From Elusimicrobiota bacterium (GTDB lineage Bacteria > Elusimicrobiota > Elusimicrobia > JACQPE01): a stretch of 64,000 nt of DNA. The stretch covers positions 62,001-126,000 of the forward strand of contig JACPAN010000015.1 in the NCBI GenBank assembly GCA_016180815.1, in the 5' to 3' direction. Within the stretch, counting starts at the first letter, position 1. The number at the start of each line of letters is the position of its first letter. The translations under genes were made by a program, and so were the position numbers. Positions 1-64,000 of the stretch are shown here, one piece after another. The notes beneath the pieces are model-generated. The model was not told where the DNA came from and searched no databases. It was given only the letters and a program-made list of their open reading frames with translations.

Positions 1-27
1 ACGAACACGCAAGCGGCAAAAACAACG

Positions 28-1749
28 CTAAGACGCAATATGTTGCGGTAATTCAAGCAATTGATTGACATAAGCCTCCAATACCCCCCTTTCTTTTGCG
101 GACACAGCGCCCAAAAGCCTCATCATTTCGGTTTTGATGTCTCCGGCACCCTCAAGCCGGCGCAAATCCGCCGTCGTTCGGCCGCCCGCCGTGCGCTTGC
201 CCACGCGAAAAAGCGTTTTAGCGCGTCCGGCCAGCATGGGCGAATGCGTTACGGCAATGATTTGATGCTCGGCGGCCAGCGACTGAAGCCGCTGGGCGAC
301 CAAAGCCGCGACCTGGCTCGATAGCCCCTGTTCCACTTCATCGAGCAAGAGAACCCAGGGGACCTCGGCCCGGCGGCCTTTATTCATATTTAAACTTTTA
401 AGAGCCAGCGCCACGCGGGACGACTCCCCTCCCGAAGCGATCCGGCGAAGCTCTTTTTTACCTTCCCCCGGATTGGGCGAAAAATGGCAAACAATATGAT
501 CCGCGCCTTGAGAACCCAGCGTTTCCACGGGCACGCTCTCAAATTCGATTGTCGCCTGTTCCAAACCCAGCAGGCGGACTTCTTTGGTCGCTTTTTGGCT
601 GAGATCCTTGGCTGCTGCCGATCTCTGCAGCGAAAGAGCCTCCGCCTCCTTGCGGGCAGCGCGCTCCAAGCGAGCGGCTTCCTCGGCTAAACGGGCTTCC
701 TCGGCCGCGGCATTGGCCAGCCGCTGCCGGTCCTGGGCGAATTTTATTTTCAACGAAGACAACTCTTCCGTCCGACTTAAACGATGTTTGGCTAAAAGCC
801 TATCGATTTTCGCTTTCAACCCCAACAATTCATCCAGACGCGCCGGATCAAACTCCAATGAATGCCGTATTTGTTCGGCAAAACGGAGCGCCTCACCGGC
901 AGCTTCGCGGGCCTGAGCCAAACGCTCGGCCAGCAAAACGACGTCGTTACGCTCGCCCAATCGGGACCTCAAACGCTCGGCCAGCAAAGCGGCCCGGGAC
1001 AACGCTTGAACGGCGTCGGCGTCGGGATTCTCAAGGCTGTCCATCAGGCCGGCCATCTGCTCGGCGACCTCGCCCTTGGCAACCCATAAAGGGAGATCGT
1101 CCGTCAGCGCAGCCAACGTTTTGGGGTCAAAATCGATCTCCTGCAGCTCCTTCAAATGATGCTCGATCAGCTCCAGACCGGGCAAATTCCGGCCGACGAA
1201 ATCCCGATGTTGTTCGAGTTCGCCCAGCGCTTCCCGCCAGGCATCAAAGGCCTCCGCGTAAGCGGACAAAAATTTGTCGTAACGCCCCCAATGATCCAAA
1301 AAGGCTTGGGCGAACGAGGGGTCATAAAGAGACGCGCTTTCACCTTGCCCATGAACTTCCAGAATGGCTTGACCCAAACGCTTAAGGCTCGACAAAGCCG
1401 CCGGCATATCCTGCAGAAACGCCCGGCTTCTTCCGGAATCCGCCTCAAAAACCCGCTTAATGGTCAATACGCCGTCTTCGACGTCAACGCCTTTTTCGGC
1501 AAGCTCGGCCGCAAGGCGCGGCGAACTCCGCCGGTTCACAAGGCAGCGCGCCGCAACTTCAAGGCAACGCTCGCCCCGCCGGACGAGATCAGCGGGCGCC
1601 GGGCCGTCGCCGAAAAGAAAACGGATCGATTTCAATAAAAGGGATTTCCCGGCCCCGGTTTCGCCCGTGATGACGTTCAAACCGGAAGTCAATTCGATGG
1701 AAAGCGTGTCGATAATGCCCAGGTTTTTAATCGTCAGTTCTTCAATCAT
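28..1749 (-). CDS. recN: DNA repair protein RecN
   Basis: SMC-like ATPase of double-strand break repair, acting on DNA ends in the cytoplasm. The N-terminus has a Walker A motif GETGAGKS at residues 29-36. The middle is a long Ala/Glu/Leu/Arg-rich coiled coil, and the C-terminal half has the ABC-type signature IASGGESSR followed by a Walker B stretch ending LLLDEVEQG. At 573 residues it is about the usual RecN length (550-560). The start MIEELTIKNLGI is typical of the family. It lies 5 bp after the NAD kinase gene on the same strand, a recN-nadK pairing found in many bacteria, so the two are probably co-transcribed. Confidence 0.95.
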   Translation of the reverse strand: MIEELTIKNLGIIDTLSIELTSGLNVITGETGAGKSLLLKSIRFLFGDGPAPADLVRRGERCLEVAARCLVNRRSSPRLAAELAEKGVDVEDGVLTIKRVFEADSGRSRAFLQDMPAALSSLKRLGQAILEVHGQGESASLYDPSFAQAFLDHWGRYDKFLSAYAEAFDAWREALGELEQHRDFVGRNLPGLELIEHHLKELQEIDFDPKTLAALTDDLPLWVAKGEVAEQMAGLMDSLENPDADAVQALSRAALLAERLRSRLGERNDVVLLAERLAQAREAAGEALRFAEQIRHSLEFDPARLDELLGLKAKIDRLLAKHRLSRTEELSSLKIKFAQDRQRLANAAAEEARLAEEAARLERAARKEAEALSLQRSAAAKDLSQKATKEVRLLGLEQATIEFESVPVETLGSQGADHIVCHFSPNPGEGKKELRRIASGGESSRVALALKSLNMNKGRRAEVPWVLLLDEVEQGLSSQVAALVAQRLQSLAAEHQIIAVTHSPMLAGRAKTLFRVGKRTAGGRTTADLRRLEGAGDIKTEMMRLLGAVSAKERGVLEAYVNQLLELPQHIAS

Positions 1750-1754
1750 GAATG

Positions 1755-2612
1755 TTAAGCGGCCCAGTGCAGTTTTTCACGCAAAAAATCAAAATACGTG
1801 TGTTTACGGCTTCGAAGCAAAATAAACGAAGCGTGGTGCCGGCGTAAAATGACCCAATCGCCGTCCGCCATTTCCTGGGAAAGCTGGCCGTCCAAGACCA
1901 CCGCCGCTCGGGATGCTTCCCCCCGATAAGGGCAAAGTTTGACGGTCAACGCCTGCGCGGAATCAATCAACAGGGGGCGCTGGGTCAGGCTGTGCGAAGC
2001 CAAAGGAACCACCAAAAAAGCGGGCACCTGGGGATCAACGAGCGGGCCGCCGGCGGCCAACGCATAGGCCGAGGAGCCCGTGGGCGTGGCGCCGATTAAG
2101 CCGTCGCCGTGAACCCGGGCCAAATAGCCGTGGCGATCAGAAGAAATTTCCATCTCCAGCATGCGGGGGTTGCGACCGGAACGAATAACGCAATCGTTGA
2201 TGGCAATGCGGTGAAACTGCCGGCGGCCAAGGTTCAATTCAACGTCAAGAACCATCCGTTCTTCTTTGGGCAGGCGCTCCTCAAGGGCCAGCTCCAAGTT
2301 TTCTCTCCAATCCGTATGATCGGCGGCGGACAAAAAACCCAATCCGCCCAGATTGATGCCCATCATCGGGATACGCCCGGGGAACACTTCGCGAGCGGCG
2401 GCCAAAAGCGTGCCGTCGCCGCCTAAAGAGATCGCCAGTTGAGCCGGCGCCCGCGACGAAACGCGCTTGCCGCCGCTCGCGGCTTGAATCGGTTTCAACT
2501 CTCGGGATTCGATTAGCCGCGTGGCGCGGCGCCTTTTCTCCAGGAACGATTGTAGCTCCGGGAGCACCTTGCGAACAAGCGGTTTTCTGTGGTTATAAAA
2601 AATCAGGATCAA
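1755..2612 (-). CDS. nadK: NAD kinase
   Basis: Phosphorylates NAD to NADP in the cytoplasm. The diagnostic GGDGT motif is at residues 64-68, followed by NLGGLGFLS and later the substrate-binding region HGDGLIGATPTGSSAYALA. The length of 285 residues is normal. The start codon is TTG, supported by a GGAGG Shine-Dalgarno about 9 nt upstream. It sits between recN (5 bp downstream) and a ComEC-like gene (15 bp upstream), all minus strand, so an operon is likely. Confidence 0.95.
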   Translation of the reverse strand: MILIFYNHRKPLVRKVLPELQSFLEKRRRATRLIESRELKPIQAASGGKRVSSRAPAQLAISLGGDGTLLAAAREVFPGRIPMMGINLGGLGFLSAADHTDWRENLELALEERLPKEERMVLDVELNLGRRQFHRIAINDCVIRSGRNPRMLEMEISSDRHGYLARVHGDGLIGATPTGSSAYALAAGGPLVDPQVPAFLVVPLASHSLTQRPLLIDSAQALTVKLCPYRGEASRAAVVLDGQLSQEMADGDWVILRRHHASFILLRSRKHTYFDFLREKLHWAA

Positions 2613-2627
2613 CCGGACAAACCTCCG

Positions 2628-4373
2628 TCAAATTGCTTTTTGCACCAGGCGTCCGCCCCGGCATTCGATTAATCGCGCCGGACGGTCATCGGGAATTATA
2701 GGATACGGGCTCAAGGGAAAGGCCAAAAATTCCCGGCCGCAGGAAATCGCCATCTGCCGGTTCACGCCCGAAAAAGCTCCCGAAGGAACAAAATTTCCGC
2801 CGCCTGTCGATCCGGACAAACACGCATCCCCTGAGCCTGAATGCCCGCGCGATTTTAAAAAAGCGCGCCAAGACGCGGACAACAAAGCGGGGTCGCCGCT
2901 GATTTGCGAATCCGCCAGGCAAAAACCGCCCCCATACGCCTTCTCCAGATAAGCGGCCGCGAATCCCTCGCCGTTTGAAAATAAATACAAGCGCGGCGAT
3001 GCCCATAAACGACAAAGGCCGTCGAAGCCCAACAACGCCAGGGCCGCGGCCACAACGGCCGCGTTCCAGCGCAAATTCCTACGCAAGAAAAAAACCAACG
3101 ACCAGGCTGCCATCGCGGTCCAGCCCCAGGAACGCGCGGCGAACGAGGCCGCCGGCCAGGAACCGAAAAAATGCGCCAAATCAATAAACCGTTGCGCTGC
3201 GAACGTCGTCGCCCAGCGGGCCGCCTCGCGGCCGAAAGGCGACCATTCCATCAGACCCAAATCCGCGGCGCCCAACCCCAAAAGCAGGCTGGAGAAAGGA
3301 ACCAAAACGGCATTGCTCAACGGGGCAATCAAAGAAATTTCATGAAAAAACGCGGCGGACAGAGGCAGAATGCTGTACCAAGCAAACAATGTCGCGGCCG
3401 CGGCCGCGACAAACGGACGCGCCCAACGATTTTTAAAACGCTGTTCCAGGGAGCGTCCCCAAATCTGCCACCCATAAATAAGCCCGAATGTGCTGAACGC
3501 GGACAATAAAAAACCCGCGTCGCGGAAAAGACCGGGATCCCAGGCCAGCAAAAGAAAAACGGCCAAGAACAACCGGGCCAGCGGGGTCGTCTCGCGCTTA
3601 AAAAAAGGGCCCGTCCATAAAAAACTGGCCATTAACGCCGCGCGCAGCACCGGAGGACTCGCACCCAGAAAAAAAGCGAACGCCCAGGTTCCCGCAACAA
3701 CCATGGCCGCCGCGACTAAACGGGGCAGCCCCCATAGTTTCCTTGCCAGAAAAAATAAAAATCCGGAACAAAGCGCCACATGCAGGCCGCTGGCCACCAA
3801 TAAATGCATGACGCCGGCAGCGGCGAATTTTTTCTCCAGCGAAGCCTCCAGCAGCCGTTTTTCCCCCAGCACAAGGCCGCCGATCAAGCCGCGCACGGAA
3901 GCATCAGGAAAGGCCTCTTTCAAGCGAACAGCCAGGCGCAATCGAAGGGATTCCAGCCGGGAACCCGCGCCCCGGGCGCCGCGGATTATTTTAAGATCGC
4001 GCGCGTCGTCAACGTTGAAGCTGCCGGAGGCGCCCAGGCGCTGTAGATAATGATTCCACCCGTCGGCGCCGGGCAAGGCTTCGGCAGAAGGCGCAGCGAT
4101 GCGCCCCCAAGCCAAAAACTGTGCGCCGGCAACCAAATTCACAAGATCGGGATGCACCGGATCCGAAAAACGGCAATACAAACGCCTGACCAGGGGCTGT
4201 TCGTCAATGGCCGCGGTTTCGATAAACCACCCCCGTCCCAAGGTCTCAAGAACGCGGGCCTCAATAAAAGCATGCCGTCCGTCCGAAACAATCGTCGGCG
4301 GCTGTTTCCCGTCAAACCATCTCGGCTCAAACAATAAAAGAGCAATAAACAACGGCGTCCGAAAAGCGCTCAC
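2628..4373 (-). CDS. ComEC/Rec2-family membrane protein, lacking the C-terminal hydrolase domain
   Basis: Polytopic membrane protein related to the DNA-uptake channel ComEC. An N-terminal soluble OB-like region (residues about 30-150) is followed by the competence-domain hallmark around VRGLIGGLVLGEKRLL and GVMHLLVASGLHVALCSGFLFF, then many hydrophobic helices to about residue 450. Full ComEC proteins are around 700-800 residues and end in a metallo-beta-lactamase-like domain. Here the 581-residue protein ends in about 120 residues with no HxHxDH motif, so only the channel part is visible. Start codon is GTG. A role in DNA uptake is inferred from family only. Confidence 0.85.
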   Translation of the reverse strand: MSAFRTPLFIALLLFEPRWFDGKQPPTIVSDGRHAFIEARVLETLGRGWFIETAAIDEQPLVRRLYCRFSDPVHPDLVNLVAGAQFLAWGRIAAPSAEALPGADGWNHYLQRLGASGSFNVDDARDLKIIRGARGAGSRLESLRLRLAVRLKEAFPDASVRGLIGGLVLGEKRLLEASLEKKFAAAGVMHLLVASGLHVALCSGFLFFLARKLWGLPRLVAAAMVVAGTWAFAFFLGASPPVLRAALMASFLWTGPFFKRETTPLARLFLAVFLLLAWDPGLFRDAGFLLSAFSTFGLIYGWQIWGRSLEQRFKNRWARPFVAAAAATLFAWYSILPLSAAFFHEISLIAPLSNAVLVPFSSLLLGLGAADLGLMEWSPFGREAARWATTFAAQRFIDLAHFFGSWPAASFAARSWGWTAMAAWSLVFFLRRNLRWNAAVVAAALALLGFDGLCRLWASPRLYLFSNGEGFAAAYLEKAYGGGFCLADSQISGDPALLSASWRAFLKSRGHSGSGDACLSGSTGGGNFVPSGAFSGVNRQMAISCGREFLAFPLSPYPIIPDDRPARLIECRGGRLVQKAI

Positions 4374-4399
4374 CAGGAAATTTTACTTAAGGAAGGATT

Positions 4400-5191
4400 C
4401 TAAAACTCAACGCTCATGCCCAGGCCGGCCTGCTTTTGATAATGACGCGCGGGTTCGTCGGTATCTTTGATGGCGTTGGCCTCAAGCATGATATGCGTAT
4501 TTTTGTGACGGCCGACGTTGAAGCTCACGCCGGCCCCATAACCCTGCAGCGTATCGTTAATGGCTTCGGCGGCCGTCGGCACCCCGTAAACCCAGGTGCG
4601 ATTGAAGGTTAGGCGTCGATACAGCTTATACGCGCCGTATGGCGTCAACCAAGAAAAAACATCTTTGGACACGTTCACGAAAAAAACTTGATCCCGTATT
4701 TCCGTCCATCGGCGAAACGTCTCCGCGTTTGTTTTAAAGTCGGTCCGGCTTTCGGTCATGGAGCCGACATAATAACCTGATCCAACGGCTACAGACAGCG
4801 GAAACCCCCATCGTTCCTGAGCCATAGCCAGCCGGACCGAGCCCCCGCCGGAAGCTTTCCCGCCCTTTAAAAACTTAGCCAGATCGTCGGATTCGTTGTC
4901 CGCCTTCATGGGCGTAGCCGCGGCCATTTTAACCTGGAAATCCAAAAAATCAAAAAGGCCGTAACCCGCAAAGACTTCGGCCATTCCATAACCTAATTCC
5001 AATGGAAATCCGACCATGTGGGACTTGGTTCTGAATAATCCGGCCGCCGTCCCCATGCCGAAAGAAAATTTCCCCTTGGGAACGGTTTTGCCTGTTTGGT
5101 AAGTAGAAATAGTGCCGCATCCGGGAAGGAGAAAACCCGCCGCGCATAAAGCGAGCTTAAACCATCCCCGGATTTTTGTCCAGGGTCGCAT
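4400..5191 (-). CDS. Predicted outer-membrane lipoprotein of unknown function
   Basis: The N-terminus is a lipoprotein signal: basic residues, a hydrophobic stretch LALCAAGFLL and a lipobox ending PGC, with the Cys about 24 residues in. The mature part is rich in Gly and aromatic residues with alternating hydrophobicity (repeated short strands such as FGMGTAAGLF and LEANAIKDT) and ends in VEF, which fits an outer-membrane barrel or surface-exposed beta protein. No family recognised. ATG at 5191 is preferred over an in-frame TTG two codons upstream. It is convergent with nothing and is followed downstream by the comEC-like gene. Confidence 0.7.
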   Translation of the reverse strand: MRPWTKIRGWFKLALCAAGFLLPGCGTISTYQTGKTVPKGKFSFGMGTAAGLFRTKSHMVGFPLELGYGMAEVFAGYGLFDFLDFQVKMAAATPMKADNESDDLAKFLKGGKASGGGSVRLAMAQERWGFPLSVAVGSGYYVGSMTESRTDFKTNAETFRRWTEIRDQVFFVNVSKDVFSWLTPYGAYKLYRRLTFNRTWVYGVPTAAEAINDTLQGYGAGVSFNVGRHKNTHIMLEANAIKDTDEPARHYQKQAGLGMSVEF

Positions 5192-5266
5192 GTACAAGAC
5201 AGTTTAGGAATTGATCCGCGCTTGGGCGTGAGTCTTAGGTCCCTATAAAAGGTGGGCCGAAAGTCC

Positions 5267-5310
5267 CAAAAAAATAAAAGGCGCTCTGGTTTAAGTTTAA
5301 GCCCAGGCGC
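5267..5310 (-). terminator. Rho-independent terminator after ndk
   Basis: On the minus strand a GCGCCTGGG / CCAGAGCGC stem (one bulged A) is followed by a T-rich tract TTTTATTTTTTT. The stem overlaps the ndk stop codon at 5297-5299, so the hairpin forms at the very end of the ndk transcript. Confidence 0.75.
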
Positions 5311-5809
5311 GGCCGGAGTGGCCGTTATTGACGGCGTTTTTGGTCGGGTACAGGTCCATCGCCAAATCTTCCGGTTTGAACCAAAGCTTGATTTCCCTCT
5401 CCGCGTCTTTGGAGTCCGAGGAGGCATGAATAACGTTTTCAAAAATACCCGAAGTCAAAATGCGGCCGTAAGCGCCGCGGATGCTGGTGGGTTCGGCTTC
5501 TTCGGGGTTTGTGGCCCCGACGATTTTTCTCACCTTTTCGATCGCATTGTCCCCGACATAAACAAAGGCCAGCACGCGGTCGTAAGGATGGCCGTGCACT
5601 TTGCCCTGAATGTAACTAATGATTTCTCCAAAAAACGGCTTGTCTTTTAAATGACGGTAATGGTCCTCGGCCAGTTCGCGGCTCGGGCGCACGACTTTGG
5701 CTGCGGCGATGATTAATTTAGCCTCGGAAAGCTTGGTCAGGATATTCCCGGTCAACGATTTTTTAAGCCCGTCCGGCTTAATTAAAACCAGCGTCGCCTC
5801 TTGTGTCAT
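5297..5809 (-). CDS. ndk: Nucleoside diphosphate kinase
   Basis: Transfers the gamma phosphate from NTPs to NDPs through a phospho-histidine. It has the N-terminal LVLIKPDGL strand, the GATNPEEAEPTSIRGAYGR nucleotide-binding region, and the catalytic His in FENVIHASSD (about residue 128). At 170 residues it is longer than the usual 140-150, because of a C-terminal extension after the conserved EIKLWF. The ATG at 5809 is chosen because an extended -10 (TGTTAAAAT) lies only 7 nt upstream, implying a leaderless transcript. It has its own terminator. Confidence 0.95.
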   Translation of the reverse strand: MTQEATLVLIKPDGLKKSLTGNILTKLSEAKLIIAAAKVVRPSRELAEDHYRHLKDKPFFGEIISYIQGKVHGHPYDRVLAFVYVGDNAIEKVRKIVGATNPEEAEPTSIRGAYGRILTSGIFENVIHASSDSKDAEREIKLWFKPEDLAMDLYPTKNAVNNGHSGRAWA

Positions 5810-5816
5810 CAACGTT

Positions 5817-5825
5817 ATTTTAACA
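5817..5825 (-). promoter_or_regulatory. Extended -10 promoter element of ndk, 7 nt before the start codon
   Basis: The minus strand reads TGTTAAAAT, a TGn-extended -10, with only 7 nt before the ndk ATG. No room remains for a Shine-Dalgarno, so transcription would begin at or near the start codon. Confidence 0.55.
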
Positions 5826-5839
5826 ATTGAACAAGGCCC

Positions 5840-7186
5840 TTAGGAAGACATGTGCGAGCGGGACGTGACGCGGTTTCGGCCCATTTGCTTGGAATAATAC
5901 AAGGCTTCATCCGCGGCGCGCAGCAGACCCGCGCCGTCCTGGGCGTCCCTGGGAAAAAACGCCACCCCAATGGAAATGGTCGCGCGAATATCCATTTTTT
6001 TATCCTCGTTATAAAACGATTCTTCTTCAAGACGGCGCCTGATTTGCTCGGCCTTGCGAGCGGCCCCGTCCTCGTTGGCGCGGGGCAACAAAATAGCGAA
6101 TTCCTCGCCGCCGTAGCGCGCGACAAAATCAGTTTCATAAACTCCCTCTTTGATGATATGGGCCACTTTGCGCAGCACGATGTCGCCGAAGGGATGCCCC
6201 CATTTGTCGTTAAAGCTTTTAAAATGATCGACGTCTAAAATCATCAACCCCAAATTCGTCTTGAACGTCTTTGCCCGCAAGAACTCCTCCTCCAGCGTCA
6301 AATCGAACACGCCTCTGCGAAACAGCCCGGTCAAACCGTCGGTGCGTGAAAGCTCCTCGACCTTGGAAAAGCTCATCGCTTTGAGCATGCCGAATTTAAG
6401 CTCCTCGGCCAACGTGCTCATGTAATCCTGAATCTCCTGACGCTCGGCCCCGTGCACGGCGCCGGCTTCAAGCGCGCCCACAAAAAATCCCAACAAATTT
6501 TTGCCTACGCTGATCGGAGAAACGACCAAGTCCCGCCCGGCGTCGTCTTGATCAAAAAAAGTATTGGCGTCGGCTTTAGCCCGCCCCAGCAGCGCGCGAG
6601 AGGCCCATTCGGGATTGAGCCAGAGCCGGTGCTGAATCTGAGGCTCCAGGCGGCGGGCTTTTTCCTGATAAACGAAAATGGCGAAGCCGATGAGGCGCGG
6701 CATCGTCTGTCGAAGATCGCGCTCCAAAACCTTTTTCATGTGCTCAAAATCCACGCATTCGGCCAGCTCGCGCACCGTCGCATAAAACTTGAAGCTTTCA
6801 TTCAAGCGCGACTCGCCGGACTGAAGCTTATTTTTCAACCGCCCGATTTCCTCGCGCGATCCGGCTAATTGCGCCTGAATCGCATGCAATTCGTCCTGAC
6901 GACTGATCATCTCGGCCACGGTTGCGCCTGAAAAAAACCGGCGGTGATATAAGGACTCAAACAAAGCCAGGCAGGCGGCCGCGCCCAGCCAGATTTTGGG
7001 GTTGATTCCTTCGCCGCCGGCGGAGCGGCCGACAAACCAAAAAGCCACGGCCAGCGCCCCAAAGCCTCCCCAAAGAAAAACAAGCCATAAAAAAAACGAT
7101 TGGCTGCGCCTAGGCAGCGCGTACAGCCCCAAAGGGGCCAAGGTTAAAAATCCCAATTGCGCGGCGGCCAATAAAAAAATGCCCAT
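5840..7186 (-). CDS. Membrane-anchored diguanylate cyclase (GGDEF)
   Basis: Synthesises cyclic di-GMP from two GTP. Residues 1-90 hold about three hydrophobic segments, then a coiled coil (about 90-140), a GAF-like sensory region (about 140-270), and a C-terminal GGDEF domain. The active-site loop is RYGGEEF with GGEEF at 359-363, the catalytically competent form. The product-inhibition I-site (RxxD just upstream) is absent here: the aligned residues are YETD. It lies 12 bp from another GGDEF gene of the same layout, so the two are probably co-expressed paralogues. Confidence 0.9.
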   Translation of the reverse strand: MGIFLLAAAQLGFLTLAPLGLYALPRRSQSFFLWLVFLWGGFGALAVAFWFVGRSAGGEGINPKIWLGAAACLALFESLYHRRFFSGATVAEMISRQDELHAIQAQLAGSREEIGRLKNKLQSGESRLNESFKFYATVRELAECVDFEHMKKVLERDLRQTMPRLIGFAIFVYQEKARRLEPQIQHRLWLNPEWASRALLGRAKADANTFFDQDDAGRDLVVSPISVGKNLLGFFVGALEAGAVHGAERQEIQDYMSTLAEELKFGMLKAMSFSKVEELSRTDGLTGLFRRGVFDLTLEEEFLRAKTFKTNLGLMILDVDHFKSFNDKWGHPFGDIVLRKVAHIIKEGVYETDFVARYGGEEFAILLPRANEDGAARKAEQIRRRLEEESFYNEDKKMDIRATISIGVAFFPRDAQDGAGLLRAADEALYYSKQMGRNRVTSRSHMSS

Positions 7187-7198
7187 ATTCCTAGCGCA

Positions 7199-8572
7199 CT
7201 AGTAGCTGACCACCCGGTTGCGGCCGACCCCTTTGGCCATATAGAGACGCTCGTCCGCGGCGCGCAATAACTGATGAGGACTGGTCGTTTCCTCGGGGAA
7301 GCCGGCCACGCCTACGGAAATTGTGGCCTTTAAAACGGAGGATCCGTTGGGCCTGAATTCCTGAGCTTCGACTTTTTGGCGGATCATATCCATGGTTTGC
7401 GCCGCCTGTTCTTTGCCGGTCTCCGGAAAAAGCACGACGAATTCCTCGCCGCCGTAGCGCGCCACGAAATCCACGTCGCGAACCAAAGTCTTCAACAGTC
7501 CGCTGATCAACACCAGCAGCTGATCCCCGGCTTGGTGCCCGTAACGATCGTTGACCGATTTAAAATGATCGATATCCACCAAGGCCATGGTCAAGGATAA
7601 ATTGTACCGGCTGGCTTGCGCGCATTCCTGAAGAAGCCGTTCATCAAACACCTTGCGCGTATAAACCCCGGTCAAGGTGTCTTTAACCGCCAATTCTTCG
7701 ATTTTTTGAACGAGCGAGGCGTTTTCCAGACCCAAATTAACCAACAGCGCGTACAAATCCAAGACGCGCACGTCCTCTTGACTCAACGCCCCGGGCTGGC
7801 GCGATTGAAGCTTCAACACCCCGGTGCGGCCGCCGGACGCGTGCTCCTTGATGGGCACCATGGCCAAGGACCGGTAATCATAAAGAAACCCGCGCTCAAA
7901 ATAAGCGCGAAAGCGCTCGTCCTTTCTTGTGTCCGTCACCAATAAAAACCGGTTATGATCGCGCATCCAAAGCTCAAACGGGTCCATGCCGGCCTCGCTC
8001 GACGGGTGAAACCAAGCGACTTCAACGTCCATGCCCGAATAATTCAGCTTGACCGCCTCCTTGAGGCCCTGTTGAATTTCAGCCGGATTCAAACTTCGCC
8101 CGATCATGGCCACCCCTTGGGCGAGACGGCGGCGAAGCTCGGTCTGCGCCTCCACGTGGGCGATGCGGGCCTTATAAGAAGCGGTCTCCCGGTGCAGCTC
8201 CGCCAAGGCGCGCTGCGCCTTGTCCGTTTCCATGGCCGCGGCTAACAGCGCCTTGTGATCCCGCTTAGAGAAACGGGCGCATAGCATGATTAAAATCCAC
8301 GCCGCCACGATTTCGCCCCCGACCCATATGGCCGCGGCTTTTTTGGCCAGCCCCAGAACCACTCCCGCGCCCGCGATGGTGGACAAGGCCACGAACAAAT
8401 ACCCGATCTCAATGCCAACGGCGGTGGCCACGGCCAAGCATAAGGGCAGCTGCCACAAATGAATGCTGGGCACGTCAATAATATGCCGGAACGCCGAATA
8501 CGTCACGGCAAAATAACCGGCCACCCCGGCAATGATAAAAGGCGCCATCCAGCGGCGATTTTTATGTTTCAT
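7199..8572 (-). CDS. Membrane-anchored GAF-GGDEF diguanylate cyclase
   Basis: Predicted c-di-GMP synthase. Three to four hydrophobic segments occupy residues 10-100, then a coiled coil and a GAF-type domain (about 145-285, ending NLGLENASLVQKIEEL). The GGDEF domain runs to the C-terminus with RYGGEEF, GGEEF at 374-378. Unlike the downstream paralogue it keeps an I-site, RDVD at 365-368, so it should be subject to product inhibition. Closely spaced with the 5840-7186 gene, with the same domain order, suggesting a tandem duplication with diverged regulation. Confidence 0.9.
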   Translation of the reverse strand: MKHKNRRWMAPFIIAGVAGYFAVTYSAFRHIIDVPSIHLWQLPLCLAVATAVGIEIGYLFVALSTIAGAGVVLGLAKKAAAIWVGGEIVAAWILIMLCARFSKRDHKALLAAAMETDKAQRALAELHRETASYKARIAHVEAQTELRRRLAQGVAMIGRSLNPAEIQQGLKEAVKLNYSGMDVEVAWFHPSSEAGMDPFELWMRDHNRFLLVTDTRKDERFRAYFERGFLYDYRSLAMVPIKEHASGGRTGVLKLQSRQPGALSQEDVRVLDLYALLVNLGLENASLVQKIEELAVKDTLTGVYTRKVFDERLLQECAQASRYNLSLTMALVDIDHFKSVNDRYGHQAGDQLLVLISGLLKTLVRDVDFVARYGGEEFVVLFPETGKEQAAQTMDMIRQKVEAQEFRPNGSSVLKATISVGVAGFPEETTSPHQLLRAADERLYMAKGVGRNRVVSY

Positions 8573-8637
8573 GAAGTCGGGCCTACTACTAAGGTACCTG
8601 GATAACGGCGAACGCGCAACCGGAACTTTCGATCAGG

Positions 8638-10719
8638 CTACTCGGTGGGCGGACGCCAGGGGAAAAACTCCTGCTCATTAAGCTGTTTCAAAAGTTTCTG
8701 CTCGGTCTGTTGGGCCAGCCTGAGCCTGATGGTGAAGAAAAATTCCCGGACATCCTTGCGGTGGCGGAAAACGAGGGTGAGAAAAAAATCGTGAAACCCG
8801 GGAACAATGACGAACTCTTTCTCGAACGTTTTGAGCGTTTCCCGTCTGGCGGAAAGCCCGGATACGATTTTAGACACGTAGATGCCCCTCCAGGTCACCT
8901 TAAAAATATGAAATAACGGCAATGATAGATTCGCGGTGACGGCCGGCATCACAATCCTGGGATCCGAATTGGCCCATTGAAAATTCCCCGTCACCATTTG
9001 ACGGCCGGCGGCCTGGGTCAAGGTGACCGTGTGCGTGTATTTTCTGTTGAACACTTCGTAAGTCGTGCCTAGGTTCCAGCTCGAACCGATCAACGGCGAC
9101 AGCGACAATGTCCCCCACACAGGATCAAGGTTCTGGGTCCAATGGATCAATTTTGTTCCCGGGATCGTGGGAAAGTTATAGCCGGTTCGCGCGTAAATAT
9201 TGGCGTTCCAAAAAGGCAGGCGGCTCATTTGCTGGGCGTCAAGTTTTTTCTGAGCCACGCCCCGGTCGGCGGCCTGGGTATCCTGTCTTAGGCTGTCTTT
9301 TTCCGAACGCAGCCGGTGCGTGTACGTAAACGAAAGGTCGAGGATGTCATGCGGAGCCATGCGCAAGCTGGCATTGCCGCCGTAGCCGCTTTGCTTGGTC
9401 GAACGCAAATCAGTGAGCGAAAGCGCGCTCTGATAACTGTGATCGAAAAACGCGCCGATGGTTCCGTTGATGAACGAAACAAACGGCATCCCCCAGGGAC
9501 GAAAAACGCTGGCCGAGCCCGTATCCTGCCAACGATCAAAAGGCAGTTCTTCAAAACTGCTTCGCGAACGCATGCGCGCCAGCGTTGTATTGCCCTGAAT
9601 AAAAAGAAGCCCGCCGGCCAAAGGCTGCGGATGTAAAACTCCCTCCAACCCGGGCAAAGTCTGCGTCGTGCTGCGGAAACGCCCTTCCTTTTGATCAAAC
9701 CCCCAGATATCGCTGTAGAAAGAACGAATTTGAAAATTTCTTCGGCTCCAGCTCACGGCCATTGAGGAATTCAGCGCGGGCATGACGCGCTCGGGGTTGT
9801 CCTTGTTATAAAGATTATTGAAGGCCGGATCCCGCTGATACCGAAACGTGCCTTGCGTAGACAAGCCGGGCACGATTTCATAATAACCGTCGCCGCGCGC
9901 ATCCCATTGACGCAAGCCGCTGGGCTCCCTAATCGTGTAAAGGTACAGGGAGCCTTTTCTGCTCTCCGACTCACGAAAAAGAAACTCCGGACCGCCGCCG
10001 ATGCCCAATTTGCCGAAATAATCGACATGAGTCCGCAGATAAAGCTTGTCCCCGGCCAGCGGGAACGCGATCACGGAACGCAGAAATTGCCCGTCGCGGC
10101 CGTTTTGCCCGGGGTTTAAATACAGCGTGGGCCGCGCTTTCTGGGTCAAGGACTTCGTGTAATACGGCCAATACCAAAAAGGCACCGGGCCGATGTGAAA
10201 AACCGCATGTTGAAATGCGGCTTTGCGCCCGGGCCGGATCGTCCCTTTCCAGGCCCAGATATGATAGTCAGGATCGAGTTTGTCGCACGAGGTGAATCGG
10301 ACGCGGCGCACATAATACTTTTCTGTGGTTCCCCGAAGGTCCTTGGCCTGGAAGCGCCAAGGTGATTGCTTAAAAACGCCGCGCACGCCGGAGGGCCAAT
10401 GGGCTGTTTCCGAAGAAATATAGGCCTCCAAGTATTCCCCCCTTAACACGATGTTTGGATCGTCAAAAACAACGGAGCCCGTGGCCACGGCAACGCCCGA
10501 ATTAGCGTCATAAACCAACGATTGGCCGCTGACGCTCTGCGACCCGCGGGATAAATTAAACCCGTCCCAAAAATAGACGCGACCCTGTTTCTCATCATGA
10601 ACCAAAACGCCGGCTTCAAAAGGCACGGCTGATGTGGAAAGAACGACCTCCGAAGCTGCTGCGACGCCGGGGCCCAACAAGAGGCCGGCCGCTATCCGGA
10701 CAAATGCCGAGCGCCTCAC
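8638..10719 (-). CDS. lptD: LptD-like outer-membrane LPS assembly protein
   Basis: Predicted outer-membrane barrel with an N-terminal OstA/LptA-type periplasmic domain. A cleavable signal peptide covers about residues 1-23. Residues 25-135 are the OstA-like beta-jellyroll (VYDANSGVAVATGSVVFDD). The LptD-type segment around FTSCDKLDPDYHIWAWKGTI follows, then FHIGPVPFWYWPYYTKSL before a long barrel to the C-terminus. LptD delivers LPS to the cell surface. At 693 residues it is near the usual 750-850. Start codon GTG overlaps the stop of the upstream oxidase gene by 4 bp (GTGA), indicating translational coupling. Confidence 0.8.
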   Translation of the reverse strand: MRRSAFVRIAAGLLLGPGVAAASEVVLSTSAVPFEAGVLVHDEKQGRVYFWDGFNLSRGSQSVSGQSLVYDANSGVAVATGSVVFDDPNIVLRGEYLEAYISSETAHWPSGVRGVFKQSPWRFQAKDLRGTTEKYYVRRVRFTSCDKLDPDYHIWAWKGTIRPGRKAAFQHAVFHIGPVPFWYWPYYTKSLTQKARPTLYLNPGQNGRDGQFLRSVIAFPLAGDKLYLRTHVDYFGKLGIGGGPEFLFRESESRKGSLYLYTIREPSGLRQWDARGDGYYEIVPGLSTQGTFRYQRDPAFNNLYNKDNPERVMPALNSSMAVSWSRRNFQIRSFYSDIWGFDQKEGRFRSTTQTLPGLEGVLHPQPLAGGLLFIQGNTTLARMRSRSSFEELPFDRWQDTGSASVFRPWGMPFVSFINGTIGAFFDHSYQSALSLTDLRSTKQSGYGGNASLRMAPHDILDLSFTYTHRLRSEKDSLRQDTQAADRGVAQKKLDAQQMSRLPFWNANIYARTGYNFPTIPGTKLIHWTQNLDPVWGTLSLSPLIGSSWNLGTTYEVFNRKYTHTVTLTQAAGRQMVTGNFQWANSDPRIVMPAVTANLSLPLFHIFKVTWRGIYVSKIVSGLSARRETLKTFEKEFVIVPGFHDFFLTLVFRHRKDVREFFFTIRLRLAQQTEQKLLKQLNEQEFFPWRPPTE

Positions 10720-11930
10720 GCTGCAAAAGCCGCTGCGGTCCGAGCGATATGCTCGGCAAAAGGAAGCGATGACGTCATCCCCGGAGAAACCGCGTTTAAA
10801 ATATGCACGGACGCGCCCCGGGTTTCCACGACAATATCGTCCACCAATTCGCCCTGGCGATTAACGAGTTGGGCCCGGTTTCCGGCGGAACCCGGAATCA
10901 AATCATCCATCCGGCAACCCTTCACCAGCCTGGCCGCTTCTTGAAAAAAACGCCGCCGTGACAACGAAACGGCCATTTGCCTGCGGGCGGCCTGCCGGAA
11001 CTCGGGGTTGCCCAACATGCGCCAAAAAGGCGCGGTTGCCACCATGGCCAATGTTTCGCCGACATGAATATCCGTCGCGCGGTAGGATTCACGGCCGAAC
11101 GCCAGCACGGCGTTGGGGCCGACGGCCAAGCCGCCGTCTATTTTTTTTGTCCAATGAACGCCGAGAAAAGGATAGCGCGTATCCGGCGCCGGGTAAATCA
11201 TGGAACGGACGCAACCCGCTTTTTCCGGCCGAATCTTATAGTACTCTCCTCGAAACGGAATAATGGCGTAACCCGCGCCCACGCCCAACTGGCGGGCGAT
11301 GACATCCGCGTACAACCCGGCCGCATTGATAAGAATTTTTGAACGCACGCGGGTCGCGCCCGATGGAGAATACACTGCGGCTTCATAACCTTTTCCGGTT
11401 TCTTCAAGACTCGTGATTTTATGCTCATAAAAAAACCGCACGCCCGCCTCGGTTGCCTCGGCTGCCAACCGCCGAACCAACGCGCCGCTGTCCACAATGC
11501 CTCCGGTGGGCGCATGAAGGGCGGCGATGCCCAATGCGTTGGGTTCCAGCGCGCGCAATTCGGACCCGCTTAGCAGCCGAAGCCCCTCCACCCCGTTGTC
11601 CTGTCCCCGTTTCAAGAGCTCTTCAAGAACGGCGATCTCCCGTTGCTCCGCGGCCACCACCAACGTTCCTAAGACCTGCAAAGGAACTTTCCCCTGGGCG
11701 CCCAGCGCGCGCAAGCGGCGATTCCCCTCCACGCATAGCTTGGCTTTGAATGTTCCGGGCTTTTGATTGAACCCGGCATGCACCACACCCGAATTTCGGC
11801 CGCTGGTGTGGCGCGCCGGTCCGGGCTCTTTTTCAAGAACGGCAACGGCCCATTTCGGGCGCTGAAGCGCCAATTCTCTGGCGATCGCCGTGCCGATAAC
11901 GCCGGCGCCCACAACGACGACGTCAAACAT
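10716..11930 (-). CDS. lhgO: L-2-hydroxyglutarate oxidase / FAD-dependent oxidoreductase (LhgO family)
   Basis: FAD enzyme oxidising L-2-hydroxyglutarate or a related 2-hydroxyacid. The FAD-binding motif VVVVGAGVIGTAIA begins the protein, then RHTSGRNSGVVHAGF, which is characteristic of LhgO, and near the C-terminus SPGMTSSLPFAEHIA. The start MFDVVVVGAG at 11930 fits the family best; in-frame GTG (11960) and ATG (11945) codons lie further upstream, so the start could be earlier. Coupled by a 4-bp overlap to the lptD-like gene, a grouping without an obvious functional reason. Confidence 0.88.
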   Translation of the reverse strand: MFDVVVVGAGVIGTAIARELALQRPKWAVAVLEKEPGPARHTSGRNSGVVHAGFNQKPGTFKAKLCVEGNRRLRALGAQGKVPLQVLGTLVVAAEQREIAVLEELLKRGQDNGVEGLRLLSGSELRALEPNALGIAALHAPTGGIVDSGALVRRLAAEATEAGVRFFYEHKITSLEETGKGYEAAVYSPSGATRVRSKILINAAGLYADVIARQLGVGAGYAIIPFRGEYYKIRPEKAGCVRSMIYPAPDTRYPFLGVHWTKKIDGGLAVGPNAVLAFGRESYRATDIHVGETLAMVATAPFWRMLGNPEFRQAARRQMAVSLSRRRFFQEAARLVKGCRMDDLIPGSAGNRAQLVNRQGELVDDIVVETRGASVHILNAVSPGMTSSLPFAEHIARTAAAFAA

Positions 11931-11991
11931 CCTATTGCCGTTCATGTAAAAATGGGTCACGGTATGTGTATGCCTATCAGGTATAGGATTT

Positions 11992-11997
11992 TATAAG
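11992..11997 (+). promoter_or_regulatory. -10 box of the metallopeptidase gene
   Basis: TATAAG lies 8 nt before the ATG at 12006 with no Shine-Dalgarno between, one of several leaderless-type arrangements in this window. Confidence 0.4.
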
Positions 11998-12005
11998 TTA
12001 GGGAT

Positions 12006-12812
12006 ATGAAATTGGTCCGGCCGTATTTTCTCGCAGCGGCGGCTTTTTTTCTGGCGACGCCGGCTTTTGCGCAAACGCAAACCCTCCAAACCCAATGGCG
12101 GCAATCGGAAACGCCTCATTTCAAATTCTTCTATGAAGGCCGGGCCCTGCCGTCGGGACTAAGCATTGGATTCGAACGCCTTCATGGAAAACTCCGCCTG
12201 CACCTGGGGCTTTTGGCTCCCTGGATCGGCAAAGAAAAAATTAATGTTTACCTGTATCAAACCGAAGCGAGTTATAAGGCCGGTGAATTCAAGCCGCCGT
12301 CCTGGTCCAAAGGCGTTTCCCGCTATCAAACCAGAACCGTCGTGCTTTACGAAGACAAAGATCAAGAAGTCTTTTTTCAAACGGCGGTCCATGAAATGAC
12401 CCACCTGCTGTTCACCGGGTTTTTCCGGGAAAAAAATTCGGATGCCCCGCGCTGGTTGGAAGAAGGCATTGCCATGCTCATGGAAGATTTGGCTGGCGCG
12501 GATGAAAAAAACGCGCCCTGGCTGTCCTATATGAAAAGAAAAAATTCTTGGACCCCCCAGGCGCTGGGAGCGTTCATGGGTTCCGAGCCCAAAGAAAGCG
12601 CCTCCAGCAAAGAGGCCGGGGACTGGTACGTTCAGGCTTATTCCATCGGCCGCTTCCTATTCAACCGGGGAAAGCTCCCTTTTAAAGTGTTCTGCGACAA
12701 ATTACGCTCGGGTGAATCGGAAACAAAAGCCTTCTGGTCGGCCTATCGGTACAAGGATGCGCAAGCCCTGCAAACGGCTTGGCTGGACTGGCTCAAACAA
12801 CAACAAAAATAA
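12006..12812 (+). CDS. Secreted gluzincin-type zinc metallopeptidase (DUF1570/peptidase MA-like)
   Basis: Predicted exported protease. A signal peptide ends around APAFAQ (residues 1-22). The zinc site is HEMTH with H129, E130 and H133; the third ligand is probably a Glu in RWLEEGIA (about 152-153), the spacing expected for gluzincins. The sequence before it, VYLYQTEASYKAG, is a strand typical of DUF1570/peptidase MA-like proteins. Length 268 residues. Substrate unknown. It stands alone, divergent from lhgO and followed by a tRNA gene on the opposite strand. Confidence 0.75.
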   Translation: MKLVRPYFLAAAAFFLATPAFAQTQTLQTQWRQSETPHFKFFYEGRALPSGLSIGFERLHGKLRLHLGLLAPWIGKEKINVYLYQTEASYKAGEFKPPSWSKGVSRYQTRTVVLYEDKDQEVFFQTAVHEMTHLLFTGFFREKNSDAPRWLEEGIAMLMEDLAGADEKNAPWLSYMKRKNSWTPQALGAFMGSEPKESASSKEAGDWYVQAYSIGRFLFNRGKLPFKVFCDKLRSGESETKAFWSAYRYKDAQALQTAWLDWLKQQQK

Positions 12813-12820
12813 CTGCGATT

Positions 12821-12907
12821 CGGAAGGGGTGGGATTCGAACCCACGAGGGCTGTTACACCCTACCGGTTTTCAAGACCGGCGCCATCAACCGCTCGGCCA
12901 CCCTTCC
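12821..12907 (-). tRNA. tRNA-Ser (UGA anticodon)
   Basis: The minus strand folds into a class II tRNA. The acceptor is GGAAGGG/CCCTTCC with G discriminator, the anticodon loop is CTTGAAA with anticodon TGA, there is a long variable arm and a T-loop GTTCGAATC. No CCA is encoded. Confidence 0.95.
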
Positions 12908-13081
12908 ACTAAAACCTAACGCCGCGCTTGCGCCCGGACACGGGGACGCCGGCGCAAGACGACAATAAAAATACCCGCAGCGCCGTCGCTCATGTTTTTT
13001 TCCGTCTAAAAAATACGCGCATCGAATTTTCCCCGCTTTGACGTCAAATAGGTAGAATTGATACTAAATTCTAGCTGATCT

Positions 13082-13171
13082 GGAGAGGTGGCCGAGCGGT
13101 TGATGGCGGCGGCTTGCTAAGCCGTTATACGTCGTAAAGGCGTATCGAGGGTTCGAATCCCTCCCTCTCCG
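13082..13171 (+). tRNA. tRNA-Ser (GCU anticodon)
   Basis: Class II tRNA with acceptor GGAGAGG/CCTCTCC and G discriminator, anticodon loop TTGCTAA giving anticodon GCT, a long variable arm (ATACGTCGTAAAGGCGTAT region) and T-loop GTTCGAATC. CCA is not encoded. It lies 29 bp before the next gene and may be its leader. Confidence 0.95.
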
Positions 13172-13199
13172 AAGCAGATCGGCCGACGAGGGGAAATTT

Positions 13200-13622
13200 A
13201 TGGAACTTGATTTCGCTTTTCTCGCGGATTCGGCGGAAGTGACGGGCGGCAAGCTTTATGTTTTAGGCGGCGCTTTCGATACCATCTGGGTCAAAGAGTC
13301 CCCGGTCACCTTACCGCGCATGACGCTGGTCATGCGTTTTCTGATGACCCCGGCTGAAACCGGCCGGGAACATCGCCTTGAAATCATGATTATCGATGAA
13401 GACGGCCGGAAAATCGTCAATCTCTCCAGCGGCATCAATGTGGAACGCGCGCCGAATCTGGGCCCGGGCGTTAAACAATCCGTACCCATTGCCTTGAACT
13501 TTTTCAACACTCGCTTTGAAAAAATCGGCGCCCATGCCATTGAAATTTTAGTCAACGGCACGAGCTTAAAAAGCATCCCGCTTAAAATCCAACAACAGCC
13601 CCTTTCCAGGGCCAATGCCTGA
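13200..13622 (+). CDS. Unknown protein resembling DUF6941
   Basis: A 140-residue soluble protein beginning MELDFAFLADSAEV, with the pattern GGKLYVLGGAFDTIW early on and a beta-rich remainder (HRLEIMIIDEDG, HAIEILVNGT). I associate this N-terminus with the DUF6941 family, which is uncharacterised; the link is from memory and moderate. A GAGGGG Shine-Dalgarno precedes the ATG. The stop overlaps the start of the next gene (TGATG), so they are translated together. Confidence 0.6.
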   Translation: MELDFAFLADSAEVTGGKLYVLGGAFDTIWVKESPVTLPRMTLVMRFLMTPAETGREHRLEIMIIDEDGRKIVNLSSGINVERAPNLGPGVKQSVPIALNFFNTRFEKIGAHAIEILVNGTSLKSIPLKIQQQPLSRANA

Positions 13623-14791
13623 TGCGACCCATCGGGCTTTTATTCGTCGCCCTAGTTTTCATCGCCCGCCCATCGACGGCCACTGAAATCAATCTCCTGG
13701 GCGAAACCGGGCGCTCCAGCCTAGCCGCTGTTCTTAACGAAGAGGAAGACGGCGACGAATTTTCGTTCTGGAGAAACCGCTTCAGTTTTGCTCAAGGCGA
13801 CGATAAAGCCAAACTCCGCTTAACGGCCGAACGTAGACAACGGGAGTATGTGTCGCGAACAAACGATTTCGTCGCCGGCCGGTTGGAACTGGATGCTTGG
13901 CGTAAATCCGCTTGGGCCGGACGAACGCTGAAATGGGGAACCGGCGTCGCCTTCAGCCAAAAATTATTCCGCGCGGCGGCCGCCCGCAATTGGCGGGAAG
14001 GCGGCGGCCGATTTTTCGTCGAAGACATGAACGGCTGGGAAGGCGCTGTTGCCGTCAAACGCTACGATTTCTCCAACGACCGCGACGAAAGCAAATTGGG
14101 CCTGACATTGGGGCGGTCTCTTGAACACGGGCCGTTCAACTTTTCCGGGCGCGTTTTATCCGAGCGCCATTGGGCCGGAGAACGCCTAAAGTTCAAGCAA
14201 GAAGGGCGCGCTTCGGCCGGATGGAAGCCCGGCTTCGCTCATTGGAACAACTCTCATGTTTTAATCAGCGGCGGCCAGCGCGACACAAAGCAACTGGCTG
14301 AAGACCGGGACGACAATATCGATTTTTCCTTCTGGGAATTAGAGTGGCGCAACAGCCACTTCATTCGCCCGGACCACAAAGTTTCCTGGGCGCTGAGCTG
14401 GAAAGAAAAAGACGATAAGGACGGTTTCTTTTCTCATCGCGGCAACAGTTTCCGGGCGGCCTGGGACTGGCATCCGGAACAACGCCTTATTTCCCGGATC
14501 ACTCCGCGAGTCGAATGGAAAAAAATGACGTTCCAGGAACGCCCTCTCTTCAGCTACAGTAAAACAACGGCCGGGCTTGGGCTTGCGGCGCCTCTTCCCG
14601 ACGGCTGGCGGGCCGCCGGCCATGCCGCTTTGGATTTTTATGAATTTCCGGATCAACAGGCCCGCCGCCGAATCCCTTCCGGCGAACTGATCTTGGAGCG
14701 GCCGTTGGGCGACAACGCCGACGTTTCCCTGGGCACCCGCATCAGGCATTCCCTGGCCTCATTTACGGCCAATATCGGTTTTTCGTTTTAA
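13622..14791 (+). CDS. Predicted secreted beta-barrel protein of unknown function
   Basis: A signal peptide spans about residues 1-20 (LLFVALVFIARPSTA). The mature protein has alternating strands rich in Trp, Arg and aromatic residues (RLELDAWRKSAWAGRTLKWG, SWALSWKEKDD) and ends NIGFSF, a terminal Phe as in outer-membrane barrels. At 389 residues it would suit a mid-size barrel. No family recognised. Its start overlaps the stop of the DUF6941-like gene, so the two form a unit; tmRNA follows on the opposite strand 5 bp later. Confidence 0.6.
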   Translation: MRPIGLLFVALVFIARPSTATEINLLGETGRSSLAAVLNEEEDGDEFSFWRNRFSFAQGDDKAKLRLTAERRQREYVSRTNDFVAGRLELDAWRKSAWAGRTLKWGTGVAFSQKLFRAAAARNWREGGGRFFVEDMNGWEGAVAVKRYDFSNDRDESKLGLTLGRSLEHGPFNFSGRVLSERHWAGERLKFKQEGRASAGWKPGFAHWNNSHVLISGGQRDTKQLAEDRDDNIDFSFWELEWRNSHFIRPDHKVSWALSWKEKDDKDGFFSHRGNSFRAAWDWHPEQRLISRITPRVEWKKMTFQERPLFSYSKTTAGLGLAAPLPDGWRAAGHAALDFYEFPDQQARRRIPSGELILERPLGDNADVSLGTRIRHSLASFTANIGFSF

Positions 14792-14796
14792 AACAG

Positions 14797-15153
14797 TGGA
14801 GGTGGCCGGAATCGAACCGGCGTCCGAAAGCCTCACCCCGCAACATTTACAGGTTTAGTCCCCAGTTATACTTCGCGACCCCCCTGGGAACGGGGTTGAC
14901 CGCGAAGGCGCCTTATGTTGTCGGAAGCGGCCGGAGGCTGCTTGACTCACCGATTCCCTAGCCTTCTAAATGACGCTCTGACCGGGCTAGAAGGCGTTAC
15001 CCGGGGAGCGCAGGCTGAACCGCGGTTTAAGCGGCAGCCCAAGCGTACCCGACGTTATCGGCAGGTACAGTTTTGGCCGATTTTTACCTAGCCTCGGCCA
15101 ACTAGGACCTGAAGTTGCGTAGGATCCGCTCCCGTCGAACCCTGTGCACCCCC
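14797..15153 (-). ncRNA. ssrA: Transfer-messenger RNA (tmRNA)
   Basis: Rescues stalled ribosomes by adding a degradation tag. The 5' end GGGGGTG pairs with CACCTCC at the 3' end (one G-U pair) plus an A discriminator, and the T-arm is GGTTCGATTCC. The 5' half carries the conserved GGGTTCGACGGG. A tag reading frame runs from GCC at 15077 to TAA at 15027 and gives AKTVPADNVGYAWAAA, ending in AAA rather than the usual LAA. CCA is not encoded. Length 357 nt. Confidence 0.93.
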
Positions 15154-15198
15154 GCGCTCATCCCGAAAAAGAAGGAGGGCGGGAATTCACAATCATTC

Positions 15199-16452
15199 TT
15201 ATTTTAACAAGGAAAAGGGTGGTGGCCAGGAGAGGATTCGAACCTCCGTAGGGCATGGCCCGCCGGTTTTACAGACCGGTGCATTTAGCCGCTCTGCCAC
15301 CTGGCCGAAACTGCTAAACCCCCTGATTTCCAGGGGATTTTCTAAATCTTTTCCGCTCCCGTCACTAGCGCTTTTTGCTCCAGGTGGCATTAGGGTGTCT
15401 TTTTGAGAAGTAATTTCAACATTCCCTAAGCCTCCCAGGCTGTCTAAAACCCGAACGGCGCGCGCCTTATGCTCCGGCGAAAGATGCGCGTAACGCTGAG
15501 TCATTCGAAAACCGCTTTTGTGTCCCAGAAGCTCCCCGATCGTGGAAAGATCGATACCGCGCATCACGAGTTGCGATGCGAACGTATGCCTTAAATCGTG
15601 AAATCGAAAATCCCGGATGCCGGAGAGCTTGAGGGCCTTCTCAAACTGCGTCCTAATCCTACCAAAACGGCTCTCTTTTTTTCCCTTGCCGCTGACAAAC
15701 ACATAGGGTGAGTCCGGTTGTTTTACAACCGCCCGCAGAATTCGCATGAGCGGAAGGCTCATGGGAATAACCCTGGCCCCCTTGTTTTTGCTGTCCCGCA
15801 CGAAAATGAGCCCATTTTTAAAATCCACGTCGTCCCAGGCCAGATTCAATATCTCTCCCAATCTCATGCCCGAATGAATCGCGCAGATAACAATGGGGCG
15901 CAACCACTCGCAGGAGCACGAAACCAAAGAGGCAATGTCCCCTGCTTCCAAAAATCTGGTTCGCATATTGTTTTCCTTAAAAAACGGAACCGCCCTGACC
16001 GGATTTTCCTTGGCCTTGCCCCAAACCACAGCCCTCGAATACATAGTTTTTAAAACGGAAAGTTCGCGGTTGACACGTGCGCCGGAAACCTCCGTGCGCC
16101 GGACGGCTTTGTACCCCTCGATTTTAAGCGGCGTTATTTCGTCAAGAAAGCAGTTTCCAAAATGCCCCATGAGCTTATTCAAGATAATCTCATCATCGCG
16201 CCACGAACGCTTGTTGGGCTTGGCATGATTTTCTATATATAAAGCGATCATTTCCGCTAACGGAATACGCGCCTCTTTGACCTTGCCCAAAAACCGGCCC
16301 TCCGCTATCTCAACAATGCGCTTTTTCAAAATTTTCTGGGCCACAGTTTTATTGGGTCCGGCTTTTTCGCGAATTCTCCTGCCGTTAAAAACGTAATCAA
16401 TGTAAAAATCCCAACAACCGCCGGTCTTATTCCACTTTCTGTAAACCGCCAT
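15199..16452 (-). CDS. int: Tyrosine recombinase/integrase whose 3' end runs through tRNA-Tyr
   Basis: Site-specific recombinase of the integrated element. Residues 1-60 look like an arm-binding domain, about 65-160 a core-binding SAM-like domain, and about 165-335 the catalytic domain with R197, H285-x-x-R288, H311 and nucleophile Y321. After about residue 340 the sequence is no longer catalytic. Residues from about 383 onward are the in-frame translation of tRNA-Tyr (GQVAERLNAPVCKTGG) and the stop lies beyond the tRNA at 15199. The att core is therefore inside the gene. It is 9 bp downstream of the excisionase-like gene. Confidence 0.95.
   Translation of the reverse strand: MAVYRKWNKTGGCWDFYIDYVFNGRRIREKAGPNKTVAQKILKKRIVEIAEGRFLGKVKEARIPLAEMIALYIENHAKPNKRSWRDDEIILNKLMGHFGNCFLDEITPLKIEGYKAVRRTEVSGARVNRELSVLKTMYSRAVVWGKAKENPVRAVPFFKENNMRTRFLEAGDIASLVSCSCEWLRPIVICAIHSGMRLGEILNLAWDDVDFKNGLIFVRDSKNKGARVIPMSLPLMRILRAVVKQPDSPYVFVSGKGKKESRFGRIRTQFEKALKLSGIRDFRFHDLRHTFASQLVMRGIDLSTIGELLGHKSGFRMTQRYAHLSPEHKARAVRVLDSLGGLGNVEITSQKDTLMPPGAKSASDGSGKDLENPLEIRGFSSFGQVAERLNAPVCKTGGPCPTEVRILSWPPPFSLLK
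15220..15306 (-). tRNA. tRNA-Tyr (GUA anticodon), rebuilt by element integration
   Basis: Minus-strand class II tRNA: acceptor GGCCAGG/CCTGGCC, discriminator A at 15223 and an encoded CCA at 15220-15222. The anticodon loop is CTGTAAA (GTA), followed by a variable arm and T-loop GTTCGAATC. Its 5' half, from the anticodon loop to the acceptor, is identical to a copy at 36573-36611 and belongs to the att repeat. The whole tRNA lies inside the integrase reading frame, so its present promoter must come from the element. Confidence 0.95.
15268..15307 (+). repeat. Attachment-site direct repeat, tRNA-proximal end
   Basis: A 40-bp segment identical to 36573-36612. It starts in the anticodon loop and covers the whole 5' half of tRNA-Tyr. 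Bases at both edges differ between copies (15267 T against A; 15308 A against C), which defines the core. The copies are 21,305 bp apart. Confidence 0.92.
15380..15410 (+). repeat. Element-end repeat, left copy (possible integrase arm site)
   Basis: 31 bp matching 36454-36484 with two mismatches, in direct orientation, 73 bp inside the att core. The first ten bases, CCAGGTGGCA, also equal the 5' end of tRNA-Tyr. This copy is inside the integrase coding sequence. Confidence 0.7.
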
Positions 16453-16461
16453 AGCTAGATT

Positions 16462-16677
16462 TTACCTCCTGCGAGAGCTTTCATAATCAAATGGTTCAAC
16501 GCTCTGCTCCTTAATCCAGCAGTCGATTCTTTCCAAATCAAAACGCACGGCGCGGCCAACCTTGACGAAGGGAATGGTCCGTTCATGAATATGCTGATAA
16601 ATGGAGCCCTTGGTCATGCCCAGATAAGAAGCCGCCTCATCAACCGTTAAAAGCCGCTTCGTTGTCCTATCTTCCAT
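16462..16677 (-). CDS. Excisionase-like helix-turn-helix protein
   Basis: A 71-residue DNA-binding protein of the HTH_17/excisionase type: LLTVDEAASYLGMTKGSIYQH is the helix-turn-helix and IPFVKVGRAVRFDLERIDCWI the following wing. Such proteins bind attachment sites and direct integrases towards excision, or act as small repressors. It lies 9 bp upstream of the integrase and 9 bp downstream of the replication-relaxation-like gene, so all three are probably one transcript. Confidence 0.85.
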   Translation of the reverse strand: MEDRTTKRLLTVDEAASYLGMTKGSIYQHIHERTIPFVKVGRAVRFDLERIDCWIKEQSVEPFDYESSRRR

Positions 16678-16686
16678 ATTGCGCTT

Positions 16687-18090
16687 TTATTGACGACAAT
16701 TATCCCGTTGCTGGGCCACTAAACGAATAGCGGTTTTTTGGCCGGCGCAATCAATAACAGCGCCCCACCAAACAGCCTTGGCCGTGGCTTCATCGCGGCG
16801 GAGCAAGTAATAATGATGGGCTGATCGCACGCTTTGATAAATAACCCCGCTTTTAAATCCAACGATCCCCAAAGCCCATGTAGCGATCACCGCCATACAC
16901 GCTTGACCCCAGAGAAACCAAAGAAATACATGAAGGCCGTTTTCCATGTAGGGCCGCCGAGCTTGTTCAAAGAAAGTACGGGGCTTTTGAGTTAGGTCAG
17001 GAACGCTCAGCCGGGCCTGTTTTTCTTGATATTTTTTCATCACCCTATCTACAAAAACCCGGTAGTCCTCTTCTTCGTCTTTTTTAATCTGCGATTGGAG
17101 CGCCGCTGTTTTTTGCGTTAAATCAGCAGCGGCCGGTTCTTCATGAGCGCTGTGGCCGCTGCCGATTTCTTCTCCGGCCCGTGGCTCTTGCGGGGAATTC
17201 TCTTTCCCCGGCTCCGGCCCTACTGCCTCCGGCGACCAAGTTCTGTTCTGCGAGCCAAAACAATAGCTCCCCCCTTGAGCATCCCAAAGCAACCATTTAC
17301 CGTTTTCAATAAGGTCCAAGGTCGTGAAATAAAAAAAGGGCACATCTGGGAAAGGGCCTTCAAGTCCATCCATTAAGAAGCCCCTCAAAGAATTAACCAG
17401 GTTCTGATCCTTGCAGATATACCAGGCAGCCTTGACCCCGCGCCAATGCGTGAGTTCTCTAAAGGCTTCTTTGAGTTTTTCTTTGTTCTTTAAGGTTAAT
17501 TCGACTTCAATGGCTACCTGAAAACCCTCATCTTCCTTGGAACGCTTGAATCGGATCAATCCGTCAGGGACTTTCTTGTCCTTGGGGAATTGTTCCCAAA
17601 TCATGCTTTCCGGCATATAGTCCGTAATCAATGAATTTTTGGACAGTATTAAGCGGACCCTCGAACAGGAAATGCTGTGATTAAAGACGACGGATTTGTA
17701 TTGGCTTGGGTCAAAGCGGGAACGGACCCTTAGTTTTCCATGGCCTTCCAAAAGCTTGTATCCGGCCGGCGTAAAACAATACGCTTGTTTGGGCTTGCCG
17801 TAACTGTCGAAGGCGCGGAGAATGCCCTCGTCTTTAAGCTGGGCCAAAACCTTATAGGCATGGCTTTCATTGGAATAAATCAGCTTGGCTTCATGAATGG
17901 TTAAAAAGTCATGTTCCGCCATCACCCCCATTAAATCCAGCATCTTGGGGGTTATGGTTAATCGTTCCTTTTCCTTGCCCAGCTTTAAATCGTTGTTTTC
18001 TTTTAATCCGCCGTCCTCCTGAATCCCATTTCCTGAAGATTCCCTTTCTTTTGCTTTTCCCATTTCAATCATCTCTTCCTCAACCCCCAT
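16687..18090 (-). CDS. Replication-relaxation-like protein with winged helix and nuclease-like core
   Basis: A mobile-element protein. Residues about 45-115 form a winged helix (LTITPKMLDLMGVMAEHDFL... VLAQLKDEGILRAF). Residues about 130-250 resemble the replication-relaxation/PD-(D/E)xK-like domain, with PDG at 175-177 and EVEL (E195, E197) in the expected order. A Glu/Pro-rich linker leads to a hydrophobic segment around residues 385-410, so the C-terminus may be membrane-bound. Family members are linked to plasmid replication or mobilisation; this assignment is by resemblance. An alternative start is the ATG six codons in. It borders the nested palindrome locus directly upstream. Confidence 0.6.
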   Translation of the reverse strand: MGVEEEMIEMGKAKERESSGNGIQEDGGLKENNDLKLGKEKERLTITPKMLDLMGVMAEHDFLTIHEAKLIYSNESHAYKVLAQLKDEGILRAFDSYGKPKQAYCFTPAGYKLLEGHGKLRVRSRFDPSQYKSVVFNHSISCSRVRLILSKNSLITDYMPESMIWEQFPKDKKVPDGLIRFKRSKEDEGFQVAIEVELTLKNKEKLKEAFRELTHWRGVKAAWYICKDQNLVNSLRGFLMDGLEGPFPDVPFFYFTTLDLIENGKWLLWDAQGGSYCFGSQNRTWSPEAVGPEPGKENSPQEPRAGEEIGSGHSAHEEPAAADLTQKTAALQSQIKKDEEEDYRVFVDRVMKKYQEKQARLSVPDLTQKPRTFFEQARRPYMENGLHVFLWFLWGQACMAVIATWALGIVGFKSGVIYQSVRSAHHYYLLRRDEATAKAVWWGAVIDCAGQKTAIRLVAQQRDNCRQ

Positions 18091-18110
18091 TCCTTAAACC
18101 TCAAAAACCC

Positions 18111-18269
18111 TGCCCCGCCCCCTGCCATGTTGGGCTTTTCGCCGATAGCACCAGGTCACAACACCATTGCACAGACCTGGTGGGTGGAGGGTGGTCAGTC
18201 TTCGCGCCAGCGAAGACTGACCACCCTCCACCGCGAAAAGACCGGCTTTAGATGGCAGGGGGCGGGGCA
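18111..18269. repeat. Nested palindrome locus
   Basis: Several perfect inverted repeats are nested. An 18-bp outer arm (18111-18128 with 18252-18269) encloses an 8-bp arm (18135-18142 with 18233-18240), an 8-bp hairpin (18149-18156 with 18175-18182) and a 23-bp arm with a 4-nt loop (18183-18205 with 18210-18232). A further 9-bp arm (18161-18169) pairs outside, with 18303-18311. Nothing protein-like is convincing here. The position upstream of a replication-relaxation-like gene suggests an origin of replication or transfer, or a structured RNA. Confidence 0.85.
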
Positions 18270-18300
18270 ATAACACAATAAAACGAACAATTTGAATGAC

Positions 18301-18507
18301 GCCAATGGTGTAAACCGCAGCAAGGGGGTACCGAGCAGTCTGCTGCCCTGGTTTGCAGGTTCTACGCCAATAGGATAAGTGGTACAAACCAGTGGTGGAA
18401 AAAACCGGACCTAATTCTAAGGTGGTCCTCTTGTTATAAAATGAAATGCGCTTGTGTTGATGCTTCGACATAAGTGTATAGTCGCCGGTTGCCGCCGGCG
18501 ATTTTTT
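18301..18507 (+). ncRNA. Possible structured RNA or origin segment ending in a terminator
   Basis: This stretch continues the palindrome locus. It contains an 8-bp hairpin CTGGTTTG/CAAACCAG (18348-18355 with 18385-18392), a small AGCAG/CTGCT hairpin, and ends in a strong + strand terminator. No + strand gene precedes the terminator, so it may close a non-coding transcript starting within or before the palindromes. No known RNA family recognised. It could instead be purely a DNA structure. Confidence 0.35.
18482..18507 (+). terminator. Rho-independent terminator, + strand
   Basis: Perfect 7-bp stem TCGCCGG/CCGGCGA with a 6-nt loop followed by six T. The orientation is + strand, although the flanking genes are all on the minus strand. 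Confidence 0.7.
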
Positions 18508-18522
18508 ATTTAATTTGAATGC

Positions 18523-19266
18523 TCAGCCCGCCCCCTTATTTTTTGCAATTTTGTCTCCCATGCCTTCTTGGGCAATATTAAGAATCAGCGGGCTGTCGGC
18601 GGGGTCGCCCGTCTCATCAATGATATCTTGACTTTTGGTTCTTGGCGGTTTCTGAGCGATCTTGTCTAACCCCGCTGACGCGACCCACTGGGCAAGCTCT
18701 TTGACCTTGCTGGATAGATGCCGGCGCAACAGCTTTTCCGCGGCTTTTGAACCCTTCTTATCCAATCTTTTTTCCGCTTGCCACAAGACATCCCCTTCCA
18801 GACGCAACAAATAATCAATTATTTTTTTAAACAAATAATCCTTCAGTGTGTGGCCATCATTAAAAAAAACCGGAAATTCCCACACGTCCTTAGCCTCAAA
18901 GGTTCCATTTAAAATCAAGCGGTAGTATTCAGGAGGAAAGTTCTGCAGGATCGTGGCTATATTTCTAAAGGGAACGCGGTTTTTTTCATGCAACGTCAAA
19001 ACGACGGCCAGGCGCTCCGTATGTTCGGGGTGCAGGTAATAAGACTTGTGTCCGCCTTTATGAACCGGCGGCGGAAGAAGCCTGTAGCCAGGCGAGCTGT
19101 AGAGCTGCAATGCGCGACGAGTGATCTTAAAGGGATAACGCCGGCGAAAAAGATGGATGAACTCATGATATTCCAAGAGGGCCTTGATGGGCTTTCCTGC
19201 GCTTGCCGACAAAATAGACCGGGCTGTTTTTATTGGTCGCGCAGAAAGATCGCCTTCAATGTGCAT
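18523..19266 (-). CDS. MerR-like winged-helix regulator
   Basis: Predicted DNA-binding protein. The segment KITRRALQLYSSPGYRLL and the following HKSYYLHPEHTERLAVVLTL resemble the MerR-type winged helix-turn-helix and its wing, then the aromatic/leucine-rich RNIATILQNFPPEYYRLIL. The C-terminal half is helical and charged, without a known effector domain. ATG at 19266 is preferred over a TTG six codons upstream (at 19284), because a perfect dyad at 19277-19297 would otherwise lie in the coding region. Probably regulates element functions; target unknown. Confidence 0.55.
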   Translation of the reverse strand: MHIEGDLSARPIKTARSILSASAGKPIKALLEYHEFIHLFRRRYPFKITRRALQLYSSPGYRLLPPPVHKGGHKSYYLHPEHTERLAVVLTLHEKNRVPFRNIATILQNFPPEYYRLILNGTFEAKDVWEFPVFFNDGHTLKDYLFKKIIDYLLRLEGDVLWQAEKRLDKKGSKAAEKLLRRHLSSKVKELAQWVASAGLDKIAQKPPRTKSQDIIDETGDPADSPLILNIAQEGMGDKIAKNKGAG

Positions 19267-19276
19267 ATGCTTAGCA

Positions 19277-19297
19277 TTATGCAAATAGGTTGCATAA
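19277..19297. promoter_or_regulatory. Dyad operator upstream of the MerR-like gene
   Basis: Perfect 7-bp inverted repeat TTATGCA/TGCATAA separated by 7 nt, just before the predicted start codon. Position suggests autoregulation by the MerR-like protein. Confidence 0.45.
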
Positions 19298-19327
19298 AAA
19301 TCAACTCAACCTCTCATTAAGACCTCT

Positions 19328-19354
19328 GAACCAGTCACAAGCTGTGACCGGTTC
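19328..19354. terminator. Long hairpin between winged-helix and MerR-like genes
   Basis: A 12-bp stem with one mismatch (GAACC-GTCACA paired with TGTGAC-GGTTC) and a 3-nt loop. It follows the stop of the 19375-20256 gene on the minus strand. There is no T-run, so it may be a processing or stability hairpin rather than a true terminator. Confidence 0.4.
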
Positions 19355-19374
19355 AAAATGAAGCCTACAAATCC

Positions 19375-20256
19375 CTAGTTCAATAACGCGCTTTCTTTAT
19401 CTAATGAGTCCAAGCTCTCCCTTGAGACGCGGGGTATGCCGTAAAAAGTGAATCTTCGGGGCTGCCGATCTACTTCAATGCAAAAGCGTGCCCGGCCAAG
19501 CAGTTTTCTTAGCTTATGAACTGTTCGCGAAACGGCTTGGTCGCTAATATCAGATTTATGCGCCCAGAGCTTGGCCTTAAGATCAGCCATGGAAAACTCG
19601 ACTCCTTCATGCTCCATAAAAAACTTAAGAATCTCAAAGAGAGTGTTGCTTAACCGGCCTCGTAGAACGCCACGAACGAAAAAAATCTGGCTTTTTAGAT
19701 CAAGGCATATAATTCCCGTCTCTAATTGATCAGGATCGGCATTATTATTTTTTAGTTTAGGAAGAATCTTTTTAAAGGACTCGTTTGCTTCTACATAGAA
19801 CACAAGATAATCAATAATGGGTTTTTGGCGTGCATTTTTTTCTTTTGTTCCGGCCCATCGCCCCTCTTCTATATTGGCCAATCTTAAAAGAACTGCAACC
19901 AGCCGGACCCAACGCGTGAATGTTTCGAAGTTTATAAGCGTTCCGGCATCTCTCGTTTCAAAAAAAAGCATTGCTGCTGCTAGATAGACCAAGGGGGCTC
20001 TACAGTAAAGATGATGGGCCGTAAACAAAAATTCTCGCTCGCCCGGCGTTAATCCCTCAATAAGATCGTGAGATGAGTGGGCCTTCTTCATCATGCGGAA
20101 TATCTTTCGGACCAGCAGAATATCTCCAGGTAGTCCAGGGGAGTGATATTGCCATAAATTCTTGAGCAACGAACCCAGGATGAATGGTTGTCTCTTCATA
20201 TATTTAAACCGTATGGCGATTACAGCCGATGGCAATGAAGTACGACTGGCGCCCAC
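19375..20256 (-). CDS. Protein with C-terminal OmpR/PhoB-type winged helix
   Basis: The C-terminal 100 residues form a Trans_reg_C winged helix: LSNTLFEILKFFMEHEGVEFSMADLKAKLW, then AVSRTVHKLRKLLG and a wing ending RRFTFYGI. The N-terminal 170 residues are helical with no receiver or cyclic-nucleotide domain that I recognise. The gene follows the cyclase-like gene without a gap (the stop codon and the SD-like GAGGA abut its GTG). An ATG at 20199 is an alternative start. The tight linkage suggests that the two act together, perhaps signal producer and transcriptional output. Confidence 0.6.
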   Translation of the reverse strand: MGASRTSLPSAVIAIRFKYMKRQPFILGSLLKNLWQYHSPGLPGDILLVRKIFRMMKKAHSSHDLIEGLTPGEREFLFTAHHLYCRAPLVYLAAAMLFFETRDAGTLINFETFTRWVRLVAVLLRLANIEEGRWAGTKEKNARQKPIIDYLVFYVEANESFKKILPKLKNNNADPDQLETGIICLDLKSQIFFVRGVLRGRLSNTLFEILKFFMEHEGVEFSMADLKAKLWAHKSDISDQAVSRTVHKLRKLLGRARFCIEVDRQPRRFTFYGIPRVSRESLDSLDKESALLN

Positions 20257-20260
20257 TCCT

Positions 20261-21583
20261 CTATAACCGCGTGTGTGCTTTCCAGCCCCATTTTTTCACA
20301 TCTAGATTGGACTGTTCAATAATCTGATCATATAGAGTGCTGACGGCGTTTTCAGATACCAAATTTTTGGGGTCGGTCCTCACTGTTGCACAAATATCTT
20401 TATCATAAACAAAGGGGCTTGGCGGCAGAGTTCTTCCGGGGGCCAGCTTTCGTTTGTAACCCGCGACATTGACTACCCATAGCATCACATTAATATCAAC
20501 GGGTTCTGCTACCCGTAGGCATTCATCAAAATATCTTTTTGCGAAGTCCATGGCTTGAAGGAGAGGCCTTCTTGTGGCTTCAGGGTAGAATGCACCCTGC
20601 CAATCTGGCATGTTCCTCCAACTTGCATCAGCAAAAGCGAAGCCACCATGAGAGTAGAATTTTAAAAATTGAACTTTTTGAGACTCACGTTTTTCCGCGA
20701 CAAAGAGGGTGAGTCGCTTACAACGGAAATCTTCGTCCTTAAAGACCTTGCTGCCAATAGGCAATGTAAGAAAATTTTCCATAATCCATGACTTGTGTTC
20801 ACGGAGTCTAAACAAGTCTCCCAGTGGCATCGGGTGGGCGACAAAAGCAACGTGCATCCCCGATTCCTCGGCAAATGGCCACACAGGATCGAATTGTGTA
20901 AAGAAGGTGCGCCGCGGCCGCTCTGTTAGTGGAGGATTGACCGATTCCACAAGTCTCTTGAGAATTGTCCCGCCTGGTGTTGGAGATAGAGGAGAAACAA
21001 AGCTACCGTCTCTATCGGGAATATAAAGGTATATTTCTTGCGTTTCTAAAAGCCTCCCTACGTGCCTATACTGATCCCGCGCCTCTTTGGCAAGCGCCGA
21101 ATATACGTCGCCAGGAAGGAGAAGGGCCGAGCCCGTCGAATGGTTCCGCGCCTCTTCTTCTAATCTGGCAGCCAAAACTGCTCCTGGATTACTAAATTGA
21201 TCTACGTGCTGTGAAAAAAATCTTACCGGGGAGGATGCGGCACCGATGCGGAAGTGCTTATCGGGGATCTCCTTGCGAAGCCGATTCAGAATCATCCTGG
21301 ACATTTCTTCACCGGATTGAATGAGGTGATCTTCGTCACCCTGCGTGCCGAGAAAGGCCATGGCTCCATCCCCTTGCCATGATCCCAAAATTCCACTCCT
21401 GGCGACAACTTCTTCATTGACGATTTTTGCGTATTTGCTTTGAAGGCTACGCATAGCCGCTGGGCTCGTATTTCTCAAAGTATGTTCACTGTTGAGCATG
21501 TCAATTCGCATGCAAAATATCTGCCCGTATTGGCCGTCAGGAATTCCAAAATCTGACTTGGTGGGATTCATCGCAAACCACAT
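20261..21583 (-). CDS. Class III nucleotide cyclase-like protein with unknown C-terminal domain
   Basis: Residues about 18-205 resemble the class III cyclase homology domain. Present are metal-type aspartates D28 (in CMRIDML) and D72 (in WQGDGAMAF), the FRIGAASSPV strand, and R140 in AVLAARLEEE at the transition-state arginine position. The usual purine-specifying Lys and Asp and the transition-state Asn appear replaced (S68, G134, V136 by my alignment). Either substrate choice is altered or activity is lost. Residues 210-440 are an unrecognised domain with aromatic-rich strands. No membrane segment. Base composition is less GC-rich than the host genes around the element. Confidence 0.6.
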   Translation of the reverse strand: MWFAMNPTKSDFGIPDGQYGQIFCMRIDMLNSEHTLRNTSPAAMRSLQSKYAKIVNEEVVARSGILGSWQGDGAMAFLGTQGDEDHLIQSGEEMSRMILNRLRKEIPDKHFRIGAASSPVRFFSQHVDQFSNPGAVLAARLEEEARNHSTGSALLLPGDVYSALAKEARDQYRHVGRLLETQEIYLYIPDRDGSFVSPLSPTPGGTILKRLVESVNPPLTERPRRTFFTQFDPVWPFAEESGMHVAFVAHPMPLGDLFRLREHKSWIMENFLTLPIGSKVFKDEDFRCKRLTLFVAEKRESQKVQFLKFYSHGGFAFADASWRNMPDWQGAFYPEATRRPLLQAMDFAKRYFDECLRVAEPVDINVMLWVVNVAGYKRKLAPGRTLPPSPFVYDKDICATVRTDPKNLVSENAVSTLYDQIIEQSNLDVKKWGWKAHTRL

Positions 21584-21717
21584 CCCCGTAACATCCCAAC
21601 TATCACCTGATAGATGCCCTGCGCTTGGTCTTCACTATAACCTAGGTCCGTAATAGTCAATAATAGTCTAAACGGTATTGAAAAATTTTTAAGTCGAAAT
21701 TCACGTCGCACGATACA

Positions 21718-22713
21718 TCACCATCGCGCTGCCAGGCTCACCCGATGCGTATCCCCCAAGAGTCCAAAGGGTTTGAAAGCATAGTCAATTTGAGCCCCCA
21801 TCAAACGGAAACCGACGCCTCCTGAGATTCCGTCGAGTCCGCTGTTGCGGGCCAACGGAGCCTGTTTGCCGAGGGCCGCAATATAGCCGCCGCGCAGGCT
21901 TAAGATCGGCAGGGCCTGATACTCGGTGCCGATATTAACACTGGTTTTATGGTTGATGAGTTGTTGTTTGACGTCCAAGGCTAAGGCGATGCCCATGGGG
22001 AGCCGGTAGCTTAAGCCTCCGGAAAGCGCGAGCGGCAACGGATCGCGCTGCTCGATAAATCGAATCCCTGGGCCTATGTTCTGCAGGGCTAGACCCAGGG
22101 ATATGGGGGAATGGGAACGCGCGGAAATCATCAATCCCAGATCAAAAGCAAAGGTATCGGCTCTATAGCCTGCAATCTCGCTTTGAATAAGCTTGGTATT
22201 TAATCCCGCCTGGATAAAGCCTATTTTTCTGCCATAGCCCAAGGATAAGGATTGATCCTGGGCTTTGATCGATCCTGTTTTTTCTCTGTTTTGTCCCCTT
22301 GCCTCGGAAGCACCTTGAGACAGAACGCTGATAGAGCCCGCGAATGTCCCTATTTTCCCCGGATACCCGAACCCCAGGAAATTGTATTGACTGTCTAAAA
22401 GCCACTGAGAATACATAGCCCCTATCTCAGGCTGATTCATTAAAGCCAATCCCGCCGGGTTCCAGTGCAAAGAGGAAATGTCATTAGCTAAAGCCGTGTA
22501 GGCCCCGCCCATGCCCACGGGCCTGGCTCCCACCGGGATATTCAAAAACTCGGCCCCTGTTTTTTGAGTTGTTTGAGCAAAAAGGGATAAAGCCATGGTC
22601 AAAATCCAGGCTAAAGCAGCCAGCACAGCCCCCAGCCAAACCTTGCTCCTTCGCGCCGGCCGCTCCGGCGGATAAACATGTTTAGTTATAAGAGGACACT
22701 CACCTGACCACAT
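21718..22713 (-). CDS. porV: PorV/PorQ-family outer-membrane protein
   Basis: Predicted outer-membrane barrel of the FadL-like PorV/PorQ group. The hallmark FLNIPVGARPVGMGGAYTALANDISSLHWNPAGLA follows a signal sequence (residues about 22-46). In type IX secretion, PorV shuttles cargo with C-terminal sorting domains to the cell surface. It overlaps the last 14 bp of the giant gene, with an AAAGGA Shine-Dalgarno 7 nt before the ATG, so the pair is translationally coupled. The giant protein ends in a sorting-like domain, supporting a cargo-partner relationship. Confidence 0.85.
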   Translation of the reverse strand: MWSGECPLITKHVYPPERPARRSKVWLGAVLAALAWILTMALSLFAQTTQKTGAEFLNIPVGARPVGMGGAYTALANDISSLHWNPAGLALMNQPEIGAMYSQWLLDSQYNFLGFGYPGKIGTFAGSISVLSQGASEARGQNREKTGSIKAQDQSLSLGYGRKIGFIQAGLNTKLIQSEIAGYRADTFAFDLGLMISARSHSPISLGLALQNIGPGIRFIEQRDPLPLALSGGLSYRLPMGIALALDVKQQLINHKTSVNIGTEYQALPILSLRGGYIAALGKQAPLARNSGLDGISGGVGFRLMGAQIDYAFKPFGLLGDTHRVSLAARW

Positions 22714-25700
22714 AAATTTTTCCTTTGGCTCTCAGAACTTCCGAGCCTTTTTTGGCTTCAACCAGATAGATGATTTGAGGCAGGCCGCTTAGGCTTTCCT
22801 CTTTGACAAGCTCCCCGGATATCGAATAAATCAGGATGCGCGCGGAATCAGCCAGGCCGGTTTCAATGTGAAGGGTGGGTTTGGCTCCGCCTATAGCGGG
22901 ATTGGGATAGGCATAAATTTCTCCCAATTGGAATTTTGGATCAGGTCCCAAGGCTTGCGGAGTGTCAAGAGCGGCCGCTGTTTTAGCGCCGCCTTTTTGT
23001 TTCTCGCCGTCTTGTGTTTGCGCGGGGATTTGACCGGATAAACCGTCGGCTTGAACAAAGAGCGAAGCCCCTTGAATCACGATGTCTTTAGCAAAAAGAT
23101 TGCCGGTAATCGAGCTGTTGCCCGTGGCTTTCACCGAGGAGTTCGGCGCATAAAGAATAACCGCGGCCCGCGATCCTCCCGCAAATTCGTGGGTTCGGTC
23201 GAAATCCGAGAACACGACCAAGTCTGCGGCCCGTCCCGAGGCGTTCATCGATCCTGCGCCGGTGATGACCAGAGGCCCTGTCAGAAAAATGCGCACGGGA
23301 CCGCTGGAAATTAAAGCCGCTTGGGAATCGATGCTCATCCCGGAGAAAAGATAGCTGCCTGCGTCCAACGTCAAGATCGCGCCCTTGCTGACAACAAGCG
23401 CCCCATCCGGGCTCAGGAATTGGCTTGGGATTAAGCCGTTGTCGTTGGTTTGGGCCAAATCAGCTTTGATGGAAGCTAAATCAATGGGAGAGGCATGAAC
23501 GGAATCCGAAGCGATGGTTTGCGTGCCGATAATAACGCTGTTTCCTTTAAGCTCGATGGCCGGGGCCATCACGCTTCCCGTGAGGCGGACATTGCCCGAA
23601 GCGTTGTAGGCGCCGTTGGAGACGATTTTACCCACAATATCCGCCGTTCCCGAGGCGGTGATGGTAGCCGTCCCTGCCGCGATCATGGCCGTCTCCCTTA
23701 AAGGCGTCACGGACAAAGCGAGTGTCCTCGCAGTCTCAAGATTCCCCAGATTATCCCGGCTTCTGTATTTGACGGCATGCTCCCCCTGGGCAGGCAAAGT
23801 AAACGCCGCAGAATAGACCTGAAAAGCGTCGTCATCAACGGCAAATTCCGTTTGCGATACATCGGAGCTCACCCCGTTAACCTTGGGATCGACCGCAGAA
23901 AGAGTAATGAGGGTATTGGGTGTAATCACGGTCCGGCCAAAAGCGCTGAAGGCGCCCTCCCCCAAACTCAACTCAGTGGTGGGCGGGGTGTTATCCACCG
24001 CGATTTGGACGGTCTTTATCGTTTCTTGATTTCCCACCACATCCACGGAAAAGAATTTCACTTCATGAAACCCTTCAGCAGAAATAGCGAATGTGGCGCT
24101 AAATACGGCAAACGATGATTGATCGACGCTGAACTCGGTCCGGGCCACGCCCAAACCGATGCCGTCGCCCACCTCGACTAAATCATCAATAGCGGAAAAC
24201 CCAAGCGATGTGTCCTTGGTGACAAAAACAGGGTTGTCCCCGAATTTGGGCTCTCCGGCAACCAGGCTTGTCCTGGGCGCCAAAAGATCATGAATCACTT
24301 CAAAAACTCCGGACACGGTAATTGTTGAGTTATTTACCCAGTCCTTGGCCTCAACCTCCAAAACCCAAAGACCATCGTCAATAGAAAGAGGGTCGATCAC
24401 TTGTCCTTGATGGACGATAAGTCTGGTTGGACCTCTGGTTGTTCCGGTGTTCTGACGTTGCACCAATTCCAGGCGCAGAATGTCGGGAGCGGGATCGAAA
24501 TTGTCGGAAACAGAAGCGTTGATTGTGATCGAGCCTTGGGAAGCGACAAAGCGTTCCCCTCCTGCCGGGGAAGAAACGGTCACAACAGGAGGGGTCCGGT
24601 CAATCAAAATCTTTTCGGTTTGATCCTCGCCTTGGTTTCTGGATAAATCCTTGCCGGAAATGACGATGGTTTGCTCGCCTTCCAGGGCGTCTTGAGCGGC
24701 CGAGAGTTTAAACGTCCAAGAAAAAGACGGCGGCTCGTTTTTGTCAAAAGCCTGCGAGTTTCCGGCTTTAACCACCGGCTCGCCTAAAAGCCGTTCAGAA
24801 GCGATGAAGCGTATCGTGGCCGTGGACAAGGGACCGGCGACAGATGGTGAAGAAACATCAACAATGCGGATTAAATCAAGCGACAAAAATTCCAGCACTG
24901 GGCTTGCCTGTTCGGTCGTGGCCCGCGAGAGCGTGCTCCTAAACTTGATTTGGCGATGGGTTATATCGGCTGACGATAAAAGATCGATAGGAAAGAAATT
25001 TTGTCCGTCCGAGGTGAACTCGTGTTGAATGGAGCCTTGCGCCAAATTCTGCGTGACCTGGAAATGATTGATTTTGGACAGCTCAGGCAAGCTGATAAAG
25101 GGCGTTTCCACCGTGCCCAGCAATGTGCCCTCTTGGGAGCCGCCGCCTCCGTTGCCTGAAGGGCCGGAGAGTATTCTAAAGCTCCGGACATCCAAACCGA
25201 TGGGCACAGGCTCAAAGGAGCGGGCTTCCAAGCCGAAGCCCGCTCCGCGAAGATCGGGGTCCCCAAACGTCAGTTGCCCCGTAAGAATTTCATTGCCGTT
25301 GACGGACAACCGGACATTGCCCTGGCTAACCGTGACAAGATAATCGAGGAAATCGAACGTTTGCGCCGGAGGCAGGTCGATATCCCTTCTGCCCAACACC
25401 TGTTCCCTGGAATTGTTGAACAAACGCGCCAGCCCGGCGGCTGTGTCGATTTCCAAAACGCCTCCAAATTGATCATCCTGCATAAAAATCAACAGCCTGG
25501 AATCCGATGTTTTGAGCGCGGCGCGCAGCTCCAAGCGATATTCCTGCGAGGCGCTTAATTCCTGCATAAACAAATAGTTAATATCCCCGTCATCCGGGGA
25601 GGAAAGCTTTAAGAACGATTGCATGGTCGCGCCTTCAGTCACTATTTGTTCGCTGGGAGGCTGGGTAAAGAATCGATTGATTCTTTTTTGAACGAAGGGG

Positions 25701-28700
25701 CCGAATTGTTCGGGCAGCACAGTCGCCTGATAATCCACCAAGACCCCGCCCGGACCTCCGCCGTTGCCCGGGGAGCCTCCTGTCGGCGGCTCGGGCCCTC
25801 CCGTGAAATACCGGAAGAATTCAAACTCCGCGTCCAGGGTTCCGTCGGGAACCAGGGTCTTGGCTCCATAGGCCACCTGGGGTAGGGCGTCGAAGGCAAA
25901 GGGCGAAGTAGGAAGAGCAGCCTCAAGGCGTAGAACGCCGTCTTCAAAAACGCGCACTAATTGTTCCGCGAGCGAGTTGGGATCAGGCCCCACGCTCAAT
26001 AGGTAAGTCCTGGTTTCTCCGGTACCCGCTCCGATTGGAAACTCGCCGATCGTTGCCGTCTCAGGAGATAATAAATCGCCGTTTGTAAAACGCAGCGTGC
26101 CCTGGCCGGGCTCGATCAATAGCTCCAGGGCCGTGTCTTGATCGCTGATAACCGTCATGCTTAAGGCTGTCTGTTCATTCATGGCCCGGCCCCGCATCTC
26201 CGTGACATAGCCCTGATCAATGTTCAACTCAAAATTTTCCTGGGTATAAAAGGCATGGGCGAAGCCGAAGGTCGTCAATCTTAAACTCCCCGGCGTCAAT
26301 TCCTGGGATACGTTTAAAATAGGAATCGAGGCCAAGAATTGGAAAGGCGGAGCAAAGCCGGTGGGAAGCTCGGCAGTTCCCGCGGCCTGATACTCTACCG
26401 TCCATTGCCCGGTTCCCGGATCGGGACCCGGCCCCGGACCCCCGCCATCAATCAATTTCACCCCGCCGTTGAAGGCCGTCAGCCCGTTAAACACGTTGAC
26501 CGGGTCATTGGCCTGGATGAATAAGGGGGCTGTTCCCGAGAACGTGGGCGGCGTGTTGTCCACCACGATCACCACGCTTTGGGCGGAGGAATGATTGTCC
26601 AGGTTATCCGTGGCGTCAAAAGTCAAAACAAAACGGCCCTCTTCGGAAAAATTCATGGGGAGCATGACAGGCTCGGAGTTACCTTGATCAGCGGGGCATT
26701 CATCTGTGACTGGGTCAGGCTCAGGACAGGGCTCCTGAGCGTTGCCGTTTAACCGCTCCAGCCTGAATACGGTTTCCCTGACCCCTGAGCCTGCGTCCGT
26801 GGACCTAAAATCAATCATGTCCGCGCTGTTTACATAAATCGTCCCGTTTTCCCGGAACACTCCAGAGGGTAGAATAAGTTCCGTGGCAGGCGGGGTATTG
26901 TCTAGGGCGATTTTTATTGTTTGGGTTGACTCTGAGTTGCCCTCGGTATCCTGCGCGTAAAATCTCAAGTCATAGGTCCTGTCTTCAACGCCCAGAAGAT
27001 TAAGGGCCTTGGAAAAAACAGGGGACGTGGATTGGGGATTGAGCACGGCTTCATCAAAAATGGAATCTAAGCCCAAGTTCAAGCGTTCCACCCCGATGCC
27101 CTGGCTGTCCCCTAATTCATTGGCATCGTCTTTGACATCAAAGTTAAGCGTTGTATTAGCCGTTATAAAAACAGGCTCCTGCCCTAATCGCGGCAGTCCG
27201 ATGAATAGCGTTGTCCTTGGCGGTAGAATATCCTTGTGCACGATTTCAAAAGGACCGGAAACAACCGAAGTCGAGTTAAAAACAGAATCCTGCGCTTGCG
27301 CGCTCAGCGTCCAAATCCCGTCATCCAGGCTTAGAAGATCAAGCTCCTGGCCATTAGCCACGGGAGCAAAAGCCGGTCCCGTTGTTTCTCCTTTGTCCTG
27401 CGTTTGAATCAAAGTAGCCGAAGAAATTGGGGCGGGATCAAAATTGTCTTGAACCAGAACGTCGATTTTGGCCTTGTCTCTGGGATGAATGAGCTTGATA
27501 TTGGATACGGGGGATTTTACGGTGATTCTTGGCGGCGTCACATCCACCAGAACAAGAGCGGTTTCATCTTGTCCTTCATTGCCGGACAAGTCCCTTCCCT
27601 TAATAACGACCGGGATCAATCCTTCCTGGATGCCGTTATCGATTAAGAAATTAAAATTCCAGGACAAAGACGCAGGCACATTGCCGTCAACGGCGTTTAA
27701 GTCGCCGATTGTGACCGAAGGCTTGCCCACAAGTCTTTCCGAAGCCAAAAATTCGATGTTTAACGGCTGTCTTTTACTGATGGCTGAGGCGGACAATTGG
27801 ACCTTGCTGTCAAATTCCAGACGCAAAGCCGTTAAAACAGGGCTTTTCTTTCCTTTATCATCCCGGCTTAACGTGCTTTTGAATTTGATTTGCCCTGCCG
27901 ATATTGCCGTCTGGGAAAGCTCGCTAACGGGAAAGAAATTCGTTCCATCATTGGTGAATTCATGAATAATTTGCCCCTCGTTCACAAATTGAATGGGGGT
28001 AAAGCCGGAAAACAAAGCCGATGTCGAAACATTGATGAACGGCGTCTCCAATGTCCCGGCCAAAGCCCCTTCCTGAACGGTTTTAGCGATGCGGAAATAA
28101 TCGATTTCCATTTGTGGAAGGCCCTGCGCGACGAAGGGCTCGACAGCCGCCACGCCGAAGAACCCGCCCGGATGCAAAGAAGCGGATTTAGGCGGCAATT
28201 GCGCCTCAAAAAGCGTTTGATTATCGGCAAAAACTTTGGCTTTCCCGCTATTGACCTCGATTGCATAGGCATGGAAGCTCAACGCATCAGGCATGGGCGC
28301 CGAGGCGATGGGCGCGCCCAGCATATCCGCCTGAATCCTTGCGCCTCCCGCCTGATCGATTAAAAGAATTCCGGCAAAACTTTCGTCCTCAAAGCCGAGG
28401 GCTAAGAGGGAATTCGGGCTCGCTGGCCGTCCTCGTAGTTGCAGTTGATAAGACTCGTTTGAGTTTAACGCGAGGGGAAATTGATACGCAATGCCACCTA
28501 AGTCCGTTTGGACTTGGAGAATATCCTCGCGTATTTTTTCTTCGGTTTCTTCAAGCGTGGGCAAATTCGCGCCTTCCTTGATGCGCGCGAGTCCAACCTC
28601 ATTCGGCAACCGGGCCGCGTCATAAGAGAAAACGGTTTCCTGCCCTGTTGCGCCCCTGGCCGCCCGGAAAAAATCGATTTCCGCGATGCCTTGACCGATG

Positions 28701-31700
28701 GGCGCCAGGCTCTCCACACCGAAACCGGCAAAAGTCAAAGCAGCAGGGTCCGGGGGCAAGGGCGGGTTTGTCCTAAAAGCAAAACCAATGGGCTCGTTAT
28801 TAATAAAAAATGTCATCTCTTCTCCGGTCGCGCCGCCGTTATTTAGGCCATAGGAATTGAATTCCTGAGGATCAAAGCCCCGCTCGCGGATATTCATCAT
28901 TTGCATTTCGACCTGCACATCCTGCGTTCTTTGAATGGAGACATTGCCGTCATGATCGACTCTCAATTGGAAGGAGTTCCTCTCATCGTTGAATTGCATC
29001 AGCAAAGCCGCCCTGTCGACGACGCGCCCCCGCATCTCAATGCCGTAAGGCTCGTCTGAATTAAATCCGGTGTTGACGAAAAGATAAGAGACAAAACCTA
29101 AGGCGCCTTCCACGCCCACGCGCAATGCGCCGGCCATGATTTCCTCAATCACCGGTTGCGCGTTGGAAAGCACGGTTTGCAAAGGCGGATTATTGTGCTG
29201 GGGCAAAACATTGCCTTCATAAACCAGCAATCCCTCCGGGTCTTTGCGGATAACGAAGGATTCAACCTCAAGCCCCACGTTTTTAATATCCGCCGCAATC
29301 GCGTTCCTTGCGCCGAACCCGGTCAAAGTGTCAGCCAAACTTCCTTCAAAAGGCGGCAGAAAGCCGGTAAAAAGAATTTGCCCGTCTATGGAAAGCTTTA
29401 AATCGCCTCCCTGTACGCTTACGCCCCAGGTGTGGAAATTACCCACATCGATTCCTTGGGCCGCATAAAGAATCTGCCCGCCGGACACCAAAGCCAAATG
29501 CCCCGTCTTATCCAAAAACAGCCTGCCCTGGAATTGCCCGTCGAAGAAATTTAATGTCATGACCGACTCCAAATCTCCGATGGGCCGGGCTTTCAATTCC
29601 AAGGTGTATTGTTGGGAGCTGTTGATATTGGGATTTAAGCTGTAGAAAAACCCGCCCTGAGTCCGGGCCGCGGCCCTTAAAAATCGCTGATCGATGACTT
29701 GTTGGGAAACAATTCCTCCAATAGTGTCTTGGCGAAGAGGCATGGTTCTGACGATGGGGCTGAAGTCTTGAGGAATCACCCCGGCTTCGTAGCTGATCAT
29801 GGGTTTGACCGGAGTCTGTTGAGGCAATTGGGGACCGTCCGTAAAATAACGGAAGTAGTCGATTTCCACATTGCTGGAATTCGCCCCTGCGCCGAAAGGA
29901 TCGCCCGCCCCAAATTCCGCGAAGGGCATGAAGGGCAACTCATGGGCCGGGATATGAGGCGGCAGAAACTCGCGCACATCCTGCTCAACAATCGTTGTTT
30001 CATCCGCCAGAACCTTGACCAGAAAATCCTTGACCGCAATGCGGTAATCATGGAATTCCATGGGCTCGTTAATATCGAACTCCTGCTGGAACCATCCGCT
30101 GCCGAAGGCAAGCTCCTCAGGGTTGTCCCCGACAGTCAATCGCCCTTGCCCGGCGCCGCTAATCGTCAAAAGAATCCCGTAGCGGTTGTTGAATCCGCCC
30201 ATTCTTAGAGCCGAGTCCTCGTCAACGGGCCTGGCCCTCATCTCAAGGACATAGCCCTTATCCGAAGAAATCCTCAAATTGGGCTGCTCGTAAATCAAAG
30301 CCTCCCCTTGAAATGCGCTAATTTTGAGCAAACCCTCTTCGACGCTTCGCTCAAAAGCAGGGGCAAAGAGAGGAGAAATCCTAAACCTTGGCGTGTTTTC
30401 TTCAGGCAGAACGTCCCCCGTATATTCCACGCTCCAGGGGGAAAGCAAAGAAGGGTCAACCTCTCCTTGCCCCGCCAATCTTACCGAGGCGTGGGCGATT
30501 TCCAAATCCGTCAGCGTGTTCAAGGGGTCGGCGGCCCGGACATAAAGCGTGTCCGAGAATGAAGGAGGGGTGTTGTCGATGATTATGGTCGCCGCATGGC
30601 CTGCCTCCGCGTTATCGACATGGTCCACGGATTTAAAAACAAGAATGAATTCGCCTTCGGAGGGGAAAATCAACGGCTCTTGAGGATTGAAAACCTGGAA
30701 TTCCCCGCCGTTGACGCTGTACAGAGTATGTTTAACGCCGGCCAAATTGTCTTGGGTTTCAAAACTAAAGGAATCGTTGCTCGTTGCGTAATAAACGTTG
30801 TTTTCTTTGAAGAGTTCTCTTGATGCTTTGAGTGTTGTTTGCGGAGGGGTTTGATCTAAGGCGAGGATTGCCGTCTGCTGTTCTTCCTGGTTGCCGGAGA
30901 AGTCTGTGGCAGAGTAGCCGATGGTATGAGGACCATCCCCGGCCCCTAAAAGGGTCACCGTGGTGATGAAGGGCTTATCTGGCGGGTCTTTGTTGGAAAA
31001 GATATGAGTAAAAAGTCCGTCAATGGTTACAGTTAGACTGGCCACGCCCACGCCTAAACCGTCCCCCGGAGAAAGAAGCCCGTCGTTTGAAGTCAATTCC
31101 AAAGGCGTGTCCGGGCCGATGATTAAAGGCTCGGCAATGATCTGAGGCGTGCCCACCCGCAGTACGGTCCTGGGCGGCACCCGATCCTCCCCCCGTTTAA
31201 TGGCCACGATAAAGGTGCCCAAGGAGGATGTAGTGCCGATCACCACGTTTAACGATGTATCTAATTGGGTGGTGATGTCGATCAATGAGCCGATTTGATA
31301 TAGACGAACGTTTGCCTCATCTTCCGGATTCAACCCCGCATCGTCATAGGGTATACGCAATGCCACATTACCCTGCGTATTGGCCAAAGAAATGACTCCA
31401 AATTGAGGAACAACCGTCTGCACCGCCTCCTCCGGCGGCAGAACGTCTTCGCTTTCTAAGAAAGCATAGATGTGTCCTGGATGAGAAACTTGGTCAAAGG
31501 CAAGCTCGGCGTTGTTAATTCCAAGTTGAACAGAAATGTTATTGCCTCGGCGCAAAACTTGAGTTCCGGGTATCTCGTTCTCCAGAACCATCGCCCGAAG
31601 GATTCCTTGCGGACGAGTTGGGTCAAAAGCAACGGGAAAAACCCCAGCCGAACTATAAACATAAGCTGGTTCTCCGGTATCTGTCTCCAACCAACAAAGC

Positions 31701-34030
31701 CCCAAAGACCTCGGAGTGGAAAATTGATTGTGATCAATAAACCTGTACGAAAGGGTTGGGGAGCCATCTAAAGGTATCGAATTGCCTTGAGGGACAATAT
31801 TGATGGTTTCAATTCTATCGGCGCAGGGAACAAGAAAAGGATCTGGAAATTCGGGAATGTTGGCCTGAGGAAAGACCGGACTTATTTTAGGCTCAAGACT
31901 TTCATTTTGATTCGATTGAAAAGCGGGATGACAGATCAAATTGTTGGAATCCGAACCTAGGCAGAATTCCCGTGTTTGGGAAAAGACAGTGCCGGCTACC
32001 GTAAGATCATTAAAGCAGGGGCTTGTACTGGGGTTGCAAATATGAGGTGAAATAGTACGGCTGAAAATACCCGCAGGGACGACAACACGATGCGGGCTGC
32101 CGCTTAGAATCCGTCTATTCCAATTAATTTTTAGTTCCAATGGGACTATGGTTTCGCCGAGAAGACCCAACATTCCTGAAAAATTTAATTCAGCGACTTC
32201 ACTGATAGTTTTGACAACCACACCTCCTTCGACCACTTCAGATTCAGTGCCGGGGATATGAGGAGCTTCAATCGGAAATTCTTCAATGCGCCAACGAAGC
32301 TGAGCTTGCTCCGGTGAAAGCAACCCTCTGTGAACCAGCCGGGAAACTCCCCGACTCCAAATTTTAAAATTAGCCAAATTGATCTGAAACTCGCTGGGTG
32401 ACGAATCCGAGCCATCTTGGGTCGAAGAATTGCCCGCTCGGTCAATGGCGACGATACTATAGCTGCCATCCGGCAAAGACCCGATGTTAAAAGGCGCATT
32501 GACTAAATTTTCTCCAGAAAAACTTATTTCATTGATGACGTTCTCTGATGAATCTTGTAGTTTAACCGACGCTATGCCGCTGCCTTCATCCGTTGCTTCA
32601 ACGGCCAATGAAGGATCGTCAAAAGTGGCCGCCAACTTTGGGCCCGAGATGTCCAATATGAATGAAAAATTTTTGATATTTCCCGATTTATCTTTAGCCT
32701 CTACGCGATAGGTCCCATCCGGCAGACCGGACAAAGAGAACTCCGTGCTTTGAGGAGTGGTTTCTCCGCCAAGGAATCTTGACTGAGAAATTTCCGAACC
32801 GTCAGGACCGAACAGTTTGATTGACTCCAAACCGCTTTTAGGGTCCTCGGCCTGAGCCAAAAGCTTGGACGTATTGGTAAATTGGCCTTCAGGCAAGGAT
32901 ATTTCGGTGTCGGCAACGATAAGGTCTAAAGTCGGCGGGGTCCCATCAATCTCAAATCTGGTCTCTTGGCAGTTGGTTTGGTTGCGGATGTTCGTCCAAC
33001 AGGCGATGAGCCGGTGTTCGCCGTCATGAAGACCCTCCGGCATCCAGTCGGTAAAAACAAAGTCTTCGCGGCCGACTCCCCTCGGTAGCACTCCATTGCT
33101 GCTGCCGTCTGCATAAACCGGCGGGTCTCGGTCCCGGCAGCCCGGAAGATCATCCGGGCATCCGCTGGTTTCGATATCGGTATGTAATGGGTCATGGAAG
33201 CTGGTTAATCCTCCATAAGCCCAGGTTCGAACATGCCCGGTGATTGAAATGTTATCCACGAAAATATCCAACGAGTCTAAGTTGGTCCCGATTTGAGAAT
33301 CCAGCCGGACTTTTAAAAATGTGCTTGCAGAATTATGGACATTGACTAGAAAACCGTTGGTCCGGACGCGTCCCAATTGGTCGATAAATTGAACGGTGAA
33401 ATTGCTGGCGGTATGATTGATATGGGTTAGAGGATTTTCGCTGACGCCGAGCCCAAGATCAATGTGCATGTGCGCGGGAAAGCCACCGGATGTGCCGGCG
33501 GGGCCGACGGGGGAACGCGCACGACTTGTGGTGCGCAAATTTTCCCCTTGTGCATTTAGAACAGGGGTTCCATTTATTAAAACGAGCTGGTTATCTGCGT
33601 TTTCCGCAGACAATGCATAATCTGCCACCGTCCGATTTGTACCTTGCAGCCAGCGCACGATACACAAATTTTCCTCATCGGTTCTTGTCAGGGTAAATTC
33701 TCCTGAGTCTATAGGTAGGGAAGCATTGTTGAACATATGAAGATAGCGAAAAAAATGGTTGTTATCGGTGAGTAAGCTTAAGATAAGAATACCATCGTTG
33801 GCGTAATTCAGTGAGGTTATCCGTCCTGCTTCTAAGAGTGGAAGTGATACGCCCTCTGCCGTTCCGTAATCAATACCTTTATGGAAATCCGGAGATGGTA
33901 ATAGTCGCGGCCCAAAATCCGAAGTAACGGTGAAGCCGGGATCCACGGCTGTAATATGAGCATGGGCTATATTGGTGACAGTAAAAAAGCATCCCGCCAA
34001 AATAGCTTCGAGCGCAGCATACTTCAACAT
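22700..34030 (-). CDS. Giant secreted protein: M23 peptidase, Ig-like and lectin-like repeats, sorting domain
   Basis: About 3,776 residues, exported by a signal peptide (1-25). Residues 30-260 are an M23/LytM peptidase domain with H51-x3-D55, H99 in RYLHM and H188-x-H190, a complete zinc/catalytic set. Then come Ig/OmpL47-like modules marked by TPP or PPRT segments (near 954, 1064, 1157, 2169, 2269, 2381, 2496, 3147, 3254, 3351) and jellyroll modules ending in EIDYFR-like strands (1200-2130 and 2560-3000). A bactofilin/DUF7305-like solenoid spans about 3450-3665. The last 75 residues resemble a type IX sorting domain (IYAYPNPAIGG, ILIYSISGELV). It is coupled to genes on both sides. Start is ATG at 34030 or the GTG just before. 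Confidence 0.85.
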   Translation of the reverse strand: MLKYAALEAILAGCFFTVTNIAHAHITAVDPGFTVTSDFGPRLLPSPDFHKGIDYGTAEGVSLPLLEAGRITSLNYANDGILILSLLTDNNHFFRYLHMFNNASLPIDSGEFTLTRTDEENLCIVRWLQGTNRTVADYALSAENADNQLVLINGTPVLNAQGENLRTTSRARSPVGPAGTSGGFPAHMHIDLGLGVSENPLTHINHTASNFTVQFIDQLGRVRTNGFLVNVHNSASTFLKVRLDSQIGTNLDSLDIFVDNISITGHVRTWAYGGLTSFHDPLHTDIETSGCPDDLPGCRDRDPPVYADGSSNGVLPRGVGREDFVFTDWMPEGLHDGEHRLIACWTNIRNQTNCQETRFEIDGTPPTLDLIVADTEISLPEGQFTNTSKLLAQAEDPKSGLESIKLFGPDGSEISQSRFLGGETTPQSTEFSLSGLPDGTYRVEAKDKSGNIKNFSFILDISGPKLAATFDDPSLAVEATDEGSGIASVKLQDSSENVINEISFSGENLVNAPFNIGSLPDGSYSIVAIDRAGNSSTQDGSDSSPSEFQINLANFKIWSRGVSRLVHRGLLSPEQAQLRWRIEEFPIEAPHIPGTESEVVEGGVVVKTISEVAELNFSGMLGLLGETIVPLELKINWNRRILSGSPHRVVVPAGIFSRTISPHICNPSTSPCFNDLTVAGTVFSQTREFCLGSDSNNLICHPAFQSNQNESLEPKISPVFPQANIPEFPDPFLVPCADRIETINIVPQGNSIPLDGSPTLSYRFIDHNQFSTPRSLGLCWLETDTGEPAYVYSSAGVFPVAFDPTRPQGILRAMVLENEIPGTQVLRRGNNISVQLGINNAELAFDQVSHPGHIYAFLESEDVLPPEEAVQTVVPQFGVISLANTQGNVALRIPYDDAGLNPEDEANVRLYQIGSLIDITTQLDTSLNVVIGTTSSLGTFIVAIKRGEDRVPPRTVLRVGTPQIIAEPLIIGPDTPLELTSNDGLLSPGDGLGVGVASLTVTIDGLFTHIFSNKDPPDKPFITTVTLLGAGDGPHTIGYSATDFSGNQEEQQTAILALDQTPPQTTLKASRELFKENNVYYATSNDSFSFETQDNLAGVKHTLYSVNGGEFQVFNPQEPLIFPSEGEFILVFKSVDHVDNAEAGHAATIIIDNTPPSFSDTLYVRAADPLNTLTDLEIAHASVRLAGQGEVDPSLLSPWSVEYTGDVLPEENTPRFRISPLFAPAFERSVEEGLLKISAFQGEALIYEQPNLRISSDKGYVLEMRARPVDEDSALRMGGFNNRYGILLTISGAGQGRLTVGDNPEELAFGSGWFQQEFDINEPMEFHDYRIAVKDFLVKVLADETTIVEQDVREFLPPHIPAHELPFMPFAEFGAGDPFGAGANSSNVEIDYFRYFTDGPQLPQQTPVKPMISYEAGVIPQDFSPIVRTMPLRQDTIGGIVSQQVIDQRFLRAAARTQGGFFYSLNPNINSSQQYTLELKARPIGDLESVMTLNFFDGQFQGRLFLDKTGHLALVSGGQILYAAQGIDVGNFHTWGVSVQGGDLKLSIDGQILFTGFLPPFEGSLADTLTGFGARNAIAADIKNVGLEVESFVIRKDPEGLLVYEGNVLPQHNNPPLQTVLSNAQPVIEEIMAGALRVGVEGALGFVSYLFVNTGFNSDEPYGIEMRGRVVDRAALLMQFNDERNSFQLRVDHDGNVSIQRTQDVQVEMQMMNIRERGFDPQEFNSYGLNNGGATGEEMTFFINNEPIGFAFRTNPPLPPDPAALTFAGFGVESLAPIGQGIAEIDFFRAARGATGQETVFSYDAARLPNEVGLARIKEGANLPTLEETEEKIREDILQVQTDLGGIAYQFPLALNSNESYQLQLRGRPASPNSLLALGFEDESFAGILLIDQAGGARIQADMLGAPIASAPMPDALSFHAYAIEVNSGKAKVFADNQTLFEAQLPPKSASLHPGGFFGVAAVEPFVAQGLPQMEIDYFRIAKTVQEGALAGTLETPFINVSTSALFSGFTPIQFVNEGQIIHEFTNDGTNFFPVSELSQTAISAGQIKFKSTLSRDDKGKKSPVLTALRLEFDSKVQLSASAISKRQPLNIEFLASERLVGKPSVTIGDLNAVDGNVPASLSWNFNFLIDNGIQEGLIPVVIKGRDLSGNEGQDETALVLVDVTPPRITVKSPVSNIKLIHPRDKAKIDVLVQDNFDPAPISSATLIQTQDKGETTGPAFAPVANGQELDLLSLDDGIWTLSAQAQDSVFNSTSVVSGPFEIVHKDILPPRTTLFIGLPRLGQEPVFITANTTLNFDVKDDANELGDSQGIGVERLNLGLDSIFDEAVLNPQSTSPVFSKALNLLGVEDRTYDLRFYAQDTEGNSESTQTIKIALDNTPPATELILPSGVFRENGTIYVNSADMIDFRSTDAGSGVRETVFRLERLNGNAQEPCPEPDPVTDECPADQGNSEPVMLPMNFSEEGRFVLTFDATDNLDNHSSAQSVVIVVDNTPPTFSGTAPLFIQANDPVNVFNGLTAFNGGVKLIDGGGPGPGPDPGTGQWTVEYQAAGTAELPTGFAPPFQFLASIPILNVSQELTPGSLRLTTFGFAHAFYTQENFELNIDQGYVTEMRGRAMNEQTALSMTVISDQDTALELLIEPGQGTLRFTNGDLLSPETATIGEFPIGAGTGETRTYLLSVGPDPNSLAEQLVRVFEDGVLRLEAALPTSPFAFDALPQVAYGAKTLVPDGTLDAEFEFFRYFTGGPEPPTGGSPGNGGGPGGVLVDYQATVLPEQFGPFVQKRINRFFTQPPSEQIVTEGATMQSFLKLSSPDDGDINYLFMQELSASQEYRLELRAALKTSDSRLLIFMQDDQFGGVLEIDTAAGLARLFNNSREQVLGRRDIDLPPAQTFDFLDYLVTVSQGNVRLSVNGNEILTGQLTFGDPDLRGAGFGLEARSFEPVPIGLDVRSFRILSGPSGNGGGGSQEGTLLGTVETPFISLPELSKINHFQVTQNLAQGSIQHEFTSDGQNFFPIDLLSSADITHRQIKFRSTLSRATTEQASPVLEFLSLDLIRIVDVSSPSVAGPLSTATIRFIASERLLGEPVVKAGNSQAFDKNEPPSFSWTFKLSAAQDALEGEQTIVISGKDLSRNQGEDQTEKILIDRTPPVVTVSSPAGGERFVASQGSITINASVSDNFDPAPDILRLELVQRQNTGTTRGPTRLIVHQGQVIDPLSIDDGLWVLEVEAKDWVNNSTITVSGVFEVIHDLLAPRTSLVAGEPKFGDNPVFVTKDTSLGFSAIDDLVEVGDGIGLGVARTEFSVDQSSFAVFSATFAISAEGFHEVKFFSVDVVGNQETIKTVQIAVDNTPPTTELSLGEGAFSAFGRTVITPNTLITLSAVDPKVNGVSSDVSQTEFAVDDDAFQVYSAAFTLPAQGEHAVKYRSRDNLGNLETARTLALSVTPLRETAMIAAGTATITASGTADIVGKIVSNGAYNASGNVRLTGSVMAPAIELKGNSVIIGTQTIASDSVHASPIDLASIKADLAQTNDNGLIPSQFLSPDGALVVSKGAILTLDAGSYLFSGMSIDSQAALISSGPVRIFLTGPLVITGAGSMNASGRAADLVVFSDFDRTHEFAGGSRAAVILYAPNSSVKATGNSSITGNLFAKDIVIQGASLFVQADGLSGQIPAQTQDGEKQKGGAKTAAALDTPQALGPDPKFQLGEIYAYPNPAIGGAKPTLHIETGLADSARILIYSISGELVKEESLSGLPQIIYLVEAKKGSEVLRAKGKIYVVR

Positions 34031-34033
34031 CAC

Positions 34034-35050
34034 TTATTCCTCTTTCTCTTCGTTTGTTTCTTTAAGTACATGTTGGCCAGGTCTCCATATATATTTTCTA
34101 AACCGATCGCGATGCACTTCCCTCTCTTCTCCCTTGAAGAAGCGTACGCGATGTTTGGTCTTGCCTTGGCCCATCAATTTCCATCCCACTATAACGCCAT
34201 CATCGTCAATCTCGCGAAGAGACGCGGTTTTTTCCCCCCAATCAATTCCGTAGACTTCGCCTCTGATTAGGTGTATAGCTTTAAGCCAATCTTTCCAAAC
34301 ATCTTTCTCAATAATAGGAGGACCAGGTTGCTGAAAAACTAGCCATTTTCCAGTAGGGGAAATCAGAAGGGTGCCACCCCACGATCCCTTCGACGATGTG
34401 GTTGAGAACATAATCTCGCAGCGATCGTTCAATACATAAAGATAACTGTCGGTCAGAGAATGATCATTTTCAAGTTGATCTAGGGACTTGAGTTTTGGGA
34501 CGTCGTGATACACCTCAAAGGAAACTGGGTCAAAACCTCCGTCTTGTGCCACCAACGCTTTCCCATTCGCAGATAAGCGAATAGGGACCACCCTCGTTTG
34601 AAGTTCGCATGATAAAGTTCCATCGGCTCTATACCAAGATAGATGTACGGCGCTGGAGAAACGAATTTTATACGGATTACGTTCATCTTGATCCCGGAGC
34701 CATTCGTAAATGACCACATGGGATTGATCTTTACTCACGAGCGCATGGACCAATTTATGCACACGGTGCTCTTCCTCAATGAATTCCCCAGGACCAAAAG
34801 AGAGCCGTTTTAATTCATTGCCTTTGGAACTTCGGAAGACCACCCCGCTGATTTGTTTCTCACCGCGTGGATGAAAGAACTGTTTTTTCGCAAAAATGAC
34901 CTCTATTGGGGGCCGTTCTGCTGTTTGCTGCGTCGTGTCGGTGCTTACTGCGAAGGCCGCGATAGGTGCGGTTGCCAAAAAACAGGCAATTAAAATAAAC
35001 GAATCTATCAAGTTTGATTTTTCCCGAACCTTAAAATTTTTGATGTTCAT
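34034..35050 (-). CDS. Secreted protein of unknown function, first gene of the riboswitch operon
   Basis: A signal-peptide-like segment lies at about residues 15-36 (SFILIACFLATAPIAAFA). The mature 300 residues are beta-rich with spaced motifs such as HVVIYEWLRDQ, LLISPTGKWLVFQQ and GVIVGWKLMG, reminiscent of beta-propeller blades; I cannot name a family. ATG at 35050 has a GGAGG Shine-Dalgarno about 10 nt upstream and is favoured over GTG at 35056. The stop is adjacent to the giant gene's start, so it is co-translated with it. Confidence 0.65.
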   Translation of the reverse strand: MNIKNFKVREKSNLIDSFILIACFLATAPIAAFAVSTDTTQQTAERPPIEVIFAKKQFFHPRGEKQISGVVFRSSKGNELKRLSFGPGEFIEEEHRVHKLVHALVSKDQSHVVIYEWLRDQDERNPYKIRFSSAVHLSWYRADGTLSCELQTRVVPIRLSANGKALVAQDGGFDPVSFEVYHDVPKLKSLDQLENDHSLTDSYLYVLNDRCEIMFSTTSSKGSWGGTLLISPTGKWLVFQQPGPPIIEKDVWKDWLKAIHLIRGEVYGIDWGEKTASLREIDDDGVIVGWKLMGQGKTKHRVRFFKGEEREVHRDRFRKYIWRPGQHVLKETNEEKEE

Positions 35051-35198
35051 TGACACCTTTCCTCCATACGATATTTCAGATTTATGCTGATATTAGCAGT
35101 CCAATGGAGATAGGTGGTAGGAATGAAACAAATCGGTACTAAATGCGAACGTCTAATCTTCCAACACATATGCACTCTTCCCCTCTCTTTTTACGCAC

Positions 35199-35290
35199 TC
35201 AAAAGCAAAAGCCGGGCTGCCTGAAAATAAAGACAACGGCGCGTTCCCAAAAAACGCGCGTTCATCTTTATTGTCTTTCGGCAGCCCGGC
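35199..35290 (-). terminator. Riboswitch-controlled intrinsic terminator
   Basis: On the minus strand GCCGGGCTGCC (35290-35280), the 3' part of the aptamer, is complementary to GGCAGCCCGGC (35221-35211), followed by TTTTGCTTTT. The inner part also pairs (AAGACAA/TTGTCTT and AACGCG/CGCGTT). Aptamer and terminator therefore compete for the same strand. Ligand binding should block the terminator, giving an ON switch. Confidence 0.75.
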
Positions 35291-35360
35291 CCTCTCCGCT
35301 TAAAGCAGAGAACCTTTACGTCGGCTTTGCGCCCCCTGATCGCTCAGGGTTTGCCGTTTC
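35279..35360 (-). ncRNA. Cyclic di-GMP-I (GEMM-I) riboswitch aptamer
   Basis: The minus strand contains the GEMM-I signature: GGCAAACC, then a short hairpin capped by a GCGA tetraloop (CTGA-GCGA-TCAG), then GCGCAAAGCC, a second helix (TTCTCTGC/GCGGAGAG) and the closing GCCGGGCTGCCG. Order, spacing and the GNRA loop match the class. It lies about 230 bp upstream of the secreted-protein/giant-protein/PorV operon on the same strand. Confidence 0.87.
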
Positions 35361-35415
35361 GTTTGCAAAAAATTAACAATCCTTCAAAGAACGATCCAGC
35401 TTTTAACCTGGCTTA

Positions 35416-35445
35416 AGCGTAAGGGGCGATCTTAACGGTTGTCAA
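35416..35445 (-). promoter_or_regulatory. Candidate promoter of the riboswitch operon
   Basis: A perfect -35 TTGACA (35445-35440) with an 18-bp spacer and a weak -10 TACGCT (35421-35416), about 50 nt upstream of the aptamer. The weak -10 would suit an activated promoter, and a dyad lies just upstream of the -35. Confidence 0.4.
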
Positions 35446-35456
35446 GACCAGCGGGC

Positions 35457-35476
35457 GTGTAACAAAATGGTTACAC
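35457..35476. promoter_or_regulatory. Operator-like dyad, copy 1
   Basis: GTGTAAC/GTTACAC with 6-nt spacer AAAATG. It shares GTAACAAAATKGTTAC with copy 2, and sits about 11 bp upstream of the candidate -35, an activator position. Confidence 0.6.
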
Positions 35477-35576
35477 CTCATGATTGAGGACTTAAAGGCT
35501 GGGCGGAGAATTTACCGTCGAGGAAATAAATTAAAAGGGAAAACTACTTTTGGGGAGTAAAAATAAAAATGAGGCG

Positions 35577-35594
35577 CGTAACAAAATTGTTACG
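35577..35594. promoter_or_regulatory. Operator-like dyad, copy 2
   Basis: CGTAAC/GTTACG with spacer AAAATT, 119 bp from copy 1 and immediately after the stop of the degenerate response-regulator gene. The shared 16-bp core differs at a single base. Confidence 0.6.
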
Positions 35595-35600
35595 TTCGAT

Positions 35601-36278
35601 TTAGCTGATTATTATGCGAAAGCCCTGGCCGGGTACCCGGTCAACATAAACCGCATTCCTTAAATGAGCGGGGATCGCCTGGCGAACGCGGCTAAGCAAC
35701 ATTCTTAAGCCCGTGGAAGGAATCCCCAGGTGTCTTTGGACCTCCTGATCGGAAACAACCTCGTTCATATGGGCGGCCAATAAATAAAGAAACCTGGAAA
35801 TCTCGGGGGTGAGATACTTGGATTTTCTCATTCCATGATCCGCCCACAGGGCGTCGGCCTGGGGATCCAGGGCAATGCTTCCTGCCTTTAAGGCTGATCT
35901 TTTACGGTACAGCGAGATTTTTCCTTTGATGAAGAAAAGAATTGAAGCGGTGTCCAATCCAGGCCCCAGGCAATCGATCCCAAGCCCCAGGGCCGCTTTT
36001 CTGTGTTCGATGCTGCCTTCGCGGCAAAGACAAAAAAGAGGAATAAAGGACAGACGAGACGTTTTATCGAGTTTTTCGGCCAATGCCTTGACCTCGCCCG
36101 TTTGACTTTCCGGCTCTCCCACAAGCAATATGGCGTCCGGGAAATGCTTCATGGCTTGAGGATAAACCTGGGCGGCTGTCGCGGCGCGCACGAGAGATAC
36201 TTTTTCCTTCTGGAAGAATTTTTTCATTCGTTCGTAAGAGCGAGAAGCTTTCGCCATGACGACGATTTTCATCTGCAT
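35601..36278 (-). CDS. Degenerate response regulator with winged-helix output domain
   Basis: Residues 1-120 keep the receiver-like fold pattern (IVVMAKASRSYERMKKFF... FPDAILLVGEPES), but the phosphoacceptor Asp is replaced by Val and the acidic pair and conserved Lys are missing, so phosphorylation is unlikely. Residues 130-225 are an OmpR-type winged helix (FLYLLAAHMNEVVSDQEVQRHL, then RMLLSRVRQAIP and VDRVPGQGFRI). It lies beside the riboswitch operon on the same strand and near two matching dyads, so it probably regulates that operon. A GGAGG Shine-Dalgarno precedes the start. Confidence 0.75.
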   Translation of the reverse strand: MQMKIVVMAKASRSYERMKKFFQKEKVSLVRAATAAQVYPQAMKHFPDAILLVGEPESQTGEVKALAEKLDKTSRLSFIPLFCLCREGSIEHRKAALGLGIDCLGPGLDTASILFFIKGKISLYRKRSALKAGSIALDPQADALWADHGMRKSKYLTPEISRFLYLLAAHMNEVVSDQEVQRHLGIPSTGLRMLLSRVRQAIPAHLRNAVYVDRVPGQGFRIIIS

Positions 36279-36319
36279 CAGAGGGATCCTCCCGGCCTAT
36301 GTTTTTATAGATTTTAATG

Positions 36320-36336
36320 AATCATTGCGAATGATT
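36320..36336. promoter_or_regulatory. Dyad upstream of the degenerate regulator gene
   Basis: Perfect 7-bp inverted repeat AATCATT/AATGATT with spacer GCG, about 40 bp upstream of the regulator's start. Sequence is unlike the GTAAC dyads. Confidence 0.4.
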
Positions 36337-36453
36337 TAATGGACGGAATTTCTTTTAGCATAAAGCGGGCCGCTGGTTTTTGCAAGGGGTAAATTTTCGA
36401 CAGCGTAGGGATAAATAAATTTCAGCGCAACCAAATGAAATGGAGGGTATTCC

Positions 36454-36484
36454 CCAGGTGGCATTAGGGTGTCATTTTGGGAAG
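36454..36484 (+). repeat. Element-end repeat, right copy
   Basis: Matches 15380-15410 with two mismatches, same orientation, 88 bp inside the right att core. Non-coding here. Two direct copies of GGGTAAAG (36501-36518) follow between it and the core. Confidence 0.7.
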
Positions 36485-36523
36485 CAAAACGGCTCAAAAC
36501 GGGTAAAGTTGGGTAAAGAAAAA

Positions 36524-36544
36524 CCCCTGAAAATCAGGTTTTTT
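36524..36544. terminator. Terminator at the element's right end
   Basis: CCTGA/TCAGG stem with AAA loop, flanked by an A-run on the left and a T-run on the right, so it could work on both strands. In the circular form it would follow the integrase gene directly. In the integrated state it is parted from that gene by the whole element. Confidence 0.6.
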
Positions 36545-36572
36545 CATCATTCTCCGACGGGGGTTCTTGACA

Positions 36573-36611
36573 TTTACAGACCGGTGCATTTAGCCGCTCT
36601 GCCACCTGGCC
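36573..36611 (-). pseudogene. Orphan 5' half of tRNA-Tyr
   Basis: Identical to the 5' half (acceptor to anticodon loop) of the complete tRNA-Tyr at 15220-15306, but what follows on the minus strand (TGTCAAGAACCC) is not tRNA. This is the original chromosomal half displaced by integration, still next to its presumed promoter. Confidence 0.9.
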
Positions 36612-36612
36612 G
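36573..36612 (+). repeat. Attachment-site direct repeat, distal end
   Basis: 40 bp identical to 15268-15307; marks the right boundary of the integrated element. Confidence 0.92.
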
Positions 36613-36622
36613 CTCGGCTTAG

Positions 36623-36628
36623 ATTATA
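36623..36628 (-). promoter_or_regulatory. Stranded -10 box of the original tRNA-Tyr
   Basis: TATAAT on the minus strand, 11 nt before the acceptor start of the orphan half-tRNA. No good -35 is visible at 16-18 bp. It now drives only the half-tRNA and element sequence. Confidence 0.5.
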
Positions 36629-36639
36629 TGATTGCCGGG

Positions 36640-37047
36640 TTAAGGCAGGCGCAGTCCTCGGCGAATTTTTTTAAGGTCTTTTTTTGAAACCCTGATCGTT
36701 ACCTCGGCAAAACCGTCGTCCCTCCACTCAGTTTTAACGATTTCAGCGCGCGACAGCGTGCCTTTTACCTTAAGATCGAATTTTTTGTCTGATTTCATCA
36801 TCTCGCCCAACGTCGTTTTGCCGGCCTGCAGGGCTTCGACATACATCAATAAATGCGCTTGTGCCGAAACAATCGCCGCGTCCCTGGCTAAAGATTTTTT
36901 TTGGGTTTCGCTGGTCGCGCTTCCCGGCGGACGGCCGCCGCCCTTGGCGATGATGTGGGTTTTTGTTACCTCGATGTCCAGAGCCGGAACATCCTCCTGA
37001 GCGCAGACGGCGGCGGCCAAAAACGCGGCCAGCACAAGGCCGTTCAC
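36640..37047 (-). CDS. Small exported protein of unknown function
   Basis: 135 residues. The N-terminal hydrophobic stretch VLAAFLAAAVCAQ looks like a signal peptide. The mature part has KKSLARDAAIVSAQAHLLMYVEAL followed by a strand-rich end (LSRAEIVKTEWRDDGFAEVTIRV), a pattern reminiscent of LPP20/FlgT-N-like periplasmic domains, but the match is loose. Start is GTG, overlapping the stop of the nuclease gene by 4 bp, so it is coupled to it. Its stop codon abuts the old tRNA-Tyr promoter. Confidence 0.6.
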   Translation of the reverse strand: MNGLVLAAFLAAAVCAQEDVPALDIEVTKTHIIAKGGGRPPGSATSETQKKSLARDAAIVSAQAHLLMYVEALQAGKTTLGEMMKSDKKFDLKVKGTLSRAEIVKTEWRDDGFAEVTIRVSKKDLKKIRRGLRLP

Positions 37048-37715
37048 GGGCTTTCCGGGGCCGACGCCGACATGCTCTCTTCAGGGCAAGCCGACCAAAG
37101 GCCCTTGCCTTGACGCTTGGCCTCGGCTTCAACGGCCACAAATTCTTCGCTGTGGCCGTAAGGAAAACGGGTATAAGCAAAACCATACCCTTGAGCGATT
37201 AATTCCCTGTTGTGGAATGTGCCGTCCGCCAGAAAAAGATAGGCCAGCAAGCGTCCGTATTTATCCCGGTGGCGCACGGAGTCATTGGCCGGATCAAAAA
37301 CCAAGCGGGCGCGGAAACCCTCGGCCCTGGCCTTGGTGTATTCCCAGGCTTCTTTGGCATAACAGCCGACGGGTTTCCTCGGATGATGCAGTTCCGGGGT
37401 GTCCACGCCGATCAAACGCACACGATCGCCGTCGGACAATTCCACGGTGTCTCCGTCAATCGCTCTGATCACGTCAACCACGCGCGGTTCGGGCGTGGCC
37501 GGTTGGGCGCTGTCGGCGGCCGAAGGGTTCTCTTGAGAAAGGAGAAGGGGGGTCGGGGCATGAATTTTTTGTTGAGAGAGCCAGACCCCCCGCGCCTCCC
37601 CCCACGACAAGGCATCGGGCAAACGAAACTGTTGGCCGGCGGATAAACCGGCTGCGGCGATGAGCGCAAGAAGCGCGCTAACGGCGAATATCGGACGACG
37701 TTTTGTCGGCGGCAT
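37044..37715 (-). CDS. Secreted thermonuclease (SNase-like)
   Basis: Staphylococcal-nuclease-type phosphodiesterase. It shows the family core: VIRAIDGDTVEL, DRVRLIGVDTPEL, AYLFLADGTFHNRELIAQGYGFAY and the end AKRQGKGLWS. A signal peptide lies in the first 28 residues, so it acts outside the cytoplasm. ATG at 37715 has a strong AAGGAGG Shine-Dalgarno and overlaps the 3' end of metF by 38 bp, with the small exported protein coupled downstream. Confidence 0.88.
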   Translation of the reverse strand: MPPTKRRPIFAVSALLALIAAAGLSAGQQFRLPDALSWGEARGVWLSQQKIHAPTPLLLSQENPSAADSAQPATPEPRVVDVIRAIDGDTVELSDGDRVRLIGVDTPELHHPRKPVGCYAKEAWEYTKARAEGFRARLVFDPANDSVRHRDKYGRLLAYLFLADGTFHNRELIAQGYGFAYTRFPYGHSEEFVAVEAEAKRQGKGLWSACPEESMSASAPESP

Positions 37716-38592
37716 GTTTGATCCTCCTTAGGATTTCCTGGGTGGCTTGGGATTTGTTAAGGGTGTAGAAGTGAATGCCCGGAGCCCCGCCCTTTAAAAG
37801 CTCCAGGCACTGCCGGGTTGCATGCTCAACACCAATGGAAGCAACAGCCTGAGGATCATTCTGCACGGGAGAAAGCCGTTCAATCAGCGCGGGAGGGATT
37901 TTAGCCCCGCACATCGAAGCGAATTTTCGAATCTGCTCGAAATTGGCGATAGGCATAATGCCGGGCACGATGGGCAGATGGATGCCGGCGGCGCGCGCCC
38001 GACGGACAAAATCAAAATAATCGCGATTGTCGAAAAAAAGCTGGGTCACCACATAATCGGCTCCGGCCTCCACCTTTTCCTTTAAATGCCGCAGGTCCTC
38101 TTCTTTAGAAGGGCATTCCGGATGGCCCTCGGGGTAACCGGCGACCCCGATGCACCAATCGTTTTGACGCCTGAGGTGCTCCACCAAATCGCGCGCGTAT
38201 TTAAAATCCCTTTGGCCCACGGCAATGGCGCTGCCGTCCTTGGGCAAATCCCCGCGCAGGGCCATGATGCTGCCGATCCCCAGCCTGCGCGCTTCCTGAA
38301 GAATCTGGTCGATCTCAATGCGCGTATGCGCGATACATGTCAAATGCATGACCGTTTCAAAGCCGAAACGGTTTTTTAGGACCCCCGCCATTTCAACCGT
38401 AGCTTCCCGCGCGGAGCCCCCGGCGCCATAAGTCAGGGTGACAAAATGCGGCTTGAGGCCTTGCACTTGCTCCAGCATGGTCCGGAAGGCCTCTTTGGTT
38501 TGAGGGGTCTTGGGGAGAAAAAACTCAAAAGAAAAAACGGGCTCGTTCCGACGATAAAATTCAATAACCCTCACACATGACCCCGATATCAT
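37678..38592 (-). CDS. metF: Methylenetetrahydrofolate reductase
   Basis: FAD-dependent reduction of 5,10-methylene-THF to 5-methyl-THF for methionine synthesis. Recognised by VFSFEFFLPKT near residue 20, FVTLTYGAGGSAREATVEMAG, the NAD/folate-site region IMALRGDLPKDG, and YVVTQLFFDNRDYFDFV. 304 residues is normal for the bacterial enzyme. The extreme N-terminus (about 12 residues before FYRRNEPVF) is uncertain and may start later. It lies back to back with the aminotransferase gene. Confidence 0.93.
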   Translation of the reverse strand: MISGSCVRVIEFYRRNEPVFSFEFFLPKTPQTKEAFRTMLEQVQGLKPHFVTLTYGAGGSAREATVEMAGVLKNRFGFETVMHLTCIAHTRIEIDQILQEARRLGIGSIMALRGDLPKDGSAIAVGQRDFKYARDLVEHLRRQNDWCIGVAGYPEGHPECPSKEEDLRHLKEKVEAGADYVVTQLFFDNRDYFDFVRRARAAGIHLPIVPGIMPIANFEQIRKFASMCGAKIPPALIERLSPVQNDPQAVASIGVEHATRQCLELLKGGAPGIHFYTLNKSQATQEILRRIKHAADKTSSDIRR

Positions 38593-38612
38593 TTTATCTT
38601 AAGAGGAAGTGG

Positions 38613-38618
38613 TAAAAT
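38613..38618 (+). promoter_or_regulatory. -10 box of the DegT-family gene
   Basis: TGG-TAAAAT, an extended -10, ends 8 nt before the ATG at 38627. Confidence 0.45.
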
Positions 38619-38626
38619 TTTTATTG

Positions 38627-39781
38627 ATGGTCATTACAGCCAAAAAATCAAGCCGCCGGGCCGATATTCCGCTCCTTGACCTAAACCGGGAACACCGCTC
38701 TTTAAAGGCTTCTTTGGGGCGCTCCCTGGCCCGAATCGTGGCCAACAATCAATTTATCCGAGGGCCGGCCTACAAAGAATTTTGCCGTTCCTTCGCGAAT
38801 TTTTGCCAAACCGCGCACTGCATCGGAGTCGCCAACGGCACGGATGCCCTTTACCTGGCCATCAAAGCCCTTGGGCTGGGCCCCGGCGACGAAATCATCA
38901 CCTCCCCCCTGACCTTCATCGCTCCGGCTGAAGCCGCGTCCAACGCCGGCGCCACGGTTGTTTTCTCGGATGTTGAAGAACAAAGTTTTTGCCTTAATCC
39001 CGCGCTGATTGAGGCCAAAATCAGCTCCAAGACAAAAGCCGTCATCCCTGTTCATATTTTCGGTCAACCGGCCGACATGGACCCCATTCTGAAGCTGGCC
39101 GCGTCTAAACGCCTTCGTGTAATCGAAGACGCCTGCCAAGCGCACGGAGCCCGCTATCGCGGCCGGCGCGCCGGATCGTTGGGCGATCTGGGCTGTTTCA
39201 GTTTTTACCCGACCAAAAACCTGGGGGCCATGGGTGACGCCGGCGCCGTCACCGGCAATAATCCGGATTTAGCCGGACGCGTGGCGAGCCTGGCTGATCA
39301 TGGTTCGCGCCAAAAATACATTCATGAAGAGCCGGGCATCAATAGCCGGCTGGATGATTTCCAAGCGGCCGTTCTACTGGTCAAGCTGCCGCGCTTGGAA
39401 AAAAATAACGCCAAACGGCGGCAATGGGCCGCTCTTTACGGAAAACTCTTGGAAGGCGCGGGCGATATTATTTGCCCCGAACCGGCCCCCGGCACCGAAC
39501 CGGTTTTCCATTTATACGTCGTCAGAAGCGCCCGGCGCGACGCGCTTAAAGACTTCCTAAACGCCCGGGGAATCGGCGCCCAAGTTTATTACCCAGTGCC
39601 GCTTCATCTGCAATCGCCTTATCAAAAACTGGGGTATCACAACGGCGACTTTCCTGTGGCGGAACGCCTCTGCCGGGAAATGCTGGCGCTTCCCATGTTC
39701 CCGGATCTCAAAGAAAAAGAAGTCCGCCGGGTCGCTGCCGCCGTCCGATCATTTTTTGACACCAAAGCTTGGCGGGGCTAA
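38627..39781 (+). CDS. DegT/DnrJ/EryC1/StrS-family aminotransferase
   Basis: PLP-dependent aminotransferase acting on keto-sugars for surface glycan or nucleotide-sugar pathways. It has the family start IPLLDLNREHRSL, GVANGTDALYLAIKALGLGPGDEIITS, VIPVHIFGQPADM, IEDACQAHGA and the PLP-lysine region FYPTKNLGAMGDAGA, ending GIGAQVYYPVPLHLQ. About 384 residues. ATG at 38627 is chosen because an extended -10 overlaps the upstream GTG candidate. No sugar-modifying neighbours indicate the substrate. Confidence 0.9.
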   Translation: MVITAKKSSRRADIPLLDLNREHRSLKASLGRSLARIVANNQFIRGPAYKEFCRSFANFCQTAHCIGVANGTDALYLAIKALGLGPGDEIITSPLTFIAPAEAASNAGATVVFSDVEEQSFCLNPALIEAKISSKTKAVIPVHIFGQPADMDPILKLAASKRLRVIEDACQAHGARYRGRRAGSLGDLGCFSFYPTKNLGAMGDAGAVTGNNPDLAGRVASLADHGSRQKYIHEEPGINSRLDDFQAAVLLVKLPRLEKNNAKRRQWAALYGKLLEGAGDIICPEPAPGTEPVFHLYVVRSARRDALKDFLNARGIGAQVYYPVPLHLQSPYQKLGYHNGDFPVAERLCREMLALPMFPDLKEKEVRRVAAAVRSFFDTKAWRG

Positions 39782-39806
39782 ACAACGGAACCGAAACGCT
39801 TAAGGA

Positions 39807-42326
39807 TTACTCTTTGGCAAGCCCTTCGGCCTGGTGAACGCCGTTGGGCGTCGAATCTTGGGCGATGGGCTCCACGCAAGCCACGCGGTCGCCTTCCTCC
39901 AAACGAACCAAGCGGACGCCCTGGGTATTCCTTGAAATCACTTTAATGTCCTTGGCGCGCAAACGCACGCCCATGCCTTTTTCCGTCAACACCATCAGAT
40001 CGCTGCCGTCATCCACCAGCTTGATGCCGACCACGGCGCCGTTTCGCTCCGTAGCTTTGATGGTAATAATGCCTGAACCGCCCCTGGACTGGTCCCGGTA
40101 TTCATCCAAGGCCGTGCGCTTGCCGAAGCCGTTTTCACAAACCGTCAGAATGGTCCGCTGCTCGTCTTTGTTGGCGACTTCCATGCCGACGACCTCGTCG
40201 CCTTTTTCCAAACGAATGCCTCTGACGCCGTAAGCCACGCGTCCCATGGAACGAATGTCGGTTTCCGCAAAACGGATGATTTTTCCGTTTTTCGTGGCCA
40301 ACAAAACTTCCTTGGTCCCGTCCGTCTTATGAACGCCGACCAAAACGTCGCCTTCTCTTAAATTGACCGCGGTGACGCCGGTTTTGCGGATATTTTCGAA
40401 ATATTTGATATCGCAACGCTTGACCACGCCTTTCTTGGTCGCCATGACCAAAAATCCGGCTTTATTGGCTTCAAACGTCCGTATGGTGACCACGCCCGTC
40501 ACCTTTTCTTCTTTGTTCGAAGAAATGCCGATTAATTGAATGGCGGGCTTGCCGCGGGAAATGCGCGAAGCCTCGGGGGTTTCAAAAACGCGGTTTTGAT
40601 AAACGCGCCCGCGATTGGTGAAAAACAGCATGGTGGCATGCGTGTCCGTGACAATGGCTTCTTCGATAAAATCCTCGCCGCCTTTGTTGTCCATGGCCGT
40701 GACGCCTTTGCCGCCGCGCGCCTGAGCCCGATAAACGTCCACCGGCATGCGCTTGACGTAGCCCTGGCTGGAAATAGTCACGACAACCTCTTCTCTCTTG
40801 ATTAAATCTTCTATGTTGGTTTCTTTGACTTCCAAAACGATTTCGGAGCGGCGCTTGGAAGCGTAGTCTTTGCTTAATTTGCCCAGTTCGTCTTTGATCA
40901 ACTCCAAAATTTTCCTGGGCGAGCCAAGAATCAGGCGCAGCTGCTCGATCGTTTTGAGCAGGTCCCGATACTCATCCTCAAGCTTTTTGCGCTCAAGCCC
41001 GGTCAACTGCGCCAACCGCATGTCCAGAATAGCCTGGGCCTGCCTCAACGAAAGGCCGAGCTCCTCCATTAAAGTTTTTCTGGCGGTTTCCGTGTCCTTG
41101 GACTCCCGGATAATTTTGATCACCCGGCTGATGGCATCAATCGCAATGCGCAAGCCTTCGACGATATGCGCCCGCTCCTCGGCTTTGGCCAAATCAAAAG
41201 CGGTCCGGCGGCGAACGGTCTCGCGGCGATGTTCGACGTAGGAAACGATGACTTCTTTAAGAGAAAGAACTTTGGGCTGACCATCGACCAACGCCAGCAT
41301 AATCACCCCGAACGCCACTTCCATCTGCGTGTGCTTATACAGCTGGTTTAAAACGACGTGCGGGTTGCCGTCTCTTTTGAGCTCAATAGAGACGCGGATT
41401 CCATCCCTGTCCGACTCGTCGCGCAAATCCGAAATGTCCGTGATTTTTTTGTCCCGGACCAGCTGGGCGATGGTCTCCAACAGCGTCGATTTATTCACTT
41501 GATACGGAATTTCTTTGATGATGATGGCGGTTTTTCCGCTTTTCGTCTCTTCGAATTCCGTTTTGGCCCGAATCGTGACCGAGCCGCGGCCTGAAACAAA
41601 ATATTCCTTGATGCCGGATGTTCCCACCAGCAATCCGCCGGTCGGAAAGTCGGGCCCTTTAACATGCTCCATCATCTCATCGATGGAAATATTCGGGTTG
41701 TCGATATAAGCGGCGGTCGCTTCGCAGATTTCACCTAAATTATGCGGCGGAATATTCGTCGCCATGCCCACGGCAATGCCGGATGATCCATTGACCAGAA
41801 GATTGGGCAGTTTCGCCGGAAGAACGCGTGGTTCCGTCGTCGAGCCGTCAAAATTGGGGATAAAATCTACCGTGTTTTTTTCGATATCCGCGAGCATTTC
41901 ACCGGAAACGCGGGAGAGGCGGGCCTCGGTATAACGGTAAGCGGCGGCCGGATCGCCGTCAATAGAACCGAAGTTTCCCTGGCCTTCGACCAAAGGCTCG
42001 CGCATGGAAAATTCCTGCGCCATGCGCACCAGCGCCTCGTAGACGGCCGAATCCCCATGGGGATGAAATTTGCCGAGCACGTCGCCGACCACGCGAGCGC
42101 ATTTTTTAAACGGCTTGTTATGGGCCAGCCCCATCTGGTCCATGGTGTATAAAATCCGGCGATGAACGGGCTTTAAGCCGTCTCTGGCATCAGGCAGAGC
42201 GCGCCCCACGATCACGCTCATGGCGTAATCAATATAAGAGGATTTCATTTCCTCTTCGATCGGACGAACGGCCACCCGGCCGCCGATCTGATCCAAAGGC
42301 AGTTGTGGATCGTTTTTTTCAGCCAT
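39807..42326 (-). CDS. gyrA: DNA gyrase subunit A
   Basis: Breakage-reunion subunit of the type II topoisomerase that introduces negative supercoils. It carries [42 protein letters not shown] and the catalytic Tyr in [12 protein letters not shown] (about residue 129). A GyrA box QARGGKG in the C-terminal beta-pinwheel identifies gyrase rather than topoisomerase IV. 839 residues is usual. It begins 2 bp after gyrB. Confidence 0.97.
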
Positions 42327-42328
42327 TA

Positions 42329-44845
<2,517 letters not shown>

Positions 44846-45106
44846 CTATTTCGTTTCATTTTGAACGCGTATGTCTTTAATTCCATGCGCCTTTAAATGC
44901 TCGATTATTTCTCGTTTGCGCAAACGAATCTCCCAATGAAGAGCAGGATGATCGCCGACCGCAATCAATGTTCCTTCGCGAATCTTAAACGCTTTAATCG
45001 ACCCCCAAAGTTTACCAAAAGCGAAGCGTAAATCTTTGGAAAAAACAGGGGTTAAATAGGGGCCGGCCGGGAGTCCTTTTAATAGAACAAAGCCGATTTT
45101 TTTCAA
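44846..45106 (-). CDS. dciA: DUF721/DciA-like protein
   Basis: 86-residue protein between dnaN and gyrB. It contains LRFAFGKLWGSIKAFKIREGTLIAVGDHPALHWEIRLRKREIIEHL, a KH-like pattern typical of DUF721, whose member DciA loads the replicative helicase in bacteria without DnaC/DnaI. The genomic slot between dnaN and gyrB is also typical. TTG start. Functional assignment rests on family and position. Confidence 0.75.
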   Translation of the reverse strand: MKKIGFVLLKGLPAGPYLTPVFSKDLRFAFGKLWGSIKAFKIREGTLIAVGDHPALHWEIRLRKREIIEHLKAHGIKDIRVQNETK

Positions 45107-45139
45107 TTGACCAACGAATGGGAAAACGTTTGACGATTG

Positions 45140-46285
45140 TTAATTTTGAACCCGCGTCGGCATAACGACGTAGGTATAACCGGGGGCTTCCGGGGTTGAA
45201 AATAGAGCCGGGTTAACGGCTGTCGTCATTGAAACTTCGAACACGTCGCCGTCGACGCTTTTCAAAAAGTCAATCACATGATGAGGGTTGAAGGAAATCT
45301 CGAATCCCTCTTCTCCTTGGAAAGAAAGCACCGGGATATCCTCCTCAAACTCGTAATGGCCCAGGGTTTTAGATGTCACCTGACACGCCGCTTTCGTAAA
45401 GCGATACCGGCAAGTCCCCACCCTGTCGGTAATGCACAACGAAGCCCTTTTCGTCACCGCCGCAAACGCTTCTCGATTGATACGGGCGACAATGCTCGAA
45501 CGCCTGGGGATAACCTGCTCCCATCCGGGGAAATTACCGTCGATCAAACGGGAAAACAGCGTTGTTTCCCCGAATTTAAACCCCGCCTTATTCTCCGAAA
45601 TTTCAACAAAAACTTTTTCATCGGGAGGGAGCTCTTCCTGAAGATGGGCGATAATGCGCCCGACTTCGGAAAGAGCCTTCGCCGGAACGATCGCTTTAAA
45701 TTCAACTCCGGCAGGCAACCCCTCGGCTCCGGCGGCGGCCAAACGCCGTCCATCCGTGGCCACTAAATTAATCTTGCCTTTGGCCAAGATAAAAAGAACG
45801 CCGTTTAAGACGTACCTGGTTTCATCGGTGCTGGCCGCAAAGACCGTCTTTTTAATCATATCCATTAAAATCTTAGGTGGAAAAGCGACCGCTTTTTTTT
45901 CGTCAAAATCCGGCAATGCCGGATAATCGTCCCTTGGGATTCCGGCGATCTGAAAGCGGGAATGCGAACCCAAAACTTGAACCCTATTATTCTCTTTCAG
46001 CTCAAAAACAACGTCTATCTGAGACCCGTTCATGGGAAGCTCGTGCAGGATTTCCCCAAGTTTTTTGGCGGGTAAAGTAATTGACCCTTCTTCCTCGATA
46101 ACCGCGTTCAGCGAGCTGCGGACGCTCATTTCTAAATCCGTCGATGTAATCCAGAGCTTTTTAGCCTTTAATTCCGTTTCTAAAAGGTAATTGGAAAGAA
46201 TGGGCAAAGACGATCGTCTCGAAATGGTGTTTTGAACAATTTGCAGACGGTTTATGAGATCTTTTTTATCTATTTTAACTTTCAT
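45140..46285 (-). CDS. dnaN: DNA polymerase III beta subunit (sliding clamp)
   Basis: Ring-shaped processivity clamp. The three-domain repeat is visible with ISRRSSLPILSNYLL, LPAKKLGEILHELP, PALPDFDEKK and the C-terminal YTYVVMPTRVQ (the usual MPMRL-like end). 381 residues from MKVKIDKKDL; an upstream in-frame start would add four residues. It follows the dnaA gene after an origin-like gap. Confidence 0.96.
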   Translation of the reverse strand: MKVKIDKKDLINRLQIVQNTISRRSSLPILSNYLLETELKAKKLWITSTDLEMSVRSSLNAVIEEEGSITLPAKKLGEILHELPMNGSQIDVVFELKENNRVQVLGSHSRFQIAGIPRDDYPALPDFDEKKAVAFPPKILMDMIKKTVFAASTDETRYVLNGVLFILAKGKINLVATDGRRLAAAGAEGLPAGVEFKAIVPAKALSEVGRIIAHLQEELPPDEKVFVEISENKAGFKFGETTLFSRLIDGNFPGWEQVIPRRSSIVARINREAFAAVTKRASLCITDRVGTCRYRFTKAACQVTSKTLGHYEFEEDIPVLSFQGEEGFEISFNPHHVIDFLKSVDGDVFEVSMTTAVNPALFSTPEAPGYTYVVMPTRVQN

Positions 46286-46297
46286 CGTTATCATCAA

Positions 46298-46438
46298 ACC
46301 GTGGAAACCTGTTAGTAAGGCTGTTTCCCCTTAGAGTTCTTATGTGGATAAATTGTTGACAACCATTCACAGTATTCCATATTTGTCCACAGAAAAGTCA
46401 AATAATGGGATTGATCAGAAGAAATTAACATTGGATTG
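46298..46438. promoter_or_regulatory. DnaA boxes / probable origin segment between dnaA and dnaN
   Basis: This gap has a perfect DnaA box TTATCCACA (minus strand, 46351-46343) and a one-mismatch box TTGTCCACA (+ strand, 46383-46391), then an AT-rich stretch toward dnaA (46392-46438). It may be oriC or only the dnaN promoter region with autoregulatory boxes. Confidence 0.5.
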
Positions 46439-47800
46439 TTAAACATCCATGGATTTACGGATATCCTCTTCAAGCTTGTTGATAAACTGAGCTTTATACG
46501 GATCGGTGCGAATCATCCCTTCGATTTTACTGTGGGCGTAGATGATGGTGGAATGGTCTTTGCCGCCGAACGATCGGCCGATTTCTTCAAGCGATCTGGT
46601 GGTCAGGGTTCGGGCCAGGTACATGGCGACCTGCCTGGGTAAAACCTTGCTGGCGGAGCGCCCTTTATCTTTTAAGTCCGACACGTCGACGTGGTAGTGG
46701 CGGGCGACGACTTCTTGAATTTTGGCGATGGACGGCGTCAAGCTTTGATCCCGGGAAACCTCTTCGCGCATTTGCTTTAGGATCTGGTCCGCGGTCTCAA
46801 TGGTGGCGGGGCTGCCGGTCAGGCAGCAATAGGCGATGAGGCTGTTTAAACATCCTTCAAGAGCGCGGATATTGGAGCGGATATTTTGAGCCAAACGCTG
46901 AAGGATGTCGTCGGCGATGACGATGGATTCCAACTCACACTTTTTCCTTAAGATGGCGAGGCGGGTTTCAAAATCAGGAGCTTTCACGTCGGCCACCACG
47001 CCCCATTCGAAACGGGAGATCAGCCGGGATTCCAACGGCTGAAGGTCTTTGGGCGCGCGATCGCTGGATAAAACGATTTGGCGGCTTTGGTCGAACAGGG
47101 AGTTAAAGGTGTGAAAAAATTCCTGCTCAGAATGCTCCTTGCCGACTAGAAATTGGATATCGGCGATCAGCAGGCAGTCTACTTTTCGGCAGCGTTCGCG
47201 GTAGGCATCAACCCCTTTGTTTTTTAAAGCGTTGACGTATTCGTTGACAAAGGTTTCCGAGTTGATATAAAGAACGGATAGTTTTGGGTGCTGCTTTAAG
47301 AGCGCGTGGCCGATGGCATGCAGAAGATGCGTCTTTCCCAAGCCGGTGTGGCCGTAAATAAACAGAGGATTGAATTGCTTCCCCGGGCTTTGCGCGACTG
47401 CAACGGCAGACGCATGAGCGAAGCGGTTGGTTGGGCCGACGACGAAACGATCAAACGTATATTTGGCGCTGAAGCAAGTCGTCTGCTGGACGGCCGCGGC
47501 GGGCGCCGCGGGATCGGGGCGCAAGGCCGGAGGCAGGCCGCTTTCTTTCGGCAGGGAAGTTTCGTTCCAGGAGAAATCAATTTCGGTGACGCCCTCGGCT
47601 TCCGGCGCCATGATGGTTAAGACGCGGCGCTTGACGTTTTTTTCGAGCCATTCGGCGTGGAAGCGATTGGGGACCTCCAGCATCAAAAGGCCGTTTTCCA
47701 CGCCCTTGGGTTTTAAGGGGGCGATCCACAACTCATATTCCTGCGGGGACAGGGAGGCTTTTAAATAATCTTGCGCTTTTTTCCAGACATCGGTAATCAT
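46439..47800 (-). CDS. dnaA: Chromosomal replication initiator DnaA
   Basis: AAA+ initiator that melts the origin. Domain I is MITDVWKKAQDYLKASLSPQEYELWI, then a short linker rich in Pro/Ala. The AAA+ core starts TFDRFVVGPTNRFAHASAVAVA with Walker A GHTGLGKT and Walker B LLIADIQFL, and the C-terminal DNA-binding domain ends with DHSTIIYAHSKIEG. The start at 47800 is set by the domain I sequence; a longer reading frame to 47998 would overlap the divergent regulator gene and carries a non-homologous Arg-rich start. About 453 residues. Confidence 0.96.
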   Translation of the reverse strand: MITDVWKKAQDYLKASLSPQEYELWIAPLKPKGVENGLLMLEVPNRFHAEWLEKNVKRRVLTIMAPEAEGVTEIDFSWNETSLPKESGLPPALRPDPAAPAAAVQQTTCFSAKYTFDRFVVGPTNRFAHASAVAVAQSPGKQFNPLFIYGHTGLGKTHLLHAIGHALLKQHPKLSVLYINSETFVNEYVNALKNKGVDAYRERCRKVDCLLIADIQFLVGKEHSEQEFFHTFNSLFDQSRQIVLSSDRAPKDLQPLESRLISRFEWGVVADVKAPDFETRLAILRKKCELESIVIADDILQRLAQNIRSNIRALEGCLNSLIAYCCLTGSPATIETADQILKQMREEVSRDQSLTPSIAKIQEVVARHYHVDVSDLKDKGRSASKVLPRQVAMYLARTLTTRSLEEIGRSFGGKDHSTIIYAHSKIEGMIRTDPYKAQFINKLEEDIRKSMDV

Positions 47801-47872
47801 TTTTAATTTTCCAGGGAGGTGATTCATTTTAGATGAGTGGGGAAAGGAAGTCAAATTTGAGAAAATGCTCGG

Positions 47873-48580
47873 ATGCAGCCAACGACGCCGCCGAACTGCC
47901 GTATTTGTCCTTATCGGAACAATTGCCTTTTTTCGTCGTTGGACGGGTCCTCTAAGAAGGAGTGGATACACCTGCGTCGCGCGCGCATTTATCCGCAAGG
48001 GTCCGCTGTTTTTTTAGAGGGGGACGAGCCGCGCGGCGTGTTTATTGTTTGCGAGGGCAAAGTCAAAATATTCAAGTCGACGAGAACGGGCAAGTCGTTG
48101 ACGACGAAGGTTTTGCCGCCGGGCAGCATGTTCGGGCATCGTTCGTTGTTGGCCGGAGAGAATTATTCGGCCGGCACGGAAGCGTTTTCAGACGCGGTGA
48201 TCAGCCGCATTGAAGAAAGAAGCCTATTGGGGTTTCTCCATCGCCATTGGCCCGCTGTTTTGCTTTTAATGAGGCAGCTGGCCCGCGCCGTGCGCGAAGG
48301 AGAGGACAAGGCCAGGGAAATCGCCTTTTCTTCGGCCCGGGCGCGGCTGGCCCAGGCGCTGTGCTCTTCGGCCAAGAAAATCGAAAACCGCTGGATTGTG
48401 CGCACGGCGCGCAAAGAACTGGCCCAAATCGCCGGAATCGCCCAAGAAACGTGCGTGCGCCTTGTGCAGAAGCTTGAGGCCGAAAAAATGGTCAAGCGCG
48501 ACGGGCGGAAAGCGCTTTTTATCCTTGATCCCGATGCGTTGGGACGCGCCGCCGGCGGCGCGTTGGCGGGCAGCCAATAA
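47873..48580 (+). CDS. Crp/Fnr-family regulator with FNR-like cysteine cluster
   Basis: Transcription factor with an N-terminal cyclic-nucleotide-binding-type beta-barrel (about 25-145: GSAVFLEGDEPRGVFIVCEGKVKIF) and a C-terminal winged helix (about 160-225: RKELAQIAGIAQETCVRLVQKLEAE). The N-terminus has C9-x2-C12-x5-C18, the spacing of the FNR iron-sulfur cysteines, and another Cys at 60, so it may sense oxygen or redox. It is divergent from dnaA and convergent with a ferredoxin-NADP reductase gene. Confidence 0.85.
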   Translation: MQPTTPPNCRICPYRNNCLFSSLDGSSKKEWIHLRRARIYPQGSAVFLEGDEPRGVFIVCEGKVKIFKSTRTGKSLTTKVLPPGSMFGHRSLLAGENYSAGTEAFSDAVISRIEERSLLGFLHRHWPAVLLLMRQLARAVREGEDKAREIAFSSARARLAQALCSSAKKIENRWIVRTARKELAQIAGIAQETCVRLVQKLEAEKMVKRDGRKALFILDPDALGRAAGGALAGSQ

Positions 48581-48584
48581 ACCG

Positions 48585-50018
48585 CTAAGCGGAAAAAGCG
48601 GGGCCTTTTTTGGCTGCTTCCAGAGCGGAGAGCATTTCGTCGACTACCGTAAACTTATCCCGAATTTTTCCTTTACGCGCGCCGCTTTCGATCTCGAGGC
48701 GATCAAGCGCTTTCCAGTCTTCAAATGTGACGAAGCGCAGGTTTTTTGTTCGCAGCAGGTCGACGACGGCCTGCGAAGATTTTTTTGGGGCGTTCCCGGA
48801 CGCGGGCCGAACCGCGTCCTCCAGCATCGCCTGAACCGTAGCGACGGAATCGGCTCTGTTGGTGCCGATTAAGCCGCTGGGACCGCGTTTGGCCCACCCG
48901 ACGACATAGGCTCCGGGCACGATTTTTTTTGTTTGCGCATCGATGACGCGGCCGTTTTCATTGGGGATATGGCCGGATTTGGCATCGAAGGGAACCCCGG
49001 GCAGGGCGATGCCGTGATAGCCGACCGAACGCAGCACCATGCCGACGGGCAGGGTCTCGAACCGGCCCGCGCCTTTGGCCTTGATGTTGCCGCGGTCGTC
49101 TTTAATCAGCGTGTTTTTTTCGATTTTAATCGCGGCGACCCGGCCTCGTTCGCCGATAATTTCAACCGGGGAAACGCAAAAACGCAGGCGGACCTTCTTG
49201 TTTTTGGTTCCTTCGCCGAGGCGAGCGCGCTCCTGAACGTACCCCACGTTTTTTTTATCGTTGGGTTCCAGCGTCAAGGAGGCCGATGCGTCGTCAAGAG
49301 CCGCTTCTTCCGGAAGCACGACAAGGTCGGCGGAGTGCAACTCGCCGATTTCTTTGATTTCGGTCGGGGAAAAAGCGGCTTGAGCCGGACCGCGGCGGCC
49401 CAGGAGAAACACCTCCCGCACGCGGCTTTTTCGTAAGGCATCCAGCGCGTAATCCGCGATATCCGTTTTGGCCAAATGGTCCGGGTCCTGGGCTAGGATG
49501 CGCGTAACGTCCATGGCCACGTTGCCGATGCCCACAACCGCGACTTTGTCGCAAGAGAGATCGAATTGATGATGGTGATGGTCCGGATGCCCGTTGTACC
49601 AGCCCACGAACTCCGTGGCCGACCGGCTGCCGGTCAAATCTTCGCCGGGGATGCCCAGGCGCCGGTCCGTTTCGTTGCCGACGGCAAAAACAACCTGGTC
49701 GTAATGAAGGGAAAGTTCCTCGGTGGAGAGGTCCTTGCCGATATGAATATTGCCGAAAAAGCGGAAACCCGTTTTAGCCGCGACTTTCTCATAGACGAGA
49801 ATAACCGATTTTATTTTTTGATGATCCGGCGCCACGCCGCCTCTGACTAAGCCGTAAGGCGTGGGCAAGCGGTCGAACATGTCAACTTCGACGGCCAAGC
49901 CCGGAGCGTTTAAAAGAGCCTCCGCAGCGTAAAAACCTGATGGGCCGGAGCCGACGACGGCCACTCTTAACAAGCGTTTTCCAAGGGCCGGAGCCTGGAC
50001 GGCATGGTTTAAATTCAT
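48585..50018 (-). CDS. fprA: Ferredoxin/adrenodoxin-NADP+ reductase-like enzyme
   Basis: FAD- and NADPH-binding reductase of the adrenodoxin reductase/FprA type. FAD motif VAVVGSGPSGFYAAEAL at the N-terminus, the family-specific FDRLPTPYGLVRGGVAPDHQKIK, NADP motif VAVVGIGNVAMDVTRILA, and a C-terminal VVGWAKRGPSGLIGTNRADS. It passes electrons between NADPH and ferredoxin or flavodoxin. 477 residues. It ends 4 bp from the FNR-like gene with no terminator between them. Confidence 0.92.
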   Translation of the reverse strand: MNLNHAVQAPALGKRLLRVAVVGSGPSGFYAAEALLNAPGLAVEVDMFDRLPTPYGLVRGGVAPDHQKIKSVILVYEKVAAKTGFRFFGNIHIGKDLSTEELSLHYDQVVFAVGNETDRRLGIPGEDLTGSRSATEFVGWYNGHPDHHHHQFDLSCDKVAVVGIGNVAMDVTRILAQDPDHLAKTDIADYALDALRKSRVREVFLLGRRGPAQAAFSPTEIKEIGELHSADLVVLPEEAALDDASASLTLEPNDKKNVGYVQERARLGEGTKNKKVRLRFCVSPVEIIGERGRVAAIKIEKNTLIKDDRGNIKAKGAGRFETLPVGMVLRSVGYHGIALPGVPFDAKSGHIPNENGRVIDAQTKKIVPGAYVVGWAKRGPSGLIGTNRADSVATVQAMLEDAVRPASGNAPKKSSQAVVDLLRTKNLRFVTFEDWKALDRLEIESGARKGKIRDKFTVVDEMLSALEAAKKGPAFSA

Positions 50019-50079
50019 GGAAAAGTCATTTTACACCTTTGTTGTGGCGCGGGGGTTGGCCGGCTGTTAAGTTTAAACC

Positions 50080-50277
50080 ATGGGCACCATGAAAACGATC
50101 GGACTTGTGTTGATGGCGCTGGGCGCGTTTGATGCGTTCGCTGTTGGTCCGCTGATTATCGGACCAAGGATACAGGATGAGAAAGAGCGCCGGGTGATAA
50201 TCAAGGCGTTGATGGCCGCCGGCGTTTTGATGATGTTCCTGGGCGCGGCGATTTATTTGGGATTTTTTGGCGGCTGA
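50080..50277 (+). CDS. Small two-helix membrane protein
   Basis: 65 residues with two hydrophobic segments (about 5-27 and 43-63) and a short basic/acidic loop IQDEKERRVIIK between them. No family recognised. ATG start at 50080. Its end overlaps the end of the convergent Nudix gene by 25 bp. The coherent two-helix pattern supports a real gene, but the length makes this uncertain. Confidence 0.5.
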   Translation: MGTMKTIGLVLMALGAFDAFAVGPLIIGPRIQDEKERRVIIKALMAAGVLMMFLGAAIYLGFFGG

Positions 50278-50657
50278 AGGTTACGGAGGATTTGAGGGAG
50301 CAGGGCGAGGTTGCCCGGCAGCATGGGGTAATCGGTCAGTTTTTCGGGAGCCACCCAGCGAAGGTCGGCATGCTCTTTTTTTTCAATGGCGCCGCTTGTC
50401 TGGCGCGCGTGAAAAAGAAGAATGCGCACGGGACCGGTTGGGTAAACGAAGGTGTTCTCCGCGGCCAACAAACCGACGTTGACGCCGATGCCGAGCTCTT
50501 CCATGAGCTCGCGCGCCACGCAAGCCTCCGGCGTTTCATTTTGTTCGATTTTTCCGCCGGGGAATTCCCAGCAATCCGCGTAAGATTTTCCGGACGGACG
50601 CTTGCCGATCAACACGGAGTTTTCCCGCCAAAGAAGCGCCGCAGCCACAAGGGTCAT
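50253..50657 (-). CDS. mutT: MutT-type Nudix hydrolase
   Basis: Hydrolyses oxidised or non-canonical nucleoside triphosphates. The Nudix box is complete: GGKIEQNETPEACVARELMEELGI. The preceding VAAALLWRENSVLIGKRP and following TGPVRILLFHARQ match (8-oxo-)dGTP diphosphatases. 134 residues. A TATAAT box lies 5 nt before the ATG, so its transcript is probably leaderless. Confidence 0.88.
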   Translation of the reverse strand: MTLVAAALLWRENSVLIGKRPSGKSYADCWEFPGGKIEQNETPEACVARELMEELGIGVNVGLLAAENTFVYPTGPVRILLFHARQTSGAIEKKEHADLRWVAPEKLTDYPMLPGNLALLPQILRNLQPPKNPK

Positions 50658-50662
50658 ACCCC

Positions 50663-50698
50663 ATTATATTGGACCCGGCGCTTGAAGGGTTTTACAAT
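50663..50698. promoter_or_regulatory. Divergent promoters of the Nudix and 2H genes
   Basis: TATAAT (minus, 50668-50663) ends 5 nt before the Nudix ATG, and TACAAT (+, 50693-50698) ends 7 nt before the ATG of the 2H gene. With only 48 bp between the start codons, neither gene has room for a Shine-Dalgarno downstream of its transcription start. Confidence 0.55.
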
Positions 50699-50705
50699 AG
50701 ACGCC

Positions 50706-51317
50706 ATGGCCGTGCCCAAGGAGCGCCTGCTGGCGGTTGACGCCGCATTGATTCCTCCGCTCTCGATTTGCCGGTTGGCCGGAGAGATCAACGAGACGCT
50801 GCTGGCCGAGGAGCCGGATGGTTTTCGTTTTGACCAAACGCATATCCCCCACATCACTCTTTTACAGCAGTTTATCCGCGCTTCCTGCCTGCCCGACGCG
50901 ACCCGGGCCCTTGATCAAAGCATCGGCGGGTTTCGCGCCATGGCCCTGGAGATTCGCCGCTCGGAAAGAATATCCACGACGGCCCATTTGGTTGTTGAGC
51001 CTAATGCCGATTTACGCCGCCTTCACGAGTCCGTTGTCGAAGCGTTGGCTCCTTGGGCCGAGACTGCGGGCGGCGAAGAGGCTTTTTTGACCGACGGCGA
51101 CGAACGGCCTCGAGCGGCGGATGTTCAGTGGGTGACTCATTTTCGCGAGCAGAGCAGCTCCCGGCATTTTCAGCCGCATATCACGTTGGGCGTGGGCGCG
51201 GCTCCGGTTTTGCAGGAAGCGGTTTCGTTTACGGCGGATCGCATGGCCTTGTGCCATTTAGGGCGCTATTGCACGTGCCGAGGTATTTTCTGGGAGGGGC
51301 GGCTGAGGGGTTTTTAA
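50706..51317 (+). CDS. 2H phosphoesterase / 2'-5' RNA ligase-like protein
   Basis: 203 residues with the two HxT/S motifs of the 2H superfamily: HIT at 49-51 (in HIPHITLLQ) and HIT at 158-160 (in FQPHITLGVG). Members act on RNA 2'-5' linkages or cyclic phosphates; the substrate here is unknown. ATG at 50706 is used. The reading frame is open further upstream, but that part is antisense to the Nudix gene and lacks homology. Leaderless-type promoter. Confidence 0.8.
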   Translation: MAVPKERLLAVDAALIPPLSICRLAGEINETLLAEEPDGFRFDQTHIPHITLLQQFIRASCLPDATRALDQSIGGFRAMALEIRRSERISTTAHLVVEPNADLRRLHESVVEALAPWAETAGGEEAFLTDGDERPRAADVQWVTHFREQSSSRHFQPHITLGVGAAPVLQEAVSFTADRMALCHLGRYCTCRGIFWEGRLRGF

Positions 51318-51374
51318 TTCAGGAGGACAAAACGGCGAGCGCTTTTTTGTTTCTAAAATGTCGGAAGGAGAAGC

Positions 51375-52067
51375 ATGATGAGCCACGGAACGATTTTGGC
51401 GGTCGACGACAACAGGGGCACGATCCGTATCTTGCAGGCTATTTTTGAGAAAGAGAGCTATCGTTTTTTTTCCGCCGACGCAGGAGCGGCCGCGCTGGCG
51501 ATGCTGCACCGGCACAAGCCGGACGTCGTGCTGTTGGACGTCGTGCTGTCGGAAACGGACGGCTTCGATTTAGCGGCCTCGATTCGCCGGGAATCTTCGG
51601 TGCCGATTATCTTTTTGACGGCGCGTTCCAAAGAGATGGATCGCATCGTCGGTTTGAAAATCGGAGGAGACGATTATATTACCAAGCCGTTCTCCGCCGA
51701 AGAGCTGGTGGCCCGGGTGGCGGCGATTTTGCGCCGGACCAAGGGAGCGGCCGCGCCGCCTCAGGCCGGCCAACTCTCCGCCGGAACGATGACCATTGAT
51801 TTCGACCGGCATCAGGTTTGGTTGAACGGGCAAGGCAAGGCCTTGGGGCCCAAGGAATTCGAGTTGCTGCGCCACCTGATTCAATCCAAGGGGAAGGTCC
51901 TTTCCCGAGAGGATCTTTTGGAGCGGGTTTGGGGCTATGAAAAAGGGCTGGCGATCAGCACCCGCACGGTGGATCAGCACATCGCCCGGTTGCGCCGAAA
52001 ATTAGGCAAGGAAGGCGCGCGGATTTTAACGGTTTCCGGTTTCGGTTATCGCATGGAACTGGCCTAA
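51375..52067 (+). CDS. OmpR/PhoB-family response regulator
   Basis: Two-component regulator with a complete receiver: acidic pair D11/D12, phosphoacceptor D55 in VVLLDVVL, IIFLTARS and YITKPFS. It is followed by a winged helix (FELLRHLIQSKGKVLSREDLLERVWGYEKG ... RTVDQHIARLRRKLG). 230 residues. No histidine kinase is adjacent, so its partner is elsewhere. It lies just upstream of the metal-uptake block and could control it, but there is no direct evidence. Confidence 0.92.
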   Translation: MMSHGTILAVDDNRGTIRILQAIFEKESYRFFSADAGAAALAMLHRHKPDVVLLDVVLSETDGFDLAASIRRESSVPIIFLTARSKEMDRIVGLKIGGDDYITKPFSAEELVARVAAILRRTKGAAAPPQAGQLSAGTMTIDFDRHQVWLNGQGKALGPKEFELLRHLIQSKGKVLSREDLLERVWGYEKGLAISTRTVDQHIARLRRKLGKEGARILTVSGFGYRMELA

Positions 52068-52089
52068 GCAAGTTTTATATTCTCCTTGC

Positions 52090-52362
52090 GTGGGAAGGAG
52101 GCGGGCGCGCTTTGGGTTTTTTCTTGCGGCGTTCGCGCTGGCGGTCCTTGTTTTTCACATCAGGGAGAACGAAGAGGCCTGCCACGATCAAGGCCGGACC
52201 CACTGTTGTCTTTGTCATTCGGTTTCCATTGACCAATCCGCGCCTGTTTTGGTTTGGGCGCCGGCAACGTCTGTTTTCCTGACGGATCCGGTTTTTGTCC
52301 GTTTTGTTTTCGATAACAACGATCCGAGCGCGCCTTGTCCCCGAGGGCCTCCTTTAATATAA
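52090..52362 (+). CDS. Small Cys/His protein upstream of a metal-uptake block
   Basis: 90 residues from a GTG start. An N-terminal hydrophobic helix (FFLAAFALAVLVF) is followed by a Cys/His patch, CHDQGRTHCCLCHS, and a C-terminus ending PCPRGPPLI. The shape resembles small DUF2946-type proteins that accompany metal-transport genes. Periplasmic or membrane-anchored metal binding is an inference from the Cys/His cluster and the neighbours. No clear Shine-Dalgarno. Confidence 0.5.
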   Translation: MGRRRARFGFFLAAFALAVLVFHIRENEEACHDQGRTHCCLCHSVSIDQSAPVLVWAPATSVFLTDPVFVRFVFDNNDPSAPCPRGPPLI

Positions 52363-52428
52363 ACCCTTAAAACCGGATTGCGGCTTGAAATCAGCCGCCG
52401 AATCATTTACATACAAAGAGGGGGATTT

Positions 52429-53628
52429 ATGAATTTTGTTTTGCGTATTTTTTTGCTTGCCCTGTTGGTATTGACGCGGGCGCCTTTGGGAGCCGAAGAT
52501 TTTCAGGGCGCTTGGCTGAGAACGAAAAAACTCTCGACTGCGTTGAATCCCGACATCAGCTTGATCGGAGAGTTCCTGGGACAAACCTCCGGGAACAAAG
52601 GCTCGGGATTTGCTCTGCGGGAGGCGGAGCTGGGGATTCAGTCCATTATCGATCCGTATAGCCGGGCGGACTTTTTTATCTCCACGCATGACGGGGAGCC
52701 GGTGGAATTAGAGGAAGGGTTTATCACCCTTCTTTCTCTGCCCCTGGGTCTTCAGGCCAGAGGCGGAAAATTCTTGGCGAATTTCGGGCGATTGAATATG
52801 GTGCACAGCCACGAGCAGTCCCAAGCGGATGTCCCCGTTGTTCTTCAAGAGTTTTTGGGAGAAGAGGGGCTCAACAGCGCAGGCGTTGAATTGAGCAGAA
52901 TCGTCGCTCCGTTCGGAATTTTCGGCGAGATCACCTATGCGTTCTTGAACGATTTGGGCGGGGCCCATGCTCACGATAAGGAAGTGACGACGACAACGGT
53001 CACGAATACGGACCTTATTGATGTTGACGTGGCCGTTCACAAAGAAGACGAGTCCGCGCCCACCAAGCTTAAAAATTTCGCCCATGTGTCCAGGCTGAGG
53101 CTTTACAAAGACTTGAGCCATTCGGCAAACCTGGAGGTGGGATTCTCGGGCGCCTTATATCAGCCGCAAGGTCATGCCAAAAATAAAACCGGCGGCATTG
53201 ACCTGACGTTTCGTTGGCGCCCGCTTCAGGAAGGGATGTATAGGTCTTTTACATGGAGAACCGAGGGCTTGTTCACGGATCGCGATCTTGAAGAAGAGCG
53301 CGACCCGCTCGATGACACGGTGGTCGAAGCGCCGGCGCGCCGGATCAATCGCAAGGGCGTGTATTCCTATGTGGAGTATCAGCCGGCCCGGCGTTGGCGT
53401 TTTGGGGTCCGGGGCGATTATCTTGAGGAACCCCATATCAGGGACAAGGAAAACAGAAACATCATCACCCGGGCGGTTGCGCCGTATATCACGTTTACGG
53501 CCAGCGAATTCAATCGTATCCGTCTTCAGTATCAGGCCAAAAAAGAAGCCCTTGAAAAAGAGACCGAACACCTTGGGTTTCTTCAATGGGTCGTCGTGCT
53601 CGGCCCTCACGGCGCGCATCCGTTTTAA
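52429..53628 (+). CDS. Outer-membrane barrel protein of the metal-uptake block
   Basis: A signal peptide (residues 1-20: VLRIFLLALLVLTRAPLGA) precedes about 380 residues with porin-like alternating strands and two His-containing loops (MVHSHEQSQ, GGAHAHDKEV). I do not recognise a named family; proteins of this shape often sit in zinc-responsive operons. ATG at 52429 follows a GAGGGGG Shine-Dalgarno. It lies 6 bp before the ABC substrate-binding gene, so a role in metal entry across the outer membrane is plausible. Confidence 0.65.
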   Translation: MNFVLRIFLLALLVLTRAPLGAEDFQGAWLRTKKLSTALNPDISLIGEFLGQTSGNKGSGFALREAELGIQSIIDPYSRADFFISTHDGEPVELEEGFITLLSLPLGLQARGGKFLANFGRLNMVHSHEQSQADVPVVLQEFLGEEGLNSAGVELSRIVAPFGIFGEITYAFLNDLGGAHAHDKEVTTTTVTNTDLIDVDVAVHKEDESAPTKLKNFAHVSRLRLYKDLSHSANLEVGFSGALYQPQGHAKNKTGGIDLTFRWRPLQEGMYRSFTWRTEGLFTDRDLEEERDPLDDTVVEAPARRINRKGVYSYVEYQPARRWRFGVRGDYLEEPHIRDKENRNIITRAVAPYITFTASEFNRIRLQYQAKKEALEKETEHLGFLQWVVVLGPHGAHPF

Positions 53629-53634
53629 ACTGAC

Positions 53635-54645
53635 ATGAGAATACAGTCTTTAGTTGGTCTCGAACCTCTCCCCCCCTCTTTGAAAAGAGAGGGGAGGAGC
53701 CGGCGTGTTTTCTTTTGGCTGGCTGCGGCGTTGTTTTTTGCCCGGGAAGCCGATGCTAAAAAGCTGAAAATCGTCACGACTTTGCCTGACTTTGCTTCGT
53801 TGGCGCAAGAAATCGGAGGCGAATATGTGCAGGCGGAGAGTTTGGCTTCCGGGGTTCAGAACCCGCATTTTGTCGAAGCCAAGCCGTCGTTGATCATCAA
53901 GTTGATGAAAGCCGATCTGTATATTGAGAACGGGCTTCAGCTTGAAATCGGCTGGGCCCCGCAATTGGTCGCAGCCTCAAGAAACAAGCGTATTCAATTG
54001 GGCGCAGCAGGGCATTTGGATGCGTCAACAGCCATCGTGCCGATCGAGGTTCCCACGGATCCGACCCGCGCCATGGGCGATATTCACGCCGGCGGCAACC
54101 CGCATTACTTGCTTGATCCGACAAACGCCAAGCCCGTTGCCGAAGCCATCGCCAAAAAACTCGAAGAGCTGTCTCCGGAAAACGCGGCGACGTTTAAGGC
54201 CAAGCTGGTTTTATTTGAAAAAAAGCTTGATGAACGGATGAAGGCCTGGGCGGAAAAATTGGATCCATACCGGGGCGCAAAATTCGTTAGTTATCATAAG
54301 GACTTTTCCTATTTTGCCCGGCGTTTTGGATTTATTGAGACAGGAACCATCGAGCCCAAGGCCGGTATTCCTCCGACGGCTTCCCATGCCGCGCGATTGA
54401 TTGAGCGCATGAAAGCCGAAGGCGCTTCTTTTATCGTTACGCAACCTTGGTATGAGAAACGAACGCCCGAGTCCATTGCCCAGGCAACCGGCGCCAAAGT
54501 GGTCGCGTTCGCCTTGTTGGTCGGCGCCGTGCCTCAAGCCGGCGATTATTTCTCTATGATGGACTATAACGTCAAATCAATTGCCCAGGCTTTAGCCAAT
54601 CAAGAGGCTAATGGCAAAAAGGAGAAACCGCCGGCTGCCCCCTAG
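53635..54645 (+). CDS. znuA: Metal ABC transporter substrate-binding protein (ZnuA/TroA type)
   Basis: Periplasmic cluster A-I metal receptor. Likely metal ligands are the His in NPHFVEAKPS, in GNPHYLLDP and in SYHKDFSYFARRFG, plus the Asp/Glu near MMDYNV. The His-rich loop of classic ZnuA is absent, so zinc, manganese or iron cannot be told apart. The N-terminus before KKLKIVTTLPDFASL includes a hydrophobic stretch acting as signal (about residues 25-41). First gene of an A-C-B transporter operon: 2 bp to the ATPase. Confidence 0.9.
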   Translation: MRIQSLVGLEPLPPSLKREGRSRRVFFWLAAALFFAREADAKKLKIVTTLPDFASLAQEIGGEYVQAESLASGVQNPHFVEAKPSLIIKLMKADLYIENGLQLEIGWAPQLVAASRNKRIQLGAAGHLDASTAIVPIEVPTDPTRAMGDIHAGGNPHYLLDPTNAKPVAEAIAKKLEELSPENAATFKAKLVLFEKKLDERMKAWAEKLDPYRGAKFVSYHKDFSYFARRFGFIETGTIEPKAGIPPTASHAARLIERMKAEGASFIVTQPWYEKRTPESIAQATGAKVVAFALLVGAVPQAGDYFSMMDYNVKSIAQALANQEANGKKEKPPAAP

Positions 54646-54647
54646 TT

Positions 54648-55394
54648 ATGGATGAAATTCTCCGCTTCGACAATGTTTCTTTGGGGTATGGCCGGGGGAA
54701 GGTTTTAAGCAAGGTTTCCTGCAAGGTTTTTCCCGGAGAAATCGTGGGCTTGGTCGGCCCCAACGGTTCAGGGAAAACCACTTTTCTTAAAGCGGCGCTG
54801 GGCATTCTGCGTCCTAAAAGCGGAACCGTTTGGACGGATTTGACGCACGGGTTGGCCTATGTGCCTCAGGCCGAGGAAATCAACCCGTACTTGCCGCTGA
54901 CCATCGAAGAAACCGTGAATTTGATCAATAGATCCAGGCATTTCATGGGGCGGCTCACGCGTGAAGAAAAGAAGTCCGCAAAAGAAGCCATGCAAAGTTC
55001 CGGGATTTTGCCGTTGGCCGACCGGTTGCTCGGCGAAGTGTCGGGCGGGCAGCGCCAGCGCGCCATTTTAGCCCAAGCCATCGCCCAGCGGCCGAAAGTT
55101 TTGTTGATGGATGAGCCTACCAAAGGGCTGGATGTGGCCGCGGAGAGAGAGCTGATCGGCCTGATTACCCATCTTAAAATCAAGGACAATTTGACTTTGC
55201 TGCTGGCGACGCACAACTTGGCCTTGCCCTTGAATTTTGCGGACAAGGTTTTTCTTTTTCATCAAGGGGCGTTGATCGTTTCAAACCCCAAGGAATTGGT
55301 TAAGACTAAAAAATTGGAAGAGATTTACGGGATTCCTTTCGTGAATCATGACGCGCATGGTTTGATGTGGATCGCTCCGGCCAGGAATTTGTGA
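54648..55394 (+). CDS. znuC: Metal ABC transporter ATP-binding protein
   Basis: ATPase powering metal import. Walker A GPNGSGKTT at 37-45, signature VSGGQRQRAILAQAIA, Walker B KVLLMDEPTKGLD. 248 residues. It lies between the substrate-binding and permease genes with 1-2 bp gaps. Confidence 0.93.
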   Translation: MDEILRFDNVSLGYGRGKVLSKVSCKVFPGEIVGLVGPNGSGKTTFLKAALGILRPKSGTVWTDLTHGLAYVPQAEEINPYLPLTIEETVNLINRSRHFMGRLTREEKKSAKEAMQSSGILPLADRLLGEVSGGQRQRAILAQAIAQRPKVLLMDEPTKGLDVAAERELIGLITHLKIKDNLTLLLATHNLALPLNFADKVFLFHQGALIVSNPKELVKTKKLEEIYGIPFVNHDAHGLMWIAPARNL

Positions 55395-55395
55395 C

Positions 55396-56220
55396 ATGAC
55401 GGAATTTTTTTCCTTGCCGTTCGTGCAGACCGCGCTGATCGTGTCGTTGTGCTCCGGGATCGTTTTGTCCTGGATCGGGACTTTTTTATTGGCGCGCCGC
55501 GCGGCATTTTCCGGGCTTTCCGTGGCCCAACTGGCCGTGTTGGGAACGGTGATCGGCAGTCTTGGGAGCCGGCATGGAGGGGAGTATGCCGCCGCTTTGA
55601 TGATCGTGGCCGCCGGACTTATTTTTTATTCGTTGTTATCGTCCGGTTTGACCAACGCGCCGCAGGATTCTTGGATTGCCAGCTTTTATGTTTTAGGGGC
55701 CGGATTGGCCGTTCTTATTCTTTCCAAAGCGCCGCTAGGCGAGGCGCGGGCCATGAGCCTTTTTTTCGGGAATGTTTTGTCCTTGGGTTGGCATGAGGTT
55801 GTGGAGTCGATTGTTTTATTGGCCGTTTCTTTTATCGTTTTTTGGGCTTGGCTGCACCGGTGGGTTTTGTTGGTCTTTGACCCTTTGTCGGCTGAAATCG
55901 CCGGGTTGCGCGTTCATTATTGGAATTTGTTGTTTTATCTGCTGTTGGCCGCAAGCATGACGTTGGCCATTCATAATTTCGGCGTTTTATTGGCCTTTTC
56001 TTATCTCTTGCTGCCGGCTTCGATCGGTCTTTTGCTCGTGCGCAGTTTAAACCGTTTGTTTGTCGTTGTGGCGGGTATTACGGCCGCCGTGACGACGTTC
56101 GGGTTCTATGCTTCTTTTTATTTGGATTTTCCGACCGGCCCTTTTGTGGCGAGCTGTTTTGCGGTTTTAGTTTTGATGGTCGGCTGCGGCCGCTTGCTGA
56201 TTCAAAGGCTTAGGCTCTAG
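55396..56220 (+). CDS. znuB: Metal ABC transporter permease
   Basis: ABC-3 family permease with seven or more hydrophobic segments, GTFLLARRAAFSGLSVAQLAVLG near the N-terminus and SYLLLPASIGLLLVRS in the characteristic position. 274 residues. Last gene of the operon, followed by a 9-bp dyad. Confidence 0.92.
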   Translation: MTEFFSLPFVQTALIVSLCSGIVLSWIGTFLLARRAAFSGLSVAQLAVLGTVIGSLGSRHGGEYAAALMIVAAGLIFYSLLSSGLTNAPQDSWIASFYVLGAGLAVLILSKAPLGEARAMSLFFGNVLSLGWHEVVESIVLLAVSFIVFWAWLHRWVLLVFDPLSAEIAGLRVHYWNLLFYLLLAASMTLAIHNFGVLLAFSYLLLPASIGLLLVRSLNRLFVVVAGITAAVTTFGFYASFYLDFPTGPFVASCFAVLVLMVGCGRLLIQRLRL

Positions 56221-56253
56221 TGATATGCCCAATAAATAGATGGACATATCACT
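56219..56253. terminator. Hairpin between convergent genes
   Basis: Perfect 9-bp inverted repeat AGTGATATG/CATATCACT spaced by 17 nt, at the stop of the permease gene. There is no T-run, so terminator activity is only suggested by its position between convergent genes. Confidence 0.35.
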
Positions 56254-56264
56254 GGCGGGCATGT

Positions 56265-57488
56265 TTAAGCGGTAATTTTTTGCGGCTTAGCCATCGCTTG
56301 GCCCGCCAACCAAGCGGTCGTCCATACGCTTTGGAAATTAAATCCCCCCGTAATCCCGTCAATGTCTAAAATTTCTCCCGCAAAATATAACCCGGGGCAA
56401 ACCCGGCTTTCCATAGTTTTAAAGCCCACTTGGTTCAAGCGCACGCCGCCGCAAGTGACGAATTCTTCTTTGAAAACGCCTCTGCCGGCAATTTCATAAG
56501 AACCGTGGCCAAGCTCTTGGACGAGCCGCTTGGCTTGGGTTTTAGAAAGGTCGGCCCACCGTTGGTCCGGCGCAACAGCAACGCCCGCCAAACGCTCCCA
56601 AAGACGCCGGGGCAGCTCAAATGGGCCGTGGCCGCCGATGAGCTTTGTTGAATGGCTGATCCGGAAGCTTTCCAATTGATTTTGAATGTCCTCATCGCGC
56701 AGGCTTAACCAGTTGATCTTAAGCTGCGCCTGGTAGTTAAGGGTCTGTAGAACTCTGGCCCCCCACGCGGACAGCCTTAAAACGGCGGGACCGCTTAATC
56801 CCCAGTGGGTAATAAGAACCGGGCCGGATTGCTCCAAGGAAGTTCCCTTAATGCGCAATTGTGCTTTTTGAGCGGCCGTGCCAGCCAGGCCGCGCAGGCG
56901 GCCGTCGTCTATGGTGAAAGTAAATAGAGAGGGCACGGGCGGCAGAATGGCGTGTCCCAGCGCTTGGGCCCACTCGTAACCCTGGCGGCCGCTACCTGTC
57001 GCCAAGAGCAAACGGTCGCAAAGAATTTTTTCTCCCGAACTCAGTTCAATGGAAAAGCCCTTTGCCTCGTTGCGGACGATAGAAACAATGCGGGTGTTAA
57101 GGCGCGTCGTTACCCCGGCTTGCCGCGCCGCGTCGGTCAAGGCGTCAATAATCGTTTGAGAGCGGTCTGTTACCGGGAAAATCCTTCCGTCGGCCTCGGT
57201 CTTTAAGGCAACACCGCGTTTTTCAAACCAACTAATGGTGTCTTGGGGCCCAAAGCGGTGATAGGGCCCCAACAGCGCTTTGCCTCCACGAGGGTAATGC
57301 TGCGCGAGAAGTTTCGCATCGAAGCAAGCATAAGTTACGTTGCAACGGCCTCCCCCCGAAACGCGGACCTTGGCCAGCACATTTGGCCCTTTTTCCAGAA
57401 TCGTGACCCGGCAAGAAGGATCGGATTCTGCACAAGTAACCGCGCCGAAAAACCCCCCGGCGCCTCCTCCGATAACGACGACATTCAT
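56265..57488 (-). CDS. HI0933/BaiN-family NAD(P)/FAD flavoprotein
   Basis: Flavoprotein with VVVIGGGAGGFFGAVTCAE at the start, then VSGGGRCNVTYACFD, TDRSQTIIDAL, a second domain and the C-terminal YFAGEILDIDGITGGFNFQSVWTTAWLAGQ, the diagnostic end of the family. Physiological substrate is generally unknown; some relatives reduce conjugated substrates. 407 residues. Convergent with the transporter operon. Confidence 0.88.
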   Translation of the reverse strand: MNVVVIGGGAGGFFGAVTCAESDPSCRVTILEKGPNVLAKVRVSGGGRCNVTYACFDAKLLAQHYPRGGKALLGPYHRFGPQDTISWFEKRGVALKTEADGRIFPVTDRSQTIIDALTDAARQAGVTTRLNTRIVSIVRNEAKGFSIELSSGEKILCDRLLLATGSGRQGYEWAQALGHAILPPVPSLFTFTIDDGRLRGLAGTAAQKAQLRIKGTSLEQSGPVLITHWGLSGPAVLRLSAWGARVLQTLNYQAQLKINWLSLRDEDIQNQLESFRISHSTKLIGGHGPFELPRRLWERLAGVAVAPDQRWADLSKTQAKRLVQELGHGSYEIAGRGVFKEEFVTCGGVRLNQVGFKTMESRVCPGLYFAGEILDIDGITGGFNFQSVWTTAWLAGQAMAKPQKITA

Positions 57489-57489
57489 C

Positions 57490-57656
57490 TTAATTTTTGA
57501 TCAACGCCCATTTTTGTTTCCTGGACCAACTTTTAATCTCCATCTCACGCCTGGTCGCCGAGCCCCTATCGGGATGGCGCTCTCGATAAACACAGGCTAC
57601 CGGCAAATTTGCGCGCGCATAGGCGCTTGCTTGTCCGCAGGGCGGATATTTTGCCG
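57490..57656 (-). pseudogene. Remnant of a GIY-YIG endonuclease (UPF0213-like)
   Basis: In one minus-strand frame this gap encodes the usual C-terminal part of small GIY-YIG proteins: ANLPVACVYRERHPDRGSA followed by TRREMEIKSWSRKQKWALIKN and a stop at 57490. No GIY-YIG motif or start codon can be found upstream in the frame, so only the 3' end remains. The rest of 57657-57838 shows nothing recognisable. Confidence 0.6.
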
Positions 57657-57838
57657 ATCTTGATGGAAATCTATGGGAAGTTGCCTGGAATCCTCATTTC
57701 AAGCAGTCCGCCCAATAGCCCGAACGAAACGGTTTTAACCTTGCCGGCTGCGATCTTCAAAAGCTTTTTAAGTTCATCTCCACCGATAATTTAACCTATT
57801 TCAATCCAATTGTTGCGGTGCATTCCCTTTTTTTAACT

Positions 57839-58750
57839 ATGATGACTGAAAGAAGCATGGCAATTGCGTCATTTGTAGCGGCTCTTTTCATTTTCCAGCT
57901 TGTCTCAGCGGACGCCTCTGCAGAGGAAATAGGAATGTATCCAGCGGTGCCGACTGTAGAAATTGGGGAAATGATGTCAGGTCCTTATTCTCAGATCGTA
58001 CCCGTCCATCCTCCGGAGCCGGGCATGTGGGAGTTGAAAATAGTCCCAACCTATGTTAGGTTCACAGACACCTTCAGCAGCAATAATATATCGCCGGAAG
58101 ACCCCAAGCATGCTGTCATAGGGAATTTGGAAGGATGGGGACTTGCCGTGAGTCTTACTCGGTCCAGGGATGAACATTGGGCTAGGAGTTTTCTGGTTTC
58201 AGGAATTCGTGTGCATGGCACAGAGGGTCAGTATGGGTCGGGAAACGGTCCGGTTGTAAATGGACGAGGGGGTCCCGTACCTACTTTTATTGGAAAGCAG
58301 CAGGGCCTTGGTGTATTGCTGAATTATTGCTGGATCTACAGTTTCGGAAAGCCGGATTCGCGGGTCAGGTGGCCGTTGCTGTGGGGTCTCAGTTTGGCCT
58401 ATGCCGATAGCGAAATCCGAGATAGCCAGAATAATTTTGCAAAGGGTTCCATATTATCACCGGGCATAGTCCTTGGAGCAGCGGTTTCAGTTAAGATACA
58501 CGAATTTAGGGCTGCCCCTTTTGCGCTAGCCACCATACCAGGCAGTGAGGTGAAGGCGAGCTACAGCTCCGCATTACCTACAGGTTTCTCCACTGCCGGA
58601 AGCGGACTGGGAGGAGGCGGAATGGGAGCTGGCGTAAACATAGATTATCTACCTTGGGGATTTGGTTTTACTTGGATCCCCAGATCTGGCTGGTGGGAAG
58701 ACGCCCATCTGAATGTCTATACCTTAAGATGGACAAAAAAATGGTCATAG
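57839..58750 (+). CDS. Exported beta-rich protein of unknown function
   Basis: A signal peptide is clear (IASFVAALFIFQLVSADASAEE). The mature protein has WELKIVPTYVRFTDTFSSNN, a Gly-rich segment GSGLGGGGMGAGVNIDYLPWGFGF and ends in NVYTLRWTKKWS, consistent with an outer-membrane barrel or surface protein. No family recognised. Start chosen at the ATG pair after an open GTG upstream; a third ATG six codons in is also possible. Codon use looks less GC-rich than neighbours, so it may be acquired. Confidence 0.55.
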   Translation: MMTERSMAIASFVAALFIFQLVSADASAEEIGMYPAVPTVEIGEMMSGPYSQIVPVHPPEPGMWELKIVPTYVRFTDTFSSNNISPEDPKHAVIGNLEGWGLAVSLTRSRDEHWARSFLVSGIRVHGTEGQYGSGNGPVVNGRGGPVPTFIGKQQGLGVLLNYCWIYSFGKPDSRVRWPLLWGLSLAYADSEIRDSQNNFAKGSILSPGIVLGAAVSVKIHEFRAAPFALATIPGSEVKASYSSALPTGFSTAGSGLGGGGMGAGVNIDYLPWGFGFTWIPRSGWWEDAHLNVYTLRWTKKWS

Positions 58751-58881
58751 GAACACCCCGCCAAGGTTTGGGTAGATTACCGAATTAAGTTAATCCGCAA
58801 CGCTTAAATTAATTTTAATGTAAACGATCCAATTTTTAGCCAATTCGGCGTTACTTGTCCTTTGCCGGAAAAGAGTTTTTA

Positions 58882-58901
58882 TTTATCCCTGAAGGGATAA
58901 A
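58882..58901. repeat. Perfect 20-bp palindromic hairpin
   Basis: TTTATCCCT/AGGGATAAA with a 2-nt centre, in the 316-bp gap between the exported protein and tRNA-Asn. It may be a terminator for either side (A-run on the right). Otherwise the gap 58751-59066 shows nothing recognisable. Confidence 0.4.
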
Positions 58902-59066
58902 AAATGGATTCCCTCGCTTGGCTCGGGATGAATTAAACAAATGTCCGTAGAGCATTTATTTCCCCTTTTATTTTAACCCGAAGGAACGGCTTAAAAGTGT
59001 CTGTTATTTTTTAGGTCAAAGTGTCCAAGTTTCGCTGACGTTGAACACCCTTTTGGTAAAAAGATG

Positions 59067-59138
59067 CTCCGAGGGTGGGATTCGAACCCACAACCTACCG
59101 GTTAACAGCCGGCCGCTCCACCATTGAGCTACCTCGGA
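59067..59138 (-). tRNA. tRNA-Asn (GUU anticodon)
   Basis: Minus-strand cloverleaf with acceptor TCCGAGG/CCTCGGA, G discriminator, anticodon loop CTGTTAA with GTT, and T-loop GTTCGAATC. CCA is not encoded. Confidence 0.95.
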
Positions 59139-59186
59139 ATTCAAAGGACGATCCACAAGCTAGGAAATTTTAACAAAGCCCGTTGC

Positions 59187-59657
59187 TTACCAGATATACA
59201 GGCGCAGGCGGATGGCGGCCCAGAGAACGCCCAGGATCACGAGGAGCTGAACCTGGCTGGCGATGATCAGCCAGCGCCGGGTTGATTTGTATTTAGGGGA
59301 GCCCGGATCGCCTGCGGTCATTTTCGGGCCCAGGATAAAATCATGCAGCGCCATAAGCCCTGCGGCTAAGACGGCCAGCGCGATTTTGATTTTTAAAACC
59401 GAGCCGTAATTCGTGCGCATCAGCGGCGTGCCGAAGAGGGACCAGGCCCGCCAAAGGCCGGTGCCAAAGAGAAGGGCGATGCTGACCCACATTAATATTC
59501 GCGATCTTGGCCCGAGAGCGGACAAGAATGCCATCCGATCCCGGTCGTTGAGCGTTTTCCTTAGAGCCGGGATCATGGCGAACCCTACGAAAATCGTGGT
59601 CCCGATGAAAATGGAAGCAGCCAGCAGATGGGTGAATTGGAACAGGTTTTCGGCCAT
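59187..59657 (-). CDS. Four-helix membrane protein (CopD/DUF2269-like)
   Basis: About 156 residues with four hydrophobic segments. The start MAENLFQFTHLLAASIFIGTTIF and the conserved early His (in FTHLLAA) recall CopD-domain or DUF2269 membrane proteins; function unknown. ATG at 59657 is favoured over an upstream TTG, because TACAAT lies 8 nt before it, again a leaderless-type arrangement. Confidence 0.6.
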   Translation of the reverse strand: MAENLFQFTHLLAASIFIGTTIFVGFAMIPALRKTLNDRDRMAFLSALGPRSRILMWVSIALLFGTGLWRAWSLFGTPLMRTNYGSVLKIKIALAVLAAGLMALHDFILGPKMTAGDPGSPKYKSTRRWLIIASQVQLLVILGVLWAAIRLRLYIW

Positions 59658-59665
59658 GAAGGGGT

Positions 59666-59697
59666 ATTGTATCAACTTCGCCGGATATGTTTAAATA
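59666..59697. promoter_or_regulatory. Divergent -10 boxes between 59657 and 59704
   Basis: TACAAT on the minus strand (59671-59666) is 8 nt before one start and TAAATA on the + strand (59692-59697) is 6 nt before the other. Both would give transcripts with little or no leader. Confidence 0.4.
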
Positions 59698-59703
59698 AAC
59701 CCA

Positions 59704-60522
59704 ATGACCTGGACCCTGAGAAGGCCGGTTCTTTTCTTATACCTGGCCTGTTGTCCTCTTTTGTCCCGAGCCGATACGGTGTTCCCGGCCGGTCTTTGCG
59801 GGAGCCTTTCCCAGCCGACGGCGGAAGAATTGCAACCTTTTTTGGATGCGGAAACCAGCGGCGAGCTGGCGAGGCATCAATCGCATGTCAAAAAAATGAC
59901 GATCGACGCCGCGGATGGGATTATTCGCGAGGCCGCGAATCGCGGCTGGACATCCCTTGATTTGTTTACGGAGGAGGCGATTCGCGGTGAATGCCTGTAT
60001 TTTATCCCCCGTAATGTGTTGTCCGCGATCGATCGGCGTTTTAATCTCAATGCGACCGCGCAAATCAATGGGCGCGATGAAAACGGCGACGCCTTTGCCA
60101 TGGCCGGTTTTTTTGTGGGACGAAGCCGGCATTTCATTTTTTACAACCGCGATTCGATCGTTGTGCCGCAGCCGGACGCCCCGGATAACCCCGTGCGTTT
60201 AAGGAGCGTCCTTCTCCAACGCGTCGTCGGTGACGGACATCTCAATATCAGCGGCATGAGCGTCAAGGTCGGGGGCCGGTGGTTAGATATTCAGGCCTCG
60301 AAAAAGGTGTCGGCCAGAGAAATCGAGTTGACCATCGGCATGGGCCGCGCCGCCATCAAGGTTAAAAGACCTATTCTCCCCATCGAAATACGGCCGCAGC
60401 CCAGGAATAAGTCGAAGAATAAATCAACGGGAAGCATTGACTCGGTTTCCTTGGATCCTGAAATCCGCACGACCGCCCGCTTGGCCGGCCTCGACGGGCC
60501 TGATCGGCCGGTCCGGCCTTAG
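59704..60522 (+). CDS. Exported protein of unknown function
   Basis: An N-terminal hydrophobic segment (PVLFLYLACCPLLSRA) suggests export. The middle contains AMAGFFVGRSRHFIFYNRDSIVV and a strand-rich part (LRSVLLQRVVGDGHLNISGMSVKVGG); the last 50 residues are basic, Pro/Lys/Arg-rich and probably disordered. Nothing recognised. It precedes yajQ by 34 bp, but yajQ has its own -10 box. Confidence 0.5.
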   Translation: MTWTLRRPVLFLYLACCPLLSRADTVFPAGLCGSLSQPTAEELQPFLDAETSGELARHQSHVKKMTIDAADGIIREAANRGWTSLDLFTEEAIRGECLYFIPRNVLSAIDRRFNLNATAQINGRDENGDAFAMAGFFVGRSRHFIFYNRDSIVVPQPDAPDNPVRLRSVLLQRVVGDGHLNISGMSVKVGGRWLDIQASKKVSAREIELTIGMGRAAIKVKRPILPIEIRPQPRNKSKNKSTGSIDSVSLDPEIRTTARLAGLDGPDRPVRP

Positions 60523-60544
60523 TATTTAAAAAATCCGGAATTGT

Positions 60545-60550
60545 TATCAT
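60545..60550 (+). promoter_or_regulatory. -10 box of yajQ
   Basis: TGT-TATCAT, an extended -10, ends 6 nt before the GTG start. Confidence 0.45.
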
Positions 60551-60556
60551 AGGCCC

Positions 60557-61054
60557 GTGGCTCAAGATTTCTCTTTCGACGTGGTCAGCCGCGTCAATCT
60601 TCAGGGCGTGGAAGATGCGGTGAATATGGTGATGAAAGAAATCGCCAACCGTTTTGATTTCAAGGGAAGCATATCCAGGATTGAGTTAAACAAGAAGGAC
60701 AACCAGCTCGTCATTTTTGCCGAGGACGACAACCGTTTGCGCACGGTGCAGGATATGCTGGCCACCCGGCTCGTCAAACGCGGCGTTCCCCTTAAAAATT
60801 TCGACTATAAGAACGCGGAAGCGGCCGAGAATTCCTCCGTCAGGCAGACGGTTAAAATTGTTCAAGGCCTCCCGAGTGACAAAGCCAAGGCCGTCGTTCA
60901 AATGGTGAAAGGCTCGGGCCGTAAAGCCATCCCCTCTATCCAAGGGGAACAAGTGCGTGTTGTTTCTAAGTCGAAAGATGAGCTTCAGGCGATTATCGTG
61001 TTGTTGAAATCCGGAGACTTCGGCGTTGATTTGCAGTTCGAGAATTATCGCTGA
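60557..61054 (+). CDS. yajQ: YajQ-family nucleotide-binding protein
   Basis: YajQ proteins bind c-di-GMP in some bacteria and RNA or tRNA in others. It has FDVVSRVNLQGVEDAVNMVMKEIANRFDFKGS at the N-terminus and IQGEQVRVVSKSKDELQAIIVLLKSGDFGVDLQFENYR at the end, the family hallmarks. 165 residues, normal length, GTG start. With two diguanylate cyclases and a GEMM riboswitch in the same window, a c-di-GMP effector role is plausible. Confidence 0.93.
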   Translation: MAQDFSFDVVSRVNLQGVEDAVNMVMKEIANRFDFKGSISRIELNKKDNQLVIFAEDDNRLRTVQDMLATRLVKRGVPLKNFDYKNAEAAENSSVRQTVKIVQGLPSDKAKAVVQMVKGSGRKAIPSIQGEQVRVVSKSKDELQAIIVLLKSGDFGVDLQFENYR

Positions 61055-61063
61055 AGACGGCCG

Positions 61064-61450
61064 TTAAGCCTGCCCATTGGCCAGCAGGGCCTGAACCTTG
61101 CCCAAAAAACGGTGCATTTCAAACGGTTTGGTGACATAAGCGTCGGCGCCGAGCGCAAGCGCTTTATCAACATAAGCTACCTGTCCGAGGGCGGTCAAGA
61201 CCAGAACTTTAACTTTGGGTTCGGCGTCCATGGAACGGATTGATTCCAATACTTTAAACCCGTCCATGCGCGGGATCATCAGATCAAGGACCACCAGATG
61301 AGGCTTGAAGTCTTTGACCAGGCGTAGGCCGTCGAGGCCGTTCCTGGCCAACTTAACGTTGTATTGTTTTTGTTGAAGGATCGTGTCCAGGAGTTCGTAG
61401 ACATCCGGATCGTCTTCGATGACCACGATGCGGGGAGGTTCTGCGGACAT
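61064..61450 (-). CDS. Single-domain response regulator (CheY-like)
   Basis: Receiver only, 128 residues: acidic pair D13/D14, phosphoacceptor D56 in VVLDLMIPRMDG, VLVLTALG and AYVTKPFEM. No output domain, so it acts through protein contacts or as a phosphate sink. It lies 4 bp after the glycerate kinase gene on the same strand. Confidence 0.9.
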   Translation of the reverse strand: MSAEPPRIVVIEDDPDVYELLDTILQQKQYNVKLARNGLDGLRLVKDFKPHLVVLDLMIPRMDGFKVLESIRSMDAEPKVKVLVLTALGQVAYVDKALALGADAYVTKPFEMHRFLGKVQALLANGQA

Positions 61451-61453
61451 AAA

Positions 61454-62617
61454 CTAAGAACGGCTGCCGATGGCCGCCGGGGACATGGAATTAGCCAGCG
61501 CTTCGGCCGCTTTAGCGATCCAGTGAGCCGGATTTTTGATGGCCGCCTCCGGACTGCCTGACAATGATTCCAGGCTTTGCCAGGCATCCAAGCCCAGTCT
61601 GGCCGACGGGTCGCCTTGAGCTTGGCGAATCTGTCCGAAAATCCCGCATACTTTTTTGCCGGCCGCTTTCCCCATGGCAGCCAGAACGCTCGGGGCTTTG
61701 CCGTAGAGCAAGGTCTGTTCATCCAGCCGGCCTTCGCCTACGACAATCATGTCTGCGGAGGCGAACAATTTCTTGAGGCTTAGGGTGTCGGCCAACGCCT
61801 GGGTTCCCGGCAATATTTTGGATCGGCAAAAGGCGGCTAATCCCGCGCCCATGCCTCCGGCGGCGCCGGCGCCGGGGATATCGACGATCTTTAAGTCCAA
61901 GTCGCGTTCGATGATTTTGGCGAAATGGCTGAGGTTGGCTTCAATTTGCCCCACTTGCTCCGGCGTTGCGCCTTTTTGGGGCGCGTAAACGTGAGCCGTT
62001 CCTTGCGGGCCGAGCAGGACGTTGGTGACGTCGCTTAGGGCGATGACCGGAATTTTTTTGAGCCGGGGGTCCAGCTTGGCGGCGATGATTTTATCCAGAG
62101 CGCCGAGCCAAGCGCACCCCAATCCGATGGGTTTGCCGTGTTTGTCGAGAAGCTTGGCGCCCAGAGCCTGGGCTAATCCCGCCCCGCCGTCTTGCGTGGC
62201 GGAGCCGCCCAGGCCTACGTAAATCGTTTTGGCCCGCCGGCCCATGGCGTGACGGATGGTTTCGCCGACGCCGTATGTCGTGGTCATCATGGGGTTGCGC
62301 CGCGTATGGGGAACAAGCGTCAGGCCGCAGATTTTTGCCGTTTCGATAAAAACAGTTTTTTTCTCGTTAATTTTGACCAACACGTATTGCGTTTCGACGG
62401 GAACGCCGAGCGGACCGGTGACCGTGAGTTTGACGCGTTGGGCCGAGGGAAATCGCGACAGCAGGCTCTCCAGCAAGCCGTCCCCGCCGTCGCTGATGGG
62501 CTGGGCCAATATTTCAGCGCGCGGCCAGCGTTGAGCGAATCCCGAACGCGCGGCCTGGCAGGCCTCGGACGCGGAGAGGCTTCCTTTAAACGCGCAAAGG
62601 GCGATAACAATACGCAT
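61454..62617 (-). CDS. garK: Glycerate kinase (GarK/GlxK type)
   Basis: Phosphorylates D-glycerate. It matches the family start MRIVIALCAFKGSLSASEA, then AEILAQPISDGGDGLLESLL, YVGLGGSATQDGGAGLAQALG, VDIPGAGAAGGMGAGLAAF and VVGEGRLDEQTLLYGKAPSVLA. 387 residues is normal. ATG at 62617 replaces an upstream in-frame start because it gives the typical N-terminus. It is flanked by two receiver-only genes, an unusual setting. Confidence 0.93.
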   Translation of the reverse strand: MRIVIALCAFKGSLSASEACQAARSGFAQRWPRAEILAQPISDGGDGLLESLLSRFPSAQRVKLTVTGPLGVPVETQYVLVKINEKKTVFIETAKICGLTLVPHTRRNPMMTTTYGVGETIRHAMGRRAKTIYVGLGGSATQDGGAGLAQALGAKLLDKHGKPIGLGCAWLGALDKIIAAKLDPRLKKIPVIALSDVTNVLLGPQGTAHVYAPQKGATPEQVGQIEANLSHFAKIIERDLDLKIVDIPGAGAAGGMGAGLAAFCRSKILPGTQALADTLSLKKLFASADMIVVGEGRLDEQTLLYGKAPSVLAAMGKAAGKKVCGIFGQIRQAQGDPSARLGLDAWQSLESLSGSPEAAIKNPAHWIAKAAEALANSMSPAAIGSRS

Positions 62618-62658
62618 GAATTTTTTAAACGGCGGCCCTAGCATTGTAAAAAATTTTC

Positions 62659-62664
62659 TAAACT
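62659..62664 (+). promoter_or_regulatory. -10 box of the 62671 receiver gene
   Basis: TAAACT ends 6 nt before the GTG start. Confidence 0.35.
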
Positions 62665-62670
62665 TGATCT

Positions 62671-63063
62671 GTGGCGAACGGAAAGAAAATTCTCGTCGTT
62701 GACGATGACGATTCGATTTGCGAACTGCTCAAATTCGTTCTTGAAAGGGAAGGGCTCGCCGTCGTCATCGCCAGGGATGGAGAGGAAGCCCTGCGCATGG
62801 CCGACGCCGAAATGCCCGATCTTATTTTGCTCGACTTGATGCTGCCGCGCTACGGCGGCTTCGAAGTGTTGAGGCAATTGCAGAAACCCGGGACCGGAAA
62901 AATACCGATCATCGTTTTCACCGGCCGCTATACGGACCGGTCGACTCAGGAGTTGATCCGCGGAGAGTCGAACGTCATTGATTTTGTGGAAAAACCGCTC
63001 AATACGGCCGCTTTATCCACGCGCATTCATTCGATTTTGAAAACCTCCCCGCCCGCGCGCTGA
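62671..63063 (+). CDS. Single-domain response regulator
   Basis: 130-residue receiver with the acidic cluster DDDD at 11-14, phosphoacceptor D55 in LILLDLMLPRYGG, IIVFTGRY and DFVEKPLN. No DNA-binding part. GTG start. It is followed 1 bp later by a membrane-protein gene, so they are co-transcribed. Confidence 0.9.
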   Translation: MANGKKILVVDDDDSICELLKFVLEREGLAVVIARDGEEALRMADAEMPDLILLDLMLPRYGGFEVLRQLQKPGTGKIPIIVFTGRYTDRSTQELIRGESNVIDFVEKPLNTAALSTRIHSILKTSPPAR

Positions 63064-63064
63064 C

Positions 63065-63562
63065 TTGACCACGCAAAGCTCCGGGGGCCAAAGCGTTTTT
63101 TCCGTTCGTTCCGTCATGCGGAGCTTGATTTACGGAGTGTTCGCCTTGGGCGCCATCTACGCTTTGGTGTTGGGGGATTTGTGGTGGCGCGCCCGGGAAG
63201 CCTATCTTCAAGGTGAGAAATATTTGCGTTGGCACGGCGACCCAGAAGAAAAAAAGCGGGCCATTGAAGAGGAATTTAACCGGCTAAAAGCCGATCTAGA
63301 CAGGTTGTCCGCCAAGGGGCGTGTTCTCGACAATGAGCGCCGCGAGCGTTTGGAATTGCTGGTTGTTGACCGCGATGAAAAACTTAACGAGAGCGCGATC
63401 AAATACGCTTATATTTGGTATCAGACTTGCGCGGAGCTGTTTTCCCCGCCCGAATCCGTATGGGTTCGCCGGGCCAGAAAGAAAATGATAGAAACGAAGG
63501 AGATTTGGAAGGCCGAATTGCGCGCCAAAAAAATTCCCTTTGAGGAGCACATGCTCGAATGA
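63065..63562 (+). CDS. Membrane-anchored coiled-coil protein of unknown function
   Basis: 165 residues. One hydrophobic helix (LIYGVFALGAIYALVLGDLWW, about residues 19-39) is followed by a long charged helical region (EEKKRAIEEEFNRLKADLDRL) and a C-terminal segment ending IPFEEHMLE. TTG start. It links the receiver gene (1 bp upstream) to sucC (4-bp overlap, ATGA), so it is probably in the sucC operon. No family recognised. Confidence 0.6.
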   Translation: MTTQSSGGQSVFSVRSVMRSLIYGVFALGAIYALVLGDLWWRAREAYLQGEKYLRWHGDPEEKKRAIEEEFNRLKADLDRLSAKGRVLDNERRERLELLVVDRDEKLNESAIKYAYIWYQTCAELFSPPESVWVRRARKKMIETKEIWKAELRAKKIPFEEHMLE

Positions 63563-64000
63563 ATTTGTTTGAGTATCAGGCCAAGGACATTCTAGCGGCC
63601 GGGGGCATTCCCGTGCCGCGCTCCGTCGTCGTTAAAACGCCGCGCGACTTGGCCAAGATAAAAGACGGCCTGTTTCGTTCGGGCTATGTGGTCAAGGCTC
63701 AGGTGGCGGCCGGGGGCCGCGGCAAGGCCGGCGGCGTGAAGCTGGTGAAGACCGCCAAAGAAGCCCGCGTCGCGGCTAAAGCGCTTTTAGGCTCGATGTT
63801 GACGACGCATCAAACCGGGGGCGCCGGCGTTAAAGTCGAAAGCGTGCTGGTTGCGGAAAAAGCGTCCATCGTCAAGGAATATTATCTGGCGATCGTTTTA
63901 AGCCGCAAGCGCGGCCAGCCTGTTTTTTTGCTGTCCGCGTCCGGGGGCATGGAGATTGAAGAGGTTGCGGAGACAAATCCATCGGCGTTGATCGAGGTTC
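63559..64000 (+). CDS. sucC: Succinyl-CoA ligase beta subunit, partial
   Basis: Cut by the window end. The start MNLFEYQAKDILAAGGIPVPRS and VVKAQVAAGGRGKAGGVKL are diagnostic of the ADP/GDP-forming beta subunit, which makes ATP or GTP from succinyl-CoA in the TCA cycle. About 147 of the usual 390 residues are visible. Its start overlaps the stop of the upstream membrane protein. Confidence 0.95.
   Translation, partial: MNLFEYQAKDILAAGGIPVPRSVVVKTPRDLAKIKDGLFRSGYVVKAQVAAGGRGKAGGVKLVKTAKEARVAAKALLGSMLTTHQTGGAGVKVESVLVAEKASIVKEYYLAIVLSRKRGQPVFLLSASGGMEIEEVAETNPSALIEV

Follow-up and report, generated by a model that had tools for sequence, protein, structure and literature searches.

The question raised by this locus is whether a mobile island that enters a tRNA gene also switches the end of its own integrase, as protein and as transcript, each time it recombines. 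The stretch of DNA analyzed (hereafter the window) comprises 64,000 nt from an Elusimicrobiota bacterium (JACQPE01), namely positions 62,001-126,000 of the forward strand of contig JACPAN010000015.1 in assembly GCA_016180815.1. The answer that we regard as likely is that a 21.3-kb island enters a tRNA gene through its 5' half, that the change of the integrase end is a by-product of this arrangement, and that the only tRNA-Tyr of the genome is transcribed from the island. Read from the sequence, the arrangement itself is real and a switch of this kind is already known; any function of the end change is hypothetical.

The island is delimited by an exact 40-bp direct repeat that corresponds to nucleotides 0 to 39 of tRNA-Tyr(gta) and ends in the anticodon loop. 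The original prediction had already proposed this repeat and had placed its right copy one base off. The relevant features are as follows.

15220-15306, minus strand: tRNA-Tyr(gta), with its 5' half borne by the island; the sole tRNA-Tyr found in the genome.
15268-15307, minus strand: att core, integrase-side copy, tRNA nucleotides 0 to 39.
36573-36612, minus strand: att core, displaced copy, which is the chromosomal original 5' half of tRNA-Tyr.
36623-36628, minus strand: TATAAT of the original tRNA-Tyr promoter, read from the sequence, about 11 nt before the displaced 5' half.

A search of the whole genome that allowed up to 3 mismatches found no third copy of the core. Because the island (21.3 kb) lies on the 5' side of tRNA-Tyr, the intact tRNA uses the island copy of its first 39 nucleotides. 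An intact tRNA, a tRNA fragment present as a direct repeat and an integrase between them are the marks of a tRNA-targeted integrative island, and in two related genera tRNA-Tyr adjoins the tmRNA gene without an intervening integrase, so that these loci look unoccupied. The element is best read as an integrated mobile island that has its attP compressed into the 3' end of the integrase gene and its immediate surroundings. We infer both that excision takes place at the 40-bp repeats and where exactly the crossover falls. In the pathway proposed here, strand exchange would occur at or near the anticodon loop and the island would enter via the 5' half of the tRNA, supplying tRNA nucleotides 1-39 and shifting the chromosomal 5' half with its promoter to the far end. 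Further elements of the island are listed below.

15380-15413, no strand assigned: arm-type direct repeat, copy within the integrase ORF, 91% identical to the other copy.
36454-36487, no strand assigned: arm-type direct repeat, far-end copy.
16462-16677, minus strand: excisionase-type HTH protein of 71 aa (TIGR01764, HTH_17).
16687-18090, minus strand: MobC-like replication-relaxation protein (NF041423, 51 bits, below the curated cut-off of 200).

The arm-type repeats, 34 nt long and situated just inside each island end, support the putative att site from both sides, and the excisionase-type gene ends 9 nt before the ATG of the integrase.

The integrase gene crosses one of these att copies, and its two predicted ends depend on the following stretches.

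15199-16452, minus strand: ORF of the tyrosine integrase, encoding 417 aa in the integrated form (395 shared aa plus a 22-aa tail).
36534-36572, minus strand: coding sequence of the circular-form tail CQEPPSENDEKT with its stop codon, predicted from the joined core.

As had been claimed, the ORF is open from its ATG through the core and tRNA-Tyr to a stop 21 nt beyond the tRNA, at 15199, so that the 22 residues of the integrated tail are encoded by the 3' half of the tRNA and the sequence after it, and the protein ends in VCK-TGGPCPTEVRILSWPPPFSLLK. If the core is joined to the bases that lie below 36573, the circular reading given earlier is obtained, with an integrase of 407 aa that ends in VCK-CQEPPSENDEKT. 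The predicted ends differ between the two states because the core overlaps the integrase frame without a stop before or inside it; recombination would thus exchange the 22 residues of the integrated tail for 12 others in the circle. This change of the C-terminus is real as far as the sequence goes, and that either tail is translated we infer.

The protein is a tyrosine recombinase, matching PF00589 in a profile search (E 1.2e-33) and possessing a catalytic domain with the R, K, H, R, H/W and Y residues of this family; R197, K222, H285, R288, H311 and Y321 are invariant among 30 aligned proteins. The core starts after residue 381 and the changed residues begin 75 aa past the catalytic Tyr at position 321. 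Since the structure model of the integrated form, confident to about residue 340, has pLDDT <50 for residues 343-417, the changed part belongs to an end predicted to be disordered.

The attP of Myxococcus phage Mx8 lies within the integrase coding sequence (PMC6070905; reportedly also Tojo 1996). In Mx8, integration provides int with a different 3' end and changed properties (PMC6070905), and both Mx8 and SSV integrases were noted as crossing attP in the Islander survey (PMC4383910). The present locus resembles Mx8 in that the core lies within the coding frame and recombination would alter its 3' end; a C-terminus rewritten by integration is already known, from Mx8 IntP. Unlike in Mx8, the core is here the 5' half of a tRNA, the tRNA promoter is displaced and any change of activity is hypothetical. 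In the archaeal suicidal integrases of the SSV type the core also lies within the integrase gene and the target is a tRNA (PMC8371274), but SSV integration splits the enzyme, whereas here all catalytic residues precede the core. In Islander, a 5' tRNA fragment was also recorded for 159 of 3919 islands (PMC4383910), a class that the present island resembles in having its ends marked by an intact tRNA, a tRNA fragment and an integrase; unlike Islander overall, the islands considered here form a group spread through the phylum that uses the 5' side as a rule.

This group was delineated by a search of the phylum, in which 85 of 295 genomes proved to encode related integrases. Among the Elusimicrobiota cases with a tRNA nearby, 36 of 39 have the integrase directed at the 5' end of that tRNA, compared with 5/23 in other relatives. 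Both att copies were mapped for 12 islands, in tRNA-Tyr, Ser, Arg, Ala, Thr and Lys (the near copies L122 and L123 both counted, G035C9 and G204C90 counted once), and in all 12 the core is the 5' half of the tRNA, reaching nucleotides 37-45. The predicted protein end changes in four of them, that is, the window, G035C9/G204C90 (tRNA-Tyr), L103 (tRNA-Ser) and G035C3 (tRNA-Ser), while in the other eight a stop before or inside the core leaves the end unchanged. Three viral contigs (L162, L166 and L169) resemble, by eye, free attP forms of relatives, and have stops before or in the core.

The original prediction was that recombination toggles both the protein end and the transcript end. The part of it that stands is descriptive: the predicted ends differ, and in the integrated state a tRNA follows the gene. 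A functional switch of the Mx8 kind, in which integration would swap the integrase C-terminus and so alter its activity or its preference of direction, is quite unlikely in our judgment, even with the Mx8 precedent and with two predicted ends recurring in two separate lineages, one at tRNA-Tyr (G035/G204) and one at tRNA-Ser (G004 and G035). Of 36 relatives, 16 keep the integrase frame free of stops as far as the tRNA, against 6.4 expected from shuffles and 6 and 3 in the other two frames; therefore, the gene end is truly extended. Beyond nucleotide 39, however, 10 of these 16 stay open against 7.7 expected from the three frames, a comparison in which L057, with its poor domain end, adds one to both observed and expected and in which the rows are related and the trials not independent. 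Selection for reading across the crossover was accordingly rejected, there being no excess over random frames. On the tree, the trait of reading past the core must have changed four or more times along branches with good support, and all five members of the window's clade, at two tRNA targets, read past the crossover. This last point favors a switch; against it stand the single end kept by 8 of the 12 mapped relatives, the disorder predicted for the altered residues far from the catalytic Tyr, and the evolution of the tail in one close pair of the window's clade (L056/L093), where 41 codons carry 11 non-synonymous and 3 synonymous changes compared with 18.5 and 34.5 in the catalytic part (Fisher P 0.005), which suggests an almost neutral tail. 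The same observations weigh against the claim of a selected toggle. A point against a mere by-product is that each of the four predicted circular tails is short and has many E, K, P, S and T residues. The similar ones (PPSEN, PPTEN, TPSEK) fall, however, on a DNA motif that is repeated; by eye, a TTCTCGTCGAGAA-like motif is present untranslated in relatives without the overlap, so that the likeness of the tails may be explained by a repeated DNA motif (CCGACGGAAAA-like) at that place. Most likely, then, the end change merely follows from the close packing of arm sites, core and gene end, as in the reading that we prefer; the frame past the crossover is open in some members and closed in others. 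Some use of the overlap may exist all the same, because the whole of the window's clade reads past the crossover and the frame is open to the tRNA above chance.

The end of the transcript is the second part of the question. The tRNA-Tyr of the window is the only one found in the genome, the other long-arm tRNAs checked being Ser or Leu, and the island separates it from its original promoter, which lies displaced beside the far repeat. The loss of its own promoter by an essential tRNA, through insertion of an island, is more striking than the switch of the protein end, and this transcriptional change is the stronger of the two changes of state. According to a review, rebuilt bacterial tRNAs use the original promoter with very few exceptions (PMC8371274). 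Because its own promoter is displaced, tRNA-Tyr must be transcribed from inside the island. No -10-like box was found directly before the tRNA in the window or in its nearest kin, so that an excisionase-integrase-tRNA transcript, with tRNA-Tyr as its last part, would be the simplest reading; tRNA-Tyr is thus probably transcribed through the integrase gene, from the integrase side. Across the group, a -10-like box stands just before the tRNA in 18 of 37 islands, against 6.5 expected, and two tRNA-Thr islands hold a copy of the original leader with TAGAAT (L136, 18587-18648; L140, 18733-18795; oriented coordinates), so that in these two the island seems to have acquired the promoter as well. In ICEKp1, the transcription context of the integrase also changes with integration at a tRNA, where the tRNA promoter drives int (PMC13023037). 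The arrangement here is the opposite, with int upstream of the tRNA and probably driving it. It differs as well from the tRNA-dependent lysogeny of mycobacteriophages, in which the core is short, the tRNA is not rebuilt and a whole tRNA is brought along, since the 40-bp core rebuilds tRNA-Tyr and a tRNA scan found no other tRNA within the island. If tRNA-Tyr depends on the island transcript, then loss of the island, expression of the integrase and supply of the tRNA are linked. In the region 36278-36628, the displaced promoter now faces into the island, toward minus-strand cargo genes.

A terminator had also been claimed for the circular form, in a hairpin that proved to be part of a larger symmetry.

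36526-36538, minus strand: claimed terminator hairpin, also one half of the inverted repeat CCCCTGRAAATCAGG.
15320-15336, no strand assigned: other half of CCCCTGRAAATCAGG, forming a strong hairpin within the integrase ORF, some 13 nt ahead of the tRNA (0/200 shuffles).

The hairpin exists, with a 5-bp stem followed by GGTTTTTC on the minus strand according to the terminator scanner, but its strength as a terminator is weak, as shuffled versions of the region fold just as well (z -0.38). Terminator-like sites number 6 here compared with 2.1 expected by chance, and about 6 of 60 shuffles gave an equally good site in a terminator-type scan, so that 36526-36538 was rejected as a sure terminator. 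In the relative G035C9, the circular tail, SGPADEKSQTKK in both G035C9 and G204C90, is followed immediately by a strong, textbook-like terminator. In attP the two halves of CCCCTGRAAATCAGG lie on either side of the core, at distances of 14 nt on the near side and 34 nt on the far side (0/200 shuffles), and may be a protein site. The CCCCTGRAAATCAGG motif also precedes the core at tRNA-Arg in a further island of the genome (L084).

Two further explanations concern what integration does to the integrase message and to the island itself. RNase P cuts transcripts at the 5' end of tRNAs, and a tRNA needs this processing to work. Because RNase P should cut a read-through transcript at this point, the tail encoded by the tRNA may rarely be made. 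A cut at 15306 would leave an integrase message devoid of a stop, whose product would be tagged by tmRNA and destroyed, so that integration would lower Int; in the circle the half tRNA would be no substrate and the message would retain its own stop. This proposal, which we regard as rather unlikely, needs nothing more than an ORF that enters the tRNA, as in the 16 relatives above, and fits the -10-like box missing before the tRNA in the window and close kin; it is compatible with the preferred reading as a further step. It is not general, however, because 20 of 37 relatives have a stop before the tRNA, and a separate tRNA promoter could exist. Its fullest form, which is equally doubtful, is that the integrase message is the precursor of an essential tRNA and that each mature tRNA-Tyr destroys one message, which would make the island both the sole source of the tRNA and self-silencing. 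That the island is instead fixed or decaying, with an accidental overlap and excision lost, would agree with the fact that no read or contig of the circle was seen, with the replacement of an essential gene's promoter by the island, and with a related copy in the same genome that has stop codons in its aligned region; we consider it unlikely, as the catalytic residues, the excisionase gene, the arm repeats and a perfect 40-bp core all remain.

Several minor observations concern the surroundings of the locus and its relatives. The tmRNA gene (14796-15153) lies directly downstream of tRNA-Tyr, an order kept in two other genera, and a promoter-like site for it at 15201-15228 overlaps the 3' end of tRNA-Tyr. 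Within the island, an inverted repeat of perfect 23-nt arms around a loop of 4 nt (18183-18232) is surrounded by a perfect 18-nt pair (18111-18269), and the cargo at 22700-34033 is a repetitive protein of 3777 aa adjoining a UPF0164/PorV-like outer-membrane protein at 21718-22713. The same genome has further related integrases (L002/L084, L004/L087 and L003/L088), which lie at tRNA-Arg(ccg), at tRNA-Lys(ttt) and at a tRNA-Lys half; the copy on contig C7 has stops in the aligned region, although its main frame is open. Finally, L096/L242 (G035) and L097/L246 (G204) are located on a 29-kb island and contig that are almost identical between two genomes of different groups, which may reflect a recent transfer or mixed bins.

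Follow-up and report, generated by a model that had tools for sequence, protein, structure and literature searches.

Nested palindromes at the probable transfer origin of a MOBC-type mobilizable island in Elusimicrobiota

Introduction

The closest described counterparts of the locus considered here are the transfer origins (oriT) of MOBC elements. In the plasmid CloDF13 (MOBC1), the nick site (nic) is reportedly GGGTG/GTCGGG; the oriT lies upstream of the mobilisation genes, with mobB, the coupling protein gene, located between it and mobC. In ICEKp1, also a MOBC1 element, nic is listed as GGTTG^GTCGCG (PMC7755788; ^ marks the nick), while in pMET1 and HPI-ECOR31, again MOBC1, it lies inside an inverted repeat and is therefore present in two copies (PMC2262945). 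MOBC relaxases, including TraX of pAD1 from Firmicutes, have been published as a winged helix combined with a restriction-nuclease-like fold, and the pAD1 oriT has direct repeats some way 3′ of nic; a 2025 review considers recruitment, transfer and religation of MOBC-nicked DNA unclear, with no covalent intermediate seen (PMC12857230).

Here we analyse a 64-kb stretch (the window) of a 2.85-Mb Elusimicrobiota genome, in which positions 18111-18269 carry nested palindromes beside a relaxase-like gene. We propose, with a probability of about 0.87, that this region is the oriT of a MOBC-type integrative mobilizable element (IME), recognised and nicked by the adjacent relaxase; nicking and transfer are inferred.

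The Island and Its Relaxase

The palindromes belong to a genomic island of about 21.3 kb, which extends from a tRNA-Tyr gene to its 40-bp repeat and includes the following features:

15199-16452, minus strand: tyrosine integrase (Pfam Phage_integrase, E=1.2e-33; PHROG integrase, E=4e-72)
15220-15306, minus strand: tRNA-Tyr gene
15268-15307: attL, 40-bp direct repeat inside tRNA-Tyr, 100% identical to 36573-36612
16462-16677, minus strand: excisionase-like HTH_17 protein (Pfam HTH_17, E=9.8e-13; PHROG excisionase)
16687-18090, minus strand: MOBC-type (MobC/replication-relaxation) relaxase homologue, with an N-terminal winged helix and a PD-(D/E)XK nuclease-like domain
18523-19284, minus strand: MerR-like DNA-binding protein, 41% identical to the counterpart adjoining oriT in a cousin island
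36573-36612: attR, 40-bp direct repeat, a partial tRNA-Tyr copy

At its 3′ end, the integrase ORF crosses the tRNA-Tyr gene, so that attL is contained in this end. On the minus strand, the integrase is followed, moving away from the tRNA, by the excisionase-like HTH protein, the 467-aa relaxase homologue and then the palindromes, which lie directly upstream of the relaxase gene and abut its start. With an integrase, an excisionase, tRNA-associated att repeats and a relaxase of its own, the island has the attributes of an integrative mobilizable element, and conjugation or secretion-system genes were absent among the island proteins scanned. The island cargo comprises a 3777-aa protein that has Ig-like repeats and weakly matches a secretion tail (22700-34033, minus strand) and an outer-membrane-like protein (21718-22713, minus strand); a c-di-GMP-I riboswitch is found upstream of the cargo genes (35277-35365, minus strand). 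A tmRNA gene with the tag ADNVGYAWAAA (14794-15153, minus strand) directly adjoins the integration site.

The relaxase homologue matches the NCBIfam MobC model NF041423 with E=1e-13 and 51 bits, short of the curated cut-off of 200, a result that supports distant homology only; profile alignment with Klebsiella MobC by hhalign gave E=4e-12. Residues H138, D176, E195, E197 and K201, which include the acidic residues and the lysine expected of a PD-(D/E)XK-type catalytic site, are invariant across 27 relatives and three enterobacterial MobC proteins (the H-D-E-E-K comparison covered 15 proteins, Klebsiella and Yersinia MobC among them). An AlphaFold2 model predicts an N-terminal winged helix-turn-helix fold (structural match, Z about 10). 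When modelled by itself, the nuclease domain (pLDDT 88.7) aligns mostly with PD-(D/E)XK enzymes, among them SdaI, N.BspD6I, FokI, BsmI and Hjc, although the scores are modest (best Z 8.5; 7.8 for the nickase N.BspD6I and 6.4 for Hjc); the models thus agree with the two-domain fold published for MOBC relaxases. Other searches were negative: Foldseek returned no match to the relaxase model with E below 0.001, a PDB sequence search with the profile yielded PadR-type matches only, a Pfam search gave no Replic_Relax match, viral contigs searched with the relaxase alignment contained no relatives, and tblastn of this relaxase and of a related one (L024) against plasmids found no match. As judged from its sequence and predicted fold, the neighbouring gene product is a MOBC-type relaxase, whose homology was found directly and whose nicking activity is predicted.

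The Palindromes and the nic Core

The first-pass annotation had noted a dense nest of perfect palindromes at this locus; indeed, perfect arms of 23 and 18 bp are present and nested, accompanied by weaker stems:

18111-18128/18252-18269: outer stem P1, 18 bp, perfect arms, with compensatory changes in relatives
18132-18142/18233-18243: weaker stem, 10 of 11 bp paired
18149-18182: short hairpin P2, arms 18149-18157/18174-18182, 9 bp, a weaker stem
18183-18205/18210-18232: long hairpin P3, 23 bp, perfect, with a 4-nt loop; its 5′ arm holds the nic core
18189-18198, plus strand: nic core GGGTGGTCAG, in the P3 5′ arm, with the predicted nick at 18193^18194
18299-18400, plus strand: three imperfect direct repeats (starts 18299, 18364 and 18386), about 105-205 nt beyond the predicted nick in the 3′ direction

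Further stems lie to the right, at 18446-18460/18465-18479 and 18480-18503. Six inverted repeats scoring at least 12 within 200 nt occur in the whole window, compared with one or two per first-order Markov simulation; P1 and P3 are its sole nested pair of strong inverted repeats, and none was seen in six simulations. A 9-bp link between 18161-18169 and 18303-18311 had also been reported: the sequence match exists, but the pairing is absent from the paralogous copies in the same genome (C28 and C19), and matches of this kind are expected 0.3 times in 400 nt by our own estimate, roughly the chance level; its interpretation as a pseudoknot was therefore rejected.

The core GGGTGGTCAG is of the MOBC type GGKTG^GTCGSG, and the predicted nic lies within an inverted repeat adjoining the mobilisation genes. 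A core near GGTTGnGGGAGGG[T/G]G^GTC[A/G]GG is shared by 24 loci, on the strand opposite the relaxase gene. CloDF13 likewise bears a core GGGTGGTC(A/G)GG on the strand opposite its mob genes, and the 11-mer GGGTGGTCGGG is found exactly once in that plasmid, on the strand opposite the mob operon and upstream of it, as in the window. In CloDF13, Klebsiella pEA1509_B and Yersinia ruckeri pYR8, an inner inverted repeat upstream of the mobilisation genes covers the motif and is enclosed by outer arms of 13-14 bp (e.g., CCGGCCCCCGTCAG/CTGACGGGGGCCGG; 14 bp in CloDF13), so that the hairpin arm is nested in an outer inverted repeat as it is here. Unlike CloDF13, which is a plasmid with mobB interposed before mobC, the window has longer arms (23 and 18 bp) and one extra hairpin, and its pairing arm lies downstream of nic, whereas that of CloDF13 is upstream; the right-hand side of the plasmid site pairs over about 5 bp only, with mismatches. 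The nic of ICEKp1 is also akin to the window core; ICEKp1, HPI-ECOR31 and pMET1 are gammaproteobacterial, and are likened to the window here by their published descriptions. The oriT assignment follows from the MOBC-like nic core, from the nested repeats like those of CloDF13 plasmids and from the position of nic within an inverted repeat in pMET1 and HPI-ECOR31. It takes up one of the two origins that the first-pass annotation had offered for a site beside a replication-relaxation-like gene, namely a transfer origin.

The other was a replication origin: the palindromes might be the rolling-circle type origin, or the termination site, of the excised island, with the MobC-like protein as initiator. 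Some relaxases do start replication of excised elements as well; the family name itself includes replication-relaxation, and the PHROG family “replication initiation by nicking” matches the protein weakly (E=0.0028). CloDF13-type plasmids, however, have the same palindrome at the mob region even though their replication starts elsewhere, at a ColE1-like origin (ColRNAI replicon), and we regard a replication role as very unlikely. Long inverted repeats upstream of a winged-helix protein gene could also be read as a site bound by a dimeric repressor of the mobilisation genes, rather than as a transfer origin. The arms far exceed the needs of an operator, though, they include a nested outer stem, and they coincide with the MOBC nic core; among the alternatives weighed here, this is the least probable.

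With the oriT assignment retained, the imperfect direct repeats at 18299-18400 are a possible binding site of the relaxase. Similar CCAGTG repeats occur downstream in four relatives (L018-L020 and L022); the direct repeats of pAD1 are likened to them by description, those in the window being only imperfect.

Conservation and Covariation

The motif is found within a hairpin arm beside a relaxase gene in 23 Elusimicrobiota elements and one alphaproteobacterium (the 24 loci), where the pairing around the predicted nick spans 7-14 bp on the left and 7-23 bp on the right. The palindrome is kept in two paralogous islands of the same genome, C28 at a tRNA-Arg and C19 at a tRNA-Glu with 56-bp att repeats, in the cousin island of genome G001 (tRNA-Lys), in most other relatives of the phylum and in one Geminicoccaceae genome. 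Contig C7 of the same genome has two more MobC-like genes, each with its own palindrome upstream (L083 4276-4429 and 9812-9864), one of which carries a variant GAGTCGGG core.

Two layouts could be distinguished. In type A (window, C28, C19, L017-L020, L022, L034 and L035), the partner of the nic arm is downstream; in type B (G001, L027-L029, L031-L033, L037-L041, L043, L057 and the enterobacterial plasmids), it is upstream. In both, pairing extends to the left and to the right of the predicted nick, and the two flanks are joined by the outer stem. Two further loci (L025 and L026) have the palindrome without GGTC, and three whose whole upstream region is present (L023, L024 and L030) have no such palindrome; nor was a nested one seen in the upstream stretch examined of the Bacteriovorax relatives (L048-L052 and L054-L056). 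In L021 (2330-2400) and L022 (1408-1555) the palindrome is truncated at one end, beside relaxase coding sequence, which looks like a deletion or an assembly error.

The first-pass annotation had named covariation in related elements as a check, and here the stem pairing proved to be preserved: double compensatory changes occur in 29/49 pairs of type A (7 sequences) and in 20/35 pairs of type B (12 sequences), while single-sided (wobble) changes are rare in both alignments. All stems together contain 1319 Watson-Crick pairs versus 7 G-T and 10 A-C; in minimum-free-energy folds, wobble pairs number 47/1094 on one strand versus 42/1111 on the other, compared with 16/114 in tmRNA. Pair-preserving changes accompanied by so little G-T wobble argue for a function of the palindrome at the level of DNA rather than RNA; selection acting on inverted repeats or DNA hairpins would be expected to leave this pattern.

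These data bear on a third alternative, in which the region would act as RNA: a 5′ leader or structured non-coding RNA that, for example, regulates the relaxase mRNA or serves as an antisense RNA. Both strands fold very stably (RNA fold z-scores of -13 on the plus and -11 on the minus strand), the region directly abuts the relaxase start and the stems show compensatory changes, all of which would suit such an RNA. Nevertheless, G-T intermediates are almost lacking and wobble pairs have no strand bias, the CloDF13-type palindrome sits upstream of mobB and more than 2 kb from mobC, and an Rfam scan of 18000-18600 found no family at the gathering score; we consider this reading highly unlikely, ranking it between the replication origin and the repressor site. 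Accordingly, the undescribed structured RNA of the first-pass annotation finds no support in the palindromes, which lack wobble and strand bias and match plasmid oriT DNA, and its expected support from an RNA family search did not materialise; it may hold for the module described below.

A Plus-Strand Module beside the Probable Transfer Origin

Downstream of the direct repeats, the plus strand carries:

18435-18442, plus strand: TATAAAAT box, preceding the two-hairpin module
18443-18511, plus strand: two-hairpin small-RNA-like module ending in a terminator (stem 18480-18503)

The plus-strand terminator noted earlier is thus present, although matches to the terminator consensus are no more frequent than by chance (1 found versus 1.3 expected); what argues for it is conservation in G001. 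There, the segment 18426-18511 is 84% identical over 86 bp, in an element where relaxase identity is only 26%. The fold is strand-specific (z=-6.65 on the plus versus -2.25 on the minus strand) and 6/25 of its pairs are G-U. Given this strand-specific, G-U-containing fold and its conservation in G001, the module, which is separate from the oriT, probably encodes a small RNA or marks where a short transcript ends. In a search across the phylum, G001 gave the only convincing match; those in G260 and G256 were rejected because they resemble coding sequence, and that in G079 because only terminator-like sequence was common.

The mobilizable island SGI1 requires a small RNA, sgm-sRNA, coded beside its oriT (PMC9299015), and may be regarded as a loose analogue of the predicted RNA module, by analogy only; unlike the window, SGI1 has the tyrosine-recombinase-like MpsA instead of a MOBC protein. 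In the cousin island (L010 8758-10463), an AbiEi/AbiEii type IV toxin-antitoxin pair is located beside the oriT.

Proposed Transfer and Religation

According to the proposed mechanism, the relaxase would nick the plus strand at GGGTG^GTCAG (18193^18194), and a type IV secretion system supplied by a helper would export this strand in the 5′-to-3′ direction, proceeding toward the cargo genes and with the relaxase gene last. A search of the host's own genome for PF03135 (VirB4) found none; contig C24 (L084, G000:C24 10000-26000) contains TraC-like, TrbI-like and TraD-like genes, identified with other models, followed by an integrase, and possibly represents a helper element, an integrative conjugative element or a remnant.

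The outer stem P1 would draw together both ends of the transferred strand in its linear form, and one hairpin arm would then pair across the cut, generating a double-stranded, ligatable nick that an ordinary DNA ligase could seal, with no covalent relaxase-DNA link. The idea of a built-in splint is based on the kinship of MOBC enzymes with restriction nucleases, for which no covalent DNA link has been observed. When the two cut ends were cofolded as separate DNA strands, they came to lie adjacent in 27/27 sites; this partly restates that the repeat spans nic, as the splint itself nearly does, and for some sites, including the three enterobacterial plasmids, shuffled sequences gave interaction energies in an overlapping range. 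The nested palindrome may be tentatively viewed as a device by which MOBC elements of different phyla splint their own DNA, in which the arm switches sides between lineages (downstream in type A, upstream in type B) and always bridges nic while a ligase seals the strand; this is a proposal to which we give somewhat less than even odds, and it is less certain than the oriT assignment.

Conclusions

MOBC-type mobilizable islands and their predicted transfer origins are now placed in Elusimicrobiota, for which a limited literature search found no paper on either subject. The nested layout around the predicted nic is common to the Elusimicrobiota islands and to CloDF13. The conserved repeat bridging nic makes the question of religation simply testable by mutations of the arms, and the layout shared with CloDF13 hints at how MOBC nicking enzymes could reseal the transferred strand.

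Follow-up and report, generated by a model that had tools for sequence, protein, structure and literature searches.

A class-I cyclic-di-GMP riboswitch on a tRNA-Tyr-integrated element, predicted to act as an ON switch ahead of a giant-protein operon in an Elusimicrobiota bacterium

We describe a class-I c-di-GMP riboswitch that is carried by an element integrated in a tRNA-Tyr gene, probably controls its operon by ON-type transcription attenuation, and would bring this giant-protein operon of the element into a regulon of the host clade. The window, i.e., the whole stretch of DNA analysed, comprises 64,000 nucleotides of an Elusimicrobiota contig (JACPAN010000015.1, positions 62,001 to 126,000), and its features are collected in Table 1. 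The aptamer, its overlap with a terminator, the conservation of this overlap, the element and the regulon are all evident at the level of sequence and are presented below together with the mechanism that we propose and the alternatives to it.

Table 1. Positions of the features discussed (window coordinates; the last row refers to further loci)
Feature	Position	Strand	Remarks
Host diguanylate cyclase	5840..7186	-	GGEEF intact; outside the element
Host diguanylate cyclase	7199..8572	-	GGEEF intact; outside the element
Tyrosine integrase	15199..16452	-	last ~35 codons run through tRNA-Tyr (15220-15306)
att copy 1	15268..15307	+	5' half of tRNA-Tyr
Element protein P0007	16687..18090	-	weak match to a phage replication initiation family
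PorV/PorQ-family outer-membrane protein	21718..22713	-	14-nt overlap with the giant gene
3,777-residue giant protein	22700..34033	-	signal-peptide-like start
Secreted-type protein, first gene past the riboswitch	34034..35050	-	ATG at 35050; no family match
24-codon open frame MNARFLGTRRCLYFQAARLLLLSA	35191..35265	-	begins 11 nt past the aptamer, runs through the terminator
Terminator U-tract UUUUGCUUUU	35201..35210	-	
Intrinsic terminator stem-loop	35211..35290	-	80 nt; stem base 35290-35280 with 35221-35211
c-di-GMP-I aptamer (RF01051)	35277..35365	-	G20-, A47- and C92-equivalents are G35354, A35327 and C35280
TTGACA, candidate -35 box of the riboswitch promoter	35440..35445	-	
Operator-like palindrome 2 GTAACCATTTTGTTAC	35456..35475	-	119 bp from palindrome 1
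Operator-like palindrome 1 GTAACAATTTTGTTAC	35575..35594	-	
Regulator gene P0004	35601..36278	-	receiver-like domain and weak Trans_reg_C winged helix
att copy 2	36573..36612	+	identical 40-bp repeat
YajQ/DUF520	60557-61054		outside the element
Type-B examples L046, L047, L056, L058, L063, L087, L104 and others	first 100 nt past aptamer		

The original prediction placed a GEMM-I aptamer on the minus strand and proposed a search with a covariance model as a check. Such a search with the Rfam model RF01051 yields a full-length match (model positions 1-87) that scores 44.7 bits against a gathering cut-off of 35 (E 1.7e-5). Aptamer and terminator are found where they had been located, at 35199-35360, except that the aptamer starts about 5 nt earlier. 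The ligand-contact residues G20, A47 and C92 are all kept, as judged from alignment and motif. The change G20A is linked with cGAMP binding (PMC6274999); since the window aptamer has G at the position-20 equivalent, c-di-GMP is favoured over cGAMP as the ligand and a cGAMP-type aptamer is disfavoured. The score is the lowest of the three above-cut-off matches of the genome, and the aptamer carries an insertion of 6 nt (CGUAAA) at the base of P3 that is absent from its paralogues, which suggests that its affinity could differ.

The 3' strand of the aptamer, GCCGGGCUGCC (35290-35280), is at the same time the 5' arm of a long intrinsic terminator ahead of the operon and pairs perfectly over 11 bases with 35221-35211, so that the sharing of this strand, also part of the original prediction, proves to be exact. 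The 183-nt region folds with -86.3 kcal/mol, compared with -58.2 +/- 4.5 for shuffled sequences (z -6.3). In stepwise folding the aptamer-type P1 persists between about 35283 and 35223, interrupted by a single transient alternative at 35247, and it disappears once 35221-35211 has emerged. At equilibrium, the terminator state (-82.0 kcal/mol) is favoured by about 19 kcal/mol over the aptamer-preserving state (-62.9, obtained as the sum of the aptamer fold and a separate downstream fold), and consequently switching must be kinetic, i.e., decided during transcription. The terminator form pairs C35280, the C92-equivalent, with G35221; because the ligand-pairing C is buried in this manner, the predicted sign is ON. 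The mutual exclusion of aptamer and terminator supports, as far as sequence can, the earlier expectation of read-through with c-di-GMP bound. An ordinary terminator of the upstream gene P0004 was considered and is ruled out, given that the hairpin lies more than 300 nt past the P0004 stop and behind the operator-like sites; it is further contradicted by several loci in which the 5' arm is the aptamer strand.

The overlap of aptamer and terminator recurs with other base pairs in the genomes G001 (CCAGACUGCCG), G003 (GCCAGGCUG), G028 and G231. The switch stems differ among these loci while the complementarity is retained, and in G001 and G003, which belong to two further genera within the family, the overlap precedes a relative of the window giant protein followed by PorV. 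The comparison thus strengthens the ON reading, with the same platform built of different base pairs before related operons. In G001, a giant-type C-terminus and PorV lie behind an ON-type switch, with no recognised integrase at that place. The aptamer before this chromosomal relative of the window operon (L021/L053, G001:C43:43152) is a better match to a rarer family, c-di-GMP-I-GGC (RF03167, 66.5 bits).

The three-gene operon for a secreted protein, a giant protein and a PorV-family protein was confirmed as well. The PorV-family protein scores 178 bits with NF033709 (cut-off 90) and 61.6 bits with the PorV equivalog, which is under the cut-off of 250; the one named relative found for it, with 29% identity, comes from an Elusimicrobia MAG. 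The giant protein contains Ig-like domains, at least five OmpL47-type repeats and DUF7305, and its N-terminus is weakly M23-peptidase-like (E 0.019 against a solved M23 peptidase). Its C-terminus resembles the type-A domain of the type IX secretion system (T9SS) below the cut-offs, with 18.9 bits for PF18962 (cut-off 27) and 16.9 bits for TIGR04183 (cut-off 23). SprA_N (PF14349) had no match in the genome in a search that lacked a working positive control. The features of the giant protein and the presence of PorV suggest export to the surface, and a role in surface attachment would be our guess.

That the riboswitch resides on a mobile element, as originally proposed, is borne out by att repeats, an integrase and a relative in which the element is missing from the site. 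The element measures 21.3 kb and is integrated in tRNA-Tyr, its direct repeats (40/40 bp identical) lying 21,305 bp apart. In G001, MTHFR, two other genes, tRNA-Tyr and tmRNA are found with the element absent, which is not an exact empty site. The att repeat corresponds to the 5' half of the tRNA, which puts the element on the promoter side of tRNA-Tyr, and it must therefore supply or preserve the tRNA upstream region. A 34-bp repeat (91%) is located just inside both att sites (15380-15413 and 36454-36487) and occurs also in G003 (L139:6193-6232), between tmRNA and an inverted tRNA-Tyr and beside an AbiE-like gene pair; these repeats are perhaps integrase arm sites. A perfect 23-bp inverted repeat with a 4-nt loop (18183-18232) lies in the element across a 125-codon frame. 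P0007 has paralogues elsewhere in the genome (G000:C28:22390-23727 and G000:C19:10112-11392, 79% and 42%), which suggests that the same genome probably holds further related elements. No relatives of P0007 were found in the viral contigs searched, and no phage structural genes were recognised among the element proteins scanned. Another element protein, P0006 (20261-21583), has by eye motifs like those of class III nucleotidyl cyclases (FCMRID and GDGAMAFLG), a marginal match to PycC (E 0.01) and a single relative (39%, in G047); its structure prediction, made without relatives, was unusable (pLDDT 36).

Between the regulator gene P0004 and the riboswitch, there are two near-identical palindromes of the form GTAAC-N6-GTTAC, a pair that is expected 0.01 times by chance. 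The second palindrome lies 29 bp ahead of TTGACA; the promoter with this box was not picked by a consensus promoter scan, and its -10 box is weak. A comparable arrangement is found on contig C41 of G003, which belongs to the same family and another genus. In this contig, an integrase relative (34%) adjoins tRNA-Glu, an orthologue of P0004 (38%) is located upstream of an ON-type riboswitch, and the riboswitch is followed by four other genes, a protein of 1,958 residues whose C-terminus shares 39% identity with that of the window giant, and PorV. The palindromes of G003 have a different sequence, TTTCA-N4-TGAAA, and are again placed between regulator and riboswitch, 116 bp apart and with the second one 31 bp ahead of TTGACA. 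By its content C41 is element-like; the contig ends at this locus, which leaves the other att site beyond view. The recurrence of the arrangement with different palindromes argues well, on comparative grounds, for control of the riboswitch promoter by P0004-type regulators, presumably through binding to these sites.

The two diguanylate cyclases and YajQ that the original prediction had noted near the element are present, and both cyclases are intact at GGEEF, but they are not the whole set, as the genome has seven GGDEF genes. The proposal that the element reads the messenger of its host fits a switch on the element and cyclases in the host; the case is not an isolated one, as PorV and giant-protein genes of the host are already behind riboswitches. 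Four aptamers, one of which is below the cut-off (29.9 bits), are distributed over three loci of the genome, and all four precede PorV or giant-protein genes: one lies before the window operon, one before the genes for a 178-residue protein and a giant of 6,254 residues or more, and two in tandem before a PorV/TPR gene. Across the phylum, aptamer matches occur in 139 of 341 genomes. A PorV-family gene is among the first downstream genes at 25 of 76 loci in 28 genomes, as assigned by clustering, compared with about 1% expected from the density of PF03687 (roughly 6-7 per genome) by a rough estimate; the PorV gene of G001 was found separately and is additional to these 25. About 16 further loci, counted by hand, have a gene of at least 1,500 codons close behind, and about 42 of the 76 have either feature. 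Some riboswitches head a cluster for PorV with TPR, FliG-like protein with TPR, coiled-coil proteins, FlbD, MotA and MotB (L006:8951-19900 with L112:1-1444 in this genome; L045:884-8877; L059; L083). FlhA is missing here and in 39 of the 41 genomes in which it was searched for, which makes it probable that the cluster is not a flagellum; it is possibly a surface-motility or secretion motor.

Many aptamers of the phylum are followed by a different arrangement, referred to here as type B, where the start codon and an intragenic terminator follow the aptamer directly. Of 138 loci examined, 72 have a frame of 60 codons or more that begins 0-18 nt past the aptamer, most commonly at +4 (21/72), and 43 of these 72 genes contain an intrinsic terminator in codons 3-37. 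In the first set, terminators were found in 25 of 37 genes, whereas the proportions were 9 of 149 for signal-peptide-like controls, 8 of 392 for other genes and 4% for codon-shuffled sequences; the second set, from other genomes, gave 18 of 35 by nearly the same rule, which allowed hairpins of up to 90 nt instead of 60. When a single rule is applied throughout and each sequence cluster is represented once, the count is 24 of 37. Fisher p values are 8e-15 and 2e-9, uncorrected for relatedness. The hairpins differ from gene to gene, and the U-tract, which usually starts 60-90 nt past the start codon, codes for hydrophobic signal-peptide residues (e.g., VFFYVQV). Shine-Dalgarno-like sequences are not enriched before type-B starts (14/72, compared with 28% in controls). 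For type B, a switch in which the aptamer 3' strand pairs with the intragenic terminator was also considered, but such pairing did not generally exceed that of shuffled sequences (mean rank 0.41; 12 of 72 at 0.05 or below). We infer that the aptamer covers the ribosome-binding region and that the terminator works when translation fails to start; occlusion by the bound aptamer would make the sign OFF. Neighbouring type-B switches could be under OFF control, and the direction in which c-di-GMP acts may therefore differ between members of the regulon.

For the window locus, we propose that RNA polymerase would start at a promoter near 35445, probably controlled by P0004 via the two palindromes. 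If no ligand is available, 35290-35280 would be captured by 35221-35211, resulting in a terminator ahead of the operon. To prevent this, c-di-GMP would have to bind while the polymerase covers the roughly 60 nt that precede emergence of the 3' arm. In the bound state, the strand would stay in the aptamer and the upper hairpin alone would form, at a distance from the U-tract that precludes termination, so that by read-through the secreted-type, giant and PorV genes would be transcribed, possibly for export and surface display of the giant protein. The cargo of the element would in this way be added to the PorV and giant-protein genes that already form a c-di-GMP regulon in the host clade.

Several other explanations have to be weighed against this mechanism. 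It is unlikely that the aptamer is a relic or a very weak binder, with the hairpin as a constitutive terminator and the operon driven by P0004 alone. The low bit score, the P3 insertion and the strong equilibrium preference for the terminator could be read that way, but every ligand-contact position is kept, and the overlap of strand and arm is conserved elsewhere with compensating sequence, which an unselected aptamer should not keep. An OFF switch or a mixed device, where the 24-codon frame would be translated and ribosomes rather than ligand alone would decide about the terminator, much as proposed for the type-B loci, appears improbable to us. The position of its ATG so close to the aptamer, the course of the frame through the terminator, the short frames behind aptamers in G001 and G028 and the intragenic terminators in 43 of the 72 aptamer-adjacent genes of the phylum are consistent with such a device. 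However, a clear ribosome-binding site was not found, an ATG within 20 nt is not rare, and aptamer and terminator are mutually exclusive here without any ribosome; the frame may be a chance occurrence.

We consider it very improbable that the main ligand is another cyclic dinucleotide such as 3',3'-cGAMP, possibly supplied by an enzyme of the element or the host. The motif recognised by hand in P0006 and its marginal PycC match would point in that direction; class III cyclases are not known to synthesise cyclic dinucleotides. The pilM switch, which has the same ON geometry, does sense cGAMP (PMC9262584), but the window aptamer has G and not A at the position-20 equivalent, and it is found in a genome with seven GGDEF genes. 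Beyond the proposed c-di-GMP-responsive ON switch at the window locus, we put forward a wider and more tentative picture, which we consider slightly less likely than not: a phylum-wide c-di-GMP regulon of giants, PorV and FliG-like/MotAB proteins, together with the start-codon platform and a two-key gate on the element, formed by its own regulator at the promoter and the ON-type riboswitch.

The closest known system is the pilM riboswitch of Geobacter metallireducens, which is of GEMM-I type, senses cGAMP and is an ON switch with a terminator that pairs C75 with G102 (PMC9262584). Both switches have the aptamer 3' strand in the terminator, a sequestered ligand-pairing C and one exclusive co-transcriptional choice. 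The window switch differs in G at the position-20 equivalent, a much longer terminator (80 nt) and a longer decision stretch, and it is located on an integrated element before a giant surface-type protein and PorV, whereas pilM has its switch before pilus genes. Prophages of C. difficile carry c-di-GMP-I aptamers at the phiCD119-type lysis module, Cdi1_4 and Cdi1_5 (PMC3649979). They likewise place an aptamer on mobile DNA to read the messenger of the host, but precede lysis-module genes, in contrast to the envelope-protein cargo operon of the window. The Bc2 RNA of Bacillus thuringiensis is reported to be a c-di-GMP riboswitch controlling a collagen adhesion protein (PMC4933901). It resembles the window locus in preceding a surface adhesin gene and is unlike it in that the gene is a Gram-positive chromosomal one with no PorV partner and no element. 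The neighbourhood of a PorV/PorQ-family protein and a large protein of exported type, whose C-terminus is type-A-like, is reminiscent of type IX secretion, except that here the C-terminal domain is below cut-offs and SprA_N was unmatched in the search without positive control.

Both c-di-GMP-I aptamers on mobile DNA (PMC3649979) and adhesins behind such switches (PMC4933901) are already known. A literature search of incomplete coverage found no work linking Elusimicrobia with c-di-GMP riboswitches, and none on an element with regulator and riboswitch, on its recurrence, on a PorV/giant regulon or on the type-B platform. We regard the element with regulator and riboswitch, its recurrence and the phylum-wide PorV/giant regulon as new; the platform of aptamer, start codon and intragenic terminator looks new.

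If the proposed mechanism is true, the very long cargo gene of an accessory element is wired by RNA to the messenger with which the host sets sessile or motile life, and the same wiring is present in a second element-like locus. The type-B platform would be a compact way to avoid 10-18-kb transcripts that go untranslated. Together, these observations point to a large c-di-GMP regulon, unreported until now, in a phylum that has received little study.
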